Part shown: positions 1-64,000 of the stretch, in pieces
Numbering within the stretch: the first letter of the stretch is position 1
How the letters are laid out: every line of letters begins with the position of its first letter
Assembly: GCF_000744705.1 (NCBI RefSeq)
Contig: NZ_JQML01000001.1
Location: 2,862,017-2,926,016 of the forward strand
Length of the DNA stretch: 64,000 nucleotides
DNA from: Streptacidiphilus albus JL83
GTDB lineage: Bacteria; Actinomycetota; Actinomycetes; Streptomycetales; Streptomycetaceae
Direction: 5' to 3'
Notes under the pieces: model-generated
The model's input: only the letters and a program-made list of their open reading frames with translations
Told to the model about the DNA's origin: nothing
Databases searched by the model: none
Program-made: the position numbers and the translations under genes

Positions 1-1
1 C

Positions 2-997
2 GCGCCCCGCCCGCCCGGCTGGCAGCTCAGCCTCCGAGCCGCGCGCCGCTTCATCGTCGGCGACGCGGAGGCCGGGATCAGCCGGAAGTTCGTCGGCAAC
101 GCCTCGCTGGTGGAGCGCGCCCTGGTGACCCTGGCCACCAGTCGCGGGCTGATGCTGGTGGGCGAACCGGGGACGGCCAAGTCGCTGCTCTCGGAGCTGA
201 TCGCGGCGGCGGTCAGCGGCATCTCGACGCTGACCGTGCAGGGCGGGGCGGCGACCACCGAGGACCAGATCAAGTACTCCTGGAACTATGCGCTGCTGGT
301 GTCCGAGGGCCCGTCGACCCGCTCGCTGGTGCCCGCGCCGATGCTGCGCGGGATGGCCGAGGGACGGGTCGTCCGCTTCGAGGAGATCACCCGCTGCGCC
401 CTGGAGGTGCAGGACTCGCTGCTCTCGCTGCTGTCCGAGCGGGTGCTCGCGGTGCCGGAGCTGACCGGTCCGGACGGGATGGTCTTCGCCCGGGCCGGGT
501 TCAATGTGATCGCCACCGCCAACACCAGGGACCGGGGCGTCAACGAGATGAGCGCGGCGCTGAAGCGGCGCTTCAACTTCGAGACGGTGTTCCCGATCGC
601 CGACTTCGAGACCGAACTGGCCCTGGTCGAGGCCGAGGTCAGGACGCTGCTGCTGAGCTCCGGGGTGGAGCCCCCGCCCGACCGCGACGTGCTGGAGGTC
701 CTGGTCGGGACCTTCCGCGAGCTGCGCGGCCAGCAGGCGGGCGGCGAACGGCTGTCGGCGGTGATGAGCACCGCCGAGGCGGTGTCGGTGGCCCATGCCG
801 TGGGCCTGCGCGGCTGGTTCCTGCGCGGGGAGCCGGGCAGCGCCGCAGACGTGGTGGCCTGCCTCGCCGGGACCGCCGCCAAGGACAGCCCCGAGGACCT
901 GGCCCGGCTGCGCCGCTTCCTGGAGCAGCAGGTCTCCCGCCGCCAGGGCCCGCACTGGCAGGCCCTGTACGACGCCCGCCACCTGCTGGCGGACTGA
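2..997 (+). CDS. MoxR-type AAA+ ATPase (5' end outside window)
   Basis: AAA+ ATPase of the MoxR group, which usually works as a chaperone-like motor with a VWA partner. The frame is open from the first bases of the window and the residues before the first internal GTG (base 110) read like family sequence, for example RRFIVGDAEAGISRKFVG, so the true start lies upstream. Walker A is GEPGTAKS (from about base 161), a Walker B-like VVRFEEIT follows near base 370, sensor 1 is IATANTRDRG, and the arginine-finger region is ALKRRFNF. The stop TGA shares one base with the ATG of the DUF5682 gene, so translation is probably coupled. The VWA gene two positions downstream is the expected MoxR partner. 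Family is certain; the client is unknown. Confidence 0.9.
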   Translation, partial: APRPPGWQLSLRAARRFIVGDAEAGISRKFVGNASLVERALVTLATSRGLMLVGEPGTAKSLLSELIAAAVSGISTLTVQGGAATTEDQIKYSWNYALLVSEGPSTRSLVPAPMLRGMAEGRVVRFEEITRCALEVQDSLLSLLSERVLAVPELTGPDGMVFARAGFNVIATANTRDRGVNEMSAALKRRFNFETVFPIADFETELALVEAEVRTLLLSSGVEPPPDRDVLEVLVGTFRELRGQQAGGERLSAVMSTAEAVSVAHAVGLRGWFLRGEPGSAADVVACLAGTAAKDSPEDLARLRRFLEQQVSRRQGPHWQALYDARHLLAD

Positions 998-3312
998 TGG
1001 GAGCCCCGGTCCTGCTGGGCGTGCGGCACCACTCCCCCGCCTGCGCCCGGCTGGTCGCGCACACGGTCGAGTCCCTCCGTCCGGCCTACGTGCTGGTGGA
1101 GGGACCGGTCGAGATGAACGACCGGCTGCCCGAGCTGCTGCTCGGCCACGAGCTGCCGGTCGCGGTCTTCAGCCACTACCGGGACACCGAGCGCACCGCC
1201 ACGTCGTGGACGCCGCTGTGCGACTACTCCCCGGAGTGGGTCGCGCTGACGGCCGGCCACCGGTCCGGGGCACAGGTCCGCTTCATCGACCTGCCGGCCT
1301 GGCATCCGGCCTTCACCGACCGGGCCGGGGGAGCCGCCAACCGCTACGCCGACGCCGAGGCCCGCTACGCCGAGGCGACGGAACGGCTGTGCGTCCACTA
1401 CGCGGTGGACTCGGTGGACGCCCTGTGGGACCGGCTGTTCGAGGTCGGGGCGGCCGGGACCGCCCCGGAGCGGCTGGCGGAGCGCTTGGACGCCTACTTC
1501 GCGCTGGTGCGCGGCGAGGCGGCGGCCGACGCCGGGGACCGGGCCCGCGAGGAGTACATGGCCTCCTGGGTCCGCGCGGCGCTCGCCCGGGCCGGGGAGC
1601 GCCCGGTGCTGGTGGTGACCGGCGGCTTCCACCAGCCGGCCCTGCGCCGGCTGGTGGAGGGGGACCCGGGGAGAGCCGACTGGCCCGAGGTCCCGGCCCC
1701 GCCCGCGGACGCGCTGGGCGGAAGCTTCCTGGTGCCCTACTCCTTCAGGCAGTTGGACGCCTTCGCCGGCTACCAGTCGGGCATGCCCTCGCCCGGCTAC
1801 TACCAGCAGGTCTGGGAACACGGCCCGGCAGCGGCCGGGCGCGAGCTGCTGCGCACCGTCACCGCCCGGCTGCGGGGGCGCGGGCTGCCGGTCTCCACCG
1901 CCGATCTGATCGCGGCGCGCAGCCTCTCCCAGGGGCTGGCGGCGCTGCGCGGCCATCCGCACGAGTCCCGGGTCGACCTGCTGGACGGTCTGGCCGGGGC
2001 ACTGATCAGCGACGACCTGGAGCAGCCGCTGCCGTGGACCGGACGCGGCCCGATCGGTCCCGGCACCCATCCGGTGGTGGTCGAGATGGTGGCCGCCTGC
2101 ACCGGCGAGCGCAGCGGCCGACTGCACCCGGACACGCCGCTGCCGCCGCTGGTGCACGACGTGGAGGAGCAGCTGGCCCGGTGGGGCCTGGCCGACGACC
2201 AGCGGCACCTCCTCGACCTGGCCACCCCGGACGGGCTGATCCGCAGTCAGCTGCTGCACCGGCTGCGGGTACTGGACGTTCCCGGCTTCGTCCGCAGTTC
2301 GGGTCCGGAGCACGGGGCCGATCCGGTGGTCATCGAGCGCTGGGAGCCCGGCCGCGCCGGCGGTCGGGGCGCCGCGCTGATCGAGGCCGGCGCCTACGGG
2401 GCGCGGCTGGACGAGGCCGCCACCACCCTGCTGGCCCAGCGGGCGCGGACGGCCGCGGACGCCGGGGCACTGGCGGGACTGCTGTTCGACGCGGTGCTGA
2501 TCGGAGCCGAGACGCTCTCCGCCGAGCTGCTGTCCACGCTGGCCGCCCGGGTCGGCGGCCTCGGCGAGCTGGGCCCGCTGGCCGAGGTACTGGTCACCGC
2601 GCTCGGCCTGTGGCGGCACGACGCCGTCTACGGCGTCGCCCGCAGCCCGGGGCTGGGGGCCGTGGTCGCGGGCGCGGTGGACAGGGTGCTGTGGCTGGTC
2701 GAGGGGGTGCACGGCGGAACCGGGGTGGACCGGGCCCGGCTGCGGGCGCTGGCCGCGGTCCGGGACGCCCTGCTGCACGCCGAGGGGCTGCTGGCGACCG
2801 ACCGGGCCACGGTGGCCGGGATCGCCCGGCGGATCGCGGCCGACCCGCGCTCCCCGGCCGACCTGCGGGGCGCGGCCTTCGGCCTGGGCTGGTCCCTCGG
2901 GGCCGCGGCCGACCCGGCCGCGGCCGCGCAGGCGTTGACCGGTACCGGGGTGGTCGTGCTCGGCGACTGGCTGGCCGGTCTGTTCTCCCTCGCCCGCGAC
3001 GAGGTGGGGCGCGACCAGCCGGCTCCCGACCGCCCGGAGACGCTGGTGGACGTGCTGGACGGGATCGTCACCGCCCTGGGCGAGGAGGAGTTCCTGATCG
3101 GGCTGCCCGCGCTGCGCCAGGCCTTCGCCTTCTTCCCGCCCCGCGAGCGCGAACGCATCGCCGCGCGGCTGCTCGACCGCCGGGGCCGGCGCGGCTCCGC
3201 GCGCTCGCTGCTCCGGACGACCGCCGACCCGCTGCTGCTGGCCCGCGCCGCAGCCCTGGAGGAGAACGTGACCCGCATGCTCGACCGGCACGGCCTGCGA
3301 GCCGTCCGATGA
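997..3312 (+). CDS. DUF5682 family protein
   Basis: Protein of 771 residues recognised as DUF5682 from its start, GVRHHSPACARLV at residues 8-20, and the VLVEGPVEMNDRLPELL segment around residues 33-49. The paired N-terminal His-His and Glu-Gly-Pro motifs recall the TIKI/TraB/EreA/ChaN fold of putative hydrolases; that link is inference, not an alignment. The middle and C-terminal parts are Ala/Leu-rich and look helical. No signal peptide or membrane segment is visible, so it is probably cytoplasmic. It begins inside the MoxR stop codon (TGATG) and its own stop overlaps the VWA start (ATGA), which places it in one coupled operon with the ATPase, VWA and SWIM genes. Biochemical function is unknown. 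Confidence 0.88.
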   Translation: MGAPVLLGVRHHSPACARLVAHTVESLRPAYVLVEGPVEMNDRLPELLLGHELPVAVFSHYRDTERTATSWTPLCDYSPEWVALTAGHRSGAQVRFIDLPAWHPAFTDRAGGAANRYADAEARYAEATERLCVHYAVDSVDALWDRLFEVGAAGTAPERLAERLDAYFALVRGEAAADAGDRAREEYMASWVRAALARAGERPVLVVTGGFHQPALRRLVEGDPGRADWPEVPAPPADALGGSFLVPYSFRQLDAFAGYQSGMPSPGYYQQVWEHGPAAAGRELLRTVTARLRGRGLPVSTADLIAARSLSQGLAALRGHPHESRVDLLDGLAGALISDDLEQPLPWTGRGPIGPGTHPVVVEMVAACTGERSGRLHPDTPLPPLVHDVEEQLARWGLADDQRHLLDLATPDGLIRSQLLHRLRVLDVPGFVRSSGPEHGADPVVIERWEPGRAGGRGAALIEAGAYGARLDEAATTLLAQRARTAADAGALAGLLFDAVLIGAETLSAELLSTLAARVGGLGELGPLAEVLVTALGLWRHDAVYGVARSPGLGAVVAGAVDRVLWLVEGVHGGTGVDRARLRALAAVRDALLHAEGLLATDRATVAGIARRIAADPRSPADLRGAAFGLGWSLGAAADPAAAAQALTGTGVVVLGDWLAGLFSLARDEVGRDQPAPDRPETLVDVLDGIVTALGEEEFLIGLPALRQAFAFFPPRERERIAARLLDRRGRRGSARSLLRTTADPLLLARAAALEENVTRMLDRHGLRAVR

Positions 3313-4538
3313 CCGGCTCGACGCCCGCCGGCCGGACGCCCGCCGGCCCGACACCCGCTGCGCCGACGTCCGCTGCGCCGACGTCCGCCGATCCGACGAC
3401 GCCCGATCCGGGCCTGGAGCGCTGGCGGCTGATCCTCGGCTCGGCCGCCGAGCGCTGCACCGGACCGCTCGGCGCCGAGGGCTCCGCCCGCGACGCCGCG
3501 CTCGACTGGCTCTACGGCCGCGACCAGGACCTGCTGGAGCGGGGCCGCCGCCGCGGCGGCGCCGCCTCGCCCCGCTCGGAGGGCGGCAGCGGCCCCTCCC
3601 AACTCACCGCCATGGACTGGCTGGACGACATCCACCGGCTCTTCCCCAAGGAGACGATCGAGCGGCTGGAGCGCGACGCCGTCGAGCAGTACGAGATCCA
3701 GGAGATCGTCACCGATCCGGAGGTGCTCTCCCGGGTCGAGCCGAACCAGGCGCTGCTCCGGGCCGTGCTGCGGACCAAGCACCTGATGAACCCGCAGGTC
3801 CTGGCGATGGCCCGGCAGATCGTGGAGAAGGTGGTGCGGCAGCTGACGGAGCGGATGCGGCCGGAGTTCCGCCGGGCGCTGACCGGCGCCCGCTCCCGGC
3901 GGCCGAGCCGGCTGCCGCTGGCCCGGGACTTCGACTTCCGGGGCACCGTCCGGGCCAACCTGGGCCACTACCAGCCGGAGCAGCGCCGGGTCCTGATCGA
4001 GCGTCCGCGCTTCCACTCCCGCACCCGGCGGCACCTGGAGCAGTGGCAACTGGTGCTGGTGGTCGACCAGTCCGGGTCGATGGTCGGCTCGGTGATCCAC
4101 TCGGCGGTCACCGCGGCCTGCCTCTGGGGGCTGCCCGGGCTGAAGACCCACCTGATCGCCTTCGACACCTCGGTGGTGGACCTCACCTCGGAGGTGAGCG
4201 ACCCGGTCGAGCTGCTGATGCGGGTCCAGCTCGGCGGCGGCACCGACATCGCCCGCGCCGTCGACTACGCCGCCGGGCTGGTGGAGAACCCGCGCCGCTG
4301 CATCGTGGCCGTGGTCTCCGACTTCTACGAGGGCGGCGACGCCTACCGGTTGGTCCGCACCGTGCGCGGGCTGGTCCAGCAGGGCACGACCGTACTGGGC
4401 CTGGCCGCGCTGGACGAGGAGGCCAACCCCGCCTACGACCGGGACCTGGCCGGGCGGCTGGCCGAGGCCGGCGCCCACGTCGGGGCGATGACGCCCGGCC
4501 GGCTCGCCGAGTTCGTCGCCGAGAAGGTGTCCCGATGA
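3309..4538 (+). CDS. VWA domain protein (MoxR partner, CoxE-like)
   Basis: Protein of 409 residues. A Pro/Thr/Ala-rich N-terminus built from a degenerate five-residue repeat (TPAGR, TPAGP, TPAAP, TSAAP, TSADP) is followed by a helical region and a C-terminal von Willebrand factor A domain. The metal-binding MIDAS motif DQSGS lies at about residue 253, with the later GGGTDIARA and VVSDFYEGG segments supplying the other MIDAS elements. VWA proteins of this kind bridge MoxR ATPases to their targets. Start ATG 3309 overlaps the DUF5682 stop by four bases and the stop overlaps the SWIM gene start in the same way, so equimolar expression is likely. Cytoplasmic; no export signal seen. Confidence 0.88.
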   Translation: MTGSTPAGRTPAGPTPAAPTSAAPTSADPTTPDPGLERWRLILGSAAERCTGPLGAEGSARDAALDWLYGRDQDLLERGRRRGGAASPRSEGGSGPSQLTAMDWLDDIHRLFPKETIERLERDAVEQYEIQEIVTDPEVLSRVEPNQALLRAVLRTKHLMNPQVLAMARQIVEKVVRQLTERMRPEFRRALTGARSRRPSRLPLARDFDFRGTVRANLGHYQPEQRRVLIERPRFHSRTRRHLEQWQLVLVVDQSGSMVGSVIHSAVTAACLWGLPGLKTHLIAFDTSVVDLTSEVSDPVELLMRVQLGGGTDIARAVDYAAGLVENPRRCIVAVVSDFYEGGDAYRLVRTVRGLVQQGTTVLGLAALDEEANPAYDRDLAGRLAEAGAHVGAMTPGRLAEFVAEKVSR

Positions 4539-6640
4539 ACGGCACCGGCGCCACCACCGGCGCCACCACCGGCAAGGCCGAGCCGCGGGCCGATCTGCTG
4601 GCGCTCACCCCGGACACCCTGGCCGCACTGGCCAACCGGGGCCTGGTCAAGCGCGCCGCCAAGGAACTGGAGTCCGGTGCCGGACCGGAGGTCGACCGCG
4701 CGGCGGACGGCACCGTCAGCGGCCGTCACCCGGACGGCACGCTGACCGAACTGCCGCCCGGGCTCGGACTGGACGCGGCGCGCTGCAGCTGCGGGGCGGC
4801 CGGAGTCTGCCGACACCGCATCGGCCTGGTCCTCGCCTACCAGCGGGAGGCCGCCGCGGCCTACCGGCGCGAGGCCGCCGCGCACCCGGAGGCCGGGCCG
4901 ACCAGGTCCGGCGCCGCCCCGGCCCCGGACGGGCCGCCGTTCACCGCCTGGTCCCCCGCCGAGTTCGACGACGCCGCGCTCACCGCCGCGCTGGGCCGCA
5001 CCGCCGTGGCCGGCGCCCGGCGCAGCCTGGACCGGGGGTACTCGGCGGTACTGCACCGGGCCACCCCCGAGCAGCCGGCGCCCCGGGCCGAACTGCCGAC
5101 CTGCACCGTGCGGTTCCCGGTCCCGCACGAGCTCGGCTATGCGCTCACCGATGCCGCCGCGCCGCTGCGCGGCGAGGTGGTGGCCCTCGCGGTCTGGGCC
5201 TTCCGCGCCGCCGAGGCTGCGGACGGCCCTGCGGACGACCCTGCGGACGGCCCTGCGGGCGCCGGGGCCACCACCACCGTGACCGTCGGCGGCCGGACCG
5301 CCCCGGCTGCCGCCGGCGACGCGGAGGCGGCGCTGGACGCCGCGCTCGCGCTGGCCGACCGACTGCTGCTGGAGGGCGTCGCCCAGGCCGGCCCGGTGTT
5401 CACCGGCGTCCTGGACCGGGCCCGGGAGGCGCTGACCGCCGCCGCCTGCCACTGGCCCGCCGCCGCCCTGGCCGAGCTGAGCGGCCAGCTCTCCGACTAC
5501 GCCGCCCGGGACGCCGGTTACCGGGCCGAGCGCTACGCGCTGCTGCTCACCGAGCTGCACGCGCGCCGCCGGGCCGGCGCCGTCGACCCGGTCGCGGTGC
5601 TCGGCACCCGGGAGGCCGGGGAGACGCCGCTGCGCCGGGTCCGGCTGGTCGCGCTCGGCTGCAGGATCGGCGGCAGCGGCCGCAGGCGCACCGCCGACGT
5701 CTTCCTCGCCCACCCGGTCGCCGGGATCGCCCTGGTCCTGCACCGGCGCTGGGACCTCGCCGAGGCCGACCCCGGCACCGGTCACGAGCTGGGCGCCCGC
5801 CGGGTGCTGGGCTCCCCGCTGCGGGCGCTGGCCGCCGCCAACGTGGTCAGCGAGCACACCTCGCGCAGCGCCGGACGCGCCGTCAGCATCGGCCGGGGCC
5901 GGATCGCGGCCACCAGTGTCACCCCGGTCGGCACGGCCTGGGCCGAGCTCCCGGACAGTCTGCTGGTGCGCGACCTGGCGGAGCACCTCCGGCCGTGGGC
6001 GGACCGCCCGCCGCAGCTGGTCCGGCCCCGGGTGGAGGCCGAGGCGGTACGGGTGCTCGCCGTCGAGGCGGTCGAGCACGTCGGCTACGACCCGGCCGCC
6101 CAGCAGCTGGAGGCCCTGGTCCGCGACCCGTCCGGGCACCGGGCCCTGGTCCGGGCCGACTACAACCCCCACTGCCCCGGCGGGTTGGACGCGCTGGCGG
6201 CGGCCCTCGGCGGCGACGGGGTGCGCTTCGTCAGCGGCTCGCTGCGACGGGAGGGCGGCGGTGTCGTGCTCGACCCGCTCGCGGTACTGGGCGACGACGG
6301 CCTGGTCGTCCCGGACCTCGCCCCCGGCGACGGTGCGGCCGACCTGACCGCCGCGCCGCAGCGAGCGGTCGACGAGGTCACCGGAGCGCTGGAGGCCGCA
6401 CTCGCCGCGCTGGCCGGGGCCGCCCACCGGGGGCTGCGCCACCTCGGCGGCGCGGACCACGAACGGATCGCGGGCTGTGCCGACCGGCTGCACCGCGCCG
6501 GGCTGCACACGGCGGCCGGACTGGTCCGCGACTGCACCGGGCCCCGGCGGCGCGCGGGCACGGACGCCGCCGGCGCCGCCTGGGTCGAGGCGCAGCTCCA
6601 CCTGCTGGTCGCGCTCGAACTGCACCAGGAGCAGGGCTGA
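4535..6640 (+). CDS. SWIM zinc-finger protein
   Basis: Protein of 701 residues with a SWIM-type zinc finger near residue 85, CSCGAAGVCRH, which fits the CxCx(n)CxH pattern. SWIM fingers bind nucleic acid or protein partners. The rest is Ala/Leu/Arg-rich, and residues of about 228-245 contain an in-frame repeat, ADGPADDPADGP. Start ATG 4535 is chosen because it overlaps the VWA stop as ATGA, matching the other junctions of this operon; an upstream extension in the same frame runs through the VWA gene and is rejected. It is the last gene of the four-gene unit, which is conserved as a set in actinomycetes; the role of the set is not established. Confidence 0.87.
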   Translation: MNGTGATTGATTGKAEPRADLLALTPDTLAALANRGLVKRAAKELESGAGPEVDRAADGTVSGRHPDGTLTELPPGLGLDAARCSCGAAGVCRHRIGLVLAYQREAAAAYRREAAAHPEAGPTRSGAAPAPDGPPFTAWSPAEFDDAALTAALGRTAVAGARRSLDRGYSAVLHRATPEQPAPRAELPTCTVRFPVPHELGYALTDAAAPLRGEVVALAVWAFRAAEAADGPADDPADGPAGAGATTTVTVGGRTAPAAAGDAEAALDAALALADRLLLEGVAQAGPVFTGVLDRAREALTAAACHWPAAALAELSGQLSDYAARDAGYRAERYALLLTELHARRRAGAVDPVAVLGTREAGETPLRRVRLVALGCRIGGSGRRRTADVFLAHPVAGIALVLHRRWDLAEADPGTGHELGARRVLGSPLRALAAANVVSEHTSRSAGRAVSIGRGRIAATSVTPVGTAWAELPDSLLVRDLAEHLRPWADRPPQLVRPRVEAEAVRVLAVEAVEHVGYDPAAQQLEALVRDPSGHRALVRADYNPHCPGGLDALAAALGGDGVRFVSGSLRREGGGVVLDPLAVLGDDGLVVPDLAPGDGAADLTAAPQRAVDEVTGALEAALAALAGAAHRGLRHLGGADHERIAGCADRLHRAGLHTAAGLVRDCTGPRRRAGTDAAGAAWVEAQLHLLVALELHQEQG

Positions 6641-6664
6641 TCGAAGGGGCGGGGCCGGTGGGCC

Positions 6665-7630
6665 TCAGTGCGGGAAGACCCGGGGCGGGCGCTGCCGGGG
6701 CAGGGTGTCCCGGAACTCCTCGATGATGGTGCTGATCTGCCGGGTCAGCACCGTCTGCTCCAGCCGGGGCAGGTAGCGGTTGCGCTCGGCCAGGCCGACC
6801 GCGTCCACCGTGAAGTACACCGCCATCAGCGGATTGACGAACAGTCGGCTGCCGCTGGTGCGCTCGGTGAACCGGACGTCGCCGAAGTCGCCGCGCACTG
6901 CGGCGGCGACCGAGCCGTTCACGATGCTGGGGTGGCTCGGCGTGGAGGCCTGGGCATGGGCCACGGCGTCCAGGTAGAGCGCGCCCTCGCGGCTGTCCCT
7001 GGGCAGCGAGAAGGCGCCGAGGTAGGCACCGTCGCGATCCAGCGCGGCCAGGTTCTCCAGCACCAGCGAGTGGTTGACGCCGTGGTAGGCGTCCACGCCG
7101 AAGCCCAGGCAGCAGACCAGCCGGTGCTCGATCTCCGGCATCCCGTACACGGCCGCGAGGCTGGCCATGTCCTCCTCCGGCGTGCCGAGCCCGGCCTCGT
7201 CGCCGGTCATCAGGATGTCCGTGCCGCCGTCGACCAGCACGATCGCGTCCACCCCGCCGAGCCGGGCGACCAGCGCGCGGTAGGCGGCGCGCAGCGGCTG
7301 GACCCCGGCGCGGTTGAAGGCGTAGACGGTGGGCGGCAGCCCGTGCAGCTCCAGCCAGCGGGCGAGGGTGCGCTCGGGGAAGTAGTCGCCCCTGGCCTCG
7401 GTCCCCGGCCCGATCTCGGCCACGTCAGGATCCAACCAGACGTCCTGGTCCAGGCCGTAGAGGTCGACGAAGGAGAGGTTGGCCAGGGCCACCTCCTTCC
7501 CGGCGGCGCGCAGCGCGAGCGCCAGCGGCAGCCCCGCGTACACGTCGAATCCGCCGCCCGCGCCGGCGACCAGCACCCGCCGGGCGTCGCGCAGCCGGGT
7601 GAACAGCGGCGGCTCGTGAAGGGAGAACAT
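6665..7630 (-). CDS. DUF1152 family protein
   Basis: Protein of 321 residues recognised as DUF1152. The start MFSLHEPPLFTRLRDARRVL leads into a glycine-rich loop, VAGAGGGFDVYAGLPLA, which looks like a nucleotide-binding or Rossmann-type turn. Later motifs are IVLVDGGTDILMTGDEAGL and LGFGVDAYHGVNHSLVLE. The ATG at 7630 is preferred because a GGTGAG Shine-Dalgarno-like sequence lies just upstream; a longer frame to 7933 has poor coding character. It is convergent with the SWIM gene, only 24 bases apart. Enzymatic activity is unknown for the family; the glycines and acidic residues suggest a ligand-binding role. Confidence 0.85.
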   Translation of the reverse strand: MFSLHEPPLFTRLRDARRVLVAGAGGGFDVYAGLPLALALRAAGKEVALANLSFVDLYGLDQDVWLDPDVAEIGPGTEARGDYFPERTLARWLELHGLPPTVYAFNRAGVQPLRAAYRALVARLGGVDAIVLVDGGTDILMTGDEAGLGTPEEDMASLAAVYGMPEIEHRLVCCLGFGVDAYHGVNHSLVLENLAALDRDGAYLGAFSLPRDSREGALYLDAVAHAQASTPSHPSIVNGSVAAAVRGDFGDVRFTERTSGSRLFVNPLMAVYFTVDAVGLAERNRYLPRLEQTVLTRQISTIIEEFRDTLPRQRPPRVFPH

Positions 7631-8173
7631 CAGCTCACCGTAGCGAGCGGCCCCGGGACGGGCGAGCGAAATCCGGTGCCGTCCCGCTTCCGACCTGCTT
7701 CCACTCCACTTCCACCGGGGCCCGAGCCCCGGCCCCCCGACGAGCTCCCGCCGCTCGACGACATCCTCGCCCAGGAGACGCAGAGCGGCCCCCGCTTCAG
7801 CCGGGCCTCTCACGCCGTGGTGTCCACCGTGATGATGCAGCAGTCGCGCGGTTCGAGCCCGATGCCCTGAGCACCCCTGCGCCACGACTGCCTTTCGCAG
7901 GCCGGCCGGTGTTTTCCAGGGCGAGTTTCCCACCTATCCTGCCATGCGGTATTCCCTCGCACCCTTCATGGCGGGAATTCGGGCCGCCAACTCGGCTTGC
8001 GGGTAGGCGTATTGGGAGAGACGTCTAGACCTTTTCGGCGTGCAGTGAATGCCGGAGTGGAAACAGAGCACGGCGCTTCGTGGCGCTATGTTTCCTTCTG
8101 CGGCCGATTCGGCCGGTATCCCATTCACATCGACCTGAGGGCCGTCCGCTTTGCGCGGGCCAAGGAGACCTTC
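7631..8173. other. 543-base gene-free region
   Basis: No convincing gene is present. Bases from about 7900 onward are less GC-rich than the coding flanks, which suits a promoter region for the secreted-protein gene at 8174. The visible elements are a TCTAGA-centred imperfect palindrome at 8019-8034, a TATGTT hexamer at 8087-8092 that could be a -10 element, and a strong AAGGAG ribosome binding site at 8162-8167. An in-frame ATG at 7997 would extend the downstream protein but would bury its signal peptide, so it is not used. Confidence 0.5.
8019..8034. promoter_or_regulatory. weak DasR (dre)-like site
   Basis: AGACGTCTAGACCTTT matches 12 of 16 positions of the dre consensus AGTGGTCTAGACCACT bound by the GntR-family regulator DasR in streptomycetes. 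The central GTCTAGAC is a perfect palindrome. It lies about 140 bases upstream of the small secreted-protein gene. Known functional dre sites can be this degenerate, but so can chance matches, so the call is tentative. Confidence 0.25.
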
Positions 8174-8623
8174 ATGCACAAGAGCCTGCGTCTCATCTCG
8201 GTGACTGCCGTCGCCGCCGTCGCGATCGGAGTGGCCGGTCCCACGGCGTCAGCGGCGCAGGTCCCTACGCCGGCTGCCGCCGGGGCGGATTCGACCGCCC
8301 TGCAGGTCGTTCAACTGACGGCCGACGAGGCCACCGAGATCCAGCGGATCGCCGCGCAGATCCAGGCCGAGACCGCCGCAGCCAACGACGAGGACGCTCC
8401 GCAGATGCTGAGCGCCAAGTCCGAAGCGGGCAAGATGATGATCGACCTGCTCAAGAAGTCCCCTGGCCTCTTCAAGGCGGCCATAAAGGCGGCGAAGAGC
8501 GGCCACAAGGCGTTCAAGGACTGGATGGGCAAGCAGAACACGGCGGTCCGCGGCGCCTGGTGGCTCCTCAGCGGCGGTGTGCAGAGCTGGGTCATCGACG
8601 AGCTCGCCAAGCTGGTCAGCTGA
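8174..8623 (+). CDS. small secreted protein, unknown family
   Basis: Precursor of 149 residues with a classic Sec signal peptide: MHKSLRLISV, a hydrophobic core, and an expected cleavage after TASA at about residue 27. The mature part starts with an Ala/Thr/Glu-rich helical segment. It ends in a Lys-rich amphipathic stretch, KSPGLFKAAIKAAKSGHKAF, followed by an aromatic, hydrophobic tail with GAWWLLSGGVQSWVIDELAKL. Start ATG 8174 follows AAGGAG at 8162-8167. A 92-residue membrane protein is encoded 60 bases downstream on the same strand. The cationic amphipathic helix with a hydrophobic tail resembles membrane-active peptides, but no family is recognised and no activity is claimed. Confidence 0.8.
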   Translation: MHKSLRLISVTAVAAVAIGVAGPTASAAQVPTPAAAGADSTALQVVQLTADEATEIQRIAAQIQAETAAANDEDAPQMLSAKSEAGKMMIDLLKKSPGLFKAAIKAAKSGHKAFKDWMGKQNTAVRGAWWLLSGGVQSWVIDELAKLVS

Positions 8624-8683
8624 ATCCGACCCCGCTGGTTCGCTCGACCGGGCGGACCGGCCCTGTACGACGAAAGGCCCTCG

Positions 8684-8962
8684 ATGTCCCTTTCCCGCGC
8701 TCAGCGCAGAAGCACTCCTCAAGACGCCGTTGCCGTGTTCGGTGCACTCCTGGTGCTCCCCGCAGGAGTTCTGCGGATCGCGTCCCAGCAGGTCCACGCC
8801 GACTACCTGATGTGGGCCTGGGGATTCCAGGGCGCGGCCATGGCTTTCATCGTGCTGGGGATCCTCATCGGGGCCGCGAAGAAACGGAAACCCTCTCCCG
8901 GAGTCTGGGGTGTCCTAGTCGTGTGGATCCTGGCAGCTGTTCACGGGCTCACTTATCTGTGA
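8684..8962 (+). CDS. small membrane protein, unknown family
   Basis: Protein of 92 residues with three hydrophobic segments at about residues 14-33, 43-62 and 73-91, joined by short polar loops (SQQVHADY and the basic AAKKRKPSPG). It starts with MSLSRAQRRST and probably sits in the cytoplasmic membrane. An AAAGG ribosome binding site lies just before ATG 8684. It follows the small secreted-protein gene and is closed by a strong hairpin at 9024-9061, so the two genes likely form one unit. An immunity or anchoring partner for the secreted protein is possible from context only. Confidence 0.7.
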   Translation: MSLSRAQRRSTPQDAVAVFGALLVLPAGVLRIASQQVHADYLMWAWGFQGAAMAFIVLGILIGAAKKRKPSPGVWGVLVVWILAAVHGLTYL

Positions 8963-9023
8963 TATCGGCACCCCGCGCGTCGAGGCGGACGGCGCGTCCC
9001 GGAATTCGGGTGACGAAAAACCA

Positions 9024-9061
9024 CCGACGCGTGCCCGCCACGGTGCTCGGGCACGCGTCGG
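9024..9061. terminator. stem-loop terminator after the small-protein pair
   Basis: Perfect 14-bp inverted repeat, CCGACGCGTGCCCG at 9024-9037 and its complement at 9048-9061, around a ten-base loop. It lies 62 bases beyond the small membrane-protein gene and 163 bases beyond the end of the convergent oxidoreductase gene, so it can serve both strands. No T-run follows, as usual in streptomycetes. Confidence 0.7.
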
Positions 9062-9223
9062 ACCCTAGTAGCGTTTCGCTGCTCAGATATGGCATGTCCG
9101 GCTGGGAGGTTGGTGTCTGGCGGATTTCTTCCCCTTTGCCGGACAGCGCGCCGTTGCCGCAGCCGTGAGCGGCGAGCCGGAGCAGGCAACGGCCATGACG
9201 AGCAGCGGGTCGACGTCCCCGGC

Positions 9224-10183
9224 TCAGGGCAGCAGGACGATCTTGCCCAGGCCGTGGCCGTCCTCGCTCAGCCGCTGCGCCTCGTCGGCCTGCGCCAGCG
9301 GCAGCGCCGCCCGGATCGGCAGTTCCAGGGTGCCGGCCGCGACCAGTCGGGCGACCCGGGCCAGTGCCTCCGGGGAGCGGTCCTCCTCCGGGCCGCCGGA
9401 GCTGAACCGTACGCCCAGCGGTCCGGCCTCGGCCAGGTCGACCAGGGAGACCACCCGCGCGGCACCGCCGACCAGGTCGACGGAACCGGCCAGCACCCCG
9501 CCGCCGCCCAGGTCGAGCACCGCGTCCACGCCCTGCGGCGCGGCCGCGCGGACCCGGTCGAAGACGCCCTCGCCGTAGCTGACCGGGACCGCGCCGATCG
9601 ACCGGAGGAAGCCGTGGTTGGGCTCGCTCGCCGTGCCGACCACCCGGATGCCGTCAGCGGTCGCCAGCTGGACGGCGAGGATCCCGACCGCCCCGGCCGC
9701 GCCGTGCACCAGGACCGTCTCCCCGGCCGTGGCCTTGACCGACTCCAGCGCCCGGTAGGCGGCCTCGGCCGCGACCGGCAGCCCTCCGGCGGCCTCCAAC
9801 TCCAGCCCGGCCGGCACCGCGGCCAGCCGATCGGCGTCGGCGAGCGCGTAGGCGGCGTAGCTGTTCGGGACGGGGCCGAAGACGGCGTCGCCGACCGCCC
9901 AGGCGGTCACCCCGGGCCCGGTGGCGACCACCGTTCCAGCCGCCTCCAGCCCCGGGACGTGCGGGAACGAGACCGGGAAGACCTCGGCCAGGTAGCCGCG
10001 CCGGATCTTCCAGTCCACCGGGTTGACCCCGGCGGAGCGGACCTCCAGCAGCACCTGCCCCGCACCGGGGCGGGGCACGGCCGCGTCGGCCAGCTGCAGC
10101 ACCTCGGGGCCGCCGAAGGCGGAGAAGGAGACGGCGGGGGCCTGCTCGGGAAGCGCGGTGGGGTCGTTGGACACGGTGGACAT
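9224..10183 (-). CDS. NADP-dependent zinc-type (quinone) oxidoreductase
   Basis: Medium-chain dehydrogenase/reductase of 319 residues in the quinone-oxidoreductase group. The catalytic-domain signature is SAGVNPVDWKIRRGY near residue 50, with HVPGLEAAGTVVATGPGV after it. The cofactor-binding Rossmann motif is VLVHGAAGAVGILAVQLA near residue 155. Structural-zinc cysteines are absent, which fits the NADPH:quinone reductase branch. ATG 10183 has a GAAAGAGG ribosome binding site; longer frames upstream run into the divergent regulator gene. It is transcribed away from the MmyB-type regulator at 10409, a common streptomycete pairing that suggests regulation by it. Substrate unknown. Confidence 0.88.
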   Translation of the reverse strand: MSTVSNDPTALPEQAPAVSFSAFGGPEVLQLADAAVPRPGAGQVLLEVRSAGVNPVDWKIRRGYLAEVFPVSFPHVPGLEAAGTVVATGPGVTAWAVGDAVFGPVPNSYAAYALADADRLAAVPAGLELEAAGGLPVAAEAAYRALESVKATAGETVLVHGAAGAVGILAVQLATADGIRVVGTASEPNHGFLRSIGAVPVSYGEGVFDRVRAAAPQGVDAVLDLGGGGVLAGSVDLVGGAARVVSLVDLAEAGPLGVRFSSGGPEEDRSPEALARVARLVAAGTLELPIRAALPLAQADEAQRLSEDGHGLGKIVLLP

Positions 10184-10322
10184 GGGGAGCCTCTTTCGGA
10201 TGGGTGGGACCGGCCTGAGGGGTGCGGCCGGTTCGGTGGGGCGGTGCGGTCTGGCCGCGTTCGGCCCGACACCAGGACCGTGCCACGGCTGCTGCGGGCT
10301 GAGGAGCGGAGAGCTTTCCCTA

Positions 10323-10335
10323 GGACCGGCGGTCC
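10323..10335. promoter_or_regulatory. candidate operator between divergent genes
   Basis: GGACCGGCGGTCC is a perfect 13-bp palindrome in the 225-base region between the oxidoreductase and the divergent MmyB-type regulator. Its position suits an operator for that regulator controlling both directions. Binding has not been shown and GC-rich palindromes arise by chance. Confidence 0.35.
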
Positions 10336-10408
10336 GGGTCTCCGGCCGCGCGGCCGGCCCCGGGGACCGGGAATCCCGGCCCGGTTCCCGGGCGTTGGGG
10401 GGATCATC

Positions 10409-11266
10409 ATGACGACCGAGATGGACCGCACCCAGTTGGCCGACTTCCTCCGCCGCTCCCGCGAGCGGCTGCGGCCGCAGGACGTCGGGCTGCCCGAGGG
10501 GCCGCGCCGCCGCACCCCCGGCCTGCGGCGGGAGGAGGTCGCACTGCTCTCCGGCATGTCCGCCGACTACTACATGCGGCTGGAGCAGGCCCGCAGCCCG
10601 CAGCCCTCGGTCCAGGTGCTGTCCGCGCTGGCCCGGACCCTGCGGCTGAGCGACGACGAACGCGACCATCTCTACCTGCTCTCCGGACACCGGCCGCCGG
10701 CCGGACGGCCCGCCGGGGCGGAGATCCGGCCGGCCCTGCGGCATCTGCTGGACCAGCTGTCCGACGCCCCGGCCCAGGTCCTCAGCGACCTGGGCGACCT
10801 GCTCGGGCAGAACGCCACCGCCGAGGCGCTGTTCGGCTGCGTCTGCGGGGTCGAGGGGGACGGCCGCAACCTGATCTGGTCCTGGTTCACCAACCCGCTC
10901 ATGCGGGCCTCCTATCCGCCGGAGGAGTGGCAGCACTACAGCCGCTCCCATGTGGCCGACCTGCGCGCCGCCACCGTCCGGCGCGGCGGCGACGCGGCCT
11001 CCACCGGGCTGGTCCAGCGGCTGCTGGCGAGCAGCAAGGAGTTCGCCGAGCTGTGGGAGCGGCACGAGGTCGGGGTGCGGCGCAGCGCGGTGCTGCGGGT
11101 GCGGCATCCGCAGCTCGGTCCGGTCAGCCTGCTCTCGGAGCTGCTGCTCACCCCGTCCGAGGACCAGCGGCTGCTGCTGTTCACAGCGGTGCCCGGGAGT
11201 CCGGACGCGGCCGTGCTCGACCGGCTGCGGGAGATCGGCGCCCGGGACTTCGCCGGCCTGCACTAG
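10409..11266 (+). CDS. XRE-type regulator with MmyB ligand-binding domain
   Basis: Transcription regulator of 285 residues. An N-terminal XRE helix-turn-helix (residues about 10-75, with TPGLRREEVALLSGMSADYY and LEQARSPQPSVQVLSALART) is followed by the MmyB-like ligand-binding region, with NLIWSWFTNPLMRASYP and RSAVLRVRHPQLGPVSL. This domain order is typical of the large MmyB family of actinomycetes. ATG 10409 follows a run of G residues at 10397-10402 that can act as ribosome binding site. It is divergent from the quinone oxidoreductase gene and probably controls it and itself through the 225-base spacer. The inducer is unknown. Confidence 0.88.
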   Translation: MTTEMDRTQLADFLRRSRERLRPQDVGLPEGPRRRTPGLRREEVALLSGMSADYYMRLEQARSPQPSVQVLSALARTLRLSDDERDHLYLLSGHRPPAGRPAGAEIRPALRHLLDQLSDAPAQVLSDLGDLLGQNATAEALFGCVCGVEGDGRNLIWSWFTNPLMRASYPPEEWQHYSRSHVADLRAATVRRGGDAASTGLVQRLLASSKEFAELWERHEVGVRRSAVLRVRHPQLGPVSLLSELLLTPSEDQRLLLFTAVPGSPDAAVLDRLREIGARDFAGLH

Positions 11267-11441
11267 CCGGGGCGGTGCCGCTGGAAGACCCCGGCCGGGT
11301 CCTCCCGGGTGCCGAAGACCGAGCCGACGACCCTGGCGCCGTTCAACACCCCGCCGAGGACTGGTGCGGGGCCGGATCGGGAATCGGTCGGTCCTCGAAG
11401 ACGAGGGGTTCGGCGAACGTCCGCACGACTGCAGCCTTCAT
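11263..11441 (-). pseudogene. decayed alcohol dehydrogenase fragment
   Basis: Two fragments of one zinc-type alcohol dehydrogenase are fused in different frames. From ATG 11441 the strand reads MKAAVVRTFAEPLVFEDRPI, the typical N-terminus of AdhP-like enzymes, then meets a stop near 11343. Just beyond, in another frame, it reads GARVVGSVFGTREDPAGVF, which matches the late part of the same enzyme family (usual form GxRVVGSxVGTRxDLxEVF). More than 200 central residues are missing, so this is an internally deleted, non-functional relic. It overlaps the last bases of the MmyB-type regulator gene. Confidence 0.65.
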
Positions 11442-11475
11442 CGGGCACTCCTTGGGTGAACACCCCCACCGTCCG

Positions 11476-11557
11476 CACCCAGGATATCCGTGGGTGACCG
11501 GACGACCACTCGGAGTGCCCGCCCCCGGTGCGGCCGGCCCGGGCCGGATATCCGGCC
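11476..11557. repeat. GGATATCC-centred palindromes upstream of the ADH relic
   Basis: GGCCGGATATCCGGCC at 11542-11557 is a perfect 16-bp palindrome. A second GGATATCC at 11482-11489 is flanked by CACCCA (11476-11481) and TGGGTG (11491-11496). Both lie upstream of the start of the decayed dehydrogenase and may be its old operators. The rest of the 11442-11759 stretch holds no gene that can be supported. Confidence 0.45.
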
Positions 11558-11759
11558 TCGGTCGGCTTCGCGATCGGCCTCGGCCGTACCCCACCCCCGG
11601 CGGCGGTGCTGGCCGGGATCGCCGCCGACTGGCGCCGGGGCCTGCCCGGGGTGACCCTCACCCCGGCCGATCCCGGCACCGTTCCGGCCGGGCTGGGCTG
11701 ACCGGAGCCGCTCGGCGGGAGTTCACCCACCCCGGTCGGCCCTCCCCGGTCGCCCCCGG

Positions 11760-12407
11760 TCAGCCCTCCTCGGTCAGCACGCCGTCCTGCTCCAGGTGCC
11801 GGGTGCCGGTCTCCGGGCAGTGCCAGACTCCGGGCTCGTCGGCGTGCTCGACCAGCCGCACCCCGGCCCGGCCGACCCAGCCGATCCGGCGCGCCGGGAC
11901 GCCCGCGACCAGGGCGAAGTCGGGGACGTCGCGGGTGACCACGGCCCCGGCGGCGACCAGCGCCCAACGGCCCACCCGGACCGGCGCGACGCAGACCGAC
12001 CGGGCCCCGAGCGAGGCCCCCTCGGCGACCCGGACGGCCACCGGCTGCCAGTCGCCGTCCCGCTTCTGCCGGCCCTGCGGGTCGACCGAGCGCGGGTAGA
12101 AGTCGTTGGTGAGCACGGCCGAGGGGCCGACGAACACGCCGTCGGCCAGCTCGGCGGGCTCGTAGACCAGCGCGTAGTTCTGCAGCTTGACGTTGTCGCC
12201 GATCCGGACGCCGGGACCGACGTAGGCGCCGCGTCCGACCACGCAGGAGCGGCCGAGCCGGGCCTCCTCCCGGATCTGGGCCAGGTCCCAGACGGCGCTG
12301 CCCTCGCCGACCTCGGCACTGGGATCGACCTGGGCGGTGGGTTGGATCCTGACGCTCACGCGGTTGGCCCCTTCCGGCGGCGGTGCACTGGTGGTGACAC
12401 TGACCAT
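11760..12407 (-). CDS. left-handed beta-helix N-acetyltransferase (WbpD/WlbB-like)
   Basis: Acyltransferase of 215 residues made of hexapeptide repeats (left-handed beta-helix), for example VGPGVRIGDNVKLQNYALVY. Hallmarks of the WbpD/WlbB branch are VFVGPSAVLTNDFYPRS and the C-terminal ALVAAGAVVTRDVPDFALVA with GVPARRIGWVG. WbpD-type enzymes acetylate the 3-amino group of UDP-GlcNAc3NA on the way to UDP-ManNAc3NAcA. ATG 12407 is used; an in-frame GTG at about 12359 (SVRIQPTA) is an alternative. It is divergent from the ManNAcA operon at 12892, with possible operators between. The assignment to the polysaccharide pathway rests on family and context. Confidence 0.82.
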   Translation of the reverse strand: MVSVTTSAPPPEGANRVSVRIQPTAQVDPSAEVGEGSAVWDLAQIREEARLGRSCVVGRGAYVGPGVRIGDNVKLQNYALVYEPAELADGVFVGPSAVLTNDFYPRSVDPQGRQKRDGDWQPVAVRVAEGASLGARSVCVAPVRVGRWALVAAGAVVTRDVPDFALVAGVPARRIGWVGRAGVRLVEHADEPGVWHCPETGTRHLEQDGVLTEEG

Positions 12408-12891
12408 ATGCCGGATGCACCGTCAGATTCCCTCGATGACGCACTGGTTGATCATCCGCGCCGCAGTTGGCCGGATGACGGTGCGTCATCGGGCCGAAAC
12501 CGTCCGGCAGCAACGAAGGTTTTCCCAAAACGTCGATCCACGGCCATCCACGGACTTATCGTGTGTCTGTACGCTTCACGCTGGGCACAGCAACAGACAA
12601 CTGCCCCGACCGGCACCAAGGTCGAGCACAACCGGCAGTTGCAGCAGGGGGGTTGTACCCATCCGGGGACACCGGTGGCAGCGGGACCGGAGGGGAGACC
12701 GGGTCCGACCGCCATCGTTCCGCCGTGCCCGCAGCCGACCCGCTCGCGGTCGTGCACCGCTGCGGCATCCCGGCGACCGAACGTCCTTCGCGCAGCCCCT
12801 CTTCGCCGACGCTCCCGACCCGTCCCACCGTGCGTGCCCCGGGCGCGCACGTGTCAGGCTCCGTCATGTCCACGACCTCGGTGAAGGTTTG
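12408..12891. other. 484-base divergent intergenic region
   Basis: No gene is supported here. The region separates the acetyltransferase from the 12892 operon and is less GC-rich in its middle part (12500-12600). It holds the GATGACG inverted repeats described separately and a further inverted repeat, CAACTGCC at 12598-12605 with GGCAGTTG at 12634-12641. A long 5' leader for the plus-strand operon is likely. Confidence 0.5.
12434..12491. promoter_or_regulatory. candidate operator cluster (GATGACG repeats)
   Basis: GATGACGGTGCGTCATC at 12474-12490 is a 17-bp palindrome with seven-base arms and a three-base centre. A third copy of the half-site lies upstream; the larger repeat CGATGACGCAC (12434-12444) is perfectly complementary to GTGCGTCATCG (12481-12491). 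The arrangement suggests cooperative binding of a dimeric regulator, or a looped structure, between the acetyltransferase start at 12407 and the operon at 12892. The regulator is not identified. Confidence 0.45.
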
Positions 12892-14088
12892 ATGACCACC
12901 ACACGAATGCAGGCGCTCGCCCGCGACGACCTGCCGCTCCACGCGCTCGCGACCCGGCTGCTGGCCGTCGCCGAGGCCGGTCTTCCGGCGATGTACCGGC
13001 CGGAGGACGAGGCCTTCGCCTTCACCCTGGCCGGCAGCCGGGCCCCGGACGGCTCCTGGCGGCTGGAGCGGCGCGGCACCAGCACCCGGTACGCCGCGAT
13101 CACCGTGCTCGGCGCCCGCTACCTGCCGGAGCCCCGCCAGCGGGCGGTGCTCGGCGGCCACAGCGCCGAGGAGTTCACCAGCCTGCTGGTACAGCGGCTG
13201 CCGGAGGTGGCCAACCTGGGCGACGCGGCGCTGATCGCCTGGGCCGCCGCCGAGACCGGTCACCCCAAGCTGGCCGACGCCCTGGCCCGGACGGCCGCGC
13301 TGGACGCGGACGGAGGTCCCCGCTACACCGTTGAGGCCGCCTGGGTGCTGTCCGCCCTCGCCGCCGCCCGGCACTCCGAGGCCGGCGGCACGGAGCTGGA
13401 GCGACGGCTGAGCACGGCCCGGGACCGGCTGCTCCGGGCCAGGAACGCCGGCAGTCCGCTCTTTCCGCACGCCACCGGGCCCGGCCTGGTCCCCTGGTAC
13501 CGGGCGCACGTGGCCTGCTTCGCCGACCAGACCTATCCGCTCCAGGCCCTCGCCAGGACCCATGCGAGCGCCGACGGGCCCGGCGGCGACCCGGAGGCCC
13601 TGGCTGCGGCCGACGCCTGCGCGAAGCGGATCTGCGAGCTCCAGGGCGAGGGCGGCCAGTGGTGGTGGCACTACGACGCCCGGCCGGGCCGGCTCGTGGA
13701 GGGCTACCCGGTCTACAGCGTGCACCAGCACGCGATGGCGCCGACCGCGCTGTTCGACCTGGCCGACGCCGGCGGCGCCGACTTCTCCGCCGAGATCCGG
13801 CGCGGACTGCGGTGGATGACCGAGGTGCCGGAGCTGGCCGTCGGCTCCCCCGGCGGCACGCCGTCCGAGCCGATGATCCTCGACGACCTGGGCGTCACCT
13901 GGCGCAAGGTCCACCGGGGCGACCCGCGCAAGGCGGTCCGCGCCGGGCAGGGGCTGGCCTCGCTGGCGCGGCCGGGACGGCGGCTGGCGCTGCTGGACCG
14001 GCTGTACCGCCCCGCCTCGGTGGACCGGGAGTGCCGACCGTACGAGTTCGGCTGGATGCTGCACGCCTGGCTCGGAGGTGCGCAATGA
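12892..14088 (+). CDS. alpha/alpha-toroid protein of unknown function
   Basis: Protein of 398 residues predicted to be almost wholly helical. Segments such as LQGEGGQWWWHY near residue 250 and SRAPDGSWRL near residue 50 resemble the QW repeats of squalene-hopene cyclase/prenyltransferase folds (QxxxGxW), suggesting an alpha/alpha toroid. A conserved-looking stretch, GYPVYSVHQHAMAPTALFDL, contains paired histidines that could be catalytic. No signal peptide or membrane segment is seen. ATG 12892 has GAAGG before it. The stop overlaps the WecG/TagA-type gene (ATGA), so the product is made together with the ManNAc-sugar enzymes. A role acting on the lipid-linked intermediate is only a guess. Confidence 0.75.
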   Translation: MTTTRMQALARDDLPLHALATRLLAVAEAGLPAMYRPEDEAFAFTLAGSRAPDGSWRLERRGTSTRYAAITVLGARYLPEPRQRAVLGGHSAEEFTSLLVQRLPEVANLGDAALIAWAAAETGHPKLADALARTAALDADGGPRYTVEAAWVLSALAAARHSEAGGTELERRLSTARDRLLRARNAGSPLFPHATGPGLVPWYRAHVACFADQTYPLQALARTHASADGPGGDPEALAAADACAKRICELQGEGGQWWWHYDARPGRLVEGYPVYSVHQHAMAPTALFDLADAGGADFSAEIRRGLRWMTEVPELAVGSPGGTPSEPMILDDLGVTWRKVHRGDPRKAVRAGQGLASLARPGRRLALLDRLYRPASVDRECRPYEFGWMLHAWLGGAQ

Positions 14089-14960
14089 CCGACCTGTCCT
14101 TACCGGGCCAGTCGATACCGGAGCAGTCGATGCCGGAGCAGTCGTTACCGGTCGCGCGCCGGAGCCTCTTCGGGGTCGAACTGGACCCGCTGACCATGGA
14201 CCAGACCGTGGAGCGCTGCCTGGCGGCGGTGCGCTCGGGCGAGCAGCTGGAGATCGGCGTGGTCAACGCCGCCAAGCTGGTGAACATGCGGCGCGACCCG
14301 GGGTTGGCCGAGGCGGTGTCCGGCTGCGACCTGGTGCTGGCCGACGGGCAGGCCGTGGTCTGGGCCGCCCGGGTGCTGCGCACCCCGCTGCCGGAGCGGG
14401 TGGCCGGCATCGACCTCTTCCTCCGGCTGCTGGCCGAGGCCGAGCGCGGCGGAATCCCGGTCTACCTGCTGGGCGCCGAGCAGTCGGTGCTGGACCTGAT
14501 GCTCGAACAGACCGCGCTGAGCTTTCCCGACCTGCTCGTGGCCGGGAGCCGCAACGGCTACTTCGAGGACGCCGAACAGGGCGCGATCGCCGACGCGATC
14601 GCGGACAGCGGAGCCCAGTTGCTGTTCCTCGGGATGACCTCGCCCAAGAAGGAGATCTTCACCGCGGGCTACGGCCGGCGCAGCGGCGTCCGGGTCGTCC
14701 ACGGCGTCGGCGGCTCCTTCGACATCCTGGCCGGCGTCACCCGGCGGGCCCCCGCCTCCTGGCAGCGGCTGGGCCTGGAGTGGCTCTACCGCGCGCTGCA
14801 GGAGCCGCGCCGACTCGGGCGCCGCTACCTCACCACCAACGTCCGCTTCCTGCTGATGACCGCCCGCGAGCTGGTGCACCGCACCCCGCCGCCGGTCCGC
14901 AGCCAGCCCCGGCAACCCGCTCCACCGTCAACCGGATCCGTGCACAGGAAGAGGCAGTGA
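14085..14960 (+). CDS. WecG/TagA/CpsF family glycosyltransferase (GT26)
   Basis: GT26 glycosyltransferase of 291 residues. These enzymes add ManNAc or ManNAcA to an undecaprenyl-linked acceptor. Signature segments are VVNAAKLVNMRRDPGL, DLVLADGQAVVWAARVL, ERVAGIDLFLRLL and LLFLGMTSPKKEIF; the Asp of LADGQ corresponds to the proposed catalytic base of TagA. The first 25 residues are a short repeat (PGQSIPEQSMPEQSLPV) that looks disordered. The gene overlaps the toroid gene by four bases and its stop shares one base with the dehydrogenase start. Neighbours that make UDP-ManNAc and oxidise it support a ManNAcA-type donor, as for WecG. Confidence 0.87.
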   Translation: MTDLSLPGQSIPEQSMPEQSLPVARRSLFGVELDPLTMDQTVERCLAAVRSGEQLEIGVVNAAKLVNMRRDPGLAEAVSGCDLVLADGQAVVWAARVLRTPLPERVAGIDLFLRLLAEAERGGIPVYLLGAEQSVLDLMLEQTALSFPDLLVAGSRNGYFEDAEQGAIADAIADSGAQLLFLGMTSPKKEIFTAGYGRRSGVRVVHGVGGSFDILAGVTRRAPASWQRLGLEWLYRALQEPRRLGRRYLTTNVRFLLMTARELVHRTPPPVRSQPRQPAPPSTGSVHRKRQ

Positions 14961-16216
14961 TGCGCGTCGTCGTCGTGGGACAGGGCTATGTGGGCCTGCC
15001 GCTGGCCATCAGGGCCGCCGAGGTCGGACACGAGGTGGTCGGCTACGACGTGGACTCCCGGCGGGTCAAGTCGCTCGCCGCCGGGGAGTCGTACGTCGAG
15101 GACGTCTCGGCGGAGCGGATCCGGGCGGCGCTGGCCGACGGCAGCTACCGCCCGACCGACCGGGCCCGGGACTGCGGCGGTTTCGACACCGCCGTGGTGA
15201 CCGTGCCGACGCCGCTGCGCGAGGGGCTGCCGGACCTCAGCTACATCGAGGAGTCGGCCCGCACCCTGGCCCGCTACCTGCGTCCCGGGGCCACGGTGGT
15301 GCTGGAGTCGACCACCTATCCCGGCACCACCCAGGAGCTGTTCGCCCCACTGCTGGAGAACGGCTCCGGGCTCACCGCAGGCCGTGACTTCCACCTCGGC
15401 TACAGCCCGGAGCGGATCGACCCGGGCAACGCGGTCTGGGGCTTCCAGCAGACGCCCAAGGTGGTCTCCGGGGTGGACCCGGAGTCGCTCCGCGCCGTCC
15501 AGGAGTTCTACGACGGGCTGGTGGACACCACGGTGCCGGTCCGGTCCCCCAAGGAGGCCGAGCTGGCCAAGCTGCTGGAGAACACCTTCCGGCACGTCAA
15601 CATCGCCCTGGTGAACGAGATCGCGATGTTCGCCCGGCACCTGGGCATCGACGTCTGGGAGGCGATCGACGCGGCCTCCAGCAAGCCCTTCGGCTTCATG
15701 CGGTTCACCCCGGGACCGGGCGTCGGCGGCCACTGCCTGCCGATCGACCCCTCCTACCTGTCCTGGCGGGTCCAGCGCGAACTGGGCCAGAACTTCCGCT
15801 TCGTGGAGCTGGCCAACGACATCAACAACCACATGCCGGAGTACGTGGCGCGGCGGCTGGCCGACGCCTTCAACGAGCGCCGCCGCTCGGTGAACGGCTC
15901 CCGGGTGCTGCTGCTCGGGCTGGCCTACAAGAAGAACACCGGCGACGCCCGGGAGTCGCCGGCGCTGCGGGTGGCCCGGCTGCTGCTCGACATGGGCGCC
16001 GAAGTCAGGGCGGTCGACCCGCACGTGGTCGAGCACGCGCCGGTCGACTCCCGGGTGTGCCGGGTCGAGGCGAGCCCGGAGGAGCTGGCGGCGGCGGACG
16101 CGGTGGTGCTGCTCACCGACCACGACTCCTTCGACTACGACGAGGTGCTGGCGCACTCCCGCTACGTCCTGGACTGCCGGCGCCGGATCGCCGGCCCCAC
16201 GGTGGAGGTGCTCTGA
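14960..16216 (+). CDS. UDP-N-acetyl-hexosamine 6-dehydrogenase (WecC/WbpA-like)
   Basis: Nucleotide-sugar dehydrogenase of 418 residues that oxidises C6 of a UDP-HexNAc to the uronic acid with two NAD+. The NAD-binding GQGYVGLPLAIRAAEVGHEV lies at residues 7-26. The catalytic cysteine is Cys259 in GVGGHCLPIDPSYLSW. A central dimerisation helix region (KLLENTFRHVNIALVNEI) and a C-terminal domain with GLAYKKNTGDARESPAL complete the three-domain family plan. It sits directly between the GT26 transferase and the UDP-GlcNAc 2-epimerase with almost no spacing. UDP-ManNAc is the natural candidate substrate, giving UDP-ManNAcA; UDP-GlcNAc is the alternative if the pathway is the WbpA type. Confidence 0.9.
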   Translation: MRVVVVGQGYVGLPLAIRAAEVGHEVVGYDVDSRRVKSLAAGESYVEDVSAERIRAALADGSYRPTDRARDCGGFDTAVVTVPTPLREGLPDLSYIEESARTLARYLRPGATVVLESTTYPGTTQELFAPLLENGSGLTAGRDFHLGYSPERIDPGNAVWGFQQTPKVVSGVDPESLRAVQEFYDGLVDTTVPVRSPKEAELAKLLENTFRHVNIALVNEIAMFARHLGIDVWEAIDAASSKPFGFMRFTPGPGVGGHCLPIDPSYLSWRVQRELGQNFRFVELANDINNHMPEYVARRLADAFNERRRSVNGSRVLLLGLAYKKNTGDARESPALRVARLLLDMGAEVRAVDPHVVEHAPVDSRVCRVEASPEELAAADAVVLLTDHDSFDYDEVLAHSRYVLDCRRRIAGPTVEVL

Positions 16217-16219
16217 GCC

Positions 16220-17347
16220 GTGGCGACGACGAACACGACCATGACGCGGATCGTCTGCGTGGCCGGGGCCCGGCCCAACTACATGAAGATCAAGCCGGTG
16301 ATGGACGCGCTGGAGCGGCGGGGCGCGGAGGTGCTGCTGGTCCACACCGGGCAGCACTACGACGAGTCGATGAACGGGGTCTTCTTCCGGGACCTCGGGC
16401 TCCGCCCGCCGGACCACTTCCTCGGCGTCGGCTCCGGCAGCCACGCCGAGCAGACCGGCCGGGTGATGACCGCGTTCGAGCCGCTGCTGGCGCGGCTCGC
16501 CCCGGACGCGGTGGTGGTCGTCGGCGACATCAACTCCACCCTGGCCTGCGCCCTGGTCACGGCGAAGGCGGGGCCGCTGCTGGCGCATGTCGAGGCCGGG
16601 CTGCGCAGTCGCGACTGGGGCATGCCGGAGGAGGTGAACCGGGTCGCCACCGACCGGGTCAGCGACTACCTGCTGGCCTCCTCCCCGGACGCGGCGGACA
16701 ACCTCCGCGCCGAGGGCTACCGCGCGGACCAGGTCCACCTGGTCGGCAACGTCATGATCGACACCCTGTTCGCCAACCTGGAGCGGGCCCGGCAGTCGGA
16801 CGTCCTCCGGCGGTACGGACTCACCCGGGGCGGCTACGGACTGGTGACCCTGCACCGGCCGGCCAATGTCGACGACCCCGGGGTGCTGGCCGGGCTGCTG
16901 AAGGCGCTCGGGGTGATCGCCGAGCACTGTCCGCTGCTGCTGCCGGTGCACCCCCGGGCGGCCGGGCGGCTGACCGAGCTCGGCGTCCCCGGCGGGCTGC
17001 GGCTGGTCCCGCCGGCCGGCTACCTGGACTTCATCGCGCTCCAGGACGCCGCCCGGATCGTCCTCACCGACTCCGGCGGGGTCCAGGAGGAGACCACCGC
17101 GCTCGGCGTCCCCTGCGTCACCCTGCGGGACAACACCGAGCGCCCGATCACGGTGGAGCAGGGCACCAACGTCCTGGCCGGCCGCGATCCGGAGCGGATC
17201 ACCGCGACCGTGGCCCGGGTGCTGGAGCACCCGCCCGCGCCGCGCAGACCGGCGCTGTGGGACGGCAGGGCGAGCGAGCGGATCGCGGACGTGCTGCTGA
17301 CCGGCGGCGGCGCGGCGACCCGCCCCCGGCCCACCGACCTGATCTGA
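16220..17347 (+). CDS. wecB: UDP-GlcNAc 2-epimerase (non-hydrolysing)
   Basis: Epimerase of 375 residues that interconverts UDP-GlcNAc and UDP-ManNAc, or acts on the diacetamido-uronic acid as in WbpI. Family motifs are all present: VAGARPNYMKIKPVMDAL at the start, VHTGQHYDESMNGVFF, VEAGLRSRDWGMPEEVNR, and LTDSGGVQEETTALGVP. GTG 16220 is chosen because GGAGG lies 11 bases upstream; ATG 16241 lacks a ribosome binding site. It follows the dehydrogenase by three bases, completing a GT26-dehydrogenase-epimerase run that makes and uses a ManNAcA-type sugar. Whether the substrate is GlcNAc or its 3-acetamido uronate cannot be told from sequence alone. Confidence 0.88.
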   Translation: MATTNTTMTRIVCVAGARPNYMKIKPVMDALERRGAEVLLVHTGQHYDESMNGVFFRDLGLRPPDHFLGVGSGSHAEQTGRVMTAFEPLLARLAPDAVVVVGDINSTLACALVTAKAGPLLAHVEAGLRSRDWGMPEEVNRVATDRVSDYLLASSPDAADNLRAEGYRADQVHLVGNVMIDTLFANLERARQSDVLRRYGLTRGGYGLVTLHRPANVDDPGVLAGLLKALGVIAEHCPLLLPVHPRAAGRLTELGVPGGLRLVPPAGYLDFIALQDAARIVLTDSGGVQEETTALGVPCVTLRDNTERPITVEQGTNVLAGRDPERITATVARVLEHPPAPRRPALWDGRASERIADVLLTGGGAATRPRPTDLI

Positions 17348-17366
17348 ACCCTCGATCCTGATTCGG

Positions 17367-17395
17367 CTGACGGCCGCTCCGGCACAACCTATGCT
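17367..17395 (+). promoter_or_regulatory. candidate housekeeping promoter
   Basis: CTGACG (17367-17372) and TATGCT (17390-17395) are separated by 17 bases and each match four of six positions of the housekeeping sigma consensus. They lie 104 bases before the Wzz-like gene at 17499, in a 151-base gap, so chain-length and flippase genes may have their own transcript. Only sequence supports this. Confidence 0.4.
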
Positions 17396-17498
17396 CGATC
17401 TTGGCTCATGCGTTCGCTCCTGAGTCAGGGTCAGATGACGGCGACGTCGCGACCGCTGCGGCGCGACACTCACAATGCGGGCCTCGAAGGGGAGCACC

Positions 17499-18335
17499 AT
17501 GGATCTCGCGGAGATCTTCCGGGTGATGCGCAGGCGGTGGTACGTACTGCTGCCGGGACTGCTGCTCACCGCCGCACTCGCGGCCGGCGTCCTGGTCGCG
17601 GACCCGACGAAGTACCAGTCCCAGGCCACCGTGGAACTGCTCAACTCGCAGAAGGCCACCGTCTCCTTCGACGGGAACCCGTTCCTCAGCACCCAGGTCG
17701 CGCTGACCTCGATGGCCGACACCCTCTCCCGCGACCTCAACTCGGACGCCTCGGTCGCCGCGCTCAAGTCCCAGGGTCTGACCGGCACTTCCAATGCCAT
17801 GATCGCGGACAATGCCGAGGCGCCGCTGCTGTGGCTGACCGTCACCGGCACCAACAGCGCGGAGGTGCTCAAGTCCGACCGGATCATGGCCGGTTACGCG
17901 GCGCAGCGGCTGCAGCAGCTGCAGCAGCAGCTGTCGGTGAACCCCGACGCGATGATCCGGATGATGACCATCGTGCCGCCGCAGGCGCCGGCCGCGCAGA
18001 CCAAGACCAAGATCGAGTACATGGCACTGGCCGGGGTGCTGGGCCTGGCGCTCACCCTGGCCGGCTGCTTCTACGCGGAGGCCCGCACCCGGCCCCGGGT
18101 GCTGCCGGAGTCCATGGCCGTCGAGAACTCGGCGGCGGGCGGGGCCGACGGCGACGGCGACCTCGGCGACGAGGGCCCCGATCCCGACGGCCTCGATCCC
18201 GACGGCCTCGACGCCGATGGTCTGGACGCCGAGGCGGCCGCCGACGAGACCGTCCAGCTCGCGGTGCTGCCCGCCACCGCCGCGGGGACGCACCGGGCCG
18301 CCGGGGCCGCCGCCGAGTCGCTCTGGCTCTCGTGA
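17499..18335 (+). CDS. Wzz-like chain-length protein
   Basis: Protein of 278 residues with the Wzz layout: a short cytoplasmic start MDLAEIFRVMRRRWYVLLPG, a first membrane helix (about 17-37), an extracytoplasmic helical domain with QRLQQLQQQLSVNP, and a second membrane helix (about 178-196) after the Pro-rich VPPQAPAAQ. Such proteins set chain length in Wzy-dependent polymer synthesis. No tyrosine-kinase domain follows; instead there is an acidic tail with a five-residue repeat (DPDGL, DPDGL, DADGL). ATG 17499 follows AAGGGGAG. The stop overlaps the flippase GTG start (GTGA). Two further proteins with the same N-terminus occur at 21695 and 23797. Confidence 0.82.
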   Translation: MDLAEIFRVMRRRWYVLLPGLLLTAALAAGVLVADPTKYQSQATVELLNSQKATVSFDGNPFLSTQVALTSMADTLSRDLNSDASVAALKSQGLTGTSNAMIADNAEAPLLWLTVTGTNSAEVLKSDRIMAGYAAQRLQQLQQQLSVNPDAMIRMMTIVPPQAPAAQTKTKIEYMALAGVLGLALTLAGCFYAEARTRPRVLPESMAVENSAAGGADGDGDLGDEGPDPDGLDPDGLDADGLDAEAAADETVQLAVLPATAAGTHRAAGAAAESLWLS

Positions 18336-19900
18336 CCCTCGCGCCCCCGGGCCCCGGAGCCGAGGAGGACCCGGCTCCGGACCACGACGCAGCCTCGGCC
18401 TCCGCCACGGCCACTGCCACCGCCGTGCCCGCCTCCCTCGGCACCAAGGTGCGCTCGGCCGCCCGCTGGAGCCTGATCAACACCGTGGTGATGCGGCTGG
18501 GCAACTTCGCCACCGGCATCATCCTCGCCCGGTACGTGCTCGGCCCGGCGGCCTGGGGCGTCTACGGGATGGCGCAGACCGTGCTGCTGGTGCTGCTGTC
18601 CGCCAACGAACTGGGCGTGGGCCTGGCCATCGTCCGCTGGGACGGCGACCCCCGGCGCTTCGCGCCGACCGTGCTGACCCTGAGCACCCTCTCCAGCAGC
18701 CTGCTCTACGCCGTGCTCTTCGCCGTCGCCCCGGCCGTGGCCGGGCTGCTGGGAACCCCGAGCGCGGCCGGGGTGCTCCGGGTGATGTGCCTGTGCGTGG
18801 TGCTGGACGGGCTGTCGCAGGTGCCGGCCGGCTTCCTCACCCGGGAGTTCGCCCAGGGGCGACGGATGGTGATCGACGCCGTCAACTTCGCGCTGAGCAC
18901 CGGGATCACGCTGGCGCTGGCGTTCCGCGGCTGGGGCCCGATGAGCTTCGCCTGGGGCTCGGTGGCGGGCAATGTCGCCGCGCTGATCGGCTGCTGCCTG
19001 GCTGCGCCGGGGACGCTGCGCTTCGGCTGGAACGCCGAGCAGGCACGGGCGCTGCTGCGGTTCGGGCTGCCGCTGGCCGGGGCCAGCCTGCTGGCGCTGG
19101 GCGTGGTCAACGTCGACACCATGGTGGTCGGCGCCACCCTGGGCAAGGTCGAACTCGGCTTCTACGTCCTGGCGTTCAATATGTCAGGCTGGCCGGTGCG
19201 GATCATCTCGGAGGCGGCGAGACGGGTCTCCTTCGCCGGCTTCTCCCGGTTGGCGGACTCCCCGCAGGCGCTGGCCGCCGGCTTCTCCCGGGCGCTGGGC
19301 GTGCTGGTCACCGGCACCGTCCCGCTCTGTGTGCTGCTGGCCGGGCTGGCCGCGCCGGTGGTCCAGCTGGTCTACGGCTCGGAGTGGCTTCCGGCCGCCA
19401 GGGCGCTGCCCTGGCTGATGGCGCTGGGCCTGGTCCGGATCGGCTGCGAGCTCTCCTACGACTGCCTGGTGGCCTGCGGACAGCGCCGACTGCTGATCAT
19501 CGCCCAGGGCGTGTGGCTGGGCGCGCTGATCCCGGTGCTGATCGTCGCCGCCCGGACCCGCGGCATCGTCGGGGTGTCCGAGGGCCATGTCCTGGTCGCG
19601 GCCGGGATCGTGGTCCCGGTCTTCCTGCTGGGACTGCACCGGGGCGGCATCGGCCCCGCCGCCGTGGCCCGCGCCTGCGCCTGGCCGTTCCTCGGCGGGG
19701 CGGTGATGGCGGCCGGGATCTGGGGCCTGGAGCACGCCCTCGGCACCGGCCGTCCCGCACTGCTCGCGGTCGCGGCGGCGGTCACCCTCGCCTACCTGGT
19801 CTGCGTGCTCCCCAGCCGCGGCTTCCTGCTGGGCCGCCCCGCCCGGCCCGGACGCCACCGGGCGGCCGCCCGCCCCCTGCCGACCCCGGTCGACCGGTAA
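18332..19900 (+). CDS. Wzx-like polysaccharide flippase
   Basis: Integral membrane protein of 522 residues with about twelve to fourteen hydrophobic helices, in the polysaccharide-transporter branch of the MOP superfamily. It begins with a polar Ala/Thr-rich leader and then SAARWSLINTVVMRLGNFAT and IILARYVLGPAAWGVYGMA, the usual Wzx start. It should flip the lipid-linked repeat unit across the membrane. GTG 18332 overlaps the Wzz stop, and a GT2 gene follows after 17 bases. Wzz, flippase and transferases on one strand mark a Wzx/Wzy-type assembly locus; the polymerase appears to be the fusion protein at 21695. Confidence 0.87.
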   Translation: MTLAPPGPGAEEDPAPDHDAASASATATATAVPASLGTKVRSAARWSLINTVVMRLGNFATGIILARYVLGPAAWGVYGMAQTVLLVLLSANELGVGLAIVRWDGDPRRFAPTVLTLSTLSSSLLYAVLFAVAPAVAGLLGTPSAAGVLRVMCLCVVLDGLSQVPAGFLTREFAQGRRMVIDAVNFALSTGITLALAFRGWGPMSFAWGSVAGNVAALIGCCLAAPGTLRFGWNAEQARALLRFGLPLAGASLLALGVVNVDTMVVGATLGKVELGFYVLAFNMSGWPVRIISEAARRVSFAGFSRLADSPQALAAGFSRALGVLVTGTVPLCVLLAGLAAPVVQLVYGSEWLPAARALPWLMALGLVRIGCELSYDCLVACGQRRLLIIAQGVWLGALIPVLIVAARTRGIVGVSEGHVLVAAGIVVPVFLLGLHRGGIGPAAVARACAWPFLGGAVMAAGIWGLEHALGTGRPALLAVAAAVTLAYLVCVLPSRGFLLGRPARPGRHRAAARPLPTPVDR

Positions 19901-19917
19901 CCGAAGGAGAGTGGACG

Positions 19918-20736
19918 ATGCGTCAGATCACCCGGCTGCCCTGGGACCTGCTCAAGGAGACCTTCGGCTGGCTGGTCCTCTACGAGGCCCGCAACAAGGT
20001 CGCGCTGGCCTCCTCCGCCCGGCGGCTGCACCGGTTCGAACGGGCGGAGGTCGCGCGGCTGGCGGCGACCCTGCCGACGCCGCGCCACGCCGCCCCCTCC
20101 GCCCTGGTGGCCACGGTGATCGCCACCCACCGGCGGCCCGAGTCACTGCTGGCCGCGGTGCGGTCGGCGCTGGCCCAGACCATCACCGACCAGGTGGTCA
20201 TGGTCGTCGACGACGGCGCGGGACTGCCCGCGCTCCCCGACGACCCGAGGCTGTTCGCCGTCTCGCTCTCCCGCAACACGGGTGTCGCCGGGGTGGTCCG
20301 CAATGTCGGGATCGGACTCACCCGCTCCCGCTTCGTGGCCTTCCTGGACGACGACAACCTCTGGGAACCGGACCACCTCCAGCAGGCGCTGACCGCGCTG
20401 GTGCCGTTCGGCCCCGAGGGCGTCTACACCGCGCTGCGCCGGGTGCTGCCCGACGGCAGCGAGAAGGACGTGCTCTCCGTCCCCTTCGACCGCCGCCGCG
20501 CAGCCCGCGAGGCCTTCCTCGACACCAACGCCTTCGTCGCCCGCCGCAACCGCGACCTCCACTTCAGCCGCCTCCGCCGCACGCCCGAGGTGCTGCCGCG
20601 CGAGGACTGGGAGCTGATCCACCGCTACAGCCGCCGCCACCCGGTGGTCCACCTCCCGGTCGCCACCGTCCGCTACCTGGTCAACCCCGACAGCTACTAC
20701 AGCGCCTGGGACCGACCGCCCGCGCCGACCGGGTAG
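19918..20736 (+). CDS. GT2 glycosyltransferase
   Basis: GT-A glycosyltransferase of 272 residues. After a 60-residue helical lead-in the catalytic domain starts at SALVATVIATHRRPESLLAA. The nucleotide-binding VVMVVDDGAGLP and the DxD-type FLDDDNLWEPDHLQQAL are clear, and REDWELIHRYSRRHPV is the likely C-terminal acceptor region. AAGGAG precedes ATG 19918. Soluble or peripheral; it should add a sugar to the lipid-linked repeat unit. It is the last plus-strand gene of the wzz-wzx unit and faces the GT2 gene at 20752, with a hairpin between them. Donor sugar unknown. Confidence 0.85.
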   Translation: MRQITRLPWDLLKETFGWLVLYEARNKVALASSARRLHRFERAEVARLAATLPTPRHAAPSALVATVIATHRRPESLLAAVRSALAQTITDQVVMVVDDGAGLPALPDDPRLFAVSLSRNTGVAGVVRNVGIGLTRSRFVAFLDDDNLWEPDHLQQALTALVPFGPEGVYTALRRVLPDGSEKDVLSVPFDRRRAAREAFLDTNAFVARRNRDLHFSRLRRTPEVLPREDWELIHRYSRRHPVVHLPVATVRYLVNPDSYYSAWDRPPAPTG

Positions 20737-20741
20737 CCGGG

Positions 20742-20762
20742 CCGGACCGGCTCACGGTCCGG
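20742..20762. terminator. bidirectional hairpin between convergent GT2 genes
   Basis: CCGGACCG (20742-20749) and CGGTCCGG (20755-20762) form a perfect eight-bp stem around GCTCA, which contains the stop codon of the minus-strand gene. It sits six bases after the plus-strand stop, so it can end transcription from both sides. Confidence 0.6.
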
Positions 20763-21690
20763 GGGTGGCCCGGAGGGCGGCGTTGCTGAGGAGGGCGGCG
20801 GCCGCCGCGCGGCTCGGGGCCCGGCCGAGGGCGGCCCGGCTGGCCTCGCGCAGCAGCACCGCGGCGCGGAAGGCGGTGGAGGCGAGGCCGCCGTGGCGGC
20901 GGCGGTGCAGCCGGACCCGGTTGAGCACCAGCAGCGTCCACAGCCGGGGCGATACCTGGGAGTCGCCGCCCAGGTGCTCGGCCGAGGCCGTGGGCTGGAG
21001 CCGGGTGGCGAAGCCGAGGTCCCGGGCCCGGAGGCAGTACTCGGTCTCCTCGGAGTAGAGGAAGTAGGACTCGTCCCAGCGCCCGCAGGCGTCCAGGCAC
21101 TCGCGGGAGAGCAGCATCAGCGCGCCGGAGGCCCAGTCGGCGCGGGTCCGGCGGGTGTAGGCGGCCGGGTCGGTGATCAGTTCGCCCAGCGCCGGGAAGC
21201 GCCCGGCCCGGCGGTTGCCGATGACCGCCTCGCCGAGCGCCCGGACCACGCTGGGCTCCCGGCGCAGCGAGGGCATCCTGGTCCCGTCGGCCTCGTACAG
21301 CAGCGGGACGGCGATGCCGACCCGGTCGCCGTCGGGCAGCTGCTCGCCGAGGGTGTCGACCAGGGCCGCCGCGCAGCCGGGGTGCAGCCGGATGTCGGGG
21401 TTGCAGATCAGCACCGCGCGGACGTCCGGTCCCGCGGCGTCGAGGGCGGCGTTGATCGCGGCGGAGTAGCCGGCGTTGCGGCCGGTCTGCACCAGGGTCG
21501 CGTCGGGGGCCTGCTCCCGCAGGAGGGCCACGGTCTCGTCGGCGGAGTCGTTGTCGGCGACGACGAGCCGCCAGTCGTCGACTCCGGCCAGGCCCTCCTC
21601 CAGCGAGGCCAGGAAGCCGGGGAGGACCCGGGAGCTGTTCCAGGTGACGGCGATGACGGCCACGGTGGTCGGCTTGGGTGAGGTTGGCAT
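20752..21690 (-). CDS. GT2 glycosyltransferase (rhamnosyltransferase-like)
   Basis: GT2 enzyme of 312 residues close to the rhamnosyltransferase group. Motifs in order are VAVIAVTWNSSRVLPGFL, VVADNDSADETVALLREQ, TGRNAGYSAAINAAL, and LICNPDIRLHPGCAAALVD (the DxD-like element), then WASGALMLLSRECLDACGRW and FLYSEETEYCLRAR, the usual acceptor and catalytic-base region. ATG 21690 is chosen because it starts just before the fold; the gene begins four bases after the Wzz-Wzy stop on the same strand, so the two are one transcript. It likely adds one residue of the repeat unit on the cytoplasmic face. Confidence 0.85.
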   Translation of the reverse strand: MPTSPKPTTVAVIAVTWNSSRVLPGFLASLEEGLAGVDDWRLVVADNDSADETVALLREQAPDATLVQTGRNAGYSAAINAALDAAGPDVRAVLICNPDIRLHPGCAAALVDTLGEQLPDGDRVGIAVPLLYEADGTRMPSLRREPSVVRALGEAVIGNRRAGRFPALGELITDPAAYTRRTRADWASGALMLLSRECLDACGRWDESYFLYSEETEYCLRARDLGFATRLQPTASAEHLGGDSQVSPRLWTLLVLNRVRLHRRRHGGLASTAFRAAVLLREASRAALGRAPSRAAAAALLSNAALRATPGP

Positions 21691-21694
21691 CGGT

Positions 21695-23704
21695 TCAGTT
21701 CTCCACGAGTTGGGGGACGGGGTGGCGGCGGACGGGCGCGGGCAGGGCGGTCGCCGCCTCCGCGTCGGCACGGACGAAGGCGAGGTAGCGGCCGCCGGCG
21801 CCGAGGGTGAGGAAGAACATCCCGGCGAACATGGCGAAGCTCAGCGAGTCGAAGGTGGCGCTGATCACCAGGGCGACCAGCGCCGAGGCGAAGAACGCCT
21901 GCCCCAGCTCCCGGTCGGACTCGGTGCGGGCCAACCGCCGGATCGCACCGCCCTGGTGGATGCCGGTCAGGTAGAGCGTCAGCAGGGCGACCAGCCCGAA
22001 GGCGCCCATCTCGGCGGCGGAGAGCATGTACTGGTTGTCGGTGAAGAAGTAGAGGTCCGGCGTGAAGGTCCCGAACCCCCGTCCGAACAGCGGCCGTTCG
22101 GTGAGGTACGGGAGGATCTCGGAGTACTTCACGGTCCGGGCCTGGGTGCTGCTGTCCGAGTTGGAGAGGAAGGAGGAGAAGAGGTTGATGATGGTGCCGA
22201 TCAGCCCGGGGATGACCATCTTCAGGGCTCCGACCGAGGCGATGACCACGCCGATCGCGGTCCACCGCCGCTGCGGCCGCCAGCGGAGCACCATCACGGC
22301 CAGCACCAGCGCGATGCCGATGATGGAAGTCCGGGAGACGGTCAGCGGCAGTGCGCCGCCCATGATCACCACCGGCCCCCAGCGGCGGACCAGGTGCAGG
22401 TGCCGGCGGACCGGGTCGAAGGCCTGCTGGATGGCGAAGGGCAGCAGGATGGACAGCATCCCGCCGAACTCCAGCGGCTGCGCCGTGGTCGAGCGGGGCC
22501 GGGTGAACGAGCCCCGGTCCATCGCCGAGATACCGGTGGTGCTGGCGTGCAGGCCGGGGATGTTGATGGAGTCGGCGATGTTGGTGGAGGTGAAGAAGTC
22601 GTAGTAGCCGAGCGCGGCGACCACCGTGGCCATCACGATCAGCCGGCGCATCAGCGTGTCCAGCCGGGCCCGGTCCTGGATCCCGGCCGAGGTCAGCACC
22701 ACCAGGCCGACCCAGGCCAGCAGCCCGATCAGCCCCCGGTCGGCGCCCATCACCTCCTCGTGCGAGCTGGAGCGCAGCGCGTCGGCGACATAGGAGCAGA
22801 GCACCGCGCCGGTCAGCACGCACATCGCCAGCCTCGGCCCGCGGGTGCCGGCCGCCGGGACGATCCGGTCGCAGAACCAGGTCGCCAGGTACCACATCAG
22901 TCCGAGCAGCGCGAAGACGTTGGCCGGGGTGCCGACCCCGCCGAGCGCCGGCAGCGCCAGGTCGGAGGGGATGAACAGGGCCAGCGCCAGGTAGACGGTG
23001 AGCACGGTGGTGGCGTCCACCGGGTGGCCGAGGAGCCGGCCGGCGGCCCGGCGGACCGGCCAGGGGTTGATCCGCGCCCCCTGGAACGGCCGCCTGCGTC
23101 GTGCCAGCACCACGCTCTCGGTGACGAAGGAGAGCAGCAGCCCGCCGGTGGCGCCGAGGATGACCACCCCGGCCACGAACTGGTACTTGCTCTTGGACTG
23201 GGTGACCGGCGCCTGCGGCAGCACCACCGGCGCGGTGGTCACCATGTAGGCGGCCGGCACGCCCGCCTGCTGCTGGAGGGCCGCGAGTTGGGATCCGGCG
23301 AAGGCGGTGATGGTGCTGGTCTCGTGGAGCACCTTGTCCCGGTCGGGGCCGGTGACGGTGAGCGTGATCAGCGGGCCCGAGGCGTCGGCGGCGAAGCCGA
23401 CGGTGTAGGCGTCGGTGACGCCCAGCCCCTGCAGCGCCTCGGCCGAGTCGCCGGACTCCACGGTGCGGATCAACAGGTCGGCAGTGACCACCAGCGAGCC
23501 GCCGGCGTTGGAGATCGGGTTGCCGTAGGTCGGGGCGAGCTCGGCCACGGCCGAGGAGTCGAGCAGCGAGACCGAGCTGGTCGACTGGTAGACCGGCGGC
23601 ACGTGGACGTACAGGTAGCCGCCGGCCAGCAGCCCCAGCAGGGTCAGCGGCACCATCAGGTACCAGCGCCGGCGCAGCACGGCCAGAATCTCACTGATGG
23701 TCAT
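21695..23704 (-). CDS. Wzz-Wzy fusion: chain-length domain plus O-antigen-polymerase-like membrane protein
   Basis: Protein of 669 residues that joins two functions normally on separate chains. Residues 1 to about 205 are Wzz-like: MTISEILAVLRRRWYLMVPL, membrane helix, periplasmic-type domain, the VVLPQAPVTQSKSKYQF proline segment and a second helix. From about residue 220 it is a polytopic protein with about ten helices and a large loop (residues about 380-560) holding AMDRGSFTRPRSTTAQPLEF, the pattern of Wzy/WaaL-type polymerases and ligases. Near the end EILPYLTERPLFGRGFGTF is typical of O-antigen ligase-family proteins. It is the only polymerase candidate in the locus. It is divergent from the third Wzz gene by 92 bases. 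Confidence 0.85.
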   Translation of the reverse strand: MTISEILAVLRRRWYLMVPLTLLGLLAGGYLYVHVPPVYQSTSSVSLLDSSAVAELAPTYGNPISNAGGSLVVTADLLIRTVESGDSAEALQGLGVTDAYTVGFAADASGPLITLTVTGPDRDKVLHETSTITAFAGSQLAALQQQAGVPAAYMVTTAPVVLPQAPVTQSKSKYQFVAGVVILGATGGLLLSFVTESVVLARRRRPFQGARINPWPVRRAAGRLLGHPVDATTVLTVYLALALFIPSDLALPALGGVGTPANVFALLGLMWYLATWFCDRIVPAAGTRGPRLAMCVLTGAVLCSYVADALRSSSHEEVMGADRGLIGLLAWVGLVVLTSAGIQDRARLDTLMRRLIVMATVVAALGYYDFFTSTNIADSINIPGLHASTTGISAMDRGSFTRPRSTTAQPLEFGGMLSILLPFAIQQAFDPVRRHLHLVRRWGPVVIMGGALPLTVSRTSIIGIALVLAVMVLRWRPQRRWTAIGVVIASVGALKMVIPGLIGTIINLFSSFLSNSDSSTQARTVKYSEILPYLTERPLFGRGFGTFTPDLYFFTDNQYMLSAAEMGAFGLVALLTLYLTGIHQGGAIRRLARTESDRELGQAFFASALVALVISATFDSLSFAMFAGMFFLTLGAGGRYLAFVRADAEAATALPAPVRRHPVPQLVEN

Positions 23705-23796
23705 GTCCGGCCCCCTGCAACGGAGTCGGTGCTGCGTGAATCGGTGGCAGCGGCCGGAGCGCCCTGACAGTATCGGTGCTGACGGAAGGATGTCCC

Positions 23797-24537
23797 TTGT
23801 CGCCCGGTGAGTTCCTTCGTGTGCTGATCCGCCGCTGGTACCTGCTGGTGCTGGCGCTGCTGCTGGCCCTGGGCGGCGCCTACCACGTGCTGCGGCCGAC
23901 CCGGCTGTACCTCAGCTCGGCGGTGATCGTGCTCAAGCCGCCGGTGACCGGTGGACAGCCGAACCAACTGGCCAACCTCCAGCCGACGCTGGCCACGGTC
24001 TCGGTCGCGGTGCTGCAGCAGATGCAGTCGCCCTCCGGCCTGGCCGAGCTGCACGCCGCCGGGGTGCACGGGACGTACGGGCTGCTGCCGAGGAACAGCG
24101 GGACCAGCGCCACCCCGCAGTACCTGATCCCCTCGGTGCAGGTGCAGTCCGAGCTGACCGACCCGGCCTCGGCGAACCGGGTGGCGCAGGAGCTGATCGC
24201 CGTCTACACCCGGCACGTGGCGGACCTCCAGGCGGCCGAGGGCGTGCCCCTCGCCTCCCGGATGAGCGTGGACGTGCTGGTGGCGCCGAGCGCGGCCGAG
24301 GTCTTCGGCACCAAGAGCCGGGGGCTGGCCGGGGTCGGCCTGCTGGGCCTGGTCGGCGGGGTGCTCGCGGCACTGTGGACCGACCGCTGGGCCCTGGCCC
24401 GGCAGCGCCGACGCGCGGCGCGGGGCGCGGCGGACGGCGGGACGGACGGCGGCGGTCACAGGCCGCGCCGCTTCCAGGACTCCCACCACAGCCACTCGCG
24501 TCCGCGCTCGGCCACGGCCGAGAGCACCAGCGGCTGA
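23797..24537 (+). CDS. Wzz-like protein with TTG start
   Basis: Protein of 246 residues with the Wzz plan: LSPGEFLRVLIRRWYLLVLA, first membrane helix, extracytoplasmic domain, second helix near residue 180, and a basic cytoplasmic tail. TTG 23797 is favoured over GTG 23776: GGAAGGA (23784-23790) is correctly spaced from TTG, and that start lines up with the first residues of the two other Wzz-like proteins here. The last 82 bases overlap the end of the GT2 gene on the other strand. The tail (RRFQDSHHSHSRPRS) is low complexity and may be an extension past an ancestral stop. It stands alone between two minus-strand units. Confidence 0.75.
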   Translation: MSPGEFLRVLIRRWYLLVLALLLALGGAYHVLRPTRLYLSSAVIVLKPPVTGGQPNQLANLQPTLATVSVAVLQQMQSPSGLAELHAAGVHGTYGLLPRNSGTSATPQYLIPSVQVQSELTDPASANRVAQELIAVYTRHVADLQAAEGVPLASRMSVDVLVAPSAAEVFGTKSRGLAGVGLLGLVGGVLAALWTDRWALARQRRRAARGAADGGTDGGGHRPRRFQDSHHSHSRPRSATAESTSG

Positions 24538-25502
24538 AGGTAGGGCATGGCCCGGGCGCCGATCCGCTGCCGCAGCCGCAGCGCCCGGTACTCGGGCAGC
24601 GCCGCGAAGCCCGGCAGGCAGTCCTCGGCGAAGGCGACCAGCTCGTCCACCGGGACGACCCCGGTGCGGCCCCGGTCGTAGGCGCGGTAGGCGCGGCGCA
24701 GCGCGAACCGGGCCAGCCTGGTGTGCACCACGGTCGCCAGCCGCTCCGCCTCCGGCAGCTGGTCGGCGCACTTGACCAGCACCGACTCGAAGGCGGCCCG
24801 GCGCTGCCTGAGGTCGTCCAGCTGGCCGCCGAAGTCGGTGGTGGACATGTTGTTGCCGTGCACCCGGTAGTACGCCTGGTCGGCGCCCCGGACATGGCCG
24901 ACGTCGGCGTGGGCGGCGAGCCGCATCCACATCTCGATGTCGCCGGCGTGCGGGAGGGCCGGATCGTAGCCGCCGACGGCCCGCTGGAGGCTGGTGCGGA
25001 CCACCACCTCGGGCGAGGTGATGCAGCCGGTGCCCTCGCGGAACCGGCGCTCCAGCCACCAGTGCCCCGGGTAGACGGCCGAGCCGGTGCCGGTGGTGCG
25101 GGCCCTGGGCAGCGGTCCGCCGTGCTGGAACCGCAGCGGCCGGCCGTAGGCGAAGCCGACCTCCGGATGGGCGTCCAGCAGCGCGGCGGCGCGCACCAGC
25201 GCCCCGGGGACCAGCCGGTCGTCGGCGGAGAGCAGCGCGACGTAGTCGGTGTCGGCCCACTCCAGCAGGCCCTCGTTGTAGGTGGCGATGTGCCCCTGGT
25301 TCCGTTCGTGGACCCGGACCTCGATCCGGGGGTCGGCGGCGGCCAGTTTCCCGGCGACCTCGGCCGAGTCGTCGGGCGAGGCGTCGTCGATGATCAGGAC
25401 CCGGACGTCGAGCCCGGGTTGCTCGTCGAGGATGCTGTGCACGCAGTCGGCGAGGAAGTGGCCGTACTTGTAGCAGGGGACAACGACACTGAGGGAGCTC
25501 AT
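24456..25502 (-). CDS. GT2 glycosyltransferase
   Basis: GT2 enzyme of 348 residues. It begins MSSLSVVVPCYKYGHFLADC, followed by VLIIDDASPDDSAEVAGKL (nucleotide binding) and YVALLSADDRLVPGALVRA (the DxD-type motif). GDIEMWMRLAAHADV carries the expected acidic catalytic region, then AYYRVHGNNMS. The C-terminal 110 residues are helical and Arg-rich. ATG 25502 fits the family start. Its 3' end overlaps the third Wzz gene tail to tail by 82 bases. It follows the large secreted protein on the same strand after 124 bases. Donor and acceptor unknown. Confidence 0.85.
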   Translation of the reverse strand: MSSLSVVVPCYKYGHFLADCVHSILDEQPGLDVRVLIIDDASPDDSAEVAGKLAAADPRIEVRVHERNQGHIATYNEGLLEWADTDYVALLSADDRLVPGALVRAAALLDAHPEVGFAYGRPLRFQHGGPLPRARTTGTGSAVYPGHWWLERRFREGTGCITSPEVVVRTSLQRAVGGYDPALPHAGDIEMWMRLAAHADVGHVRGADQAYYRVHGNNMSTTDFGGQLDDLRQRRAAFESVLVKCADQLPEAERLATVVHTRLARFALRRAYRAYDRGRTGVVPVDELVAFAEDCLPGFAALPEYRALRLRQRIGARAMPYLQPLVLSAVAERGREWLWWESWKRRGL

Positions 25503-25626
25503 CGGCAGGCGGCCTATCCCCGGTCGGCCTCGGGGGGAGGCGGCCCGGCGCGGGGCCGGATCGCCTCCCCCGGGCCGCACCGGCAGGTGCGGGTGGATGC
25601 GGTGGTCAGGGCGGGTCGACGCCGGG

Positions 25627-28600
25627 TCAGTCCAGGATGTTCTCCGATCCGGAGGGCGACGGCTTCGGCACCGGCTTGCCCTGCTTCGCCGACTGCGTCT
25701 CCGCACTGCCGCCGGCACCGGCCGAGGCGGAGGGCGAGGGCGACGCGGCGGCCGAGGCGCTGGGGGTGAACAGCGGGCCGACCCAGTAGTTGTCGTTGCC
25801 GTAGCTCCCGGTCGGGAAGGCCGAAGCACCGTAGCTGTAGAGGCCGTTGGCCGATCCGGTGGCATCGGCCAGGGCGGTCAGCGGGTAGTTCTCGAACGCC
25901 TGGCCGAAGTAGCCGGAGTTGTAGGCGTAGTTGCCGTTCGGCGCATGGTACGAGACCACGTAGGGCGTGTTCGCGGCGATGGTCACCGGGGTGGCGAAGG
26001 TCAGCGTCTGCCAGCCGGAGGCGGTCTCCTTGGTGAAGGTGCCGGTGGCCAGCAGGGTGCCGCCGTTGCTCCACAGGCTGCCGGTGTGGGTGCCGGTGTT
26101 GCCCGTGCCCTTGTAGAAGGTGACGCCGGTGACCTGGCCGGCCACCGCGGACTGGAACCGGGTGCCGAGCTCGACCGAGTTGGGATCAGTGGTCTCGTCG
26201 GTCACCGTCGGCGTGGTGCCGCCGCTCCACAGCCCGCAGGGGCAGTTGAGCGTCGGCGGGGTGGGGCTGGTGGTGAAGGTCCAGGTGACCGGGGCGGTCA
26301 TGGCGTTGCCCCAGAGGTCGGTGGCCGACACCGAGGCGGTGTAGGTGGTGTTCAGCGCCAGGTCGCTGGAGGGGGTGAAGGTCACCGAGTCGCCGGTGCC
26401 CGGGGCCGCCGTGCCGGGCACGGCGTGGCCTGAGGAGTCGGTGAGGGTGAAGGCCAGCGTGCTGCTGTCGATCTCCTCGTTGAAGGTCGCCGACACCGGC
26501 GCCGCGATGGAGACCCCGGTCGCCCCGGAGCCCGGGGTGGTCGTGGTGACCGAGGGCGGGGTGGTCGAGGCGGTGGCGGTGGTCAGCACCGCGTCCACCC
26601 AGTAGTTGGCCCCGTTGGAGGTGGAGGTGGGGAACCCGCCCCCGGCGCCGTAGCGGTAGACGCCGTTGTCGCCGTCGGCGCCCTCCTGGAGCGCGGTCAG
26701 CGGGGCCAGTCCGGCGCCGCTCCTGGCGAAGTAGCCGGCGTCGTAGGAGTAGTCGCCGCCGGGCGCGTAGTAGCCGGCCACGTAGACGGTGTTGGCCTTG
26801 ACCGGGACCGGCGTGGCGAAGTCCATCTCCTGCCAGCCGGAGGCGGTCTCGTTGGTGAAGGTGCCGGTGGCCAGCAGGGTGCCGGAGCTGGTCCACAGGC
26901 TGCCGGTGTGGGTGCCGGTGTTCCCGGCCGACTTGTAGAAGCGGATGCCGGTGATGGTGCCGGGCACCGAGCTCTCGATCTTGACGCCCACCTCGATCGC
27001 GTTGGCGTCCCCGCTGTTGACCGTGCCGGGCACGGCCGAGGCCGGGAAGACCGTGCACGGGCACTGCTGGGCGCCGACGGTGACCGGGACGGTGGCGGTC
27101 GCGCCGACGTTGGCGCTGTCGTCCTCGGCCCGGACCTCGATCCTCGCCGCACCGGTGCTGGTCGGGGTCCAGCTGTAGCTCCAGGTCCCCAGGCCGGTGG
27201 CCGGGTTCCAGGTGGTCCCGCCGTCGGTGGAGACCTCGACCCGGGCCACCACGGCGCCGGTCGCGGCGGTGGCGGTGCCGGTGATGGTCACCGGCTGCTG
27301 GGCCGGGACGGTCGAACCGGCCAGCGGGGCGCGGACGGTGACCGTCGGCCCGGTGGTGACCGCGGACTGGGTCGCCGCCACCAGGCCCGACTGGATGGTC
27401 TGCGGCTGGACGCCCATGTCGGCCAGGATGTTGACGGTGGCCTGCTGCATGTCCGGGTCGGCCGTCACCACCTCGTCGGCCGGGTCGGCGGCCGGGACGT
27501 TGGTCAGCCCCCAGGACCACTGGACCGTGCCGGTGCCGAAGACCAGGGCGTTCGAGGTCGGGTCGCGGAACTCGACCAGGTTGTTGGTCGCGGTGCCGGT
27601 GCCGTAGGTGTTGCCGTAGTCCAGCCGGACGTACTCGCCCGAGGTGATGTTCACGGTGGTCGAGGAGAGGTCGATCTCACCGCTGGGTCTGGTGGAGTCG
27701 TTGAGGTCGCTGTCCCACTCGTAGCCGAGCGTCCCGGCCGGGAAGGTCGCGGTCTGCGTCGGGCCGAGCTTGGCGACCGAGGTGTTCCGCCAGATCCGCA
27801 GACCGGCATAGGTCCCGGGGACGGTGAGCGCGTCGTTGCGGTTGCCGTTCATGATGAACAGCGAGCCGGTGAGGATGTTCTCCGCCTCCAGTGGCTGCCC
27901 GTAGGCGGCACTGCCCGGGTCCAGGAAGGCGCCGGTCCACACCCCCGTCGGATCGGCCACGCCGTCCGGCGGCGTCTGTTCCAGCTTGGTCATCTTGTAG
28001 CAGACCAGGGTCCGGTCGGTGGTCGAGGTGCCGTCGATGCTGGCGGCGAACCTGGTCTCCCAGGAGACCTCGTTGCCGCTGAAGAAGGCCTCGTTCACCC
28101 CGGCCCTGCGGGCGTTGAGGACATTGGTGAACTGGCTCTGGGTCCAGTACTCGTCGTGGCCGGAGGACATGAAGATCTTGTGGCTGGTCAGGTCGGCCGG
28201 TCTGGTCGAGACGTCCGCCCCGGACAGGTAGCTGACGTCGTAGCCGTTCTCCTCCAGCCAGGAGATCATCTCGAACTCCGAACCGAAGATCCCGTTGGCG
28301 CCGCCGATGTCCAGCGGGCGGTTGTAGCTGACCGCGTAGGCCCGCCCGTCGGGCGCGGGGCCGTTGCCCTGGTAGAGGTCCTGGCCGCCCCACATGTTGT
28401 AGGCCTGCCAGGTCTCGTCGTCGGTCTGGACCACGATGTTCGAGGTGCTGGCGTCGTCCCTGACCACGAACGGGTAGGGCATCACCCCGTTGCCGTCGGT
28501 CTGGTCGAGCTCGGCGATGTAGAGGCCGGAGACCGCGTCGGCGGGCACCTGCCAGGTCGCGGTGACCGGCCAGTTGCCGCAGTCGACCAGCCCGGTGCTC

Positions 28601-29061
28601 GCCTGGGTGTCGCAGGCCAGCGCCTTGCCGTTGGCGACGCCGTCGGTGGTGCCGTTGTCGGCCGGGGCTCCCGGCTTGCCGGTGGTGGTGAAGTTCGCCG
28701 GATAGGTGACCGCCGCCTGGGCCGCGGTGGACCACAGCCGCGCGCCGTCACCGCCGTAGTAGCCGAGCCGGTAGATCTCGATGGTGTACGGGATCGGCGA
28801 CTGCACCTTGAAGCTGACGGTGTCGCCGGCCTGGTAGCTCTCCTGGTCGGTGAAGCCCTCGACGGTGCCGTAGGCGTTGGCCGAGAACCAGTCCGACATC
28901 GGCGTGCCGGGCTTGGAGTTCTCACAGACGATGGGGTTGCTGCCCGCCCCGCAGGGGTCGCTCGCCGCGTGGGCGGAGCCGGACAGCGGCAGTGCGGCGA
29001 ACAGCAGAGTGGCGACCACGGAGAACAACCATCCCCGTAGCAATCTTCCTCTGTTCCTCAT
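25627..29061 (-). CDS. large secreted protein: DMFase-like domain, Ig-like domains and two DUF4082 domains
   Basis: Exported protein of 1144 residues. A Sec signal peptide (MRNRGRLLRGWLFSV, hydrophobic core, GSAHAAS cleavage region) leads into an N,N-dimethylformamidase large-subunit-like region of about 480 residues with YRLGYYGGDGARLW, WQAYNMWGGQDLY and FMSSGHDEYWT. An Ig-like module follows, then a DUF4082 domain (about 660-810), a Big_5-type Ig domain and a second DUF4082 domain (about 925-1075). The two DUF4082 copies share ITGIRFYKSAGNTGTHTGSL-type sequence. The Ser/Pro/Ala tail could cross the cell wall; no LPXTG is present. It lies within the polysaccharide operon, 51 bases after the WbpE-like gene, hinting at a role on the exported polymer; reaction unknown. 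Confidence 0.82.
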   Translation of the reverse strand: MRNRGRLLRGWLFSVVATLLFAALPLSGSAHAASDPCGAGSNPIVCENSKPGTPMSDWFSANAYGTVEGFTDQESYQAGDTVSFKVQSPIPYTIEIYRLGYYGGDGARLWSTAAQAAVTYPANFTTTGKPGAPADNGTTDGVANGKALACDTQASTGLVDCGNWPVTATWQVPADAVSGLYIAELDQTDGNGVMPYPFVVRDDASTSNIVVQTDDETWQAYNMWGGQDLYQGNGPAPDGRAYAVSYNRPLDIGGANGIFGSEFEMISWLEENGYDVSYLSGADVSTRPADLTSHKIFMSSGHDEYWTQSQFTNVLNARRAGVNEAFFSGNEVSWETRFAASIDGTSTTDRTLVCYKMTKLEQTPPDGVADPTGVWTGAFLDPGSAAYGQPLEAENILTGSLFIMNGNRNDALTVPGTYAGLRIWRNTSVAKLGPTQTATFPAGTLGYEWDSDLNDSTRPSGEIDLSSTTVNITSGEYVRLDYGNTYGTGTATNNLVEFRDPTSNALVFGTGTVQWSWGLTNVPAADPADEVVTADPDMQQATVNILADMGVQPQTIQSGLVAATQSAVTTGPTVTVRAPLAGSTVPAQQPVTITGTATAATGAVVARVEVSTDGGTTWNPATGLGTWSYSWTPTSTGAARIEVRAEDDSANVGATATVPVTVGAQQCPCTVFPASAVPGTVNSGDANAIEVGVKIESSVPGTITGIRFYKSAGNTGTHTGSLWTSSGTLLATGTFTNETASGWQEMDFATPVPVKANTVYVAGYYAPGGDYSYDAGYFARSGAGLAPLTALQEGADGDNGVYRYGAGGGFPTSTSNGANYWVDAVLTTATASTTPPSVTTTTPGSGATGVSIAAPVSATFNEEIDSSTLAFTLTDSSGHAVPGTAAPGTGDSVTFTPSSDLALNTTYTASVSATDLWGNAMTAPVTWTFTTSPTPPTLNCPCGLWSGGTTPTVTDETTDPNSVELGTRFQSAVAGQVTGVTFYKGTGNTGTHTGSLWSNGGTLLATGTFTKETASGWQTLTFATPVTIAANTPYVVSYHAPNGNYAYNSGYFGQAFENYPLTALADATGSANGLYSYGASAFPTGSYGNDNYWVGPLFTPSASAAASPSPSASAGAGGSAETQSAKQGKPVPKPSPSGSENILD

Positions 29062-29112
29062 AGTGACCTTCTTACTTCGTTCTTCCCCGGATACAACACT
29101 TGTGACGGCGCG

Positions 29113-30249
29113 TCAGCCCAGCGCACCGACGAGGGCGTCCACCACTCGCTGCTGCTGCCGCTCGGTGATCTGCGGGAACAGCGGCAGCGACAGCATCCGC
29201 CCGGCCGCGGCCTCGGCGTGCGGGAAGTCCCCGCGCCGGTGCCCCAGATGGGCGAACGCCCCGGTGAGGTGGACCGGGACCGGGTAGTGCACCCCGGCGC
29301 CGACGCCCTCCGCATTCAGCTTGCCCACCACCGCGTCGCGGTCGGCGCCGTCGACCCCGCCGGCGCCGAGCCGCACCACGTACAGGTGCCAGACATGGGT
29401 GTTGCCCGGGGCGGTCACCGGCAGCACCAGCCGGCCGGCCGAGGCGGCCGCACCCAGCAGCGCGTCGTAGCGGGCGGCGGCGGCCCGCCGGGCGGCGTTG
29501 CCGGCCGCCAGCCGGGCCAGCTTCGCCCGCAGCACCACCGCCTGGAGGCCGTCCAGCCGGCTGTTGAAGCCGGCCACGTCGTGCCGGTACTTGGCGGTGC
29601 CGCCGTGGTTGGCCAGCGCCCGGACCAGCCCGGCCGCCTCCGCGTCGTCGGTGAGCACCGCCCCGGCGTCGCCGTAGGCGCCCAGGTTCTTGCCGGGGTA
29701 GAAGCTGGTGGCGGCGATGGAGCCGCGGCCGGGACTGCGGCCGTCCCGGGTGGCGCCCTGGCTCTGCGCCGCGTCCTCGACCATCCGTACCCAGTCCGGC
29801 AGGCCCGCCGCCAGCACCGCCGTGTCGGCGCACTGCCCGTAGAGGTGGACCGGGACGACCGCCCGGGTGGCCGGGCCGACCGCGTCCAGGGCCCGCTCCG
29901 GGTCGATCAGCAGGGTGTCCGGGTCGCAGTCGACCAGCACCGGCCGGGCGCCGATCCGGGCGACCGCCCCGGCGGTGGCGATGAAGGTGTTGGCCGGCAG
30001 CGCCACCTCGTGTCCGGCCCGGACCCCGGAGGCCCGCAGCGCCAGCTCCAGCGCGTCGGTGCCGTTGGCGACGCCCACGCAGTGGTCCACCCCGGCGAAG
30101 CCGGCGTACTCCCGCTCGAAGGCCGCGACCTCCTCGCCGCCGACGAAGGCGGTGGCCGCGAGCACCCGGGCGAAGCCGGCCGCGATCTCGTCGGCGACCT
30201 CGGCATGTGCCGCCGCCAGGTCCACCAGCGGGATTTGACGCTCGCTCAT
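29113..30249 (-). CDS. DegT/DnrJ/EryC1 aminotransferase (WbpE-like)
   Basis: PLP-dependent sugar aminotransferase of 378 residues. MSERQIPLVDLAAAHAEV, GVANGTDALELALRASGV, VVPVHLYGQCADTAVLA, MVEDAAQSQGATRDG and SFYPGKNLGAYGDAGAVL are present; the lysine of YPGKN near residue 185 is the expected Schiff-base residue. These segments are closest to WbpE/WlbC, which aminates C3 of a UDP-3-keto-GlcNAcA. Start ATG 30249 overlaps the stop of the PglD-like gene (ATGA). With the acetyltransferase at 11760, the dehydrogenase at 14960 and the 2-epimerase at 16220, it would supply most of a UDP-ManNAc3NAcA pathway. Confidence 0.88.
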   Translation of the reverse strand: MSERQIPLVDLAAAHAEVADEIAAGFARVLAATAFVGGEEVAAFEREYAGFAGVDHCVGVANGTDALELALRASGVRAGHEVALPANTFIATAGAVARIGARPVLVDCDPDTLLIDPERALDAVGPATRAVVPVHLYGQCADTAVLAAGLPDWVRMVEDAAQSQGATRDGRSPGRGSIAATSFYPGKNLGAYGDAGAVLTDDAEAAGLVRALANHGGTAKYRHDVAGFNSRLDGLQAVVLRAKLARLAAGNAARRAAAARYDALLGAAASAGRLVLPVTAPGNTHVWHLYVVRLGAGGVDGADRDAVVGKLNAEGVGAGVHYPVPVHLTGAFAHLGHRRGDFPHAEAAAGRMLSLPLFPQITERQQQRVVDALVGALG

Positions 30250-30980
30250 CTCCGGGACTCCTCCGCTGTGGTGACCGAAAGGGCGGCGTCGCGCCGCAGT
30301 TCTTCGAGTGCGGCGGACCCGGCCGGGCGCAGCTGCCGGGCCGGGCCGCCGATCCAGACCTCGCCGGGCGGCACGTCGCCGAGCACCGTCGCGCCCATGC
30401 CGACCAGCGACCAGGCGCCCACCACCGCGTACTCGCGGACCAGCGCCCCGGCGCCGACGTAGGCGCCGCGCTCCAGCCGGACCCCGCCGCCCAGCCGGAC
30501 CCCGGAGGCGACCGTGGCGAAGTCGCCGACCTCGTCGTCGTGGGTGAGCACCGCCTGCGGCATCACCGCCACGTGCGCGCCCACCCGGACCGCCGCGGTC
30601 AGCACGCAGTGCGCCAGCAGCACCGACCCCGGACCCACCGAGGAACTGGCGGAGACCGCGGCGGTCGGGTGCACCACGGTCGCGTAGCACTGGTCCGGCA
30701 GCCCGAACCGCCGGACCAGCCGGGCCCGGACCGCGTAGTCGCGCGGACTGCCGACGCAGACCACCACCCGCAGCCCCGGCCGCTCCCGGAGCAGCCCGTG
30801 GACCAGCTCGCAGCCGCCGAGCACCGGCACCCCGTCGACCGCGCGGCCGTGCAGCGCCGGGTCGTCGTCCAGATGGCCGAGCAGTTCCGGACCGCCGCCG
30901 AACGTGCGCGCGGCGCGGACGGCCTGCGCGGTCTCCCGCGCGAAGCCACCCGCGCCGACGATCACCAGCCCGCCGCTCAT
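30246..30980 (-). CDS. PglD/NeuD-type acetyltransferase
   Basis: Acetyltransferase of 244 residues with the PglD/NeuD plan: an N-terminal Rossmann-like domain (GGLVIVGAGGFARETAQAVR) and a C-terminal left-handed beta-helix. The catalytic-type histidine lies in VMPQAVLTHDDEVGDFATV, and LVGMGATVLGDVPPGEVWIG closes the helix. Enzymes of this type acetylate the 4-amino group of UDP-linked amino sugars or O-acetylate sialic acids. It overlaps by four bases both the aminotransferase upstream (30977) and the one downstream (29113). Its nearest functional partner is probably the 30977 aminotransferase. Residues after about 210 are a polar tail. Confidence 0.82.
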   Translation of the reverse strand: MSGGLVIVGAGGFARETAQAVRAARTFGGGPELLGHLDDDPALHGRAVDGVPVLGGCELVHGLLRERPGLRVVVCVGSPRDYAVRARLVRRFGLPDQCYATVVHPTAAVSASSSVGPGSVLLAHCVLTAAVRVGAHVAVMPQAVLTHDDEVGDFATVASGVRLGGGVRLERGAYVGAGALVREYAVVGAWSLVGMGATVLGDVPPGEVWIGGPARQLRPAGSAALEELRRDAALSVTTAEESRR

Positions 30981-32137
30981 CCGGTGCCCCCGGCGGCCGG
31001 TCCTGCGGCTGCCGCTCCGCGGAGTGCCGCGACCACCCGGTCCTGCTGGGCCTCGGTCATGGTGTGGAACAGCGGCAGGATCAGCGAGTCGCGCCCGATC
31101 CGCTCGGTCACCGGCAGCGGTCCGGCCGGGTGGCCGGCATAGGCGGGCTCCAGATGGGTGGCCATGATGCCGCGCCGGGCGGAGATCCCGGCCTCGGCCA
31201 GCAGTGCCAGCAGCTCGTCCCGGCCGACCGGGAACTCCGGGGCCAGCAGCACCCAGTAGGACTGGAAGTTGCCCCGCCCGTGCGCCGGGTCGGTGACCGG
31301 GGTCAGCCCGGGGACGTCCGCCAGCAGCTCGGCGTAGCGCCCGGCCAGCTCCCGGCGGCGCTCCAGCATGGCGTCCAGCTTGCCGAGTTGGACCAGGCCG
31401 ACCGCGGCCTGGATGTCGGTCATCCGGTAGTTGTAGCCGGTCTCCAGGTAGCTCTCCAGGACCGGGGTGCTGCTCGCGTGGCGCTGGGCGGCGGAGGCGT
31501 TCATCCCGTGCTCGCGCAGCCGGCGGAGCCGGGCGGCCCAGTCGGCGTCGTCGGTGGTGAGCATGCCGCCCTCGCCGGTGGTGACGATCTTGCGGGGGTG
31601 GAAGGACCAGGCCGCCAGCAGCGCGCCGTGGCCGACCGGCTTGCCGCCGACGGTGGAGCCGATGGCGCAGGCCGCGTCCTCGACCAGGGCGAGGTCCCAG
31701 TCGGCGCAGGCCGCGCGCAGGGCGTCCACGTCGGCGGGCACGCCGCCCTGGTGCACCAGCAGCACGGCCCGGGTGCGCGGGCTGCGGACCGCGTCCACGG
31801 TGGCCCGGGTGAGGTTGCCGGTGCTCAGCTCGACATCGGCGAAGACCGGTTCGGCGCCGGTGTAACGGACCGCGTTGGCGGTGGCGATGAAGGAGAGCGA
31901 GGGCACCACCACCTCGTCGCCGGGGCCGAGGCCGAGCGCGACCAGGGCCAGGTGCAGCGCGGTGGTGCAGGAGCTGACGGCGACCGCGTGCTCCGCGCCG
32001 ACCCGCTCGGCGAAGGCCCGCTCGAAGGCGGCGACCCGGGGGCCCTGGGCGACCCAGCCGGAGCGCACCGCCTCGGCGGCGGCCTCGGCCTCCGCCTCGC
32101 CCAGCCACGGGAGCATCACCGGGATCCGGCCGGTCAT
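30977..32137 (-). CDS. DegT/DnrJ/EryC1 aminotransferase (second copy)
   Basis: PLP-dependent sugar aminotransferase of 386 residues, distinct from the 29113 copy. It shows VAQGPRVAAFERAFAERV, AVSSCTTALHLALVALGLG, VPSLSFIATANAVRY, LVEDAACAIGSTVGG and WSFHPRKIVTTGEGGML; the lysine of HPRKI near residue 190 should bind PLP. The pattern is that of ArnB/PglE/WecE-type enzymes acting at C4 of a keto sugar. It is translationally coupled to the epimerase/dehydratase upstream and the PglD-like acetyltransferase downstream (ATGA overlaps), a trio that fits making an acetamido-dideoxy sugar. Exact product not inferable. Confidence 0.86.
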   Translation of the reverse strand: MTGRIPVMLPWLGEAEAEAAAEAVRSGWVAQGPRVAAFERAFAERVGAEHAVAVSSCTTALHLALVALGLGPGDEVVVPSLSFIATANAVRYTGAEPVFADVELSTGNLTRATVDAVRSPRTRAVLLVHQGGVPADVDALRAACADWDLALVEDAACAIGSTVGGKPVGHGALLAAWSFHPRKIVTTGEGGMLTTDDADWAARLRRLREHGMNASAAQRHASSTPVLESYLETGYNYRMTDIQAAVGLVQLGKLDAMLERRRELAGRYAELLADVPGLTPVTDPAHGRGNFQSYWVLLAPEFPVGRDELLALLAEAGISARRGIMATHLEPAYAGHPAGPLPVTERIGRDSLILPLFHTMTEAQQDRVVAALRGAAAAGPAAGGTG

Positions 32138-33135
32138 GCCCGCACCGCCGCATCCGGCACGGCCGCCGCGTCGGCGGCGCGCTCGGCCAGCCACCAGTCG
32201 ACCAGGTCGCGCAGCCCGCTGCCGAGGTCGATCTCGGCGGTGAAGCCGAGCCGCTCGCCGGCCCGGCTGATGTCGGCGAGCCTGCGGGTCACCCCGTTCA
32301 CCGCGCGCGCCGGTCCGTGCACCGGGACCAGGTCGGAGCCCATCGCGGCGAGCAGCGCCAGCGCCAGGTCGCGGAGGCTGGTCTCGGTCGCGCTGGCGAC
32401 ATTGAAGACCTCGTCGGTCAGCTCCGACTCGGCGGCCAGCAGGTTGGCCCTGGCGATGTCGCGGACATGGACGAAGTCCATGGTCTGGGTGCCGTCGCCG
32501 AGGATCAGCGGCGGCTCCCCGGCCGCGATCCGCTCCATCCAGCGGATCAGCACCTCGGTGTAGAGGCCGTGGATGTCCATCCGCGGGCCGTAGACGTTGA
32601 AGTAGCGCAGGGCGATGTAGTCGAGACCGTACATGGCGTGGAAGCTGCGCAGCATGCCCTCGTTGAACGCCTTGGCGGCGCCGTAGAAGGTGTCGTTGTT
32701 GTAGGGGTGGTGGCGCTCGGTGGTGGGGAACTCCTCGGCGAGGCCGTAGACCGAGGCGGAGGAGGAGGCGATCACCTTGCCGACCCCGGCGGCCGCCGCG
32801 GACTCCAGCACGTTGAAGGTGCCGTCGACCATGACCTCGTTGGCCAGCCGGGGCTCCTCCGCGCACTGGGTGATCCGGATCGCGGCGAGGTGGAACACCA
32901 GGTCGGCGCCGTCGGTGGCCTTGCGGACGGTGTCGTGGTCGCGGATGTCGCCCTCGACCACCCGGACCAGCCCGCTGGGCATCGCCCCGGCGAGGTTGGC
33001 CATCCGGCCCCGGACGAAGTTGTCGAGCACGATGATCTCGCCCGCACCCCGGTCGACCAGGAGGTCCACCAGGTTGGAGCCGATGGTGCCGGCGCCTCCG
33101 GTGACCAGCACCCGCTTGCCTCGTACGCTGCTCAA
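32134..33135 (-). CDS. NAD-dependent nucleotide-sugar epimerase/dehydratase
   Basis: Extended short-chain dehydrogenase/reductase of 333 residues. The NAD-binding motif is VLVTGGAGTIGSNLVDLL near the start and the active-site pair is in YGAAKAFNEG (YxxxK) near residue 153, with SSSASVYG as the Ser/Thr region. ALRYFNVYGPRMDIHG and GDGTQTMDFVHVRDIARANL are typical of UDP-sugar 4-epimerases such as WbpP/Gne. TTG 33135 is chosen because GAGGGAAGAG (33138-33147) lies just upstream and it puts the Rossmann motif at the usual place; another TTG at 33171 would add 12 residues. It could supply UDP-GalNAc or a 4-keto sugar for the neighbouring aminotransferase. Confidence 0.84.
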   Translation of the reverse strand: MSSVRGKRVLVTGGAGTIGSNLVDLLVDRGAGEIIVLDNFVRGRMANLAGAMPSGLVRVVEGDIRDHDTVRKATDGADLVFHLAAIRITQCAEEPRLANEVMVDGTFNVLESAAAAGVGKVIASSSASVYGLAEEFPTTERHHPYNNDTFYGAAKAFNEGMLRSFHAMYGLDYIALRYFNVYGPRMDIHGLYTEVLIRWMERIAAGEPPLILGDGTQTMDFVHVRDIARANLLAAESELTDEVFNVASATETSLRDLALALLAAMGSDLVPVHGPARAVNGVTRRLADISRAGERLGFTAEIDLGSGLRDLVDWWLAERAADAAAVPDAAVRA

Positions 33136-33186
33136 AGCTCTTCCCTCGCTGCTGTGATGACGGTTGGCCAACTGTGTTTCGGAGGA

Positions 33187-34308
33187 TCAGCGGTGCCCGG
33201 TGCGCAGGCCGACGACCGCGCCCCGGAACTCCAGGCTCCGGGAGGCGGCCTCCAGGATGTCCAGCACCCGGAGCCCGGCCCGGCCGTCGGTGAGCGGGGC
33301 CCGGCGGTCGCGGATCGCCTCGGCGAACTCCTCGACCATGGCGCGCAGCGCCTCCTTCTCGCCCAGCGCGGGCGCGACCATGTCGCCGGAGCGGTAGGAG
33401 ACGAGCATCTCCCGGCGCTCGTCGGCGCCCAGCTCCTGCGGCGCGGCCAGGTCCACGCCCCGGTCGAAGAGCGCGACGCGCTGCGCGGGGTTGAGGTCGT
33501 CCCAGATCAGGGTGCGCTTGGAGCCGCCGACCATGGTGGTCCTGACCTTGGTCGGCGAGAGCCAGTTGACGTGGACGTGGGCGATGGCGCCGGTGTTGAG
33601 CTGGAGCGTCAGATAGGCGACGCAGGCCTGTCCGGCGCCGATCGGGTCGGCCCCGTGCGCGGCCACGGCGACCGGCTGCACCTGCTCGGGGAGGATGAAG
33701 TCGAGGATCGACAGGTCGTGCGGGGCCAGGTCCCAGAGCACGTCGATGTCCTTCTGGACCAGCCCGAGGTTGATCCGCACCGAGTCCACGAAGTGGATCT
33801 CGCCGAGCTCGCCGGAGCGGACCGCCTCCCGGATCCGGCCGACCGCCGGGGTGTAGCAGTAGGTGTGGTCGCACATCAGGGTCAGCCCGCGCTCCTCGGC
33901 CTCGGCGACCAGCCGGGCGCCGTCGGCGTAGGTGGCCGCGAGCGGCTTCTCCACCAGCACGTGCTTCCCGGCCCGGAGCGCGGCCAGGGCCACGTCCAGG
34001 TGGGTGCCGGCCGGTGTGGCCACGGCGACCGCGGCCACCTCCGGGTCGGCCAGGACCGCCGCGTAGTCGGCGGTCGCCCGGACCGTGGAGTAGCCGCCGA
34101 GCACCCGCTCGGCCCGGGCCAGGTCCAGGTCGCACAGCCAGCGCAGCCGGAAGGCGCTGCCGGCCTGGAAGTTGCGGACCAGGTTCGGTCCCCAGTAGCC
34201 GGCGCCGACGACCGCCACGCCCAGCGGCTCCGCCGCTCCGTTCTCCGTCACGCTGCCGCGCCCCTTGTCGTGATCTGCCGACGACTGGTCGGTCCGCTTG
34301 CTGTGCAT
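33187..34308 (-). CDS. Gfo/Idh/MocA family oxidoreductase
   Basis: Oxidoreductase of 373 residues. The Rossmann start is LGVAVVGAGYWGPNLVRNF near residue 29 and the family motif AGKHVLVEKPLAATYADGA follows near residue 112. The C-terminal domain has DVLWDLAPHDLSILDFIL with the conserved histidine and GSKRTLIWDDLNP. In polysaccharide loci such enzymes (WbpB/WlbA) oxidise C3 of UDP-GlcNAcA for amination. ATG 34308 starts one base after the stop of the priming transferase; an in-frame GTG at 34251 is possible because the first 20 residues are poorly conserved in character. The WbpB role is inferred from context, since the protein is not an obvious close WbpB match. Confidence 0.85.
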   Translation of the reverse strand: MHSKRTDQSSADHDKGRGSVTENGAAEPLGVAVVGAGYWGPNLVRNFQAGSAFRLRWLCDLDLARAERVLGGYSTVRATADYAAVLADPEVAAVAVATPAGTHLDVALAALRAGKHVLVEKPLAATYADGARLVAEAEERGLTLMCDHTYCYTPAVGRIREAVRSGELGEIHFVDSVRINLGLVQKDIDVLWDLAPHDLSILDFILPEQVQPVAVAAHGADPIGAGQACVAYLTLQLNTGAIAHVHVNWLSPTKVRTTMVGGSKRTLIWDDLNPAQRVALFDRGVDLAAPQELGADERREMLVSYRSGDMVAPALGEKEALRAMVEEFAEAIRDRRAPLTDGRAGLRVLDILEAASRSLEFRGAVVGLRTGHR

Positions 34309-34309
34309 G

Positions 34310-35752
34310 TCAGTAGGCCCCCGTTCCGCGCATCACGGCCGGTCCGGTGCGGAGCAGGATGGCCAGGTCCAGGCCGAGGGACCAGTTGTCCACATAGCCG
34401 AGGTCGAGCCGGACCGCCTCGTCCCAGGGCAGGTCGGAGCGGCCGCTGACCTGCCAGAGGCCGGTGAGGCCGGGTTTGACCAGGAGTCGGCGCTTGACCT
34501 CCTCGGTGTAGCCCTCGACCTCCTCCGGCAGCGACGGCCGGGGGCCGACCAGCGACATGTGGCCGCTGACCACGTTGATCAGCTGCGGCAGCTCGTCCAG
34601 CGAGTAGTGCCGCAGCACCGAGCCGACCCGGGTGATCCGCGGGTCCTCGCGGACCTTGAACAGCACGCCGTCGCTGTTCTGGTTGAGGTGGGCCAGGTCC
34701 GCGCGCTGCTCCTCGGCGTCCTGGCGCATGGTGCGGAACTTGAGCATGGTGAAGTGCTCGCCGTGCTTGCCCACCCGCCGCTGCCGGAAGAACGCCGGAC
34801 CGGCGCTGTCCAGCCGGATCGTCAGGGCGACCCCCGCCAGTACCGGGGAGAGCACCAGCAGCAGCACCGCGGCCAGCAGCCGGTCCACCAACTCCTTCGG
34901 CAGGCGCGGGATCCGGGAGAGCACGGCCGGACTGATGTGCAGCATCGGCACCCCGCCGTGCGGCCGGGGGGCCAGTCGGGACGCGGCCACGTCCGCGAGC
35001 ATCGGCACCACCAGGAAGTCCACGGCCTGGGCGGCGGCGATCCAGGAGAGCCGGCGCAGCACCGACGCGTCGATCTCCGGAGCCGGCAGCACCACCACGG
35101 TGTTGCAGTGGGTGGAGCGGATCGCGGCGGAGACGTCGCCGAGCCCGCCGCCGACCGGGATGCCCATCTCGTCGACCACCGGCGCATTGGCCGGATCGGT
35201 GAGGCAGACCGCCATCACGCTCAACTCCTGTACGCCGCCCCGCCGCAGGACCGAGCTGAGCTCGGCCACCGTGCGCGAGGGACCGACCAGGAGGGCGGTC
35301 CGGCGGTCGCGGCCCTGCGCCCAGCGACGGTGCAGCCGGCGGCGCAGCAGATAGCGTCCGCAGACGCCGATCAGCGCGGCCGGGGCGGCGGCGAGCATCA
35401 TGTCGTGCAGCAGATGGGAGTTGTGGGTGAACCACCAGCAGGCGACGGCGGTCAGCGCCGGCAGGGCGACGGCGCCGCGCATGACCCGGCGGAACTCCTC
35501 GGTCCCGAGGCCGAGGGCGCGCCGGTCGTAGGCCCGGTAGGCGAACATGGCGAGGATCCAGGCGGGTGGCAGGCCCAGCGCCACGGACCAGCGTCCGTAG
35601 CCGGCATGGACCACCAGCGCCGCGAAGAGGGCCGCGAGACAGTCCGCGGCCAGAAGGACGACTGTGTAGTTCCGCTCCCTACGTCGTCGCCGGGCCCGTA
35701 AGCTCCGGCGTTCCACCACCTGCAACTCGTGCGTGACCGGTTCGACGGCCAT
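34310..35752 (-). CDS. priming polyprenyl glycosylphosphotransferase (WbaP/CpsE-like)
   Basis: Membrane enzyme of 480 residues that starts repeat-unit synthesis by moving a sugar-1-phosphate onto undecaprenyl phosphate. It has four to five N-terminal helices (residues about 28-140), a soluble CoA-binding-like middle domain, one more helix near residue 290, and the catalytic region: FTMLKFRTMRQDAEE, YSLDELPQLINVVSGHMSLV, GPRPSLPEEVEGY and KPGLTGLWQVSGRSDLPWDE. All are canonical for the bacterial sugar transferase family. ATG 35752 is the first gene of the long minus-strand unit running to 24456, and a 636-base promoter region lies upstream. Confidence 0.9.
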   Translation of the reverse strand: MAVEPVTHELQVVERRSLRARRRRRERNYTVVLLAADCLAALFAALVVHAGYGRWSVALGLPPAWILAMFAYRAYDRRALGLGTEEFRRVMRGAVALPALTAVACWWFTHNSHLLHDMMLAAAPAALIGVCGRYLLRRRLHRRWAQGRDRRTALLVGPSRTVAELSSVLRRGGVQELSVMAVCLTDPANAPVVDEMGIPVGGGLGDVSAAIRSTHCNTVVVLPAPEIDASVLRRLSWIAAAQAVDFLVVPMLADVAASRLAPRPHGGVPMLHISPAVLSRIPRLPKELVDRLLAAVLLLVLSPVLAGVALTIRLDSAGPAFFRQRRVGKHGEHFTMLKFRTMRQDAEEQRADLAHLNQNSDGVLFKVREDPRITRVGSVLRHYSLDELPQLINVVSGHMSLVGPRPSLPEEVEGYTEEVKRRLLVKPGLTGLWQVSGRSDLPWDEAVRLDLGYVDNWSLGLDLAILLRTGPAVMRGTGAY

Positions 35753-36388
35753 GCAGACCCCCCACCACGGGCGCTCGGCTCACTCCACGCGTCGCCGGAT
35801 CTGCCCCCGGCACTTGCCGCGCGGCCGGAGTCGGCCGTGCTGTGCCTGTGCCTGTGCGATGGGGACGGGGACAAGCAGCGACGACGGGTGAGTGCTGGGC
35901 TCTTCCACCTGACCGGCCGGGAGCACGGACCCGCGGTTGCTGATGGACACCCCCGCAACCGGAATCCGTCGTTCTCGGCCGTGAACGACTGCCCGCAACG
36001 GTGCGCGGACGATCGGATCTCATGTGTGCTGTGCGGGACCGGATTGACCCGTCCGGCCCGATGGAGCCTCTTGCTGAACCGATCCCGGACGACTATTCCA
36101 GGATCTCGTGCACCGATCATTACCGTACCGATGACCAGTCGATACGCTGGGATGAACTATTGCTTTCGGCTGGAACTACACCCCGTGCACGCGTCCTGGA
36201 CAGATCAACTCCAGGGCCGCGACCAGGAGTCGGGCCGTTCCGCTCGGTTCCTGGACGACCACGGCCGCCGGGGAGGGTTCCCCCGCAAACCGGGCGTCCG
36301 CCGCTCAATCTAGACCACCCGGGGCCGCGTCGGGAACATTTGGCCGAAACATCAGAATCACCCACCGACGTGGCGTCATACTGCCCGA
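35753..36388. other. 636-base divergent promoter region of the polysaccharide locus
   Basis: No gene is supported. The region separates the priming transferase (minus strand) from the GT2 gene at 36389 (plus strand) and is clearly less GC-rich around 36080-36190, as expected for promoters. A half dre-like element lies at 36304-36319. A CATACT hexamer at 36377-36382 lies six bases before the GTG of the 36389 gene, a spacing that fits a leaderless transcript. Confidence 0.5.
36304..36319. promoter_or_regulatory. half dre-like element
   Basis: TCTAGACCAC at 36309-36318 matches ten consecutive bases of the DasR consensus AGTGGTCTAGACCACT, but the left half (CTCAA) does not match, giving 10 of 16 overall. 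It lies 70 bases before the 36389 start. Weak on its own; mentioned because a near-perfect dre occurs at 50578. Confidence 0.25.
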
Positions 36389-37282
36389 GTGACAAGCATT
36401 GTGATCCCTGCTCACAACGAGGCACAGGTCATCGGACGGCTTCTTGATTCACTCCTGTCCCAGCCATCCCAGGCACCCCAGGGATTCACCGACGAGATAG
36501 ATATTGTTGTGGTGTGCAACGGCTGTACGGACGACACCGCACAGGTCGCGGGCGCACGCGGGGCAGGCGTCCGGGTGGTGGAGATCCCGACCCCGTCCAA
36601 GCACACCGCACTGCGGGTGGGCGACCAGCACGCCCGGGGCTTCCCCCGGGTCTACGTGGACGCCGACGTGGTGATCAGCGGGGCAGACGTCCGAGCAGTG
36701 GCCCGTCCGCTGGCGGCGGACGGCGACGGCGGGACGTCGGTACTGGCCAGTGCGCCGGGCCGGGAGCTGCCGCTGGCCGGCTGCGCCTGGAGCGTCCGCG
36801 CCTACTACCGGGTCTGGCAGCGGCTGCCGACCGTCCGCCAGGGGCTGTTCGGCCGGGGGGTGATCGCGGTCTCCGAGGCCGGCCACGCCCGACTCGCCGC
36901 CCTCCCCCCGCTGATGGCCGACGACCTGGCCGCCTCGCTGGCCTTCGCCCCCGAGGAGCGCACCGTGGTCGAGACGGCCCGGGTGGTCGTCCATCCGCCG
37001 CGCACCTGGGGCGATCTGATCCGCCGTCGGATCCGGGCCGCCACCTCGACCGCCCAACTGGAGCAGCACCAGCGACGGGAGGCGGCGACCGAGGCTCCCG
37101 CCCCCTCCGCCCGCACCGGCCGGGCCGACCTGCTCGCGCTGCTGCGCGCCGACCCCACGCTGCTGCCGGCCCTCCTGGTCTTCGCCGCCGCCGCGGTCGC
37201 CGCCCGGCGCGGCTCCCGACGCGCCATCGAGGCCGGGGACTTCGGCACCTGGCTGCGCGACGAGAGCAGTCGCGGCGCCTGA
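36389..37282 (+). CDS. GT2 glycosyltransferase, likely leaderless
   Basis: GT2 protein of 297 residues beginning TSIVIPAHNEAQVIGRLLDS, with IDIVVVCNGCTDDTAQVA and the DxD-type VYVDADVVISGADVRAV. The C-terminal part carries FGRGVIAVSEAGHARL, LMADDLAASLAF and a hydrophobic segment near residue 255 (LPALLVFAAAAVAARRG) that may tether it to the membrane. GTG 36389 has no ribosome binding site; a CATACT hexamer six bases upstream suggests the transcript starts at the GTG. It heads a plus-strand unit with the MFS and beta-propeller genes and faces away from the priming transferase. Donor unknown. Confidence 0.82.
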   Translation: MTSIVIPAHNEAQVIGRLLDSLLSQPSQAPQGFTDEIDIVVVCNGCTDDTAQVAGARGAGVRVVEIPTPSKHTALRVGDQHARGFPRVYVDADVVISGADVRAVARPLAADGDGGTSVLASAPGRELPLAGCAWSVRAYYRVWQRLPTVRQGLFGRGVIAVSEAGHARLAALPPLMADDLAASLAFAPEERTVVETARVVVHPPRTWGDLIRRRIRAATSTAQLEQHQRREAATEAPAPSARTGRADLLALLRADPTLLPALLVFAAAAVAARRGSRRAIEAGDFGTWLRDESSRGA

Positions 37283-37354
37283 CCGAACGTCATCCGGCTT
37301 CGGTCGTCTGACTGTTGCCGCTTCCGTCGCCCCGCCTGTCAGGAGGATCCGACG

Positions 37355-38635
37355 ATGTACCTGGCCGACCGCGCCGCCCCCGCCGAGGGGGCCGCGCCCT
37401 CGGGCGGCCCCCGACAGTTGGCCAGGGCCGTCTCGTCGACCGTGCTCGCCCTGGGCGCCGTCAGTCTGATCACCGACGTCTCCTCGGAGATGGTCACCGC
37501 CGTCCTGCCGCTCTACCTGGTCACCGGGCTCGGTCTGAGCCCGCTCGGCTTCGGCGTGCTGGACGGCCTCTACAACGGAGTCGCCGGACTGGTCCAGCTG
37601 GTCGGCGGCCACCTCGCCGACCGGGGGCGGAACCACAAGCTGGTCGCCGGGCTCGGCTACGGCTTCTCCGCGCTCTGCCGCCCGCTGCTGCTGATCGCCC
37701 ACACCCTGACCCCGCTCGGGGCGATCCTCGCCCTGGACCGGACCGGCAAGGGGCTGCGCACCTCTCCCCGGGACGCGCTGATCTCGCTCTCCTCCGCCCC
37801 CGAGCACCGGGGCCGGGCCTTCGGCGTGCACCGGGCCATGGACACGGCCGGCGCCGCCCTCGGGCCGATCACCGCCTTCCTGATCCTGCGCCAGGCCGCC
37901 AACGGCTATGACGCGATCTTCGGCGTCAGCGGCTGCATCGCCGCGCTCGGCGTGCTGGTGCTGATCCTGTTCGTGCCCGGCCGGCCCCGGGCGGCAGCGG
38001 GGGCTCCGGCCGAGGCGGCCCCCGCCCGGAAGCGGGTGGACCTGCGCGAGGCCGCCACCCTGCTCAAGCTGCCCCGGCTGCGGGCCCTGGCCGGCTGCTC
38101 CATGCTGCTCGGCCTCACCACCATCAGCGACGCCTTCGTCTACCTGCTGCTGCAGCACCGGACCGGCATCTCCGACGAGTGGTTCCCGCTGCTGCCGCTC
38201 GGCACCGCCACCGGCTTCCTGCTGCTGGCCGTGCCGCTGGGCGCGCTCGCCGACCGGATCGGCCGCCGCACCGTCTTCCTCGCCGGGCACGGCGCCCTGC
38301 TGCTCGGCTACGGCCTGCTGCTCTGGGCCCCGGCCGGCCCGGCCCTGCCGTTCCTGGTGCTCGCCCTGCACGGCACCTTCTACGCCGCCACCGACGGGGT
38401 GCTGCCGGCCGCCGTCGCCGACGTCGTCCCCGAGGCCCTGCGCGGCACCGGCCTCGCCCTGGTCGGCACCGGCCAGGCGCTCGCCCGCTTCCTCTGCTCG
38501 CTCGCCTTCGGCGCGGCCTGGACCGCCTGGGGCGACGGCCCCGCGCTGACCGCCTCCGCCGTCGGCCTGCTCTGCTGCGCCGTCACCGCCGGCGTGGTGC
38601 TCCGACCCACCCGCACCCCGCAAGGAGACCAGTGA
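37355..38635 (+). CDS. MFS transporter
   Basis: Major facilitator of 426 residues with about twelve membrane helices. MFS loop motifs are GGHLADRGRNHKLVAGLGYG between helices 2 and 3 and GALADRIGRRTVFLAG in the second half. The segment LDRTGKGLRTSPRDALISLS resembles the YfkF/YfiS-like group of uncharacterised transporters. AGGAGG lies just before ATG 37355. The stop overlaps the beta-propeller gene (GTGA). It probably exports a small molecule; the ligand cannot be read from sequence. Position at the edge of the polysaccharide locus may be accidental. Confidence 0.85.
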   Translation: MYLADRAAPAEGAAPSGGPRQLARAVSSTVLALGAVSLITDVSSEMVTAVLPLYLVTGLGLSPLGFGVLDGLYNGVAGLVQLVGGHLADRGRNHKLVAGLGYGFSALCRPLLLIAHTLTPLGAILALDRTGKGLRTSPRDALISLSSAPEHRGRAFGVHRAMDTAGAALGPITAFLILRQAANGYDAIFGVSGCIAALGVLVLILFVPGRPRAAAGAPAEAAPARKRVDLREAATLLKLPRLRALAGCSMLLGLTTISDAFVYLLLQHRTGISDEWFPLLPLGTATGFLLLAVPLGALADRIGRRTVFLAGHGALLLGYGLLLWAPAGPALPFLVLALHGTFYAATDGVLPAAVADVVPEALRGTGLALVGTGQALARFLCSLAFGAAWTAWGDGPALTASAVGLLCCAVTAGVVLRPTRTPQGDQ

Positions 38636-39684
38636 CCGACCCGGCCCCCGGACGCGCCCCGATGACGTCCCGCACCCGGCTGCTGATCCTGGCCGTGGCC
38701 GTGGTGCTGCTCGCCGGGCTCGGCACCGGCTTCGTGCTGCACGCCGCCGACCGCGCCGACCGGCGCACCCGGCCCCGGGCCGGCGGCCCGCCGGTCGTCG
38801 CCGGAACGGTCTCGCTCGACCGGCCGGGACAGCTGTTCTTCGTCGACATGGCGCCCGGTCCCTATGTCGACCACGTCGTCTCGGTCCCGGCCGACGACCC
38901 GGGCGGCACCCGCACGGCCACCCCGCTGAAGTGCGAGCGCTTCTTCGCCGCCGCCGGGACCGGCGTCTGCCTCCAGTCCGACCAGAACGTGTTCACCACC
39001 GGCAACCGGGCGCTGATCCTCGACGCCTCGCTGCACACCGTGCGCACCGTCCCGCTGGCCGGCATCCCCAGCCGGGCCCGGGTCTCCGCCGACGGCCGCT
39101 TCGCCGCCTGGACGGTCTTCGTCGGCGGCGAGTCCTACGGCGCGGCGTTCTTCTCCACCCGCACCTCGATCCTGGACACCCGGACCGGGACCCTGATCCC
39201 CAACCTGGAGACCTTCGCGATCACCCTCAACGGCCAGCAGTACCACGCCGCCGACGACAACTTCTGGGGCGTCACCTTCGCCGCCGACGACGACACCTTC
39301 TACGCCACCCTCGGCACCGCCGGGCACACCTACCTGATGCGCGGCTCGATCTCCCGGCGGAGCGTCACCAGCCTCACCGAGAACGTGGAGTGCCCCTCGC
39401 TCTCGCCCGACGGCACCCGGATCGTCTTCAAACGGCGGGTGCTGGCCGGCTCCTCGCTCTGGCACCTGACCGTGATCGACCTGCGGACGCTGAAGGAGAC
39501 CCCGCTCGCCGAGCACCGCAGCGTGGACGACCAGGCCGAGTGGCTGAACAACAGCACCGTCGCCTACGCCCTGCCCACCCCCGGCGACATCGGCAGCGAC
39601 GACCTGTGGAGCGTCCCCGCCGACGGCGGCGGCACCCCGCAACTGCTGTTGCCCGGCGCCTCCTCCCCCGCCCTGCTCCCGTAG
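38632..39684 (+). CDS. membrane-anchored TolB-like beta-propeller protein
   Basis: Protein of 350 residues with one N-terminal membrane helix (LLILAVAVVLLAGLGTGFVL, residues about 16-35) and an extracytoplasmic beta-propeller. Propeller-type blades are visible as repeated xSxDGxxxAW/xSPDGTRIVF patterns, for example VSADGRFAAWTVF and SLSPDGTRIVFKRRV, like TolB/WD40-like PD40 repeats. GTG 38632 overlaps the MFS stop and follows AAGGAG. No catalytic residues are evident, so it is probably a binding or scaffolding protein on the cell surface. A 16-base tandem duplication begins at its stop codon. Confidence 0.75.
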   Translation: MTDPAPGRAPMTSRTRLLILAVAVVLLAGLGTGFVLHAADRADRRTRPRAGGPPVVAGTVSLDRPGQLFFVDMAPGPYVDHVVSVPADDPGGTRTATPLKCERFFAAAGTGVCLQSDQNVFTTGNRALILDASLHTVRTVPLAGIPSRARVSADGRFAAWTVFVGGESYGAAFFSTRTSILDTRTGTLIPNLETFAITLNGQQYHAADDNFWGVTFAADDDTFYATLGTAGHTYLMRGSISRRSVTSLTENVECPSLSPDGTRIVFKRRVLAGSSLWHLTVIDLRTLKETPLAEHRSVDDQAEWLNNSTVAYALPTPGDIGSDDLWSVPADGGGTPQLLLPGASSPALLP

Positions 39685-39714
39685 CGGCGGCTGCAGGGAG
39701 CGGCGGCTGCAGGG
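39683..39714. repeat. two tandem 16-bp copies
   Basis: AGCGGCGGCTGCAGGG occurs twice head to tail (39683-39698 and 39699-39714), starting within the TAG stop of the propeller gene and ending before the convergent adenylate kinase gene. A recent replication-slippage duplication is the simplest reading. Confidence 0.8.
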
Positions 39715-39730
39715 AGCGACGGCGCGGCGA

Positions 39731-40381
39731 TCAGCCGGTCGGCAGCACCGCGCGGATCCGCTGCGCGACCTCCGCCACCGGACCGGTCGCGGCCACCCGC
39801 CGGAGCAGCCCGGCCGCCTCGTAGTAGGAGATCAGCGGCACCGTCTCGGCCCGGTAGACCTGCTGCCGGCGCAGCACCGTCTCCGGCCGGTCGTCCTCGC
39901 GCTGGAACAGTTCCCCGCCGCAGTGGTCGCAGACGCCGGGATCGGCCGGCGGCGCGGTGTCCAGGTGGAAGGAGTGGGCGGCGTCGGCGGCGCAGACCCG
40001 GCGTCCGCCGATCCGCCGGACCACCTCCTCGTCGGGCAGGTCGAGCAGCACCACCGCCGTCAACTCCTGTCCGTGCGGCGCGAGCAGCGCGTCCAGCGCC
40101 TCGGCCTGCTCGGTGCTGCGCGGGAAGCCGTCCAGGATGAAGCCCTCGGCGGCGTCCGGCTCGGCGATCCGCTGCTCCACCAGTCCGAGGGTGACCGGGG
40201 TGGGCACCAGCCCGCCGGTGGCCATCACCTCCGCCACCTGCTCCCCCAGCGGAGTCCCGGCCCGCGCCTCGTCGCGGAGCAGCACCCCGGTGGAGATGTG
40301 CGGCACCCCCAGCGACGCGGCCAGCAGCGTGGCCTGGGTGCCCTTCCCGGCGCCGGGAGGGCCGACGAGTACGAGGCGCAT
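39731..40381 (-). CDS. adk: adenylate kinase (orphan copy)
   Basis: Adenylate kinase of 216 residues, transferring phosphate between ATP and AMP. The P-loop is LVGPPGAGKGTQATLLA at residues 4-20, the AMP-binding segment is GFILDGFPRSTEQAEALD, and the LID region contains RRIGGRRVCAADAAHSFHLD with VCDHCGGELFQREDDR, a partly kept zinc-binding cysteine set. ATG 40381 follows GAAAGGA. Housekeeping adk of streptomycetes lies in the ribosomal-protein/secY cluster; here no such genes are near, so this is likely an extra copy. It is convergent with the beta-propeller gene. Confidence 0.88.
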   Translation of the reverse strand: MRLVLVGPPGAGKGTQATLLAASLGVPHISTGVLLRDEARAGTPLGEQVAEVMATGGLVPTPVTLGLVEQRIAEPDAAEGFILDGFPRSTEQAEALDALLAPHGQELTAVVLLDLPDEEVVRRIGGRRVCAADAAHSFHLDTAPPADPGVCDHCGGELFQREDDRPETVLRRQQVYRAETVPLISYYEAAGLLRRVAATGPVAEVAQRIRAVLPTG

Positions 40382-40465
40382 GGGACATCCTTTCGGCGAC
40401 CGGGCAGGACGACCAGTATCACCGAGCGGAGGATCCACGGCCCCTGCGCCGCGCTCTTACGGCGC

Positions 40466-41980
40466 TCAGCCGGTGCTGTCGCGCCGCAGCAGGACGAAGC
40501 CGTCGTCCGAGGCGATCTGGTGGTAGCCGTGGGCCAGGGCCTGGGCCACGTCCGCGCGGTAGAGCACCGACCGGTCGGGCCATCCGACCGGGGAGGCCGG
40601 GTTGGTGATGATGTACTGCGCGGTCGGCAGGCCCGGGTTCGGATAGCTGGGGAAGAGGAAGACCGTGGCCCGGTCGGTGAGCTGGGCCGCCAGATCGTTG
40701 TCGGCGGCGACCGTCGCGCCGTTCGGGATCCGCCCGGCCAGTTCCCGCCCGGCTTCCGCGACCGGCGAGACCGCATAGGTTTTCGGCCGGCTCAGCGCCC
40801 CCAGGGGATGGTCGGGGATCAGCACCGCCGAAACCGCCAGGCTGACCGCCAGGACCGCCCGGAGCCGGCGCGGCGACCAGCCCTGCCGGCGACACTGGGC
40901 CAGGGCGTCCACGAAGGCCGCGAACACCACCGGCATCAGGTCGGCGCTGTAGTGGAAGGTCATGCCCCAGTAGGCGGGGGTGTCCGAGAGGAACCGCCAG
41001 AGCAGCGTCGGCACCACGACCAGCGCCAGCCGTGAGCGCAGTGCCAGGAAGGCGGTGGGCGCGAACAGCGCGATCAGGGTGACCAGTTTCACGTGCGGCA
41101 GGATCAGGTTGTGCGGTACCGACAGCAGTTGGTGCACCAGCCCCTGGTGCACCGCAGCGCCTCCGGCCGCCGCCGCGCCCGCGCCGCCGGCGCCGAGGGA
41201 CTTGGCGAAGTAGGCGTAGCCGCTGTCGGAGGACAGCGGGATCAGCACCAGCACCTCGACCAGGCTCGCGGCCACCCCGAAGGCGGCGGCGGCCAGCCCG
41301 AGCAGTCGGGGCCCCTTCCAGGCGACCAGCAGGCCGATGGCGGCGAGGGTGAAGCCGAGGTCCTCCTTGACCAGCACCAGCGGCAGCGCCCACAGCAGCG
41401 CGGTCCGCCAACGCTCGGCCGCCAACGCCTCCAACGAGAAGGCGATCAGTGGGACGGCGAAGCAGACCTCGTGGAAGTCGAAGCCGACGGCGGCGGCGAT
41501 GCCCCAGGAGCTGCCGTAGCCGAAGGCGATGACGACGGCGGCCTCCGCGCCCAGCTCCCGGTGCGCCCAGCGGGCCAGCGGGACCAGGGCGACCGCCAGC
41601 AGGAACGCCTGGGCCACCAGCAGGGTGTCGGCGGTCGGCAGGATCCAGTAGAAGGGGACCAGCAGCACCAGCACCGGGCTGAAGTGGTCGCCCAGCACGC
41701 TGTAGTGGGCGGAGCCCTTGAGCGCCGCGTAGGGCAGGTGGCCGCCCGCGTAGGAGCGCACCGCCTCGTCGAAGATGCCCAGGTCGTAGCCGTCGGTCAG
41801 CAGGTTCTGCTGGCGGCTGATCGCGAGTGCCGTGTAGGCCACGAAGAAGAAGCCCGCCATCCCCCACCACAGCAGTGACCGCCTGCGGCGGAGGACCGGG
41901 GATATTCGGGCCAGGACCACCGGTGGCGGTCCGAGCGGCGGTACACGTCGTACGGCTGCGACCGGTGGAGCGACTGGCAT
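40466..41980 (-). CDS. DUF2079 polytopic membrane protein
   Basis: Integral membrane protein of 504 residues in the DUF2079 family, with about ten helices after a short basic lead-in (RRRRSLLWWGMAGFFFVA). The conserved first loop has LLTDGYDLGIFDEAVRSYA, AHYSVLGDHFSPVLVLLVP and GFDFHEVCFAVPL, with acidic and histidine residues reminiscent of GT-C lipid-linked sugar transferases; that relation is an inference. ATG 41980 is the natural start. It lies 84 bases from the adenylate kinase on the same strand; a short GCGCCG/CGGCGC hairpin ends near its stop codon. Function unknown; a GT-C role would fit a cell-envelope setting. Confidence 0.82.
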   Translation of the reverse strand: MPVAPPVAAVRRVPPLGPPPVVLARISPVLRRRRSLLWWGMAGFFFVAYTALAISRQQNLLTDGYDLGIFDEAVRSYAGGHLPYAALKGSAHYSVLGDHFSPVLVLLVPFYWILPTADTLLVAQAFLLAVALVPLARWAHRELGAEAAVVIAFGYGSSWGIAAAVGFDFHEVCFAVPLIAFSLEALAAERWRTALLWALPLVLVKEDLGFTLAAIGLLVAWKGPRLLGLAAAAFGVAASLVEVLVLIPLSSDSGYAYFAKSLGAGGAGAAAAGGAAVHQGLVHQLLSVPHNLILPHVKLVTLIALFAPTAFLALRSRLALVVVPTLLWRFLSDTPAYWGMTFHYSADLMPVVFAAFVDALAQCRRQGWSPRRLRAVLAVSLAVSAVLIPDHPLGALSRPKTYAVSPVAEAGRELAGRIPNGATVAADNDLAAQLTDRATVFLFPSYPNPGLPTAQYIITNPASPVGWPDRSVLYRADVAQALAHGYHQIASDDGFVLLRRDSTG

Positions 41981-42390
41981 GGTGGATTACACCTGTCGGC
42001 GTCGGGGACACGGGTTCACTGGTGGTCGCCGGGCAGCTCGAAGGACCGCAGCCTCGTTGGCGCGGTCTCCGGGCAGTCCGTGCGTGTGCCGCTCGACTCC
42101 CACTCTCTGCACTAGTAACGCCACAGTGGCAGGAGTGGTTGCAGCGAAAGTGAAATCCGGCCGAACAGTCGGATGTACTACCGGCACAAACCACCCCAGG
42201 CCCGCACACTCGGGACGGGTGCGGACCGGCGGACGGGGTCGGTACTCCGGATCGGTACTCCGGATCGGTACTCGGGATCGGTGCGCTCAGCCGACGGCGG
42301 TCGAGGTCTCCGGCGGCACCGGATGGTCGCACTGCCGGAGCCGGGCCGCACCGTCGGCGGGCGCCACGGCTCCTCTCGGAGGCTCGTCGC
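41981..42390. other. 410-base gene-free region
   Basis: Nothing with coding character is visible. The region lies upstream of the DUF2079 gene and downstream of the GATase gene, so it should hold the DUF2079 promoter. A small tandem repeat sits at 42239-42277. Confidence 0.5.
42239..42277. repeat. three tandem 13-bp copies
   Basis: TCGGTACTCCGGA is repeated at 42239-42251 and 42252-42264, with a third copy at 42265-42277 having one change. Repeats of this length could bind a protein on adjacent helix faces or simply be slippage products. Confidence 0.8.
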
Positions 42391-43221
42391 TCATCCGCGC
42401 GCCGCCTCGCGCACCTCGCGCACCTCGCGCACCGCCCGCGCCTCGCGGCAGAGCGCCGCGAACAGCGGCAGCCGCAGCGCGTCGCTGGGGACCTCCGCCT
42501 CGGGGTGCCACTGGACGCCGACCGTCCACGGTGTGCCCGGCAGGCTCTCCACCGCCTCGACGCAGCCGTCGGCCGCGCGGGCGGTCACCCGGAGCCCTGC
42601 ACCGGCCCGGTCCACCGCCTGGTGGTGGCCGGACGCGATCGGCAGCGTCCCCCCGGCCGCCACGACCTCGGCCGCCCCGGCCGCCCCGGTCGCCCCGGCG
42701 TAGGCCGCCGCGACCCGGCTGTCCGGCGCCACCTCGACGTCGTGCAGCGCCCACTCGTCCCGGGTCACGCCGGTCGGGTCGTGCAGCACCGAGGTCCGCG
42801 CCAGGTCGACGTGGAGCGAGCCGCCGTACTCGACGTTCAGCAGCTGCATCCCCCGGCAGATGCCGAGGTAGGGACGGCCGGTGCGGCGCGCGTGGCGGAT
42901 GACGGCCAGGTCGAGCCGGTCCTGCTCGCGGTTGACGTCGTAGAGCGCGGGATGGTCCACCGCTCCGCCGTACAGCGCGGGGTCGACGTCCCCGCCGCCC
43001 GGGACGAGGAAGCCCTGGCATCCGTCCAGCAGTCGTTCGGTCTCCTCCTCGGTGCCGGAGCCGACGAGCACCGGCTCGGCTCCGGCCGCGCGGACGAGGT
43101 CGACCACGTCGGCGAAGATCTTGTTGGCGCCGCCCACCCGGGGGTCCGCGTCGCCGACGTCCCCGTCGCTGAGCCTGACCGGTACGGCGATGGCGGGCAT
43201 ACCGGTCCCTCGGCTGCTCAT
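42391..43221 (-). CDS. class I glutamine amidotransferase-like hydrolase (PuuD-type)
   Basis: Hydrolase of 276 residues in the gamma-glutamyl-gamma-aminobutyrate hydrolase group. Catalytic residues are the Cys of YLGICRGMQLLNVEYGG and the His and Glu of GVQWHPEAEVP; LVPGGGDVDPALYG is the usual oxyanion region. PuuD-type enzymes split gamma-glutamylated amines in putrescine use, but the substrate here is not proven. AAGGAGA precedes ATG 43221. The end is a short tandem repeat (VREVREVREAARG, nine-base units). It is divergent from the GntR regulator by 60 bases and is probably controlled by it. Confidence 0.86.
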   Translation of the reverse strand: MSSRGTGMPAIAVPVRLSDGDVGDADPRVGGANKIFADVVDLVRAAGAEPVLVGSGTEEETERLLDGCQGFLVPGGGDVDPALYGGAVDHPALYDVNREQDRLDLAVIRHARRTGRPYLGICRGMQLLNVEYGGSLHVDLARTSVLHDPTGVTRDEWALHDVEVAPDSRVAAAYAGATGAAGAAEVVAAGGTLPIASGHHQAVDRAGAGLRVTARAADGCVEAVESLPGTPWTVGVQWHPEAEVPSDALRLPLFAALCREARAVREVREVREAARG

Positions 43222-43281
43222 AGGCTCTCCTTGGTACTCTGCCCGGGAGTGGCGATTTACGAAATCTAGAGGTTGTAGTTC

Positions 43282-44055
43282 GTGGATGACAAGGGCTGGC
43301 GGGAACACATTCGTCCGGTGCGGGCCGCAGGGGCTGCCGAGGCCATCGCGCGCAGGCTGAGCGAGCTGATCGGCGCCCGGATGCTGGTCGCCGGGGACCG
43401 GTTCCCCTCCGAGAAGGCCCTCGCGGAGCTGTTCGAGGTGGCGCCGATGACCATCCGCCACTCGATGGCCGTGCTCCGCGAGGAGGGCCTGGTCGAGACC
43501 CGGCGCGGGCACCTGGCCGGCACCTATGTGACCCCCGAGGTGCTGGACCGGGTGCGGGAGCTCACCGCCAGGCACGCCTACACCGAGGCGGAGGTGGAGG
43601 AGCTGACCGTCTGGCGCGAGGCCGTCTCCGGCGAGGCCTCCGCCCGCGCCGCCGCCCGACTGACGACGGACTCCACCGGGACGGACGCCGCCGACGCCGT
43701 CACCGGGCTGCGGGACCGCCTGCGCGAGCTGGAGGCCAGGACCAACGCCGAGCTCGGCGACCCCGGCGCCTACCGCACCGCCGACGCGGCGCTGCACCTG
43801 TTCATCGCCGAACTGTCCGGCTCACGGCGGCTGCTGGAGGCCGAGCAGGGCATCCAGCACGAGCTGACCCGACTGCTCGCCGCCGACCCCGGCGGCACCG
43901 AGTCCCGCAGCACCCCGGCCCAGCTGCACGGCCCGCTGGTCCGCGCCATCCTGGCCGACGACCCGGCGGCGGCCCGCGAGGAGTTCCGGATCCACGCCCG
44001 GGCCACGGCGGACATGTGCCTGATCCTCAGCCGGCCGCTGGACACCACGGCCTAG
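43282..44055 (+). CDS. GntR/FadR-family regulator
   Basis: Regulator of 257 residues. The N-terminal winged helix-turn-helix reads FPSEKALAELFEVAPMTIRH and LREEGLVETRRGHLAGTYV; the helical C-terminal part (residues about 95-250), with VEELTVWREAVSGEASARAA and LHLFIAELSGSRRLLEAE, is an FCD-type effector domain as in FadR. GTG 43282 is used. It is transcribed away from the amidotransferase-like gene, so the 60-base spacer should hold shared operators and the effector may be a product or substrate of that enzyme. A strong terminator follows at 44079-44119. Confidence 0.86.
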   Translation: MDDKGWREHIRPVRAAGAAEAIARRLSELIGARMLVAGDRFPSEKALAELFEVAPMTIRHSMAVLREEGLVETRRGHLAGTYVTPEVLDRVRELTARHAYTEAEVEELTVWREAVSGEASARAAARLTTDSTGTDAADAVTGLRDRLRELEARTNAELGDPGAYRTADAALHLFIAELSGSRRLLEAEQGIQHELTRLLAADPGGTESRSTPAQLHGPLVRAILADDPAAAREEFRIHARATADMCLILSRPLDTTA

Positions 44056-44078
44056 TCAGACCGGCGGGAGTACGCCGA

Positions 44079-44119
44079 CAGGCGGGTGTTGTCCCGGAAA
44101 TCCGGACAACACCCGCCTG
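44079..44119. terminator. strong bidirectional hairpin
   Basis: An 18-bp stem (44079-44097 with 44102-44119; arms CAGGCGGGTGTTGTCC and complement, one bulged C) closes around AAAT. It lies between the convergent GntR and YhgE-like genes, 24 bases after the first and 22 after the second. Confidence 0.8.
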
Positions 44120-44141
44120 CCGCCCCGTCGGGTCGCCGCAC

Positions 44142-45335
44142 TCAGACCCCGACCGCCTCCTCGACCTCTTCCTCGATGTCTTCCTCGGACCGCTCGGACC
44201 GCTCGGACCGCTCGGACCGCTCGTCCGCGCCGACCGGCGCGGCCGTCCGCAGCGCCGTCGCGGTGTCGACCGCCGTGGCCCCGGCCAGGACCGGGACGGC
44301 GACCGCGTCGCCGACCACCGCGTCGCTCGCTGCGACGTCGCTCGCCGCCGCCCGCTCACGGCGCCGCTCGACCGCTCCGGCGATCGTGGTCACCGCGAGG
44401 CCGACCACCAGCCAGATCGCCAGCGTCCAGATGCCGCGCGGCAGTCCGTGGCCGTGGAAGTACACCAGGTCGCGGTTGCCCTCCAGGTAGCCGGCGCCGT
44501 TCCAGAAGGCGTGCAGGCTGCCGAAGAAGCCGTTCTGCAGGGCGGGCTCGTAGATGCCGCCGGAGCTGGTGAAGTTGAGCATCACGAACAGCACCATCAC
44601 GCCGAGCGTGGTCCACCGCTTGAGGAAGGTGTGCAGGCCGACCCCGACGAAGAGGATCCCGGCGGAGTACAGCCAGCTCATCGCCCAGACGCCCCACAGC
44701 CCGTGGGAGACCAGGTGGAACAGCGGCCCGGCGAAGAGCGCCCCGAGCAGGCTGACCACGAAGGAGGTACCGACCACCAGCAGCGCCCGCAGCCTCATCG
44801 GCAGGCTGCCGCCGACGCCGCCGAGCACCGCCACCGAGGCGTAGGAGCCGATGCTCACCGCGACCAGCAGGAAGAACAGCGCCTGCCCGGTCGGGTCGCC
44901 GTGCGCGGTGGGCGCCAGGTCGGTGATCGTGAGCGGGGCGCCCTGGGCGGCGGCGACCGGGGTGAAGGCCTGCTCCACGACGGTGGCGCTGGTGTCGGAG
45001 CCGGCCGAGGCGACCAGCACCTCCGGGTGCGCGCCGGGGATGTAGGCGCCGCTGATGTCGCGGGCCATCAGCTCGTCGGCGGCGGTCTGCCGGTCCGGCA
45101 CGGTGCGGACGTCCAGGGCGTTGCCGGCCTTGTCCTGCACGGTCTGGGCGAAGACCTTGACCTCGGCGGTGGTGCCGACGACGGCGACCGGCAGGTGGTG
45201 CGGCGAGGGCGCGGCGAAGGCGCCCAGGTAGGCCAGCCCCATGCCGAGGCACATCAGCAGCGGAGTGATCAGGTGCGTCAGCACATGGCGCATCGCCGGA
45301 CTGCGCAGACCTTGGACGGTACTCCCCGTGGTCAT
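44142..45335 (-). CDS. YhgE/Pip-like membrane protein
   Basis: Membrane protein of 397 residues resembling ABC-2/YhgE-type proteins: one N-terminal helix (about 20-45), an extracytoplasmic domain of about 120 residues with VAVVGTTAEVKVFAQTV, then five helices (about 155-335) and a charged tail. The tail holds an ERS repeat and ends acidic (SEEDIEEEVEEAVGV). ATG 45335 is chosen because GGAGGT sits nine bases upstream; an ATG at 45350 would overlap that site. An array of TACAAC-type half-sites lies just upstream. Such proteins are often drug- or phage-related, but no role can be assigned here. Confidence 0.78.
   Translation of the reverse strand: MTTGSTVQGLRSPAMRHVLTHLITPLLMCLGMGLAYLGAFAAPSPHHLPVAVVGTTAEVKVFAQTVQDKAGNALDVRTVPDRQTAADELMARDISGAYIPGAHPEVLVASAGSDTSATVVEQAFTPVAAAQGAPLTITDLAPTAHGDPTGQALFFLLVAVSIGSYASVAVLGGVGGSLPMRLRALLVVGTSFVVSLLGALFAGPLFHLVSHGLWGVWAMSWLYSAGILFVGVGLHTFLKRWTTLGVMVLFVMLNFTSSGGIYEPALQNGFFGSLHAFWNGAGYLEGNRDLVYFHGHGLPRGIWTLAIWLVVGLAVTTIAGAVERRRERAAASDVAASDAVVGDAVAVPVLAGATAVDTATALRTAAPVGADERSERSERSERSEEDIEEEVEEAVGV
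44191..44217. repeat. three tandem 9-bp copies in coding sequence
   Basis: CGCTCGGAC is repeated three times perfectly, with partial copies on both sides. It encodes the Ser-Glu-Arg repeat in the cytoplasmic tail of the YhgE-like protein, so copy-number changes would keep the frame. Confidence 0.85.
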
Positions 45336-45363
45336 CGGTACAACCTCCATATTCGTTGGCTTC

Positions 45364-45395
45364 TACAACTAAGCCACGAGTTGTACTATACAACT
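45364..45395. promoter_or_regulatory. operator array of TACAACT half-sites
   Basis: AGTTGTACTATACAACT (45379-45395) is a 17-bp palindrome with perfect seven-base arms. Another TACAACT lies at 45364-45370, inverted relative to the middle half-site, and TACAACC occurs at 45339-45345 next to the ribosome binding site. The array is AT-rich against its surroundings and lies directly upstream of the YhgE-like gene. A TetR- or MarR-type repressor is expected, but none is encoded nearby. Confidence 0.6.
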
Positions 45396-45469
45396 AAAGA
45401 CCGGGACCGAGAAGCGGGGCGCCGAGTGCCGACCGCCGAGTCCCCTGCCCCCACCCCTTCCTGAACGCA

Positions 45470-45508
45470 CGGTGGGGCTGCCCGCCAACCGCGCGGACGG
45501 CCCCACCG
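45470..45508. terminator. stem-loop after the acyltransferase-GH16 gene
   Basis: CGGTGGGGC (45470-45478) and GCCCCACCG (45500-45508) form a perfect nine-bp stem with a 21-base loop, 13 bases after the stop codon of the fusion gene. Confidence 0.55.
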
Positions 45509-45520
45509 ATTCCCGACTGC

Positions 45521-48500
45521 TCAGCCGCCGCTGCCGGTACGGGACATCACGGTCACCTGCTGCACCAGCATCGGGTTGCCCGGCTGGGTCGCCGCCGTGG
45601 GCGCGGCACCGCCGTAGGCGCCGGGCAGCGAGCCGCCGACCGCCAGGTCGAGGATCAGGAACACCCCGTGGTGGACGGCGGCGTCCCAGGTCGCAGCGTC
45701 CATCCGGTTGGCCGACACCTGGTGGTAGAGGGTGCCGTCGATGTACCAGCGGACCTGCTCCGGCGAGACCGAGCGGTCGATTTCGACCGTGTAGGTGTGG
45801 AAGCCCGAGGTGCAGGCCTGGCACGGGTACGCACCCGAGCCGAGCCCGGTCGGCTCGTCGCAGGGACCGCCCGGGGTGATGCCGCAGTGCATCGTCCCGA
45901 GGACCGAGGGCAGGCCGTTGACGTTCTCCATGGCGTCCAGCTCGCCGACGCCGGGCCAGGTCGCGGCCCCGGTTCCGGTCGTGCTCCCCTGGCGCAACCC
46001 CGCGCCCAGGGTCCAGAAGGCCGGCCAGTAGCCGGTCGCGGCAGCCCCGGAGACATGTGGCAGGGCGATCGTGGCCGAGATCCGGAGGATGCCGCCGGCC
46101 GGCGCGGCGAAGCCGTCGCCCCGGGACTCGATCCGGCCCGAGGACCAGGCGCCGGTGCTGCCGTTCCGGGTGGGGACGATCTCCAGCGCGCCGTGGCCGT
46201 CCAGCCGGACATTGGCGGTGGAGTCGGTCATCGTCTCCACCTCGCCGGTGCCCCAGTGGTTCGCCACGCACGGCTGGTAGCAGGTCCCCACGTCGTACTG
46301 CCACAGGGCGGGATTGGGACGGGCTCCGGCCGGACCGGCGAAGTCGTCGTCGAGCAGGGTGGTCCAGCCGTCCGCCGTGCCGCTCCCGGCACCGCCGGCG
46401 TCCAACAGCCCGGCGGCGAGCAGCAGGTGCTGCAGCCGGGGTTCCAGGACCACCACGGCGGCATTGGTCAGGTGGGCGGTGTCCCGGTACAGCAGGATCC
46501 GGTCCAGCACGGCCGGGCAGCTGCTCCCCCCGGCCGGGCAGAGCACGTCGTTGACGCCGACCGTCTGCACCCCCGGCTCCTGCCCGGCCGCGATCGCCCC
46601 GGCCAGCGGGTCCGGCCACAGCGCCTGGGAGCGCGGCACCGCGCAGTCGCCGAGGGTGTCCTGATGGTCCGACACGCAGGCGGGGATGTCGGTGCCGGGG
46701 ACCGGGGTGTCCTGGAGGTAGACGATCGGGACGCCCAGGGCGCGCAGCGGGGTCAGCGTCCCGTTCCACGCGGCCAGCAGCTTCGCCTGCTCGGCCGGGG
46801 TCTGGTCGGCGGCGTAGCGGTTGAGCGAGGCGACCACGATCAGGTCGGGTTTGGGCTCGCTGCGCAACCGGGCCAGCACATTGGCCCGCCACACCCCGCA
46901 CTCGGTGTAGGTCCGGCCCAACTGCGGGTTGGTGACCGTCAGCTGGGCCAACGGGCAGCCCTGCTTGACCAGTTCCTCCAGTGCGTCGTGCCGGGAGGCG
47001 GCTATGCCCAGCATCGCCGAGAACCACTGGCCCGCGTGGGAGTCGCCCAGCAGCACGATCCGGTGCCCGCTGCCGGTGTCGCCGAAGAGGCAGGGCGGGC
47101 TGGTGACGGCGGCCGGGGGGACCTCGCAGGCGCCGTCCGGCGGGAAGTCGTTGCGGGCCTGGATCGGGGTCGGCACGACGTCCCCGCTGCCGACCGCCTT
47201 GGCCCCGCCGACCAGCAGGCTGGTCCCGGTGACCGCGCCCGGCGGCAGCCCGGCGGTGTTCACCGGCGTGGCGGAACCGAGGCTGTGCAGGGTCATCGCC
47301 CCGGCGGTCAGCGCCAGCACCACCGGGATGGTGACCGAGCTGAAGCCCAGCGACAGTCCGCGCCGGGGCAGTTCGACGACCACCCGGGAGCTGCGCAGCG
47401 GTCGCTCGACCCAGCGCATGGTGGCGGCGGCGGGCAGGACGGCGGCGAGGGTGAGCGCGGCCTTGGCCGGCCAGCTGAGGGCCCAGCCGTAGCGGTCCCC
47501 GACCAGGACCAGGATCGGCCAGTGCCAGAGGTAGAGGTTGTAGGAGAGCCGTCCCACGGCGCGCGGCGCGCGGGCGCCGAGCAGTCGGCCGACACCGTAC
47601 CCGGCTGCGCCCCGCGCAGTGCCGTCGGTCCCCTCGGCACCGGCGCGCCCCGGCACTCCGGCCAGGATCACCGCCGCCGCGCCGAGGGTCGGCAGCAGCG
47701 CGGCCGTACCGGGGTAGGGGGTCGCCGTGGTGTAGCGGAAGACGGCCAGCAGGATCGCGGCGAAGCCGGCCCAGCCGCAGAGCGCGCGCAGCGGCGCGGT
47801 CAGCGACCCGGGGACGCGCGCCGAGAGCCTGGTCGGCAGCCCGCTGGACAGGCCGCTCGGCAGCCCGGTCGGCAGCAGCGCGATCAGCGCGCCGACGCCG
47901 AACTGCCAGACCCGCGAGGGGGTGCCCAGGTAGGCCAGCGACACCGAGTCCTGGCTCCAGCGCAGGCAGAGCACCAGCGACGCGACGGTGGCGACCAGGG
48001 TGAGCCCGGTCAACGAGAGCCGCAGCAGCCGTCGGCGGCGGGCCGGGTCCGCGACCCTGCGGGTCAGCAGCCAGGCCAGCAGCGCGCAGAGCGGCGCCCA
48101 GAACAGGTAGAACTGTTCCTCCACCGCCAGCGACCAGAAGTGCAGCAGCGGGCTGGGGGCCTGCCCGGCCGCGAGGTAGTTGGTCTGTTCGCTGATGAAG
48201 CGCCAGTTGGCCACGGAGAGCGCGGCGGCGAGGACGTCGTGGTAGAGGTCGGTCCGGGAGAGCGGGCCGACCAGCAGCAGCGCCGCCAGACAGACGGCGG
48301 CCAGCACCAGTCCGGCCGAGGGGAGCAGTCGGCGGGCGCGGCGGGAGTAGAACTCGTCCAGCCGGATCCGGCCGGTGGTGAACGCCTCGCGGAACAGCAG
48401 TCCGGTGATCAGGTAGCCGGAGATGACGAAGAACACGTCCACGCCGACATATCCGCCGGTCATACCGGGGACGGCGGCGTGGTATCCGAGGACGGCGACG

Positions 48501-48625
48501 AGCGCCAGGGCCCGCAGGCCCTCGATGTCCGGGCGGAACGCGTGGCGTGACTCCCGCGCGGGAGTCACTGCCGTGGGGGACGCGTCCTGGTTCCGGTCCA
48601 CGACCGGAGCAGCATAGGACGACAT
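45521..48625 (-). CDS. three-domain fusion: OafA-type acyltransferase, SGNH domain and glycoside hydrolase family 16
   Basis: Protein of 1034 residues. Residues about 30-420 form an acyltransferase-3 membrane domain (FRPDIEGLRALALVAVLGYH, GGYVGVDVFFVISGYLITGL, FYSRRARRLLPSAGLVLA, FWSLAVEEQFYLFW). An SGNH domain follows (about 520-740), with Ser529 in LLGDSHAGQW and Asp715/His718 in RDTAHLT. The C-terminal 250 residues are a GH16 domain: GTGEVETMTDSTANVRLDG, then the catalytic motif ELDAMEN with Glu895 (nucleophile), Asp897 and Glu900 (acid/base). GH16 enzymes cut beta-1,3 or mixed beta-glucans and galactans. The frame is continuous, and SGNH and GH16 both face outward if the topology is standard. 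It follows the cellulose-synthase-like gene on the same transcript; together they could make, acylate and trim one polymer. Confidence 0.9.
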   Translation of the reverse strand: MSSYAAPVVDRNQDASPTAVTPARESRHAFRPDIEGLRALALVAVLGYHAAVPGMTGGYVGVDVFFVISGYLITGLLFREAFTTGRIRLDEFYSRRARRLLPSAGLVLAAVCLAALLLVGPLSRTDLYHDVLAAALSVANWRFISEQTNYLAAGQAPSPLLHFWSLAVEEQFYLFWAPLCALLAWLLTRRVADPARRRRLLRLSLTGLTLVATVASLVLCLRWSQDSVSLAYLGTPSRVWQFGVGALIALLPTGLPSGLSSGLPTRLSARVPGSLTAPLRALCGWAGFAAILLAVFRYTTATPYPGTAALLPTLGAAAVILAGVPGRAGAEGTDGTARGAAGYGVGRLLGARAPRAVGRLSYNLYLWHWPILVLVGDRYGWALSWPAKAALTLAAVLPAAATMRWVERPLRSSRVVVELPRRGLSLGFSSVTIPVVLALTAGAMTLHSLGSATPVNTAGLPPGAVTGTSLLVGGAKAVGSGDVVPTPIQARNDFPPDGACEVPPAAVTSPPCLFGDTGSGHRIVLLGDSHAGQWFSAMLGIAASRHDALEELVKQGCPLAQLTVTNPQLGRTYTECGVWRANVLARLRSEPKPDLIVVASLNRYAADQTPAEQAKLLAAWNGTLTPLRALGVPIVYLQDTPVPGTDIPACVSDHQDTLGDCAVPRSQALWPDPLAGAIAAGQEPGVQTVGVNDVLCPAGGSSCPAVLDRILLYRDTAHLTNAAVVVLEPRLQHLLLAAGLLDAGGAGSGTADGWTTLLDDDFAGPAGARPNPALWQYDVGTCYQPCVANHWGTGEVETMTDSTANVRLDGHGALEIVPTRNGSTGAWSSGRIESRGDGFAAPAGGILRISATIALPHVSGAAATGYWPAFWTLGAGLRQGSTTGTGAATWPGVGELDAMENVNGLPSVLGTMHCGITPGGPCDEPTGLGSGAYPCQACTSGFHTYTVEIDRSVSPEQVRWYIDGTLYHQVSANRMDAATWDAAVHHGVFLILDLAVGGSLPGAYGGAAPTAATQPGNPMLVQQVTVMSRTGSGG

Positions 48626-48662
48626 TTTTCTGATGGCCTTTCATGGAGCCTGTGGTGCAGGA

Positions 48663-48690
48663 GCGTTCGGTCGACTGCCGACCGGAACGC
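48663..48690. other. intercistronic hairpin
   Basis: GCGTTCGGTCG (48663-48673) pairs with CGACCGGAACGC (48679-48690) with one bulge and a five-base loop. It lies in the 82 bases between the cellulose-synthase-like gene and the acyltransferase-GH16 gene, so it may lower expression of the second gene or protect the first transcript end. Confidence 0.5.
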
Positions 48691-48707
48691 CAAGGTGTGC
48701 GGACGCG

Positions 48708-50528
48708 CTACGGAAGCATCGGGGCGACCCAGCCGGAGGCGACCAGGGCGACCAGGGCGAGCAGGGAGGTGACCGCCAGCGCCTCGGGCCAGCGGCGGGG
48801 CTGCATGGCCGGGCGCGGCACCCTGACCCTGTTCCGGACCCGACCCGGGCTCCGGCTGCCGTCGCCCGGACGCAGCTCGCGGAGCAGGTCGCGCAGCAGC
48901 GGCAGTCCGATCTGACACTGCACCAGCACATAGAGCAGCAGGCCCCAGGTCGGCGCCCAGCCGACGCGGTGGACGTCCAGGGCGAGCCCCGCGACCGCAC
49001 CGCCGAGGGTGAGCACCAGCCAGACGGCGGCGGTCTGCACCACCCGGCGGGCCAGCCCTCCGGGGCGGGCCCGGCCGGCGCCGGTCGGCACCCAGGCGGC
49101 GCCGTGCCCGCGCAGGGTGTGCAGGAAGGCGGCTCCGGCGGCCAGGCTCATCAGCAGGTTGGCGCGGATCACCTCCATCCGCCAGCGGGTGCGGCTGACC
49201 TGCGGCAGCAGCACGTGCCAGAGCCAGAGCGGCGCGAGCATCGGCAGCACGTGCCAGGGCCGGACCAGCTCCGGGTAGCAGAACATCATCACCAGCGGCG
49301 GCAGCGGGGCGGCGACCACGTTGACGAACATCGACAGGTAGCCGACGACGCCCTCGTAGAAGCAGAGCCGCATCCGCCAGGGCGCGCCGATGCGCTTCAG
49401 GTCGCGGGTGCGGACCAGGTGCAGGTTGCCCATCGCCCAGCGGTACTGCTGGTTGACGAAGGAGCCCAGGCTGTCCGGCGAGGTGCCCTTGGCCAGCAGC
49501 ACCGGGACGTACAGGGTGCGGAAGCCGTGCTCGTACAGGGCGAGCCCGGTGTACATGTCCTCGCTGTGGTCGAGCCGGGCGATGCCGCCGGCCCGCTCCA
49601 GTGCGGTGCGCCGGTAGAGCGCGTTGCTGCCGCAGCAGACGGCGGCGTCGCTGGCGTCCCGGGAGGGCTGGATCCAGCGGAAGAACCACTCCTGGGCCGA
49701 GCCGGCCGCGCGCTGGATCCAGCCCATGCTCTCGGTCGTGTCGAAGCACTGCGGGCTCTGCACGATGCCGACGGCGGGGTCGGCCAGATAGGGCGCGAGG
49801 TGCAGCAGGAAGTCCGCGCGGGGCGCGAAGTCGGCGTCCAGGATCGCGATGTAGTCGCCGTGGCTGAGGGTCAGGGCGTGGTTGAGGTTGCCGGCCTTCT
49901 TGAGGTGCCCCCGGTCGGGGCGGACCACGTAGTGGTAGCCGTGCTCCGCCGCGAGCGCGGCGACCTCGGGCCGGTCGGCGTCGTCGAGCACCCAGATGTC
50001 GAGCTGTCCTGGCCACTCCATCGTCGCCACCGCCCGGTAGGCGTTGGCGAGGATGTCGAGCGGTTCGCCGCAGGTCGGCAGGTAGAGGTCGACGCTGGGC
50101 GCCTCGGTCGGCTGCCAGGCACGGATCAGCACCTCGTGCGACTGCCGGGTGAGCCGGCGGCTGCGCAGGCTGTTGGCGCTGGACAGCAGCGAGGCCACGA
50201 CATTGAGCCCGAGGACGGCGAGGAAGCCCCACAGGGCCGGGGTGCGCAGGGAGAAGGCCAGCATGCTGGCGGCGGTGAGGACGAAGGCGAGCGAGGTGCA
50301 GATCAGCACCCAGCGCCGCTGCGGCCCGAAGTACCAGTAGAGCTCCCGGTCGTCGGGCGGCGCGGGCAGGTGCGGTTCGGGCAGGCGCGGTTCGGGCAGG
50401 CGCGGCGGGCCGATGTCCGATGCGCCGATATTCGGTGCGCCGGCCTGCGGCGCAGCTGTGCTCGTCGGGGTCGGCCGGTCGCGAATTTGCGCATGGACCT
50501 GCCGAACGGTCGGACGTATGTCGGTCAT
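48708..50528 (-). CDS. cellulose-synthase-like processive GT2
   Basis: Membrane glycosyltransferase of 606 residues. A Pro-rich N-terminus (RLPEPRLPEPHLPAPP) precedes two helices (about 75-120), then the catalytic domain: IWVLDDADRPEVAALA (about 180), YIAILDADFAPRADFLLHL (about 231), HSEDMYTGLALYEHG (about 322) and FVNQQYRWAMGNLHLV (about 362). This is the D, DxD, ED, QxxRW set of processive synthases of the BcsA/CslA/curdlan type. At least five helices follow to the C-terminus; no PilZ domain is present. The next gene carries a beta-glucanase-type GH16 domain, which favours a beta-glucan product. No galactose oxidase gene of the streptomycete cslA-glxA type is adjacent. A DasR-type operator lies 50 bases upstream of ATG 50528. 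Confidence 0.88.
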   Translation of the reverse strand: MTDIRPTVRQVHAQIRDRPTPTSTAAPQAGAPNIGASDIGPPRLPEPRLPEPHLPAPPDDRELYWYFGPQRRWVLICTSLAFVLTAASMLAFSLRTPALWGFLAVLGLNVVASLLSSANSLRSRRLTRQSHEVLIRAWQPTEAPSVDLYLPTCGEPLDILANAYRAVATMEWPGQLDIWVLDDADRPEVAALAAEHGYHYVVRPDRGHLKKAGNLNHALTLSHGDYIAILDADFAPRADFLLHLAPYLADPAVGIVQSPQCFDTTESMGWIQRAAGSAQEWFFRWIQPSRDASDAAVCCGSNALYRRTALERAGGIARLDHSEDMYTGLALYEHGFRTLYVPVLLAKGTSPDSLGSFVNQQYRWAMGNLHLVRTRDLKRIGAPWRMRLCFYEGVVGYLSMFVNVVAAPLPPLVMMFCYPELVRPWHVLPMLAPLWLWHVLLPQVSRTRWRMEVIRANLLMSLAAGAAFLHTLRGHGAAWVPTGAGRARPGGLARRVVQTAAVWLVLTLGGAVAGLALDVHRVGWAPTWGLLLYVLVQCQIGLPLLRDLLRELRPGDGSRSPGRVRNRVRVPRPAMQPRRWPEALAVTSLLALVALVASGWVAPMLP

Positions 50529-50577
50529 GGTGCCCCCAAGCTGGTGAAACGTCAGCTCCAGCGACCGATAGTAGCAA

Positions 50578-50593
50578 AGTGGTCTAGACCACG
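50578..50593. promoter_or_regulatory. DasR operator (dre)
   Basis: AGTGGTCTAGACCACG matches 15 of 16 bases of the streptomycete dre consensus AGTGGTCTAGACCACT and contains a perfect 14-bp palindrome (50579-50592). DasR is a GntR-family regulator released by phosphorylated glucosamine/GlcNAc. The site lies 50 bases upstream of the cellulose-synthase-like start and next to a TACTAT hexamer (minus strand, 50573-50568) that could be a -10 element, so binding should block initiation. The plus-strand gene at 50724 is 130 bases away and less likely to be controlled. Confidence 0.8.
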
Positions 50594-50711
50594 GCGCATC
50601 CAGTCTACGTCCATTCGTTGAACAGACCGCGAACTACCCACCGAATAGCGGACATGACAGTGGATCAGCGAACCGCCTGTGCCGCTCCCCACCCCGTCCG
50701 GCCTGGGGGGT

Positions 50712-50717
50712 TAGCCT
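50712..50717 (+). promoter_or_regulatory. -10 element of a leaderless promoter
   Basis: TAGCCT fits the TANNNT -10 pattern and ends six bases before the GTG start of the DUF2461 gene, the spacing seen for leaderless streptomycete transcripts. No ribosome binding site is present between them and no clear -35 is seen. Confidence 0.5.
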
Positions 50718-50723
50718 GGCCCG

Positions 50724-51368
50724 GTGACCTTCCAAGGCTGGCCCGCCGAAGCGCTGGAGTTCTACGAGGGACTCGAAGCCGACAACTCCCGGACGTTCTG
50801 GAACGACCACAAGGAGGTCTACGAAACCTGCGTGGCGGCACCGATGCTCGACCTGCTCGACCGACTGGAGGACGAGTTCGGGGAGGGCCGGGTTTTCCGG
50901 CCGTACCGGGACGTCCGCTTCAGCGCGGACAAGTCCCCCTACAAGACCGCGATCGGCGCCACCCTCGCCGCCGGCGGCTACATCCAGCTGTCGGCCGACG
51001 GGCTGGCCGTCGCCGGCGGCTACCACCAGCTCGCCCCGGACCAGCTGGACCGCTACCGCCAGGCAGCCGCCGACGACCGGACCGGCCGTCAACTGCTCAG
51101 GACCATCGGCGCCGTGGAGAAGCGCGGGCCGCAGGTCCGCTCGACGGAGCAGCTGAAGACCGCGCCGCGCGGCTACCCGAAGGACCACCCGCGGGTGGAA
51201 CTGCTGCGCCACAAGAACCTCTACGCCTGGCAGGAATGGCCCCCGGAGAGCTGGCTGGGCACCCCGGCGGCCGAGCAGTACGTGGTGGACGCCCTGCACG
51301 CCATCGCCCCGCTCCGGCGCTGGCTGGACGAGCACGTGGGGGACTCGACCGCGCCCGCCCGACGCTGA
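50724..51368 (+). CDS. DUF2461 family protein
   Basis: Protein of 214 residues recognised as DUF2461 from TFQGWPAEALEFYEGLEADN, SRTFWNDHKEVYETCV, RPYRDVRFSADKSPYKTAIG and GGYHQLAPDQLDRYRQAA, and the C-terminal YPKDHPRVELLRHKNLYAW. The family is widespread and uncharacterised. GTG 50724 lacks a Shine-Dalgarno sequence and is probably translated from a leaderless mRNA. Cytoplasmic. It is divergent from the cellulose-synthase-like gene and followed on the same strand by an XRE-cupin regulator with its own promoter. Confidence 0.88.
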   Translation: MTFQGWPAEALEFYEGLEADNSRTFWNDHKEVYETCVAAPMLDLLDRLEDEFGEGRVFRPYRDVRFSADKSPYKTAIGATLAAGGYIQLSADGLAVAGGYHQLAPDQLDRYRQAAADDRTGRQLLRTIGAVEKRGPQVRSTEQLKTAPRGYPKDHPRVELLRHKNLYAWQEWPPESWLGTPAAEQYVVDALHAIAPLRRWLDEHVGDSTAPARR

Positions 51369-51395
51369 GCCCGAGGGGTCGTCCCGGATCTGGGA

Positions 51396-51401
51396 TATCC
51401 T
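51396..51401 (+). promoter_or_regulatory. -10 element of a leaderless promoter
   Basis: TATCCT lies seven bases before ATG 51409 of the XRE-cupin gene, with no ribosome binding site, so the transcript probably starts at or near the ATG. It overlaps the palindrome GGATATCC (51393-51400), a possible autoregulatory operator. Confidence 0.5.
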
Positions 51402-51408
51402 CTCCCTT

Positions 51409-52032
51409 ATGAGAGACGACGCCCCCGCCGCTGCTCCCACCCCCGCTCCCGCCGAGGCCGACGCGGACGCCGTGGCCGCCGCCCTGGAGGACCGACTGGC
51501 GGCCCGGCTGGCCGAGCTGCGCACGGAGCACGGCTGGTCGCTGGACGAGCTGGCGAGCCGCAGCGGAATCAGCCGCTCGACGCTCTCGCGGCTCGAACGC
51601 CGGGAGATCAGCCCCACCGCCGCGCTGCTCGGCCGGCTCTGCGCGGTCTACCGGCGGACCATGTCCCGACTGCTGGCGGAGGTGGAGCCGGAGCCGCCGC
51701 AGCTGGTACCGGCCGCAGCCCAGACCGTCTGGCAGGACCCGGCCTCCGGCTTCACCCGCCGCGCGGTCTCCCCGCCCCACCCCGGCCTGCGCGGGGAGGT
51801 CGTCGAGGGCGTCCTGCGCCCCGGCGCGGACATCGCCTACGACGGGCCGCCGGTCCCGGGACTGGAACAGCACATCTGGGTGCTGGAGGGCGCCGTGGAG
51901 ATCAGCGCCGACGACCGGGTACAGCGACTGGAGGCGGGCGACAGCCTCCGCTTCCGACTCTGGGGCCGTTCGCGCTTCCACTGCCCGGGGCCGGAACCGG
52001 TGCGCTACGCGGTGTTCGTGGTCCTGCCCTGA
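51409..52032 (+). CDS. XRE-family regulator with cupin domain
   Basis: Regulator of 207 residues. After an Ala/Pro-rich lead, the XRE helix-turn-helix spans about 30-85 (RTEHGWSLDELASRSGISRS, TLSRLERREISPTAALLGRL). A C-terminal cupin (about 105-205) follows with GLRGEVVEGVLRPGADIAYD, EQHIWVLEGAVEISADDRV and LEAGDSLRFRLWGRSRFHC. Such proteins sense a small ligand and often repress a neighbouring metabolic or GNAT gene. The GNAT gene at 52107 lies 74 bases downstream on the same strand and may be co-transcribed. ATG 51409 is supported by the leaderless promoter spacing. Confidence 0.87.
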   Translation: MRDDAPAAAPTPAPAEADADAVAAALEDRLAARLAELRTEHGWSLDELASRSGISRSTLSRLERREISPTAALLGRLCAVYRRTMSRLLAEVEPEPPQLVPAAAQTVWQDPASGFTRRAVSPPHPGLRGEVVEGVLRPGADIAYDGPPVPGLEQHIWVLEGAVEISADDRVQRLEAGDSLRFRLWGRSRFHCPGPEPVRYAVFVVLP

Positions 52033-52106
52033 GCCCCGCCGCTCACCCGCCTCGCCCCGGCCCCGGCCACACCCCGCCCCGCCCCGCCGCCGTCAAGGAA
52101 CAGCCG

Positions 52107-52742
52107 ATGTCCGCCACCGCTCCCCCGACCCCCGTCCTCTCCCGACTGTCCGCCGCCGACTTCCCGGCAGCCGCCGCCGACCTGGCCGGCCTCCTCGCCG
52201 ACACCGTCGCGGACGGCGCCTCGCTGGGCTTCCTCAGTCCCTTCGGACACGCGGAGGCCGCCGCCTGGTGGACCGACCGGGTCCCGGCCGTGGCCGGGGG
52301 CAGCCTGCTGGTCTGGCTCGCCCGCGACGCCTCCCCCGCCTCCTCCTTTTCTGCTTCCCCCCTTGGCGGCGTCGCTGCCGACGCCCCCGCCGCCGTCGGG
52401 ACTGTCAGCCTGGCCCTGGAGTCCAGGCCCAACGGCCGGCACCGCGCCGAGGTGGTCAAGCTGATGGTCCACCCGAGCGCCCGGGGCCGAGGGCTCGCCC
52501 GTGCCCTGCTGGCCACCGCCGAGGCGGCCGCGGCCGCCGCCGGCGCGGACCTCCTGCTGCTGGACACCGAGACCGACAGCTCCGCCGAACACCTCTACCG
52601 CAGCGCCGGCTGGACCCGCTACGGCGTCGTCCCCGGATACGCGGCGGACCCGCACGGAACGCTGCGCGACTGCAGCTTCTTCTACAAGCGACCGGCCCCG
52701 GCGGCGGACCGCCCCGGGCCGGGGTACTCAGCCGCCGACTGA
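52107..52742 (+). CDS. GNAT family N-acetyltransferase
   Basis: Acetyltransferase of 211 residues. The acetyl-CoA-binding motif A is VVKLMVHPSARGRGLARALL (V/I-x-x-x-Q/R-x-x-G-x-G/A form) near residue 115, followed by ADLLLLDTETDSSAEHLYRS and AGWTRYGVVPGYAADPHGTL. The N-terminal part has DTVADGASLGFLSPFGHAEA and AAWWTDRVPAVAGGSLLVWL, a layout seen in small-molecule and antibiotic acetyltransferases. ATG 52107 follows CAAGGAA. Its partner is the XRE-cupin regulator upstream. Substrate unknown. Confidence 0.86.
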   Translation: MSATAPPTPVLSRLSAADFPAAAADLAGLLADTVADGASLGFLSPFGHAEAAAWWTDRVPAVAGGSLLVWLARDASPASSFSASPLGGVAADAPAAVGTVSLALESRPNGRHRAEVVKLMVHPSARGRGLARALLATAEAAAAAAGADLLLLDTETDSSAEHLYRSAGWTRYGVVPGYAADPHGTLRDCSFFYKRPAPAADRPGPGYSAAD

Positions 52743-52754
52743 GTACCCGTACTC
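52724..52754. promoter_or_regulatory. triple GTACTC inverted repeat
   Basis: GTACTCAG (52724-52731) and CTGAGTAC (52739-52746) form a perfect eight-bp stem around the end of the GNAT gene; GAGTAC (52741-52746) pairs again with GTACTC (52749-52754). The array may end the GNAT transcript or serve as an operator for the gene at 52848. Confidence 0.4.
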
Positions 52755-52847
52755 TATTACTGACGAGTAGTCATATCGGACGATGGCACCCCGGTCGCGG
52801 CGGGGCGCCGACGGGGCGCCCGTGGCGGCCCGACGAGGGAGCGTCCA

Positions 52848-53648
52848 GTGAGTTCCAACGACTCCAAGGGCACGGCCTGGCTGGTCGGCGCGGTCTGCGT
52901 CGCACTCGGACTGGTGTTCTATTTCTGCGCCCGGGTCACCCCGGTGAACCTGCTGACGATCATCGCCGCCGGCATCTTCCTGCTCTGGCAGATCGTGCTG
53001 CTCACCGTGCCCTGGGGCCTCTACTTCCAGGCCCGCTCGGTGGTCCGGCAGGTGGGGATCGGCCGGGCGGCGGGCATCGACGTACCGGAGGAGCGGGCCG
53101 TCGAGGCCGCCAGGATCGCCCGTCGGCTGCTCCGGATCGCGATCGGCGGACACCTGCTCTCGGCCGTGGTCGTGGCCGTGATCACCTTCTTCGCAGGCCA
53201 CAGCATCGGCTACTACTTCTCCGGCTTCTACCTGCTCAGCACGCTGTTCCGGCCGGCCCAGGCCTACTTCGCCCATCTGCGCGCCCACCTCGGCACGATG
53301 CTCCGGGAGGCGACCTTCCCGCCGGACGACGTCAAGGAGCTGAAGCGGCTGGTCGGCGACCAGGGGCGCCGGCTCAAGACCCTGGAGGAGCAACTCGTCC
53401 GGATCGACGGACGCACCGACGGCCTGGAGAACCGCCTGGTCACCCGCACGGACCAGATCGAGACCAGGCTGACCTCCCGCGCCGACGCCGCCGGCCAGCA
53501 GCTCCGCACCCGCGCCGAGGCCACGTCCCAGCAGGTCCAGGCCCTGGGACGGCGCTTCGAGGAGGCCATCGACACCTTCTCGGACAATCAGGAGCTGGTC
53601 ACCGGGCTGCGGGCGTTCCTCCGGCTGCTGCGGGCCGAGCAGGCCTGA
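52848..53648 (+). CDS. membrane protein with C-terminal coiled coil
   Basis: Protein of 266 residues, not recognised as a known family. Four hydrophobic segments are visible at about 10-28, 33-56, 98-117 and 121-140, with a cytoplasmic loop between the second and third ([20 protein letters not shown]). Residues from about 155 on form a long charged helix with heptad character ([40 protein letters not shown]). GTG 52848 follows AGGGAG. The layout, a membrane platform with a cytoplasmic coiled coil, suits a scaffold or sensor. The sigma-factor gene follows on the same strand after 211 bases but has its own upstream region. Confidence 0.72.
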
Positions 53649-53859
53649 AGAGCGACAAAATGAATCCCGGGCAATGCCCGCCGACTGTGTCGCAGGTCAC
53701 GCAATTGCAGCCGTAACGAAATGCGGTGGCTTACGATATAGCCATTGGTGTTGGCAGACGGCCGATTCGTCCCTGTGGAGTCGCCGCAGCCCGTCAACCC
53801 ACCCGCTGCGTGTCGTGCGCAACCTCGACCAGGTACTCGAAGAGGGAGGCGTGACGCCC

Positions 53860-55131
<1,272 letters not shown>

Positions 55132-55298
55132 GGCCCGCCCCCCTGCAGGGCCGTGTCCGATCCCCGCCAGCACCGGGACGGGCGCCGCGCCAGAGTGGTC
55201 CAGGTACCCGTTCGGCCAGGGAGCCCCGCGGCGCCCGTGCGGCCGATGGGACCAGTGGACCGGTGGGGCCCGCTCGGCCCGTGCAGGAGGAGATCGGC

Positions 55299-55811
55299 AT
55301 GACCGTCTACACCAGAATCGAAAGCCCGCTGGGCGAGCTGCTGCTCGTCGGCGAGGACTCCCCGACCGCGAACGGCGGCACCGCGCTGACCTCGCTGTCC
55401 ATGCCCGACCAGCGGAACGCGGCGCGGATCGGGACCGACTGGCGGGCGGCGGACGCGGCCTTCGACGAGGCCGCCCGCCAGCTCCGGGAGTACTTCGAGG
55501 GCCGGCGCACCGCGTTCGAGCTGGAGCTCGCCGCCGAGGGCACCCCCTTCCAGCAGCGGGTGTGGGCGGCGGTGGACACCGTCGGCTACGGCAGCACGGT
55601 CAGCTACGGCGAGCTCGCCCGCCGGGCCGGTGTCGCCCGGTCCGACGCCCGGGCGGTGGGGACGGCGGTCGGGGCCAACCCGCTGCTGCTGGTCCGCGCC
55701 TGCCACCGGGTGATCGGCGCCGACGGCAGCCTGCGCGGCTACGCGGCCGGCATCCCCCGGAAGGAGGCCCTGCTCACCCTGGAGGGCGCCCTCCAGCCCC
55801 AACTCGGCTGA
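55299..55811 (+). CDS. ogt: methylated-DNA-protein-cysteine methyltransferase
   Basis: Suicidal O6-alkylguanine repair protein of 170 residues. The N-terminal domain has YTRIESPLGELLLVGED and DEAARQLREYFEGRRTAFEL; the active-site domain has TPFQQRVWAAVDTVGYGSTV, SYGELARRAGVARSDARAVG, TAVGANPLLLVRACHRVIG and YAAGIPRKEALLTLE. The acceptor cysteine lies in RACHRV, where the usual form is IPCHRV, so the proline before the cysteine is replaced by alanine. GGAGGAG precedes ATG 55299. The 2OG-Fe(II) oxygenase gene follows after 12 bases, a pairing often seen with alkylation-repair genes. Confidence 0.9.
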   Translation: MTVYTRIESPLGELLLVGEDSPTANGGTALTSLSMPDQRNAARIGTDWRAADAAFDEAARQLREYFEGRRTAFELELAAEGTPFQQRVWAAVDTVGYGSTVSYGELARRAGVARSDARAVGTAVGANPLLLVRACHRVIGADGSLRGYAAGIPRKEALLTLEGALQPQLG

Positions 55812-55823
55812 GCGGGGCCGACC

Positions 55824-56558
55824 ATGACCACCACTCTCACCACCGCCGGGGCCGGACCGGCCGCCCGCGTGGCCGAGGCCGACTGGCCTGCCCTGGCGGA
55901 GGAACTCGACGCCTTCGGTGCCGCCACGACGCCGCTGCTGCTCGACCCGGCCGAGTGCCGGGCCGTCGCCGACCTGTACGACGCCCCGGGGCTGTTCCGC
56001 TCCACCGTCGACATGGCCCGGTACCGGTTCGGCTCGGGTCAGTACCGGTACTTCAGCTATCCGCTGCCGGAGCCGGTCGCGCAGTTGCGGGCAGCCCTGT
56101 ATCCACGGCTGCTGCCGATCGTCCGGGCCTGGGCCGACCGGCTGGGTCGGCCGGCGCCCTGGCCGGAGAGCCTGGACGAGTGGCTGGCGATGTGCCACCA
56201 GGCTGCCCAGCTCCGGCCGACGCCCATCCTGCTGCGCTACGGGCCGGGCGACTGGAACGCCCTCCACCGCGACCTCTACGGGGACCTGGTGTTCCCGCTG
56301 CAGGTGGTCATCGGCCTGGACGAGCCGGCCACGGACTACCGGGGCGGCGAGTTCCTACTGGTCGAGCAGCGTCCCCGGGCCCAGTCCCGGGGCTCGTCGA
56401 CGGTGCTGCGACAGGGCTGCGGCCTGGTCTTCGCCACCCGCGACCGGCCGGTGCGCTCCGCCCGGGGCTGGTCCGCCGCCCCGGTCCGGCACGGGGTCAG
56501 CACCGTCCGCTCGGGCCGGCGCCACACCCTGGGCCTGGTCTTCCACGACGCGCTGTGA
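55824..56558 (+). CDS. 2OG-Fe(II) oxygenase
   Basis: Dioxygenase of 244 residues that should use 2-oxoglutarate and Fe(II). The metal-binding HxD is in NALHRDLYGDLVFPLQVVIG, the distal histidine in APVRHGVSTVRSG and the 2OG-binding arginine in RRHTLGLVFH; GEFLLVEQRPRAQSRGS lies between. The family includes prolyl-hydroxylase-like proteins often found beside ogt or ada. ATG 55824 lies 12 bases after the Ogt stop, so the genes share a transcript. Demethylation of DNA or protein is suggested by context only. Confidence 0.84.
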   Translation: MTTTLTTAGAGPAARVAEADWPALAEELDAFGAATTPLLLDPAECRAVADLYDAPGLFRSTVDMARYRFGSGQYRYFSYPLPEPVAQLRAALYPRLLPIVRAWADRLGRPAPWPESLDEWLAMCHQAAQLRPTPILLRYGPGDWNALHRDLYGDLVFPLQVVIGLDEPATDYRGGEFLLVEQRPRAQSRGSSTVLRQGCGLVFATRDRPVRSARGWSAAPVRHGVSTVRSGRRHTLGLVFHDAL

Positions 56559-56568
56559 CCGCGCGGGC

Positions 56569-57501
56569 TCAGACCCGGAACGCGGCCTGTCGCCCCTCGA
56601 CCAGCGCCGCCGCCGGCTCCGGGGTGCGCTCCACCGCCGGGGCGGCCCGGCGGGTGGACAGCCAGGAACCGATCAGCACCAGGACGAAGCCGGCCAGCGC
56701 GGAGGCGTGCAGCGCCTCGTGCAGCACGGCCACGCCCAGCAGCACGGCGATGATCGGGTCCACATAGGTGATCAGCGCCGCACGTCCGGCGCCCGCCTCG
56801 GCGATCAGCCGGTAGAAGGCCAGGAACGCGGTCGCCGTGCAGAGCACCCCGAGCAGGGCCACCGCCCCGAGCGCCGAGGCGTCGGGCAGCCTGGACGGGG
56901 CGGTGAGCAGCGCGACCGGGAGCAGCACCACCGTGTTCAGGGTCATCGTGGAGGCGACCACCCCCAGCGGCGGGACGTCCGCGAACCGGCGCTTCACAAT
57001 GAGCGTGGCGGCGGCGTAGCCGAGCGCCGCGAGCAGCACCATGCCGGCACCCAGCAGCCGGTAGCGGTCGCCGCTGGTGTCGAGGCCCACCACGCAGACC
57101 ACCCCGGCCAGTCCGACCCCCAGTCCGACCGCGCGCCAGCCGCGCACCTTCTCCGAGGCGTCGTTCCCGCGGACGGCCAGGATCGCGATCAGCACCGGCT
57201 GGGTGGCGATCAGCAGCGCGGCGAGCGAGGAGGGGATATGGGTCTCGCCGTAGGTGATCAGCAGGAACGGCCCGGTTATATGAGTGAGCGTCAGCAGCAC
57301 GATGGAGCCCAGCCTTTGACGCATCCCCCGGAGCGCACCGCCGCGGACCGCGAAGGGCAGCAGGATCGCCGCCGCGATCCCGGTTCGGGCCACGACCACC
57401 ACCGGCGCGGAGAGGTCGGAGACGGCGATCTTGATCAGCAGGTAGGGGATCCCCCACAGCACCGACACCAGGGCGAACAGCAGCCACGCTTTGCGATTCA
57501 T
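56569..57501 (-). CDS. EamA/DMT-family transporter
   Basis: Drug/metabolite transporter of 310 residues with ten membrane helices in two EamA repeats. Landmarks are LFALVSVLWGIPYLLIKIAV at the start, THIPSSLAALLIATQPVLIA at the end of repeat one, and AGAGRAALITYVDPIIAVLLG with HEALHASALAGFVLVLIGSW in repeat two. ATG 57501 is the natural start; the 70-base gap to the divergent LysR gene holds an inverted repeat. It is a likely efflux carrier for metabolites and the obvious target of the LysR protein. It faces the 2OG-Fe(II) oxygenase gene, ten bases away. Confidence 0.88.
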   Translation of the reverse strand: MNRKAWLLFALVSVLWGIPYLLIKIAVSDLSAPVVVVARTGIAAAILLPFAVRGGALRGMRQRLGSIVLLTLTHITGPFLLITYGETHIPSSLAALLIATQPVLIAILAVRGNDASEKVRGWRAVGLGVGLAGVVCVVGLDTSGDRYRLLGAGMVLLAALGYAAATLIVKRRFADVPPLGVVASTMTLNTVVLLPVALLTAPSRLPDASALGAVALLGVLCTATAFLAFYRLIAEAGAGRAALITYVDPIIAVLLGVAVLHEALHASALAGFVLVLIGSWLSTRRAAPAVERTPEPAAALVEGRQAAFRV

Positions 57502-57521
57502 GGCCTCATCGTCCCGGAGTA

Positions 57522-57543
57522 TCGTCACAAGCAGAAGTGACGA
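57522..57543. promoter_or_regulatory. candidate LysR operator
   Basis: TCGTCAC (57522-57528) and GTGACGA (57537-57543) are perfect inverted half-sites eight bases apart, in the 70-base spacer between the EamA and LysR genes. The dyad with its T...A ends fits a LysR-type recognition site serving both genes. Confidence 0.55.
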
Positions 57544-57571
57544 GTTACTGGTGGCGCGGTAAGGAGAACTT

Positions 57572-58516
57572 ATGGTTGACGTACGTCGGCTCGGCATCCT
57601 GCGCGAGGTCGCCCGGCAGGGCAGCTTCGCCCGCGCCGCCACCGCCCTGCAGCTCACCCCCTCCGCCGTCTCCCAGCAGATCGCCGCGCTGGAGCGCTCG
57701 CTGGGCGTGCCGGTGGTCGAGCGGAGCACACGCGGCGTCCAACTCACCGAGTCCGGACGGATCATGGTGGACGCGGCGGAGGCGGTGGCCAACGAACTGG
57801 CCGACGCCCAGTGCCGGATCGGCGACCTCACGGCCGGCCGGATCGGCACCCTCACCGTCGAGACCTTCACCACCGGGGGCCAGTTGCTGCTCCCGGGGGC
57901 GCTCGCCCGGCTGCTGGCCGAGCTGCCGGAGGTCCAGCTGTCGGTGACCGAGACCGCGCTGGAGGCGAGCATCACCCATGTCCGCGACGGCAGTACGGAC
58001 CTGGCGCTGGCCTTCCACTTCGACACCGCCCCCACCCCCGATCCCGCGCTGACCTGGACACCGCTGGTGTCCGACCCGATGCTGGCGGTACTGCCCGAGG
58101 GCCACCGGCTGGCCGGGCGGGCCGGCCTCCGGCTGGCCGAACTCGCGGACGACCCCTGGGTGATGGGCTGCATCACGGCAACCGAGATGATCGTCCAGTA
58201 CGGGGCGGTGCTCGGGTTCCGGCCGCGGATCGTCTGCCGCTCCAGCGACTACGTCTTCGCCCAGTCGCTGGTGGCCGCCGGCGTCGGAGTGACCCTGGTG
58301 CCGCAACTGGTGCTCGACGGCCCGCACGGGCCGGCCTCGGGCATCGGCGGGACGGTCGCGGTACCGCTGCGCGGCCCGGCCCCGACCCGGTACATCGCCG
58401 CCGTCACCGCCCGCCGTCGCTGGCCGCAGCCGCTGGTCCGCACGCTGCTCCGGGCGCTGCACGAGACCGTCGCCGACCTTCCCGCAGGGCGCGAGCCGGA
58501 GCGGGCCCGCGCCTGA
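57572..58516 (+). CDS. LysR-family regulator
   Basis: Regulator of 314 residues. The winged helix-turn-helix is VRRLGILREVARQGSFARAA, LQLTPSAVSQQIAALERSLG and VVERSTRGVQLTESG, followed by the linker helix and a periplasmic-binding-like effector domain (LTVETFTTGGQLLLPGALAR, GSTDLALAFHFDTAPTPD, MLAVLPEGHRLAGRAGLRL). AAGGAG precedes ATG 57572. It is divergent from the EamA exporter and probably controls it. A YciI-like gene follows after 76 bases. The effector is unknown. Confidence 0.89.
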   Translation: MVDVRRLGILREVARQGSFARAATALQLTPSAVSQQIAALERSLGVPVVERSTRGVQLTESGRIMVDAAEAVANELADAQCRIGDLTAGRIGTLTVETFTTGGQLLLPGALARLLAELPEVQLSVTETALEASITHVRDGSTDLALAFHFDTAPTPDPALTWTPLVSDPMLAVLPEGHRLAGRAGLRLAELADDPWVMGCITATEMIVQYGAVLGFRPRIVCRSSDYVFAQSLVAAGVGVTLVPQLVLDGPHGPASGIGGTVAVPLRGPAPTRYIAAVTARRRWPQPLVRTLLRALHETVADLPAGREPERARA

Positions 58517-58592
58517 GCCGGTCCGGGGCCGGTGGCAGAGTGGTGGTCAGTGCACGGGCCGTCAAGGGGCCCGGGGATCCGAGGAGTCGCAG

Positions 58593-58892
58593 ATGTTCGT
58601 CGTCACCATCACCTACACCGCGCCGCTGGCGCAGATCGACGAACTGGTCCCCGCGCACCGCGACTGGCTCGACCGCGGCTACGCCTCCGGGCTGCTGCTC
58701 GCCTCCGGTCCGCAGCTGCCGAGGACCGGCGGGGTGCTGCTGGCCCGGGCGGCGAGCCGGGAGGAGCTGGACGCCGCCCTCGCCGAGGACCCGTTCAACC
58801 GGGCCGGGGCGGCGACCTACCAGGTGGTGCGGTTCACGGCGGCCAAGACCGCGCCCGAACTGGCCCACCTCCAGGAGCAGCCGACCGGCTGA
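58593..58892 (+). CDS. YciI-family protein
   Basis: Small protein of 99 residues with the YCII ferredoxin-like fold: MFVVTITYTAPLAQIDELVP, AHRDWLDRGYASGLLLASG, and EELDAALAEDPFNRAGAATY before VVRFTAAK. The His-Asp pair (AHRDW) matches the conserved putative active-site positions of the family. ATG 58593 is the natural start. It lies downstream of the LysR gene on the same strand. Family members are dimeric and of uncertain function. A nine-base tandem repeat (GTCGGCTCC, three copies, about 58933-58961) separates it from the polymerase gene. Confidence 0.85.
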   Translation: MFVVTITYTAPLAQIDELVPAHRDWLDRGYASGLLLASGPQLPRTGGVLLARAASREELDAALAEDPFNRAGAATYQVVRFTAAKTAPELAHLQEQPTG

Positions 58893-58962
58893 CCGGCCGG
58901 CCCCATCCCTCCCCGGCTTGCCCGGTCGACCCGGTCGGCTCCGTCGGCTCCGTCGGCTCCGG

Positions 58963-60795
58963 TCAGTCCTCGTCCTCCGGCTCGTCGTCCGTGCCCTCCT
59001 TGGCATCGAGGTAGGTGGCGGCGACATGGGTGTCCAGCGGGAAATGGACCGGGGTGTCACCGAAGACCAGCCGGCGGGCCTCCTCACCGGCTGCCGACAC
59101 CGCCTCCCGGACCGCGTCGGCCAGCTGCGCGGGTGTGTGCACGACCACCTCGTCGTGCTGGAAGAAGACCAGGCGCGGCCGGTCGCCGGGGACCTCGGAG
59201 GGGATCAGCGCGAGCCGTCGGCGCAGCGCCGCGATCATCGCCAGCGCCCAGTCGGCCGCGCTCGCCTGGATCACGAAGTTGCGGGTGAAGCGACCGCGCG
59301 AGCGGCTGTCGCGGGCGGCGTCGTCGGCGAGACCGTCGCCCGCGCGGGCCGCGCTCTCGTTCCGGTCGAGCCATTCGGCCGACGGCGGCGGGCAGACCCG
59401 GCCCAGTCGGGAGCGGACCACCCCACCGGTCTCACCGGTCCGGGCGGCGGCCTCCACCAGGCCCATGGCCTGCGGGAACTTGCGCCGCAGCACCGCGACC
59501 AACTGGCCGGTCTCACCGCTGGTCTGCCCGTACATCGCACCGAGCAGTCCCAGCTTGGCCCGGGCCCGGTCACCGCCGAAGGCCTCGGCCGCCAGCCCCG
59601 CGTAGAGGTCGCCCCGAGCCCCGGCCCTGATCATGCCCGGGTCCCCGGAGAGCGCAGCCAGGACCCGGGGCTCCAACTGGCCCGCGTCCGCGACCACCAG
59701 CAGCCAGCCCGGATCGGCCACCGCCGCGCCGCGCATGATCCGCGGAATCTGCAGCGCACCGCCGCCCCGGCTCGCCCACCGTCCCGACACCACGCCGCCG
59801 ACGACGTACTCGGGACGGAACCGGCCGTCCCGCACCCAGGCCTCTCGCCAGGCCCAGCCGTGCGCGACATGGATCCGCGACAGCTCCTTGTACTGGATCA
59901 TCAGCGGAGCGGCCGGATGGTCCACCTGCCGCAGCAGCCAGTTGCGGGTCGAGGCCAGGCTCACCCCCTGCTCGGCGAAGGCACGCAGCACCTGGGCCGG
60001 GGAGTCGGGATTGATCGGGCGACCGCCGAGCGCCTGCTGGAGTTCGGCGACCAGCGCGGCCAGCTTCGGCGGCTGCTGCTGGCTACCGCCGCGCGGTCGC
60101 GGGCCGAGCAACTCGACCAGCAGCGCGTCGTGCGCCTCGGCGCTCCACGGCAGCCCGTCGTGGCCCATCTCCGCCGCGATCAGCCCACCGGCCGACTCCG
60201 CCGCGCACAGCAGCCGCGTCCGGGCCGGGTCGGCCGTCGCGGCGATCCGGCGCTGCTGCTCGGCGTGGACGGCGACCAGGGCGGTCAGCGGGTCGGTCCC
60301 GGGCGGCAGCCGACTGCGGTCGGGGGCGAAGAGGGAGTCCTGGTCGCTGTCGGCGGCGGCCGGTCCCTCGGGGAGGTCGGCCGGGACGGGCTGCCCGTGC
60401 AGTCGCGCCCAGGCCGCGCCCAGGGAACGCGGCTCGCCGTAGCGGTCCTCCTGGGCCAGCAGCAGCGGCTCGACCAGCTTGACGTCGTGACAGCGCGCCA
60501 GCCGGCGCTCCGGAAGGTCGGGCAGCAGCCGCGAGTACAGCTCGTCGGTGGCCGCCCAGACCCACCGGGGCCCGGCGGGCGGAACTTCCTCCCATGCAGC
60601 CATCGCGGCGACCAGGTCACGCACCCGCAGCGGAGCGCCGAGCGGCGTCCCGCCCTCGGTCAGCGGCTGGAGGCTGCCACCGCGACCGTCCGGATCAGCG
60701 ACGACGGCGACCCGCGCCGCCGGTGCCGATTCCGGCGTCATCGCCGGCGCCGGCGCCAGGCGCTCCGCCGTTCGGTCGTCCTGCTGACCTGCCAC
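58963..60795 (-). CDS. family A DNA polymerase (PolA-like, degenerate exonuclease domain)
   Basis: Polymerase I-like protein of about 610 residues. Polymerase motifs are VVADAGQLEPRVLAALSGD (motif A), RARAKLGLLGAMYGQTSGE (motif B) and VFFQHDEVVVHTP (motif C with the HDE pair). The N-terminal third (ARCHDVKLVEPLLLAQEDR, ESAGGLIAAEMGHDGLPW) is exonuclease-like in layout but lacks clear catalytic acidic residues; no 5'-nuclease domain is present. Actinomycetes often carry this shorter paralogue next to normal PolA. GTG 60795 is chosen because GGAG lies seven bases upstream; ATG 60741 has no ribosome binding site but is possible. It lies 92 bases beyond the MerR-clamp gene on the same strand. Confidence 0.85.
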   Translation of the reverse strand: MAGQQDDRTAERLAPAPAMTPESAPAARVAVVADPDGRGGSLQPLTEGGTPLGAPLRVRDLVAAMAAWEEVPPAGPRWVWAATDELYSRLLPDLPERRLARCHDVKLVEPLLLAQEDRYGEPRSLGAAWARLHGQPVPADLPEGPAAADSDQDSLFAPDRSRLPPGTDPLTALVAVHAEQQRRIAATADPARTRLLCAAESAGGLIAAEMGHDGLPWSAEAHDALLVELLGPRPRGGSQQQPPKLAALVAELQQALGGRPINPDSPAQVLRAFAEQGVSLASTRNWLLRQVDHPAAPLMIQYKELSRIHVAHGWAWREAWVRDGRFRPEYVVGGVVSGRWASRGGGALQIPRIMRGAAVADPGWLLVVADAGQLEPRVLAALSGDPGMIRAGARGDLYAGLAAEAFGGDRARAKLGLLGAMYGQTSGETGQLVAVLRRKFPQAMGLVEAAARTGETGGVVRSRLGRVCPPPSAEWLDRNESAARAGDGLADDAARDSRSRGRFTRNFVIQASAADWALAMIAALRRRLALIPSEVPGDRPRLVFFQHDEVVVHTPAQLADAVREAVSAAGEEARRLVFGDTPVHFPLDTHVAATYLDAKEGTDDEPEDED

Positions 60796-60887
60796 CTGCG
60801 CTGCTCCGTTCGTCGCCCTCCTGCCACCCCAGCGGAACGTACCACCGGGAGCTGACAACGACGGCCGAGCGCTGCCGTTCCGGCAGG

Positions 60888-62093
60888 TCACGCCTCCAGG
60901 CGCACCGGCATCAGCAGCGAGAAGGTGTCCTCGCGCTCCGGCAGACGGAGCGCGAGCGGGGTGATCGGGCCGCCGAGCTCCAGCACCAACTGGTCCCGTC
61001 CGCTCACCGCGAGCGCGTCCAGCAGGAACTCCCGGTTCACGCCGACCCACTGGGCGGAGTCGTACCCGCCGTCGCCCCCGTCACTGCCGTCACGGCCGTC
61101 ACTGCCGTGGGCAACGGGGGCGCCGGGAGCGCCGGTGGCCTCGTCGAGCACCGAGACGGTGCCCTCCGCAGTGAGGCGGAGCACCGAGACCGCGTAGGCG
61201 ACGCCGTCCTGCTCCCGCTCCGCGTTCCGGGTACCGCCCTCGACCAGCGCCGTGCGCAGGGCCGCCACGTCCACCGTGACCCGGCGCCCGGCGGCCAGTC
61301 GGGAGAGCCGTCGGTAGTCGGGGAAGTCGGCTTCGATCCTCAGCCCGGCGGTCCGGCTCTCGCCGACCTCCAGGGTGATCCGCTCGCCCTCGACCGTCAG
61401 CACCGCGCTCGTGTCCGCGCCCCTGCTCGTATCCGCCCCCGTGCCCGCGCCGAGCAGGGCACGCATAGAGTCGATCAGCGTGGCCGGGACGAGGACCTGC
61501 ACCGACGGCCCCTCGGCGGAGCTGACCGCGGCGGCGGAGAGGGCCATCCGGTAGCGGTCGGTGGCCACGGTGCGCAGCTCACCGGCACCGTCCGGCTCGC
61601 CGACCGTGATGTCCAGCAGCACACCGGCGAGCATCGGGAACTCCGGGTCGGTGCCGACGGCGAAGCGGACGGAGGCCAGCGCTGCCGCCAGTTCCGCCCC
61701 GGACAGGGTGAGCCGGGTACGGACGGCGGATGCGGTGGTCGTGTTCATGGGGATCTCCCTCAGGGCGAGTAGCTCTCGGACCGTGGAGAGTTCGCGGCGC
61801 GCATCGGCCAGGCCGTCCTCCAGCCGCAGCAGGTGCTCGTCGAGCACCTTGCGGACGAGCGACGGGTCCGCAGCGGCCCAGCCGGCGAGGACCATCCTGA
61901 TGTCCGCCAGCGGAAGCTGGACCCGGCGCAGCCGGGCCAGCAGCCGCGCCTCCGCAAGCTGCGCGGCCGCGTACCAGCGGTAGCCGCTGGACGGGTCCAC
62001 CCAGGCCGGGACCAGTACCCCGGCACCGTCGTAGAAGCGCAGGGCGCTGACGGTCAGACCGCTGCGGCGGGCCAGTTCACCGATGCTGTGCAT
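60888..62093 (-). CDS. MerR DNA-binding domain fused to DNA polymerase III beta-clamp-like domain
   Basis: Protein of 401 residues. Residues 1-70 are a MerR winged helix-turn-helix: HSIGELARRSGLTVSALRFY and YRWYAAAQLAEARLLARLRR, then a coiled-coil helix to about 115. From about residue 120 the sequence follows sliding-clamp domains 2 and 3: LTLSGAELAAALASVRFAVG, FPMLAGVLLDITVGEPDG, VATDRYRMALSAAAV, FPDYRRLSRLAAGRRV, VGVNREFLLDALAVSG and the C-terminal SLLMPVRLEA, equivalent to the DnaN ending. Clamp domain 1 is replaced by the DNA-binding module. ATG 62093 has GGAG at correct spacing. It lies upstream of the PolA-like gene on the same strand. Confidence 0.87.
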   Translation of the reverse strand: MHSIGELARRSGLTVSALRFYDGAGVLVPAWVDPSSGYRWYAAAQLAEARLLARLRRVQLPLADIRMVLAGWAAADPSLVRKVLDEHLLRLEDGLADARRELSTVRELLALREIPMNTTTASAVRTRLTLSGAELAAALASVRFAVGTDPEFPMLAGVLLDITVGEPDGAGELRTVATDRYRMALSAAAVSSAEGPSVQVLVPATLIDSMRALLGAGTGADTSRGADTSAVLTVEGERITLEVGESRTAGLRIEADFPDYRRLSRLAAGRRVTVDVAALRTALVEGGTRNAEREQDGVAYAVSVLRLTAEGTVSVLDEATGAPGAPVAHGSDGRDGSDGGDGGYDSAQWVGVNREFLLDALAVSGRDQLVLELGGPITPLALRLPEREDTFSLLMPVRLEA

Positions 62094-62189
62094 CTCGTTC
62101 TCCACACCGAGGACTCTGCGGGCTCGACCAGGTCGAGGGTCAACCACCCGAGGCGGCCTCCGCCGCCGACGCCTGTGCCCTGGACCCTG

Positions 62190-62861
62190 TCAGCGGGGTG
62201 TCAGGCCCAGGCCGACACCGGGCGCGGGGGCACGACGCGTGATCACGTAGCCGCGCGGTCCGGACAGCCGGAGCCAGGCCGGATGCCGGTGCAGCGCCAC
62301 CTCGTCCGGCTGCCGCAGCAGGCCGGTGAGCTGCGCGGCATGGACGGCCCGCAGGGTCAGGCCGGAGGGATGCACCTGCCGAGACCAGATCGCTTCGGCG
62401 AGCACCTCGGCATCGGCGCCCTCGCGGCGGAATTCGGTGACGGCCGCCCGCACCGCTGCGCGCAACGGCTCGGTCGGCAGGTCGGCCAGGTGCTCCCAGC
62501 CGGTCCTGGGCGGAAGCAGCCCGGCCCAAGCAGGGCCGGTGATCGCGCCCGGCAACTCCAGCTCCCCGAGGCCTTCGGCTGCGCCAGTGCCCTCGGCTGC
62601 GTCCGCACCCTCGGGGGTGTCCAGCGCATCGAGCAGTTGTCCGGCCGAGACGGTCAGGTCCAGCGGGGTCTCCGCAGCCAGCCGGGCGGTGCGGATCGCC
62701 AGCGGACCGCTCTCCCCCAGCGGCAGCCGGGCGAAGACCGCCAGGCCGGCACCGGCCGTCTGCAGCCGGACCGCGGCCGCCTTGTCGAAGCGGATCAGCC
62801 GGACCAGGAAGGCTCCCAGGTCGGCGGAGTCCCGGGCGTCGGCGAAGCGAAGGCGGGTCAC
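62190..62861 (-). CDS. uncharacterised actinobacterial protein
   Basis: Protein of 223 residues, not recognised as a named family. It is Ala/Leu/Arg-rich with no membrane segment or signal. Visible features are an N-terminal FADARDSADLGAFLVRLIRF, an acidic Glu/Ala/Gly linker near residue 85 (EGADAAEGTGAAEGLGELEL), and a helical C-terminal part with LAEAIWSRQVHPSGLTLRAV and a Trp/Arg segment (HPAWLRLSGPRGYVITRR). GTG 62861 overlaps the stop of the thioesterase gene by four bases, so the two are translationally coupled. It lies 96 bases upstream of the MerR-clamp gene on the same strand. No function can be proposed. Confidence 0.75.
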   Translation of the reverse strand: MTRLRFADARDSADLGAFLVRLIRFDKAAAVRLQTAGAGLAVFARLPLGESGPLAIRTARLAAETPLDLTVSAGQLLDALDTPEGADAAEGTGAAEGLGELELPGAITGPAWAGLLPPRTGWEHLADLPTEPLRAAVRAAVTEFRREGADAEVLAEAIWSRQVHPSGLTLRAVHAAQLTGLLRQPDEVALHRHPAWLRLSGPRGYVITRRAPAPGVGLGLTPR

Positions 62862-63283
62862 GCGGCGACCGCTGCGCTGTCCAGGTAGTCGGACAGGAAG
62901 GCGCGCTCACCGACGGTGAGCCGCCGCGGGCGTCCGGCCGCCAGGTCGTAGGGCACGACCACGGTCGAGGCACGGACGTACACCGTGTCCCCGTCCTTGA
63001 TCTCGTAGGAGACCGTGAAAGAGGCGTTGCGGAGCTGGGTCAGCCAGGTCTCGATGGTCACCGGCGTCGGCCGGTAGACCAGCGGCCGGAGGTAGTCGAT
63101 CTCGTGGCGGGCCACCACCGAGCCCTCGGAGAACGCCTTCTCCCCGGCCTCGCCGGCATTGGTGAACGTGAAGTCGATCCGCGCCTCTTCCAGGTACCGG
63201 AGGAAGACCACGTTGTTGACGTGCCCGAACGCGTCCATGTCGGACCAGCGCAGGGGGCAGGCGTATATGTGACGGATGGCCAC
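62858..63283 (-). CDS. hot-dog acyl-CoA thioesterase
   Basis: Thioesterase of 141 residues in the 4-hydroxybenzoyl-CoA thioesterase/YbgC group. The signature PLRWSDMDAFGHVNNVVFLR carries the conserved Asp of the active site, followed by YLEEARIDFTFTNAGEAGE and RHEIDYLRPLVYRPTPVTIE. It would hydrolyse a short- or medium-chain acyl-CoA. GTG 63283 is chosen because GGAG lies seven bases upstream and family members begin here; the longer frame from 63397 adds a Pro-rich piece with no fold. It is followed by the coupled 62190 gene and preceded by the ettA terminator. Confidence 0.87.
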   Translation of the reverse strand: MAIRHIYACPLRWSDMDAFGHVNNVVFLRYLEEARIDFTFTNAGEAGEKAFSEGSVVARHEIDYLRPLVYRPTPVTIETWLTQLRNASFTVSYEIKDGDTVYVRASTVVVPYDLAAGRPRRLTVGERAFLSDYLDSAAVAA

Positions 63284-63310
63284 GGCGTTCTCCGGGAGGC
63301 TGGGGCGGGG

Positions 63311-63378
63311 TACCGCCGGGACAGGGCTTCGGCCCGGTGCAGGGAATCCTGCACGGAGCCGAGCCTGCCCCGGCGGTA
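63311..63378. terminator. long hairpin downstream of ettA
   Basis: TACCGCCGGG and the following 23 bases (63311-63343) pair with the complement at 63348-63378, with few mismatches, around GAAT. The stem is over 30 bp long. It lies 54 bases after the ettA stop and 28 bases before the thioesterase start, so it should end ettA transcription and insulate the thioesterase gene. Confidence 0.7.
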
Positions 63379-63431
63379 TTGCGGTCAGGTGACGCACGGA
63401 TCAGCTCAGGCTGACCCGGGGAGCGCGAGGA

Positions 63432-64000
63432 TCAGCCGCGGGTGAGCTTCTTGTAGGTGGCACGGTGCGGACGAGCCGCATCGGCGCCCAGACGCTCGAC
63501 CTTGTTCTTCTCGTAGGACTCGTAGTTGCCCTCGAACCAGTACCACTTGGACTCGCCCTCGTAGGCGAGGATGTGGGTGGCGACCCGGTCCAGGAACCAC
63601 CGGTCGTGGGAGATGACCACGGCGCAGCCGGGGAACTCCAGCAGCGCGTTCTCCAGCGAGCCGAGGGTCTCGACGTCCAGGTCGTTGGTCGGCTCGTCGA
63701 GGAGGAGCAGGTTCCCGCCGACCTTGAGCGTGAGGGCCAGGTTCAGCCGGTTGCGCTCACCGCCGGAGAGGATGCCGGCCGGCTTCTGCTGGTCCGGGCC
63801 CTTGAAGCCGAAGGCCGAGACATAGGCGCGGGACGGCATCTCGACCTGACCGACGTTGATGTAGTCCAGCTCGTCGGAGACGACGGCCCACAGCGTCTTC
63901 TTCGGGTCGATGTTGGAGCGGCTCTGGTCCACGTAGGAGACCTTGACCGTCTCGCCGATCCGGACCGTACCGGAGTCGGGCTCCTCCAGGCCGAGCAGCA
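63432..64000 (-). CDS. ettA: energy-dependent translational throttle EttA (5' end outside window)
   Basis: C-terminal part of an ABC-F ATPase that binds the ribosomal E site and adjusts entry into elongation according to ATP/ADP. The second ABC domain shows GILSGGERNRLNLALTLKVG (signature), NLLLLDEPTNDLDVETLGSL (Walker B) and AVVISHDRWFLDRVATHIL, and the EttA-type ending AYEGESKWYWFEGNYESYEK and PHRATYKKLTRG. No membrane domain is present. The frame continues past base 64000, so the start is outside. Its transcript ends at the hairpin at 63311-63378. The ending separates EttA from other ABC-F proteins. Confidence 0.93.
   Translation of the reverse strand, partial: LLGLEEPDSGTVRIGETVKVSYVDQSRSNIDPKKTLWAVVSDELDYINVGQVEMPSRAYVSAFGFKGPDQQKPAGILSGGERNRLNLALTLKVGGNLLLLDEPTNDLDVETLGSLENALLEFPGCAVVISHDRWFLDRVATHILAYEGESKWYWFEGNYESYEKNKVERLGADAARPHRATYKKLTRG

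Follow-up and report, generated by a model that had tools for sequence, protein, structure and literature searches.

Organization of the locus

We analysed 64,000 nucleotides of the Streptacidiphilus albus JL83 genome (contig NZ_JQML01000001.1, positions 2,862,017 to 2,926,016), referred to here as the window. On its negative strand lies an ORF with an ATG start and an unbroken translation of 669 aa, in which a Wzz-like co-polymerase half and a Wzy-like half are joined in one polypeptide (Table 1). The GC content of this ORF by codon position was 0.66/0.50/0.97, the pattern of a coding gene. Three GT2 transferases were found near the fusion and a fourth at 36389-37282; further genes of the locus encode a WecG/TagA-family transferase, two DegT aminotransferases, a Gfo/Idh/MocA oxidoreductase and two hexapeptide acyltransferases. 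This gene set is of the kind that would make a repeat unit containing acetylated amino and uronic sugars, the identity of the individual sugars being a prediction from gene content.

Table 1 Predicted features of the window and, in the last four rows, of other actinomycete loci (positions as given for each locus)
Feature	Position	Strand	Remarks
Wzz-Wzy fusion protein	21695..23704	-	669 aa ORF; Pfam and fold matches to both halves
Wzz-like co-polymerase half, residues 1-203	23096..23704	-	Model helices; KpsE, Wzc and Wzz matches; sub-threshold PF02706 at residues 3-52
Linker, residues 204-229	23018..23095	-	26 aa; poorly conserved, in frame; low pLDDT at residues 205-222
Wzy/WaaL-fold half, residues 230-669	21698..23017	-	WaaL 7tpg match, Z 21.4; residues invariant in unfused relatives
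Wzy_C domain, residues 445-575	21980..22372	-	Pfam match
GT2 glycosyltransferase	20752..21690	-	Pfam; directly downstream of the fusion, same strand
Wzz1, free Wzz-like paralogue 1	17475..18335	+	Upstream of wzx; Pfam Wzz 32.9 bits, over cut-off
Wzz2, free Wzz-like paralogue 2	23776..24537	+	Divergent from the fusion; Pfam Wzz 16.1 bits, below cut-off
Wzx-type flippase (Polysacc_synt_3, MOP flippase family)	18425..19900	+	Profile match
Non-hydrolysing UDP-GlcNAc 2-epimerase (wecB)	16220..17347	+	Over cut-off
Nucleotide-sugar dehydrogenase (NDP-sugDHase)	14960..16216	+	Over cut-off
Initiating polyprenyl glycosylphosphotransferase	34310..35752	-	EPS_sugtrans over cut-off
Reversed fusion L139	4099-6162	+	C-terminal Wzz domain on Wzy
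Reversed fusion L157	3148-5244	-	C-terminal Wzz domain on Wzy
Reversed fusion L170	3545-6130 (ORF)	+	C-terminal Wzz domain on Wzy
Candidate reversed fusion L134	862-2841	-	Weak, 22 bits; family other than that of L139, L157 and L170

Two other ORFs of the window recur in many syntenic loci: one of 1144 aa at 25627-29061 (negative strand), with a dimethylformamidase-like DMFA2_C domain, Ig-like domains and two DUF4082 stretches, and one of 398 aa at 12892-14085 (positive strand), located before the WecG gene and without a Pfam match. A membrane acyltransferase with an SGNH domain (45521-48625, negative strand) adjoins a GT2-type transferase (48708-50528); possibly these two form a separate polymer-modifying pair.

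The whole genome held only two Wzy_C genes. The other one, at 6.82 Mb (contig C1, 6.815-6.834 Mb; L097), is accompanied by an initiating-transferase-like neighbour and by a separate Wzz gene at a distance of about 4 kb, so that this genome contains both a fused and an unfused system.

Conservation of the fused reading frame

Scanning named genomes gave 55 loci, each of which belongs by title to a Streptomycetaceae genus or to an unplaced actinomycete. Both halves were present in every one of them, in a single unbroken frame in 54, including one (L053) that was partial by BLAST and proved intact on closer look. The sequence-only reading had pointed to a sequencing frameshift joining two genes as the danger to its proposal of a fusion. 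The lone broken frame (L054, 10001-12051) is shifted inside the Wzy half, at residues 414/415, away from the junction, and the shift is either genuine or a sequencing error. We also surveyed the window's family, taken as Streptomycetaceae from its overlap with the named loci: at E<=1e-40 a match was found in 43 of 297 genomes, which means that the locus is not present throughout the family. The matching genomes comprised 38 full-length fusions, one frameshifted copy (G130, by its coordinates the same assembly as L054) and four genomes with an unfused Wzy half only. Plasmid records yielded no full-length fusion, with one match of 29%.

The fused-family alignment contained 44 sequences (43 of the 55 named loci and the window), and the sets for the linker and dN/dS comparisons were made of 54 named loci, the window and L074, with the frameshifted L054 removed. 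Among these 56 fused sequences the linker varied from 22 to 47 aa, keeping the frame in all. Mean identity to the window was 26% in the linker, 65% in the Wzz half and 77% in the Wzy half, and the median dN/dS over 25 close pairs was 0.40, 0.16 and 0.14, respectively, evidence of purifying selection on both halves.

GC-rich DNA often contains long open frames, and L054 has a frameshift within this very gene, as might be found if two genes had been joined by an assembly or sequencing error. The gene is nevertheless whole in nearly all the named assemblies and in 38 of the 43 matching family genomes, with selection acting on both halves; this rules out an artefact or a pseudo-fusion, whose probability we regard as practically nil, and we have very high confidence that the fusion is real. 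On the sequence evidence the two halves are complete, co-linear and conserved.

We also inspected the junction for an internal restart that would yield a free Wzy, and none conserved in all 56 sequences was seen. A start-like codon at position 200, where TM2 ends (see below), was present in 37 of them and was the only one near the junction shared by more than one third; in columns 201-239 no start-like codon occurred in more than a quarter. Internal restart may take place in some species.

The Wzz half

As a protein, the N-terminal half scored 20.0 bits against Pfam Wzz (PF02706), below the cut-off of 25.5; the same match in a six-frame search of the genome reached 25.7 bits, just above it. 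Searches against the sequences of solved structures, with the protein or its profile, found no relative, the one weak match being an antibody chain. The Wzz identity is thus borderline from sequence alone, and it is the predicted fold that settles it. We obtained an AlphaFold2 single-chain model from the 44 aligned fused sequences, with modest confidence overall (mean pLDDT 63, pTM 0.58) and pLDDT by block mostly 64-90 in the Wzz half, with a dip at residues 51-70. In this model two helices, TM1 (14-34) and TM2 (170-203), flank an extracytoplasmic domain at about 35-169 with strands at 38-48, 99-104, 112-119 and 156-161; two TM helices around an extracytoplasmic alpha/beta domain are the trait of the PCP/Wzz superfamily. 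Structural comparison aligned residues 1-205 of the model with KpsE, Wzc and full-length WzzB/WzzE at Z 8-11.7.

The outer domain is short, about 135 aa. Enterobacterial Wzz has an extracytoplasmic helix of ~100 A (PMC10030265); this helix of the PCP-1 proteins is absent from the AlphaFold2 model, in which the longest outer helix (122-146) has about 25 residues. Given the short outer domain and the sub-cut-off Pfam score, the Wzz half of the fusion may not share the ring geometry of WzzE. No kinase domain was detected in the fusion protein by Pfam, and no tyrosine kinase in the genome exceeded the TIGR01007 cut-off (best score 39.7 of 108 bits), a search with one kinase model that pseudokinases may escape.

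The same two features, together with the lower conservation of the Wzz half relative to the Wzy half, would fit a Wzz half that, instead of regulating length, passively anchors Wzy in the membrane or acts as its chaperone. This is improbable in our judgement, since purifying selection on the Wzz half is near the level of the Wzy half and extracytoplasmic residues of the Wzz half are invariant in 44/44 aligned fused sequences.

The Wzy half

The C-terminal half matched Pfam Wzy_C (PF04932) with 60 bits against a cut-off of 31.7. Residues 228-645 of the model aligned with the ligase WaaL (PDB 7tpg) over 338 residues, and Foldseek also ranked 7tpg first. About 13-14 helices were counted across residues 231-639 in this moderate-confidence model, 10-14 TM segments being the trait of the Wzy family. 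The sequence-only reading, which described one chain carrying a complete Wzz-type N-terminus and a Wzy/O-antigen-ligase-like domain, is borne out by the presence of both TM helices in the model and of the Wzy_C domain and WaaL fold behind them. It had called for a domain search finding both families in one chain: Wzy_C lies over its cut-off, Wzz as a protein match lies below, and there the fold supplies the match. The lack of C-terminal ligase homology, which would have spoken against it, was not what we found.

Comparison with 88 unfused relatives (12 loci from another family of the order, four from one genus of the same family and 72 from other orders of the class) showed that R402, E412, R458, R523, G541, G543, D556, G567 and D619 of the window, putatively of the active site, are identical in all of them. 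Two motifs have been described, GN1 as RX(11-24)GXG and GN2 as HNX9GX(2-4)G (PMC12502699). GN1 is present as R523...G541xG543 and is invariant in 44/44 fused and 88/88 unfused sequences. At the GN2 position, D556-N557-X9-G567-X2-G570, the spacing is kept and Asp takes the place of His in the same 44 and 88 sequences. The GN2-position His is catalytic in WaaL, and the His expected of a WaaL ligase is here an Asp. By itself, this replacement would not exclude membership in the Wzy family, as GN2 occurs in most, not all, type-B Wzy (PMC12502699).

The name of the Pfam domain (O-antigen ligase) and the fact that WaaL is the best match among solved folds leave room for a different function, in which the C-terminal half would be a WaaL-like ligase for the finished polymer and the polymerase would be encoded elsewhere. 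The only other Wzy_C gene of the genome, at 6.82 Mb, comes however with its own Wzz and an initiating-transferase-like neighbour, the wzy genes of the relatives stand within a wzz-wzy-wzx operon, and the Asp at GN2 is found in the fusion and in all 88 relatives. Moreover, actinomycetes are not known to have a lipid A-core that could act as acceptor, which also counts against a ligase. The wzx-adjacent operon position in relatives and the Asp at GN2 thus favour, without proof, a polymerase over a ligase, and we consider the latter quite improbable. With high confidence, the Wzy half is predicted to be an active Wzy-family enzyme of this locus.

Free Wzz paralogues

The Wzz2 gene was found beside the fusion in 55/55 loci, always divergent, with the two starts 66-221 nt apart. 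Wzz1 was located upstream of wzx in 51 of the 55, and the remaining four loci stop short of this position; the Wzz1 query also matched the fused gene itself and such matches are excluded from these counts. In most loci of the unfused relatives the same divergent Wzz2 flanks the wzz-wzy-wzx genes. By gene content, the fusion is an addition to the free Wzz proteins and not their replacement.

A tree of 81 rows, some of them on long branches, placed the fused Wzz, Wzz1 and Wzz2 each in one group, with Wzz2 clearly apart. The AU test preferred neither a fused Wzz that is a recent duplicate of Wzz1 (p 0.41) nor one that is an older paralogue (p 0.44). It may be that Wzz1 and Wzz2 assemble into rings of their own or act in other steps. 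Paired Wzz paralogues seem common in actinomycetes: 33 of the 72 class loci (L118-L189) had at least two Wzz domains within the fetched stretch, mostly ~9 kb, and 17 had one on the opposite strand.

Origin of the fusion

The closest relatives without the fusion have wzz immediately before a separate wzy in the same orientation, with wzx behind them, and in all 16 loci examined wzz ends at a stop codon. Twelve of these loci came from another family of the order (f3) and four from a single genus of the window's own family (g19), to which all four family genomes with an unfused Wzy belong; in a thirteenth f3 genome (G039) wzz and wzy were on different contigs. Three of the four g19 loci have both genes in the same frame, with one TAG plus 6 nt between them, up to the first start codon of wzy, so that losing a single stop would fuse the two genes. 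The frames of wzz and wzy differ in the other 13 of the 16 loci.

The adjacent arrangement extends further: among the 72 loci from other orders of the class, 68 have a Wzz domain in the same orientation as wzy and no more than 800 nt ahead of it. The Wzy matches at L161, L168, L180 and L185 were partial. No N-terminal Wzz fusion was found in these 72 loci, four of which have a C-terminal Wzz domain on Wzy (see below), nor, by inspection of the match ranges, outside the window's family in a phylum sample of 296 genomes with 11 matching. As shown by this comparison of gene orders, the fusion derives from neighbouring wzz and wzy genes; the unfused adjacent state in relatives, together with the absence of N-terminal fusions elsewhere, indicates a derived fusion confined to Streptomycetaceae in these samples.

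A fusion in the reverse order

Three genomes (G471, G549 and G598, corresponding to L139, L157 and L170) of one actinomycete genus from another family encode the domains in the opposite order, Wzy followed by Wzz. Their chains are 75-76% identical over almost the full length. Pfam did not detect the C-terminal Wzz domain in the three proteins, which was recognized by family profiles built here with 54-60 bits; the fourth case (L134), with its weaker score by these profiles, is a candidate only. In profile-profile comparison the C-terminal extension of the three chains matched the Wzz2 family (probability 98.5, E 3.4e-15) and, with E 1.2e-4, the fused family. A free wzz still lies upstream of the reversed fusion in L139 and L170.

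Both the order and the paralogue differ from those of the Streptomycetaceae fusion, so the reversed form is most simply explained as an independent event. That the opposite order of fusion occurs in another genus is an argument for proximity being favoured in itself. Three other loci (L129, L182 and L183) carry wzz as a separate gene behind wzy in the same orientation, which is the unfused counterpart of the reversed order.

Proposed assembly

The explanation that we consider likely on the evidence above is that of a Wzz-like co-polymerase covalently joined to the Wzy of a Wzx/Wzy-type surface-polysaccharide locus. In it, the fused Wzz half would take its place among the subunits of a Wzz ring, with Wzy held in or at the ring lumen by the cytoplasmic linker of ~26 residues. 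Wzz is expected to have both its termini, and Wzy its N-terminus, on the cytoplasmic side, which would make the join topologically simple; by our own arithmetic an extended linker would reach ~90 A, to be compared with half of the 57 A lumen of WzzE, and could thus extend to the centre of such a ring. The tether would restrict Wzy to working inside the co-polymerase assembly. That Wzy is tethered to a co-polymerase oligomer is held with fairly high confidence.

The composition of the ring is a separate matter. One fused copy would bring one polymerase and eight fused chains per ring would bring eight. In the WzzE-WzyE complex of enterobacterial common antigen synthesis, about eight WzzE surround one WzyE, placed in a ring lumen 57 A wide (PMC10030265). 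This published ratio and the persistence of free Wzz genes favour a mixed ring with one tethered Wzy over an obligatory 1:1 assembly. Most subunits of such a ring would be supplied by free Wzz1, Wzz2 or both, giving a composition near the 8:1 of WzzE and WzyE; from our analysis we put this forward tentatively, at somewhat under even chances.

A fusion does supply Wzz and Wzy in a 1:1 ratio, and the separation of the three Wzz groups in the tree would allow them separate roles. The fused chains could accordingly form a homomeric ring or small oligomer, with Wzy outside the ring or otherwise arranged and with Wzz1 and Wzz2 employed elsewhere. A lumen like the 57 A one of WzzE (PMC10030265) would, however, hardly accommodate several polymerases of ~12 helices, the free Wzz genes are kept in all loci that reach them, and the sole measured complex is near 8:1, all of which makes the obligatory 1:1 assembly unlikely but possible. 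The sequence-only reading had stated that the fusion fixes the regulator to the polymerase; this leaves aside two Wzz paralogues that stand free in the locus, with which the composition need not be 1:1.

Extended to actinomycetes at large, the mixed ring becomes a proposal that we would sooner doubt than accept: rings would be mixed from two or three Wzz paralogues with one Wzy tethered to one subunit, and the tether would have arisen at least twice, in opposite orders and with different paralogues (Wzz-Wzy in Streptomycetaceae, Wzy-Wzz in the other genus), so that the ratio of fused to free chains would set the number of polymerases per ring.

Comparison with known systems

How Wzz sets chain length, and its working ratio with Wzy, are unsettled, and a 2025 review lists the stoichiometric interplay of the pathway components as yet to be described (PMC12004945). 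A natural fusion offers a handle on this assembly: its traceable origin, unfused sister lineages and adjacent free paralogues make the question testable, and a one-chain Wzz-Wzy may purify more easily than a loose complex. Physical Wzz-Wzy complexes and co-polymerase-kinase fusions are described in the open-access literature, in whose accessible texts, including by exact phrases, we found no description of a natural Wzz-Wzy fusion; automatic annotations may exist.

The closest functional counterpart is WzzE-WzyE, in which a Wzz-type co-polymerase and a Wzy-superfamily polymerase likewise act together, with one Wzy in the lumen of the Wzz ring (PMC10030265), a placement that would apply to the fusion as well. 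WzzE and WzyE are separate proteins at ~8:1, whereas the fusion is covalent, has a Wzz outer domain about half as long and is accompanied by free Wzz paralogues. According to the same source, a Wzz-Wzy complex is known from one system, at ~20 A resolution (PMC10030265). The view in the sequence-only reading that the fusion supports a physical Wzz-Wzy model holds as corroboration, the association itself having already been shown for separate proteins (PMC10030265).

Wzc (PCP-2a) is also a natural covalent co-polymerase fusion, with the extra domain behind TM2, but its partner is a tyrosine kinase and that of the fusion is the polymerase itself (PMC12004946). In the wps EPS clusters of Actinoplanes the same domains are found as predicted separate Wzz and Wzy proteins (PMC13390465), and so they are in the unfused actinomycete loci of this study (L062-L073, L091-L094 and L118-L189), where the separate genes are mostly adjacent and in the same order. 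WaaL shares the fold of the C-terminal half, from which it differs by the His of the GN2 motif; the fusion has in addition the attached Wzz and a place in a Wzx/Wzy-type locus. The domains and their interaction were known, and what is new is the covalent architecture and its origin.

Follow-up and report, generated by a model that had tools for sequence, protein, structure and literature searches.

A putative two-gene exopolysaccharide system in actinobacteria, pairing a GT2 synthase with an acyltransferase–SGNH–GH16 fusion protein

Introduction

Bacterial loci in which a polysaccharide synthase is encoded together with acylation functions and a hydrolase are already known. The clostridial ccsZABHI and Pseudomonas wss systems for acetylated cellulose (PMC7710045; PMC10302187) bring together, at one locus, a GT2 synthase, an O-acetylation machinery and a cognate endoglucanase; in these systems an MBOAT protein serves as acyl carrier and has a DHHW/AlgX-like partner encoded separately, the hydrolase (in ccs) belongs to family GH5, and the synthase has a PilZ domain. 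In PgaB (PNAG; PMC5933820) and PelA (Pel; PMC12022489), a modifying domain and a glycoside hydrolase cutting the same polymer are joined in one protein. O-Acyl transfer is the known activity of AT3-SGNH proteins (PMC9558356; PMC9833829), and OafA, OafB, OatA and SucT (PMC9558356; PMC9833829; PMC10503756) consist of an AT3 domain, an extra helix and an extracytoplasmic SGNH domain; as described in that literature, none of them carries a GH16 domain. The GH16 enzymes of the ExDxxE type are retaining glucanases (PMC10992293). Two of solved structure, the Streptomyces sioyaensis endo-1,3-beta-glucanase (PDB 3DGT) and Actglu (7EO3), the latter assayed on curdlan (PMC10992293), are stand-alone secreted proteins with carbohydrate-binding modules and no acyltransferase. 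Finally, an actinobacterial GT2 glucan synthase is known from the CslA-GlxA system of Streptomyces (PMC11022532).

Here we describe a locus from Streptacidiphilus albus JL83 in which a GT2 synthase gene is followed by a single gene for an AT3-SGNH-GH16 polypeptide. The locus lies in the window analysed, a stretch of 64,000 nucleotides to which all coordinates below refer. The fusion protein shares the AT3, extra helix and SGNH arrangement with OafA, OafB, OatA and SucT, and the ExDxxE catalytic domain with 3DGT and Actglu. Unlike in ccs and wss, the AT3-SGNH part and the hydrolase form one polypeptide, PilZ is absent, and only two genes are conserved; unlike PgaB and PelA, which remove acetyl groups, are not integral membrane acyltransferases and use other glycoside hydrolase families, the fusion is predicted to add an acyl group. 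Compared with CslA-GlxA, the pair has no conserved oxidase or other neighbour, and the partner of the synthase is the acyltransferase-GH16 protein. The literature on AT3 or SGNH combined with GH16 yielded no description of an AT3-SGNH-GH16 fusion, and the AT3 literature searched makes no mention of a fusion to any glycoside hydrolase, so that the polypeptide is apparently undescribed in the searchable literature.

With only two genes, the locus would be a minimal example of polymer synthesis, acylation and cutting coupled through a protein fusion. It makes two general questions testable in one polypeptide: the reason for which a polysaccharide synthase has a hydrolase of its own, and the way in which decoration is coordinated with cutting. 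In addition, the locus suggests that streptomycetes and their relatives make an acylated glucan not yet characterised, and draws attention to a GT2 subfamily without the gating motif typical of the beta-glucan synthases known so far.

Results and discussion

Domain organization of the fusion protein

The fusion gene (45521-48625, minus strand) is a single ORF of 1034 codons, encoding 1034 aa, with an ATG start codon; inspection of the sequence revealed a ribosome-binding-like GAAAGG just 5' of the ATG. Pfam analysis located an AT3 acyltransferase domain at residues 33-400 (47426..48529, minus strand; PF01757, Acyl_transf_3, E 4.2e-24) and an SGNH domain of the AT3-fused family at residues 500-731 (46433..47128, minus strand; PF19040, E 1.3e-24). 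Both matches are above the gathering cut-off, the RX10H motif is found in the first helix, and the SGNH serine and DxxH motif are present. By its domains and motifs, the protein is an AT3-SGNH acyltransferase of the OafA/OatA type, for which acyl transfer to a carbohydrate is predicted. The best full-length model was NCBIfam SucT (NF058601, E 6e-60), with a score of 203.5 bits that is far below the curated cut-off of 1275 and rules out SucT equivalog identity. No carbohydrate deacetylase domain of the PgaB/PelA type was found in the fusion by Pfam scan.

The Pfam GH16 model remained below threshold on the fusion protein. In a phmmer search, residues 751-1028 (45542..46375, minus strand) aligned to 3DGT (E 2.8e-91, about 3e-91) and to 7EO3 (E 1e-77), with identities of 58% and 51%, respectively; the ExDxxE motif, which in the fusion reads G-E895-L-D897-A-M-E900-N, is common to all three. 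When the predicted structure was searched with Foldseek, 3DGT was also the top match of the C-terminal part (E 9e-25); confidence in the AlphaFold models used in this study is moderate, with a mean pLDDT of 67-68. The domain, a beta-jelly roll with ExDxxE and close to 3DGT, is of the laminarinase type, and hydrolysis of beta-1,3-glucan is its predicted function. An earlier sequence-only reading of this DNA had proposed the triple fusion, and the single ORF together with the Pfam and phmmer matches bears it out. The same reading had singled out Glu895 for mutation; the numbering is correct, E895 and E900 being the two carboxylates of ExDxxE.

Conservation of the three active sites

Besides the window copy, 30 intact fused rows align end to end; the alignment therefore contains 31 full-length fused rows, which come from 30 distinct genomes (L035 and L122 are apparently one contig). 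In all 31 rows, the AT3 residues R38-x10-H49, R95 R96 x R98 R99, W164 and H368 are invariant, as are G527-D528-S529-H530, D715 and H718 of the SGNH domain (GDS529H and D715-T-A-H718), and W867, E895, D897, E900 and H913 of the GH16 domain. The three acidic residues of the intact ELDAMEN motif noted from the window sequence are thus kept across the set, with E/D/E in 31/31 rows. The linker between SGNH and GH16 is short and variable. Using a simple counting method, dN/dS was 0.15-0.40 in AT3, SGNH and GH16 for nine of ten pairs, the GH16 part behaving like AT3 and SGNH; the exception was the GH16 domain of one near-identical pair, with dS of about 0.04. Invariant catalytic residues combined with low dN/dS indicate that all three active sites are under selective maintenance.

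A frameshift or an assembly artefact joining two genes had been raised as a way in which the fusion could prove spurious. Although a few relatives (L038, L061) are indeed broken, the 31 intact fused rows exclude this explanation, to which we assign practically no probability. It should be noted that L061 (G038) and L038 (G006) show big internal deletions or frame breaks in the GT2 and fusion genes, for which assembly errors or decay are possible causes.

The GT2 synthase partner

A GT2 processive polysaccharide synthase gene (48708..50528, minus strand; 606-aa ORF; PF13632 and TIGR03030 matches) lies directly upstream of the fusion, on the same strand and separated by an 82-base gap. The GT2 ortholog occupies this position in every clade-A locus whose flank is present, often with a gap of about 16 bases; L062 and L063 together make up one broken GT2/fusion case, divided between two contigs. 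In a sample of 100 relatives, GT2 copies of at least 50% identity were found only where the genome also had the fusion, a relative of it or its remnant. Because no conserved third partner gene was found around the pair in clade A as a whole, GT2 and fusion constitute the unit.

GT2 retains the invariant D,D,D,QxxRW signature of processive synthases (including HSED and QQYRW), and the GT2 model, which has transmembrane helices, is nearest to BcsA (Foldseek E 6.8e-19). These features agree with the processive synthase that the sequence-only reading had placed upstream. Its view of the two genes as one system was likewise upheld, since the pair is conserved without other neighbours and the same three functions form an operon in three genomes (see below). 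The TIGR03030 (BcsA) score of GT2 is 186 bits against a cut-off of 699, no PilZ domain was found in GT2 by Pfam scan, and WVPTG is present near the gating-loop position where FxVTxK, fully conserved in BcsA, CrdS and BgsA (PMC6821405), would be expected. On these three grounds GT2 is not a BcsA cellulose synthase, and WVPTG in place of FxVTxK rules out a CrdS or BgsA beta-glucan synthase as well. The absence of FxVTxK also leaves room for a product other than a simple beta-glucan.

About 50 N-terminal residues of the 606-aa frame are poorly shared with relatives, so the true start is probably further in than the ORF start, and the protein correspondingly shorter at its N-terminus. ORFs of 1500-1600 aa in L035, L056, L115, L116, L121 and L122 suggested a quadruple GT2-AT3-SGNH-GH16 fusion. 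This candidate was discarded: at the junctions inspected, the GT2 frame has its own stop, and the acyltransferase frame, a different one from that of GT2, simply continues upstream without a stop in DNA of high GC content.

Distribution

The distribution of the fusion was assessed in an even set of 150 genomes from the window's family. A strong match was present in 39/150, and the coordinates of the matches distinguished about 30 fused or broken fused copies from 14 AT3-SGNH genes without GH16, with five genomes containing both. Fused copies also occur in a second family of the order (f3), and genome searches retrieved one more intact copy (L143) from f19, another family of the class. Overall, 31 intact fused copies were counted in about 30 genomes of at least three actinobacterial families, named carriers being Kitasatospora griseola, Streptomyces tateyamensis and Streptacidiphilus sp. 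4-A2. No full-length copy of the fusion was found in the plasmid records searched.

Proposed function

The reading we favour, with moderate confidence, is that the two genes encode a compact, membrane-bound, synthase-dependent exopolysaccharide system, in which GT2 would synthesize the polymer, AT3-SGNH would O-acylate it, and GH16 would trim or release it. GT2 would polymerize a nucleotide sugar, most likely UDP-glucose, and extrude the chain through its own transmembrane channel. From a cytoplasmic donor, AT3 would pass an acetyl or succinyl group across the membrane to Ser529 in the SGNH domain, and this domain would then O-acylate the emerging chain. GH16, located next to the exit on the outer face of the membrane, would cut the chain by a retaining mechanism involving the carboxylates E895 and E900, and the cut would set the chain length or free the chain from the synthase. 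The gene, its domains and conserved catalytic residues, the conserved pairing, the split-operon form and the tree provide the basis from which we infer the identity of the polymer, the acyl group, the sharing of one substrate and the purpose of the cut.

In the GH16 tree, the fused domains and those of the split operons described below form one group beside secreted enzymes including 3DGT and 7EO3 (SH-aLRT 94). Sisterhood to curdlan-cutting enzymes suggests that the polymer probably has beta-1,3-glucan linkages. The substrate range left by the sequence-only reading, which extended from beta-1,3-glucan to lichenan and agarose-type polymers, is narrowed accordingly: the domain groups with curdlan-active beta-1,3-glucanases, and not with agarases or lichenases.

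Retaining chemistry and a location at the membrane face would suit a transglycosylase equally well, and the fungal GH16 Crh enzymes, which are transglycosylases, provide a precedent for chain transfer. GH16 might then act mainly by cutting the nascent acylated glucan and transferring it to a second chain or a cell-wall acceptor, thereby anchoring or cross-linking the polymer and not releasing it. However, the nearest solved relatives are hydrolases, and no sequence feature favouring transfer over water was found; we regard this possibility as improbable.

Split operons and related synthase-hydrolase pairs

In three loci of family f19 (L132, L144 and L145), the same functions are encoded in the order GT2, AT3-SGNH with its own stop, and a separate GH16 gene starting near that stop. 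The N-termini of the separate GH16 proteins are lipobox-like (LLLLAGCSGPG, LLAGCSGPG and LLLAGCSEPG), predicting lipoproteins; in the split form, a lipid anchor seems to take the place of the AT3-SGNH body in tethering GH16 to the outer membrane face. Fused and split-operon forms would thus be alternative ways to keep GH16 at this face beside the synthase. In the AT3-SGNH tree, fused rows appear in two places, namely the 31-row clade and L143, which lies beside the split rows. The tree requires two changes, either a pair of fusions or a fusion followed or preceded by a split. In L145, a 15-base unit repeated 7.9 times (8404-8519, 98% matches) lies in the gap that separates AT3-SGNH from the GH16 gene.

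A sister GT2 family, with 34-44% identity to the window GT2, was found in L073-L083, L085 and L086. In every locus checked, its gene adjoins a GH26 gene (14/14 GT2 genes, spread over 13 loci; L073 and L086 include duplicated ones) as well as a gene for a PMT-like glycosyltransferase. The GH26 protein of L076 has a lipoprotein signal (LLLAGCAYAG). These loci look like a second, related make-and-trim system. More distant GT2 genes (about 26% identity) adjoin a GH16 gene with an N-terminal membrane anchor (L039:5079-8789, with a 7-base gap, and L041:5876-9860). Taken together, the GH26 and distant GH16 pairings indicate that synthases in this part of the GT2 family are repeatedly associated with a tethered hydrolase.

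These pairings bear on another explanation, in which GH16 would digest foreign beta-glucans (of fungal walls or plants) for food or attack, the acyltransferase being only a membrane anchor. The nearest secreted relatives are in fact degradative beta-1,3-glucanases. Nevertheless, GH16 always accompanies the synthase operon, either fused or as a predicted lipoprotein, the GT2-hydrolase pairing recurs with GH26, and three further GH16 genes (large open frames) elsewhere in the same genome could serve such a purpose. We therefore give this explanation only a slim chance.

GH26 is often a mannanase family, and its pairing with the sister GT2 weakens the glucan assignment for the fusion system. Along with the lack in GT2 of the FxVTxK of known beta-glucan synthases (PMC6821405), it would be compatible with a system that acylates and trims a non-glucan polymer, for instance a mannan or a mixed polymer, the specificity of GH16 having drifted. 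Against this stand the 58% identity of GH16 to 3DGT with an intact ExDxxE, and the catalytic core of GT2, which is of the cellulose-synthase type; we consider a non-glucan product rather unlikely. A broader proposal combines an O-acylated beta-1,3-type glucan of an undescribed actinobacterial class with a rule for the GT2 subfamily, that of a hydrolase tethered at the exit (GH16 in the present system and GH26 in its sister), and with a GH16 that would act as a transglycosylase and, like fungal Crh, attach the acylated chain to the cell wall. The chance that this whole combination is correct appears very slim.

A clade without GH16

One Streptomycetaceae clade (14 loci: L058, L072 and L093-L104) has kept GT2 and AT3-SGNH without any GH16, and no replacement hydrolase was found in its operons. 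Acylation can therefore stand without cutting, and cutting is not always needed. One AT3 motif differs consistently between the fused and the GH16-less clades (E170 versus N).

Near eight loci of the GH16-less clade there is a GH25 gene on the opposite strand, and several have a GNAT gene upstream of GT2. In L138, two AT3-SGNH genes form a tandem pair, with no fusion-type GT2 or GH16 nearby. In genome G113, the GH16-less AT3-SGNH gene occurs twice on contig C1 (409180-411246 and 7963673-7965739), with equal score and identity, one copy toward each end of the contig.
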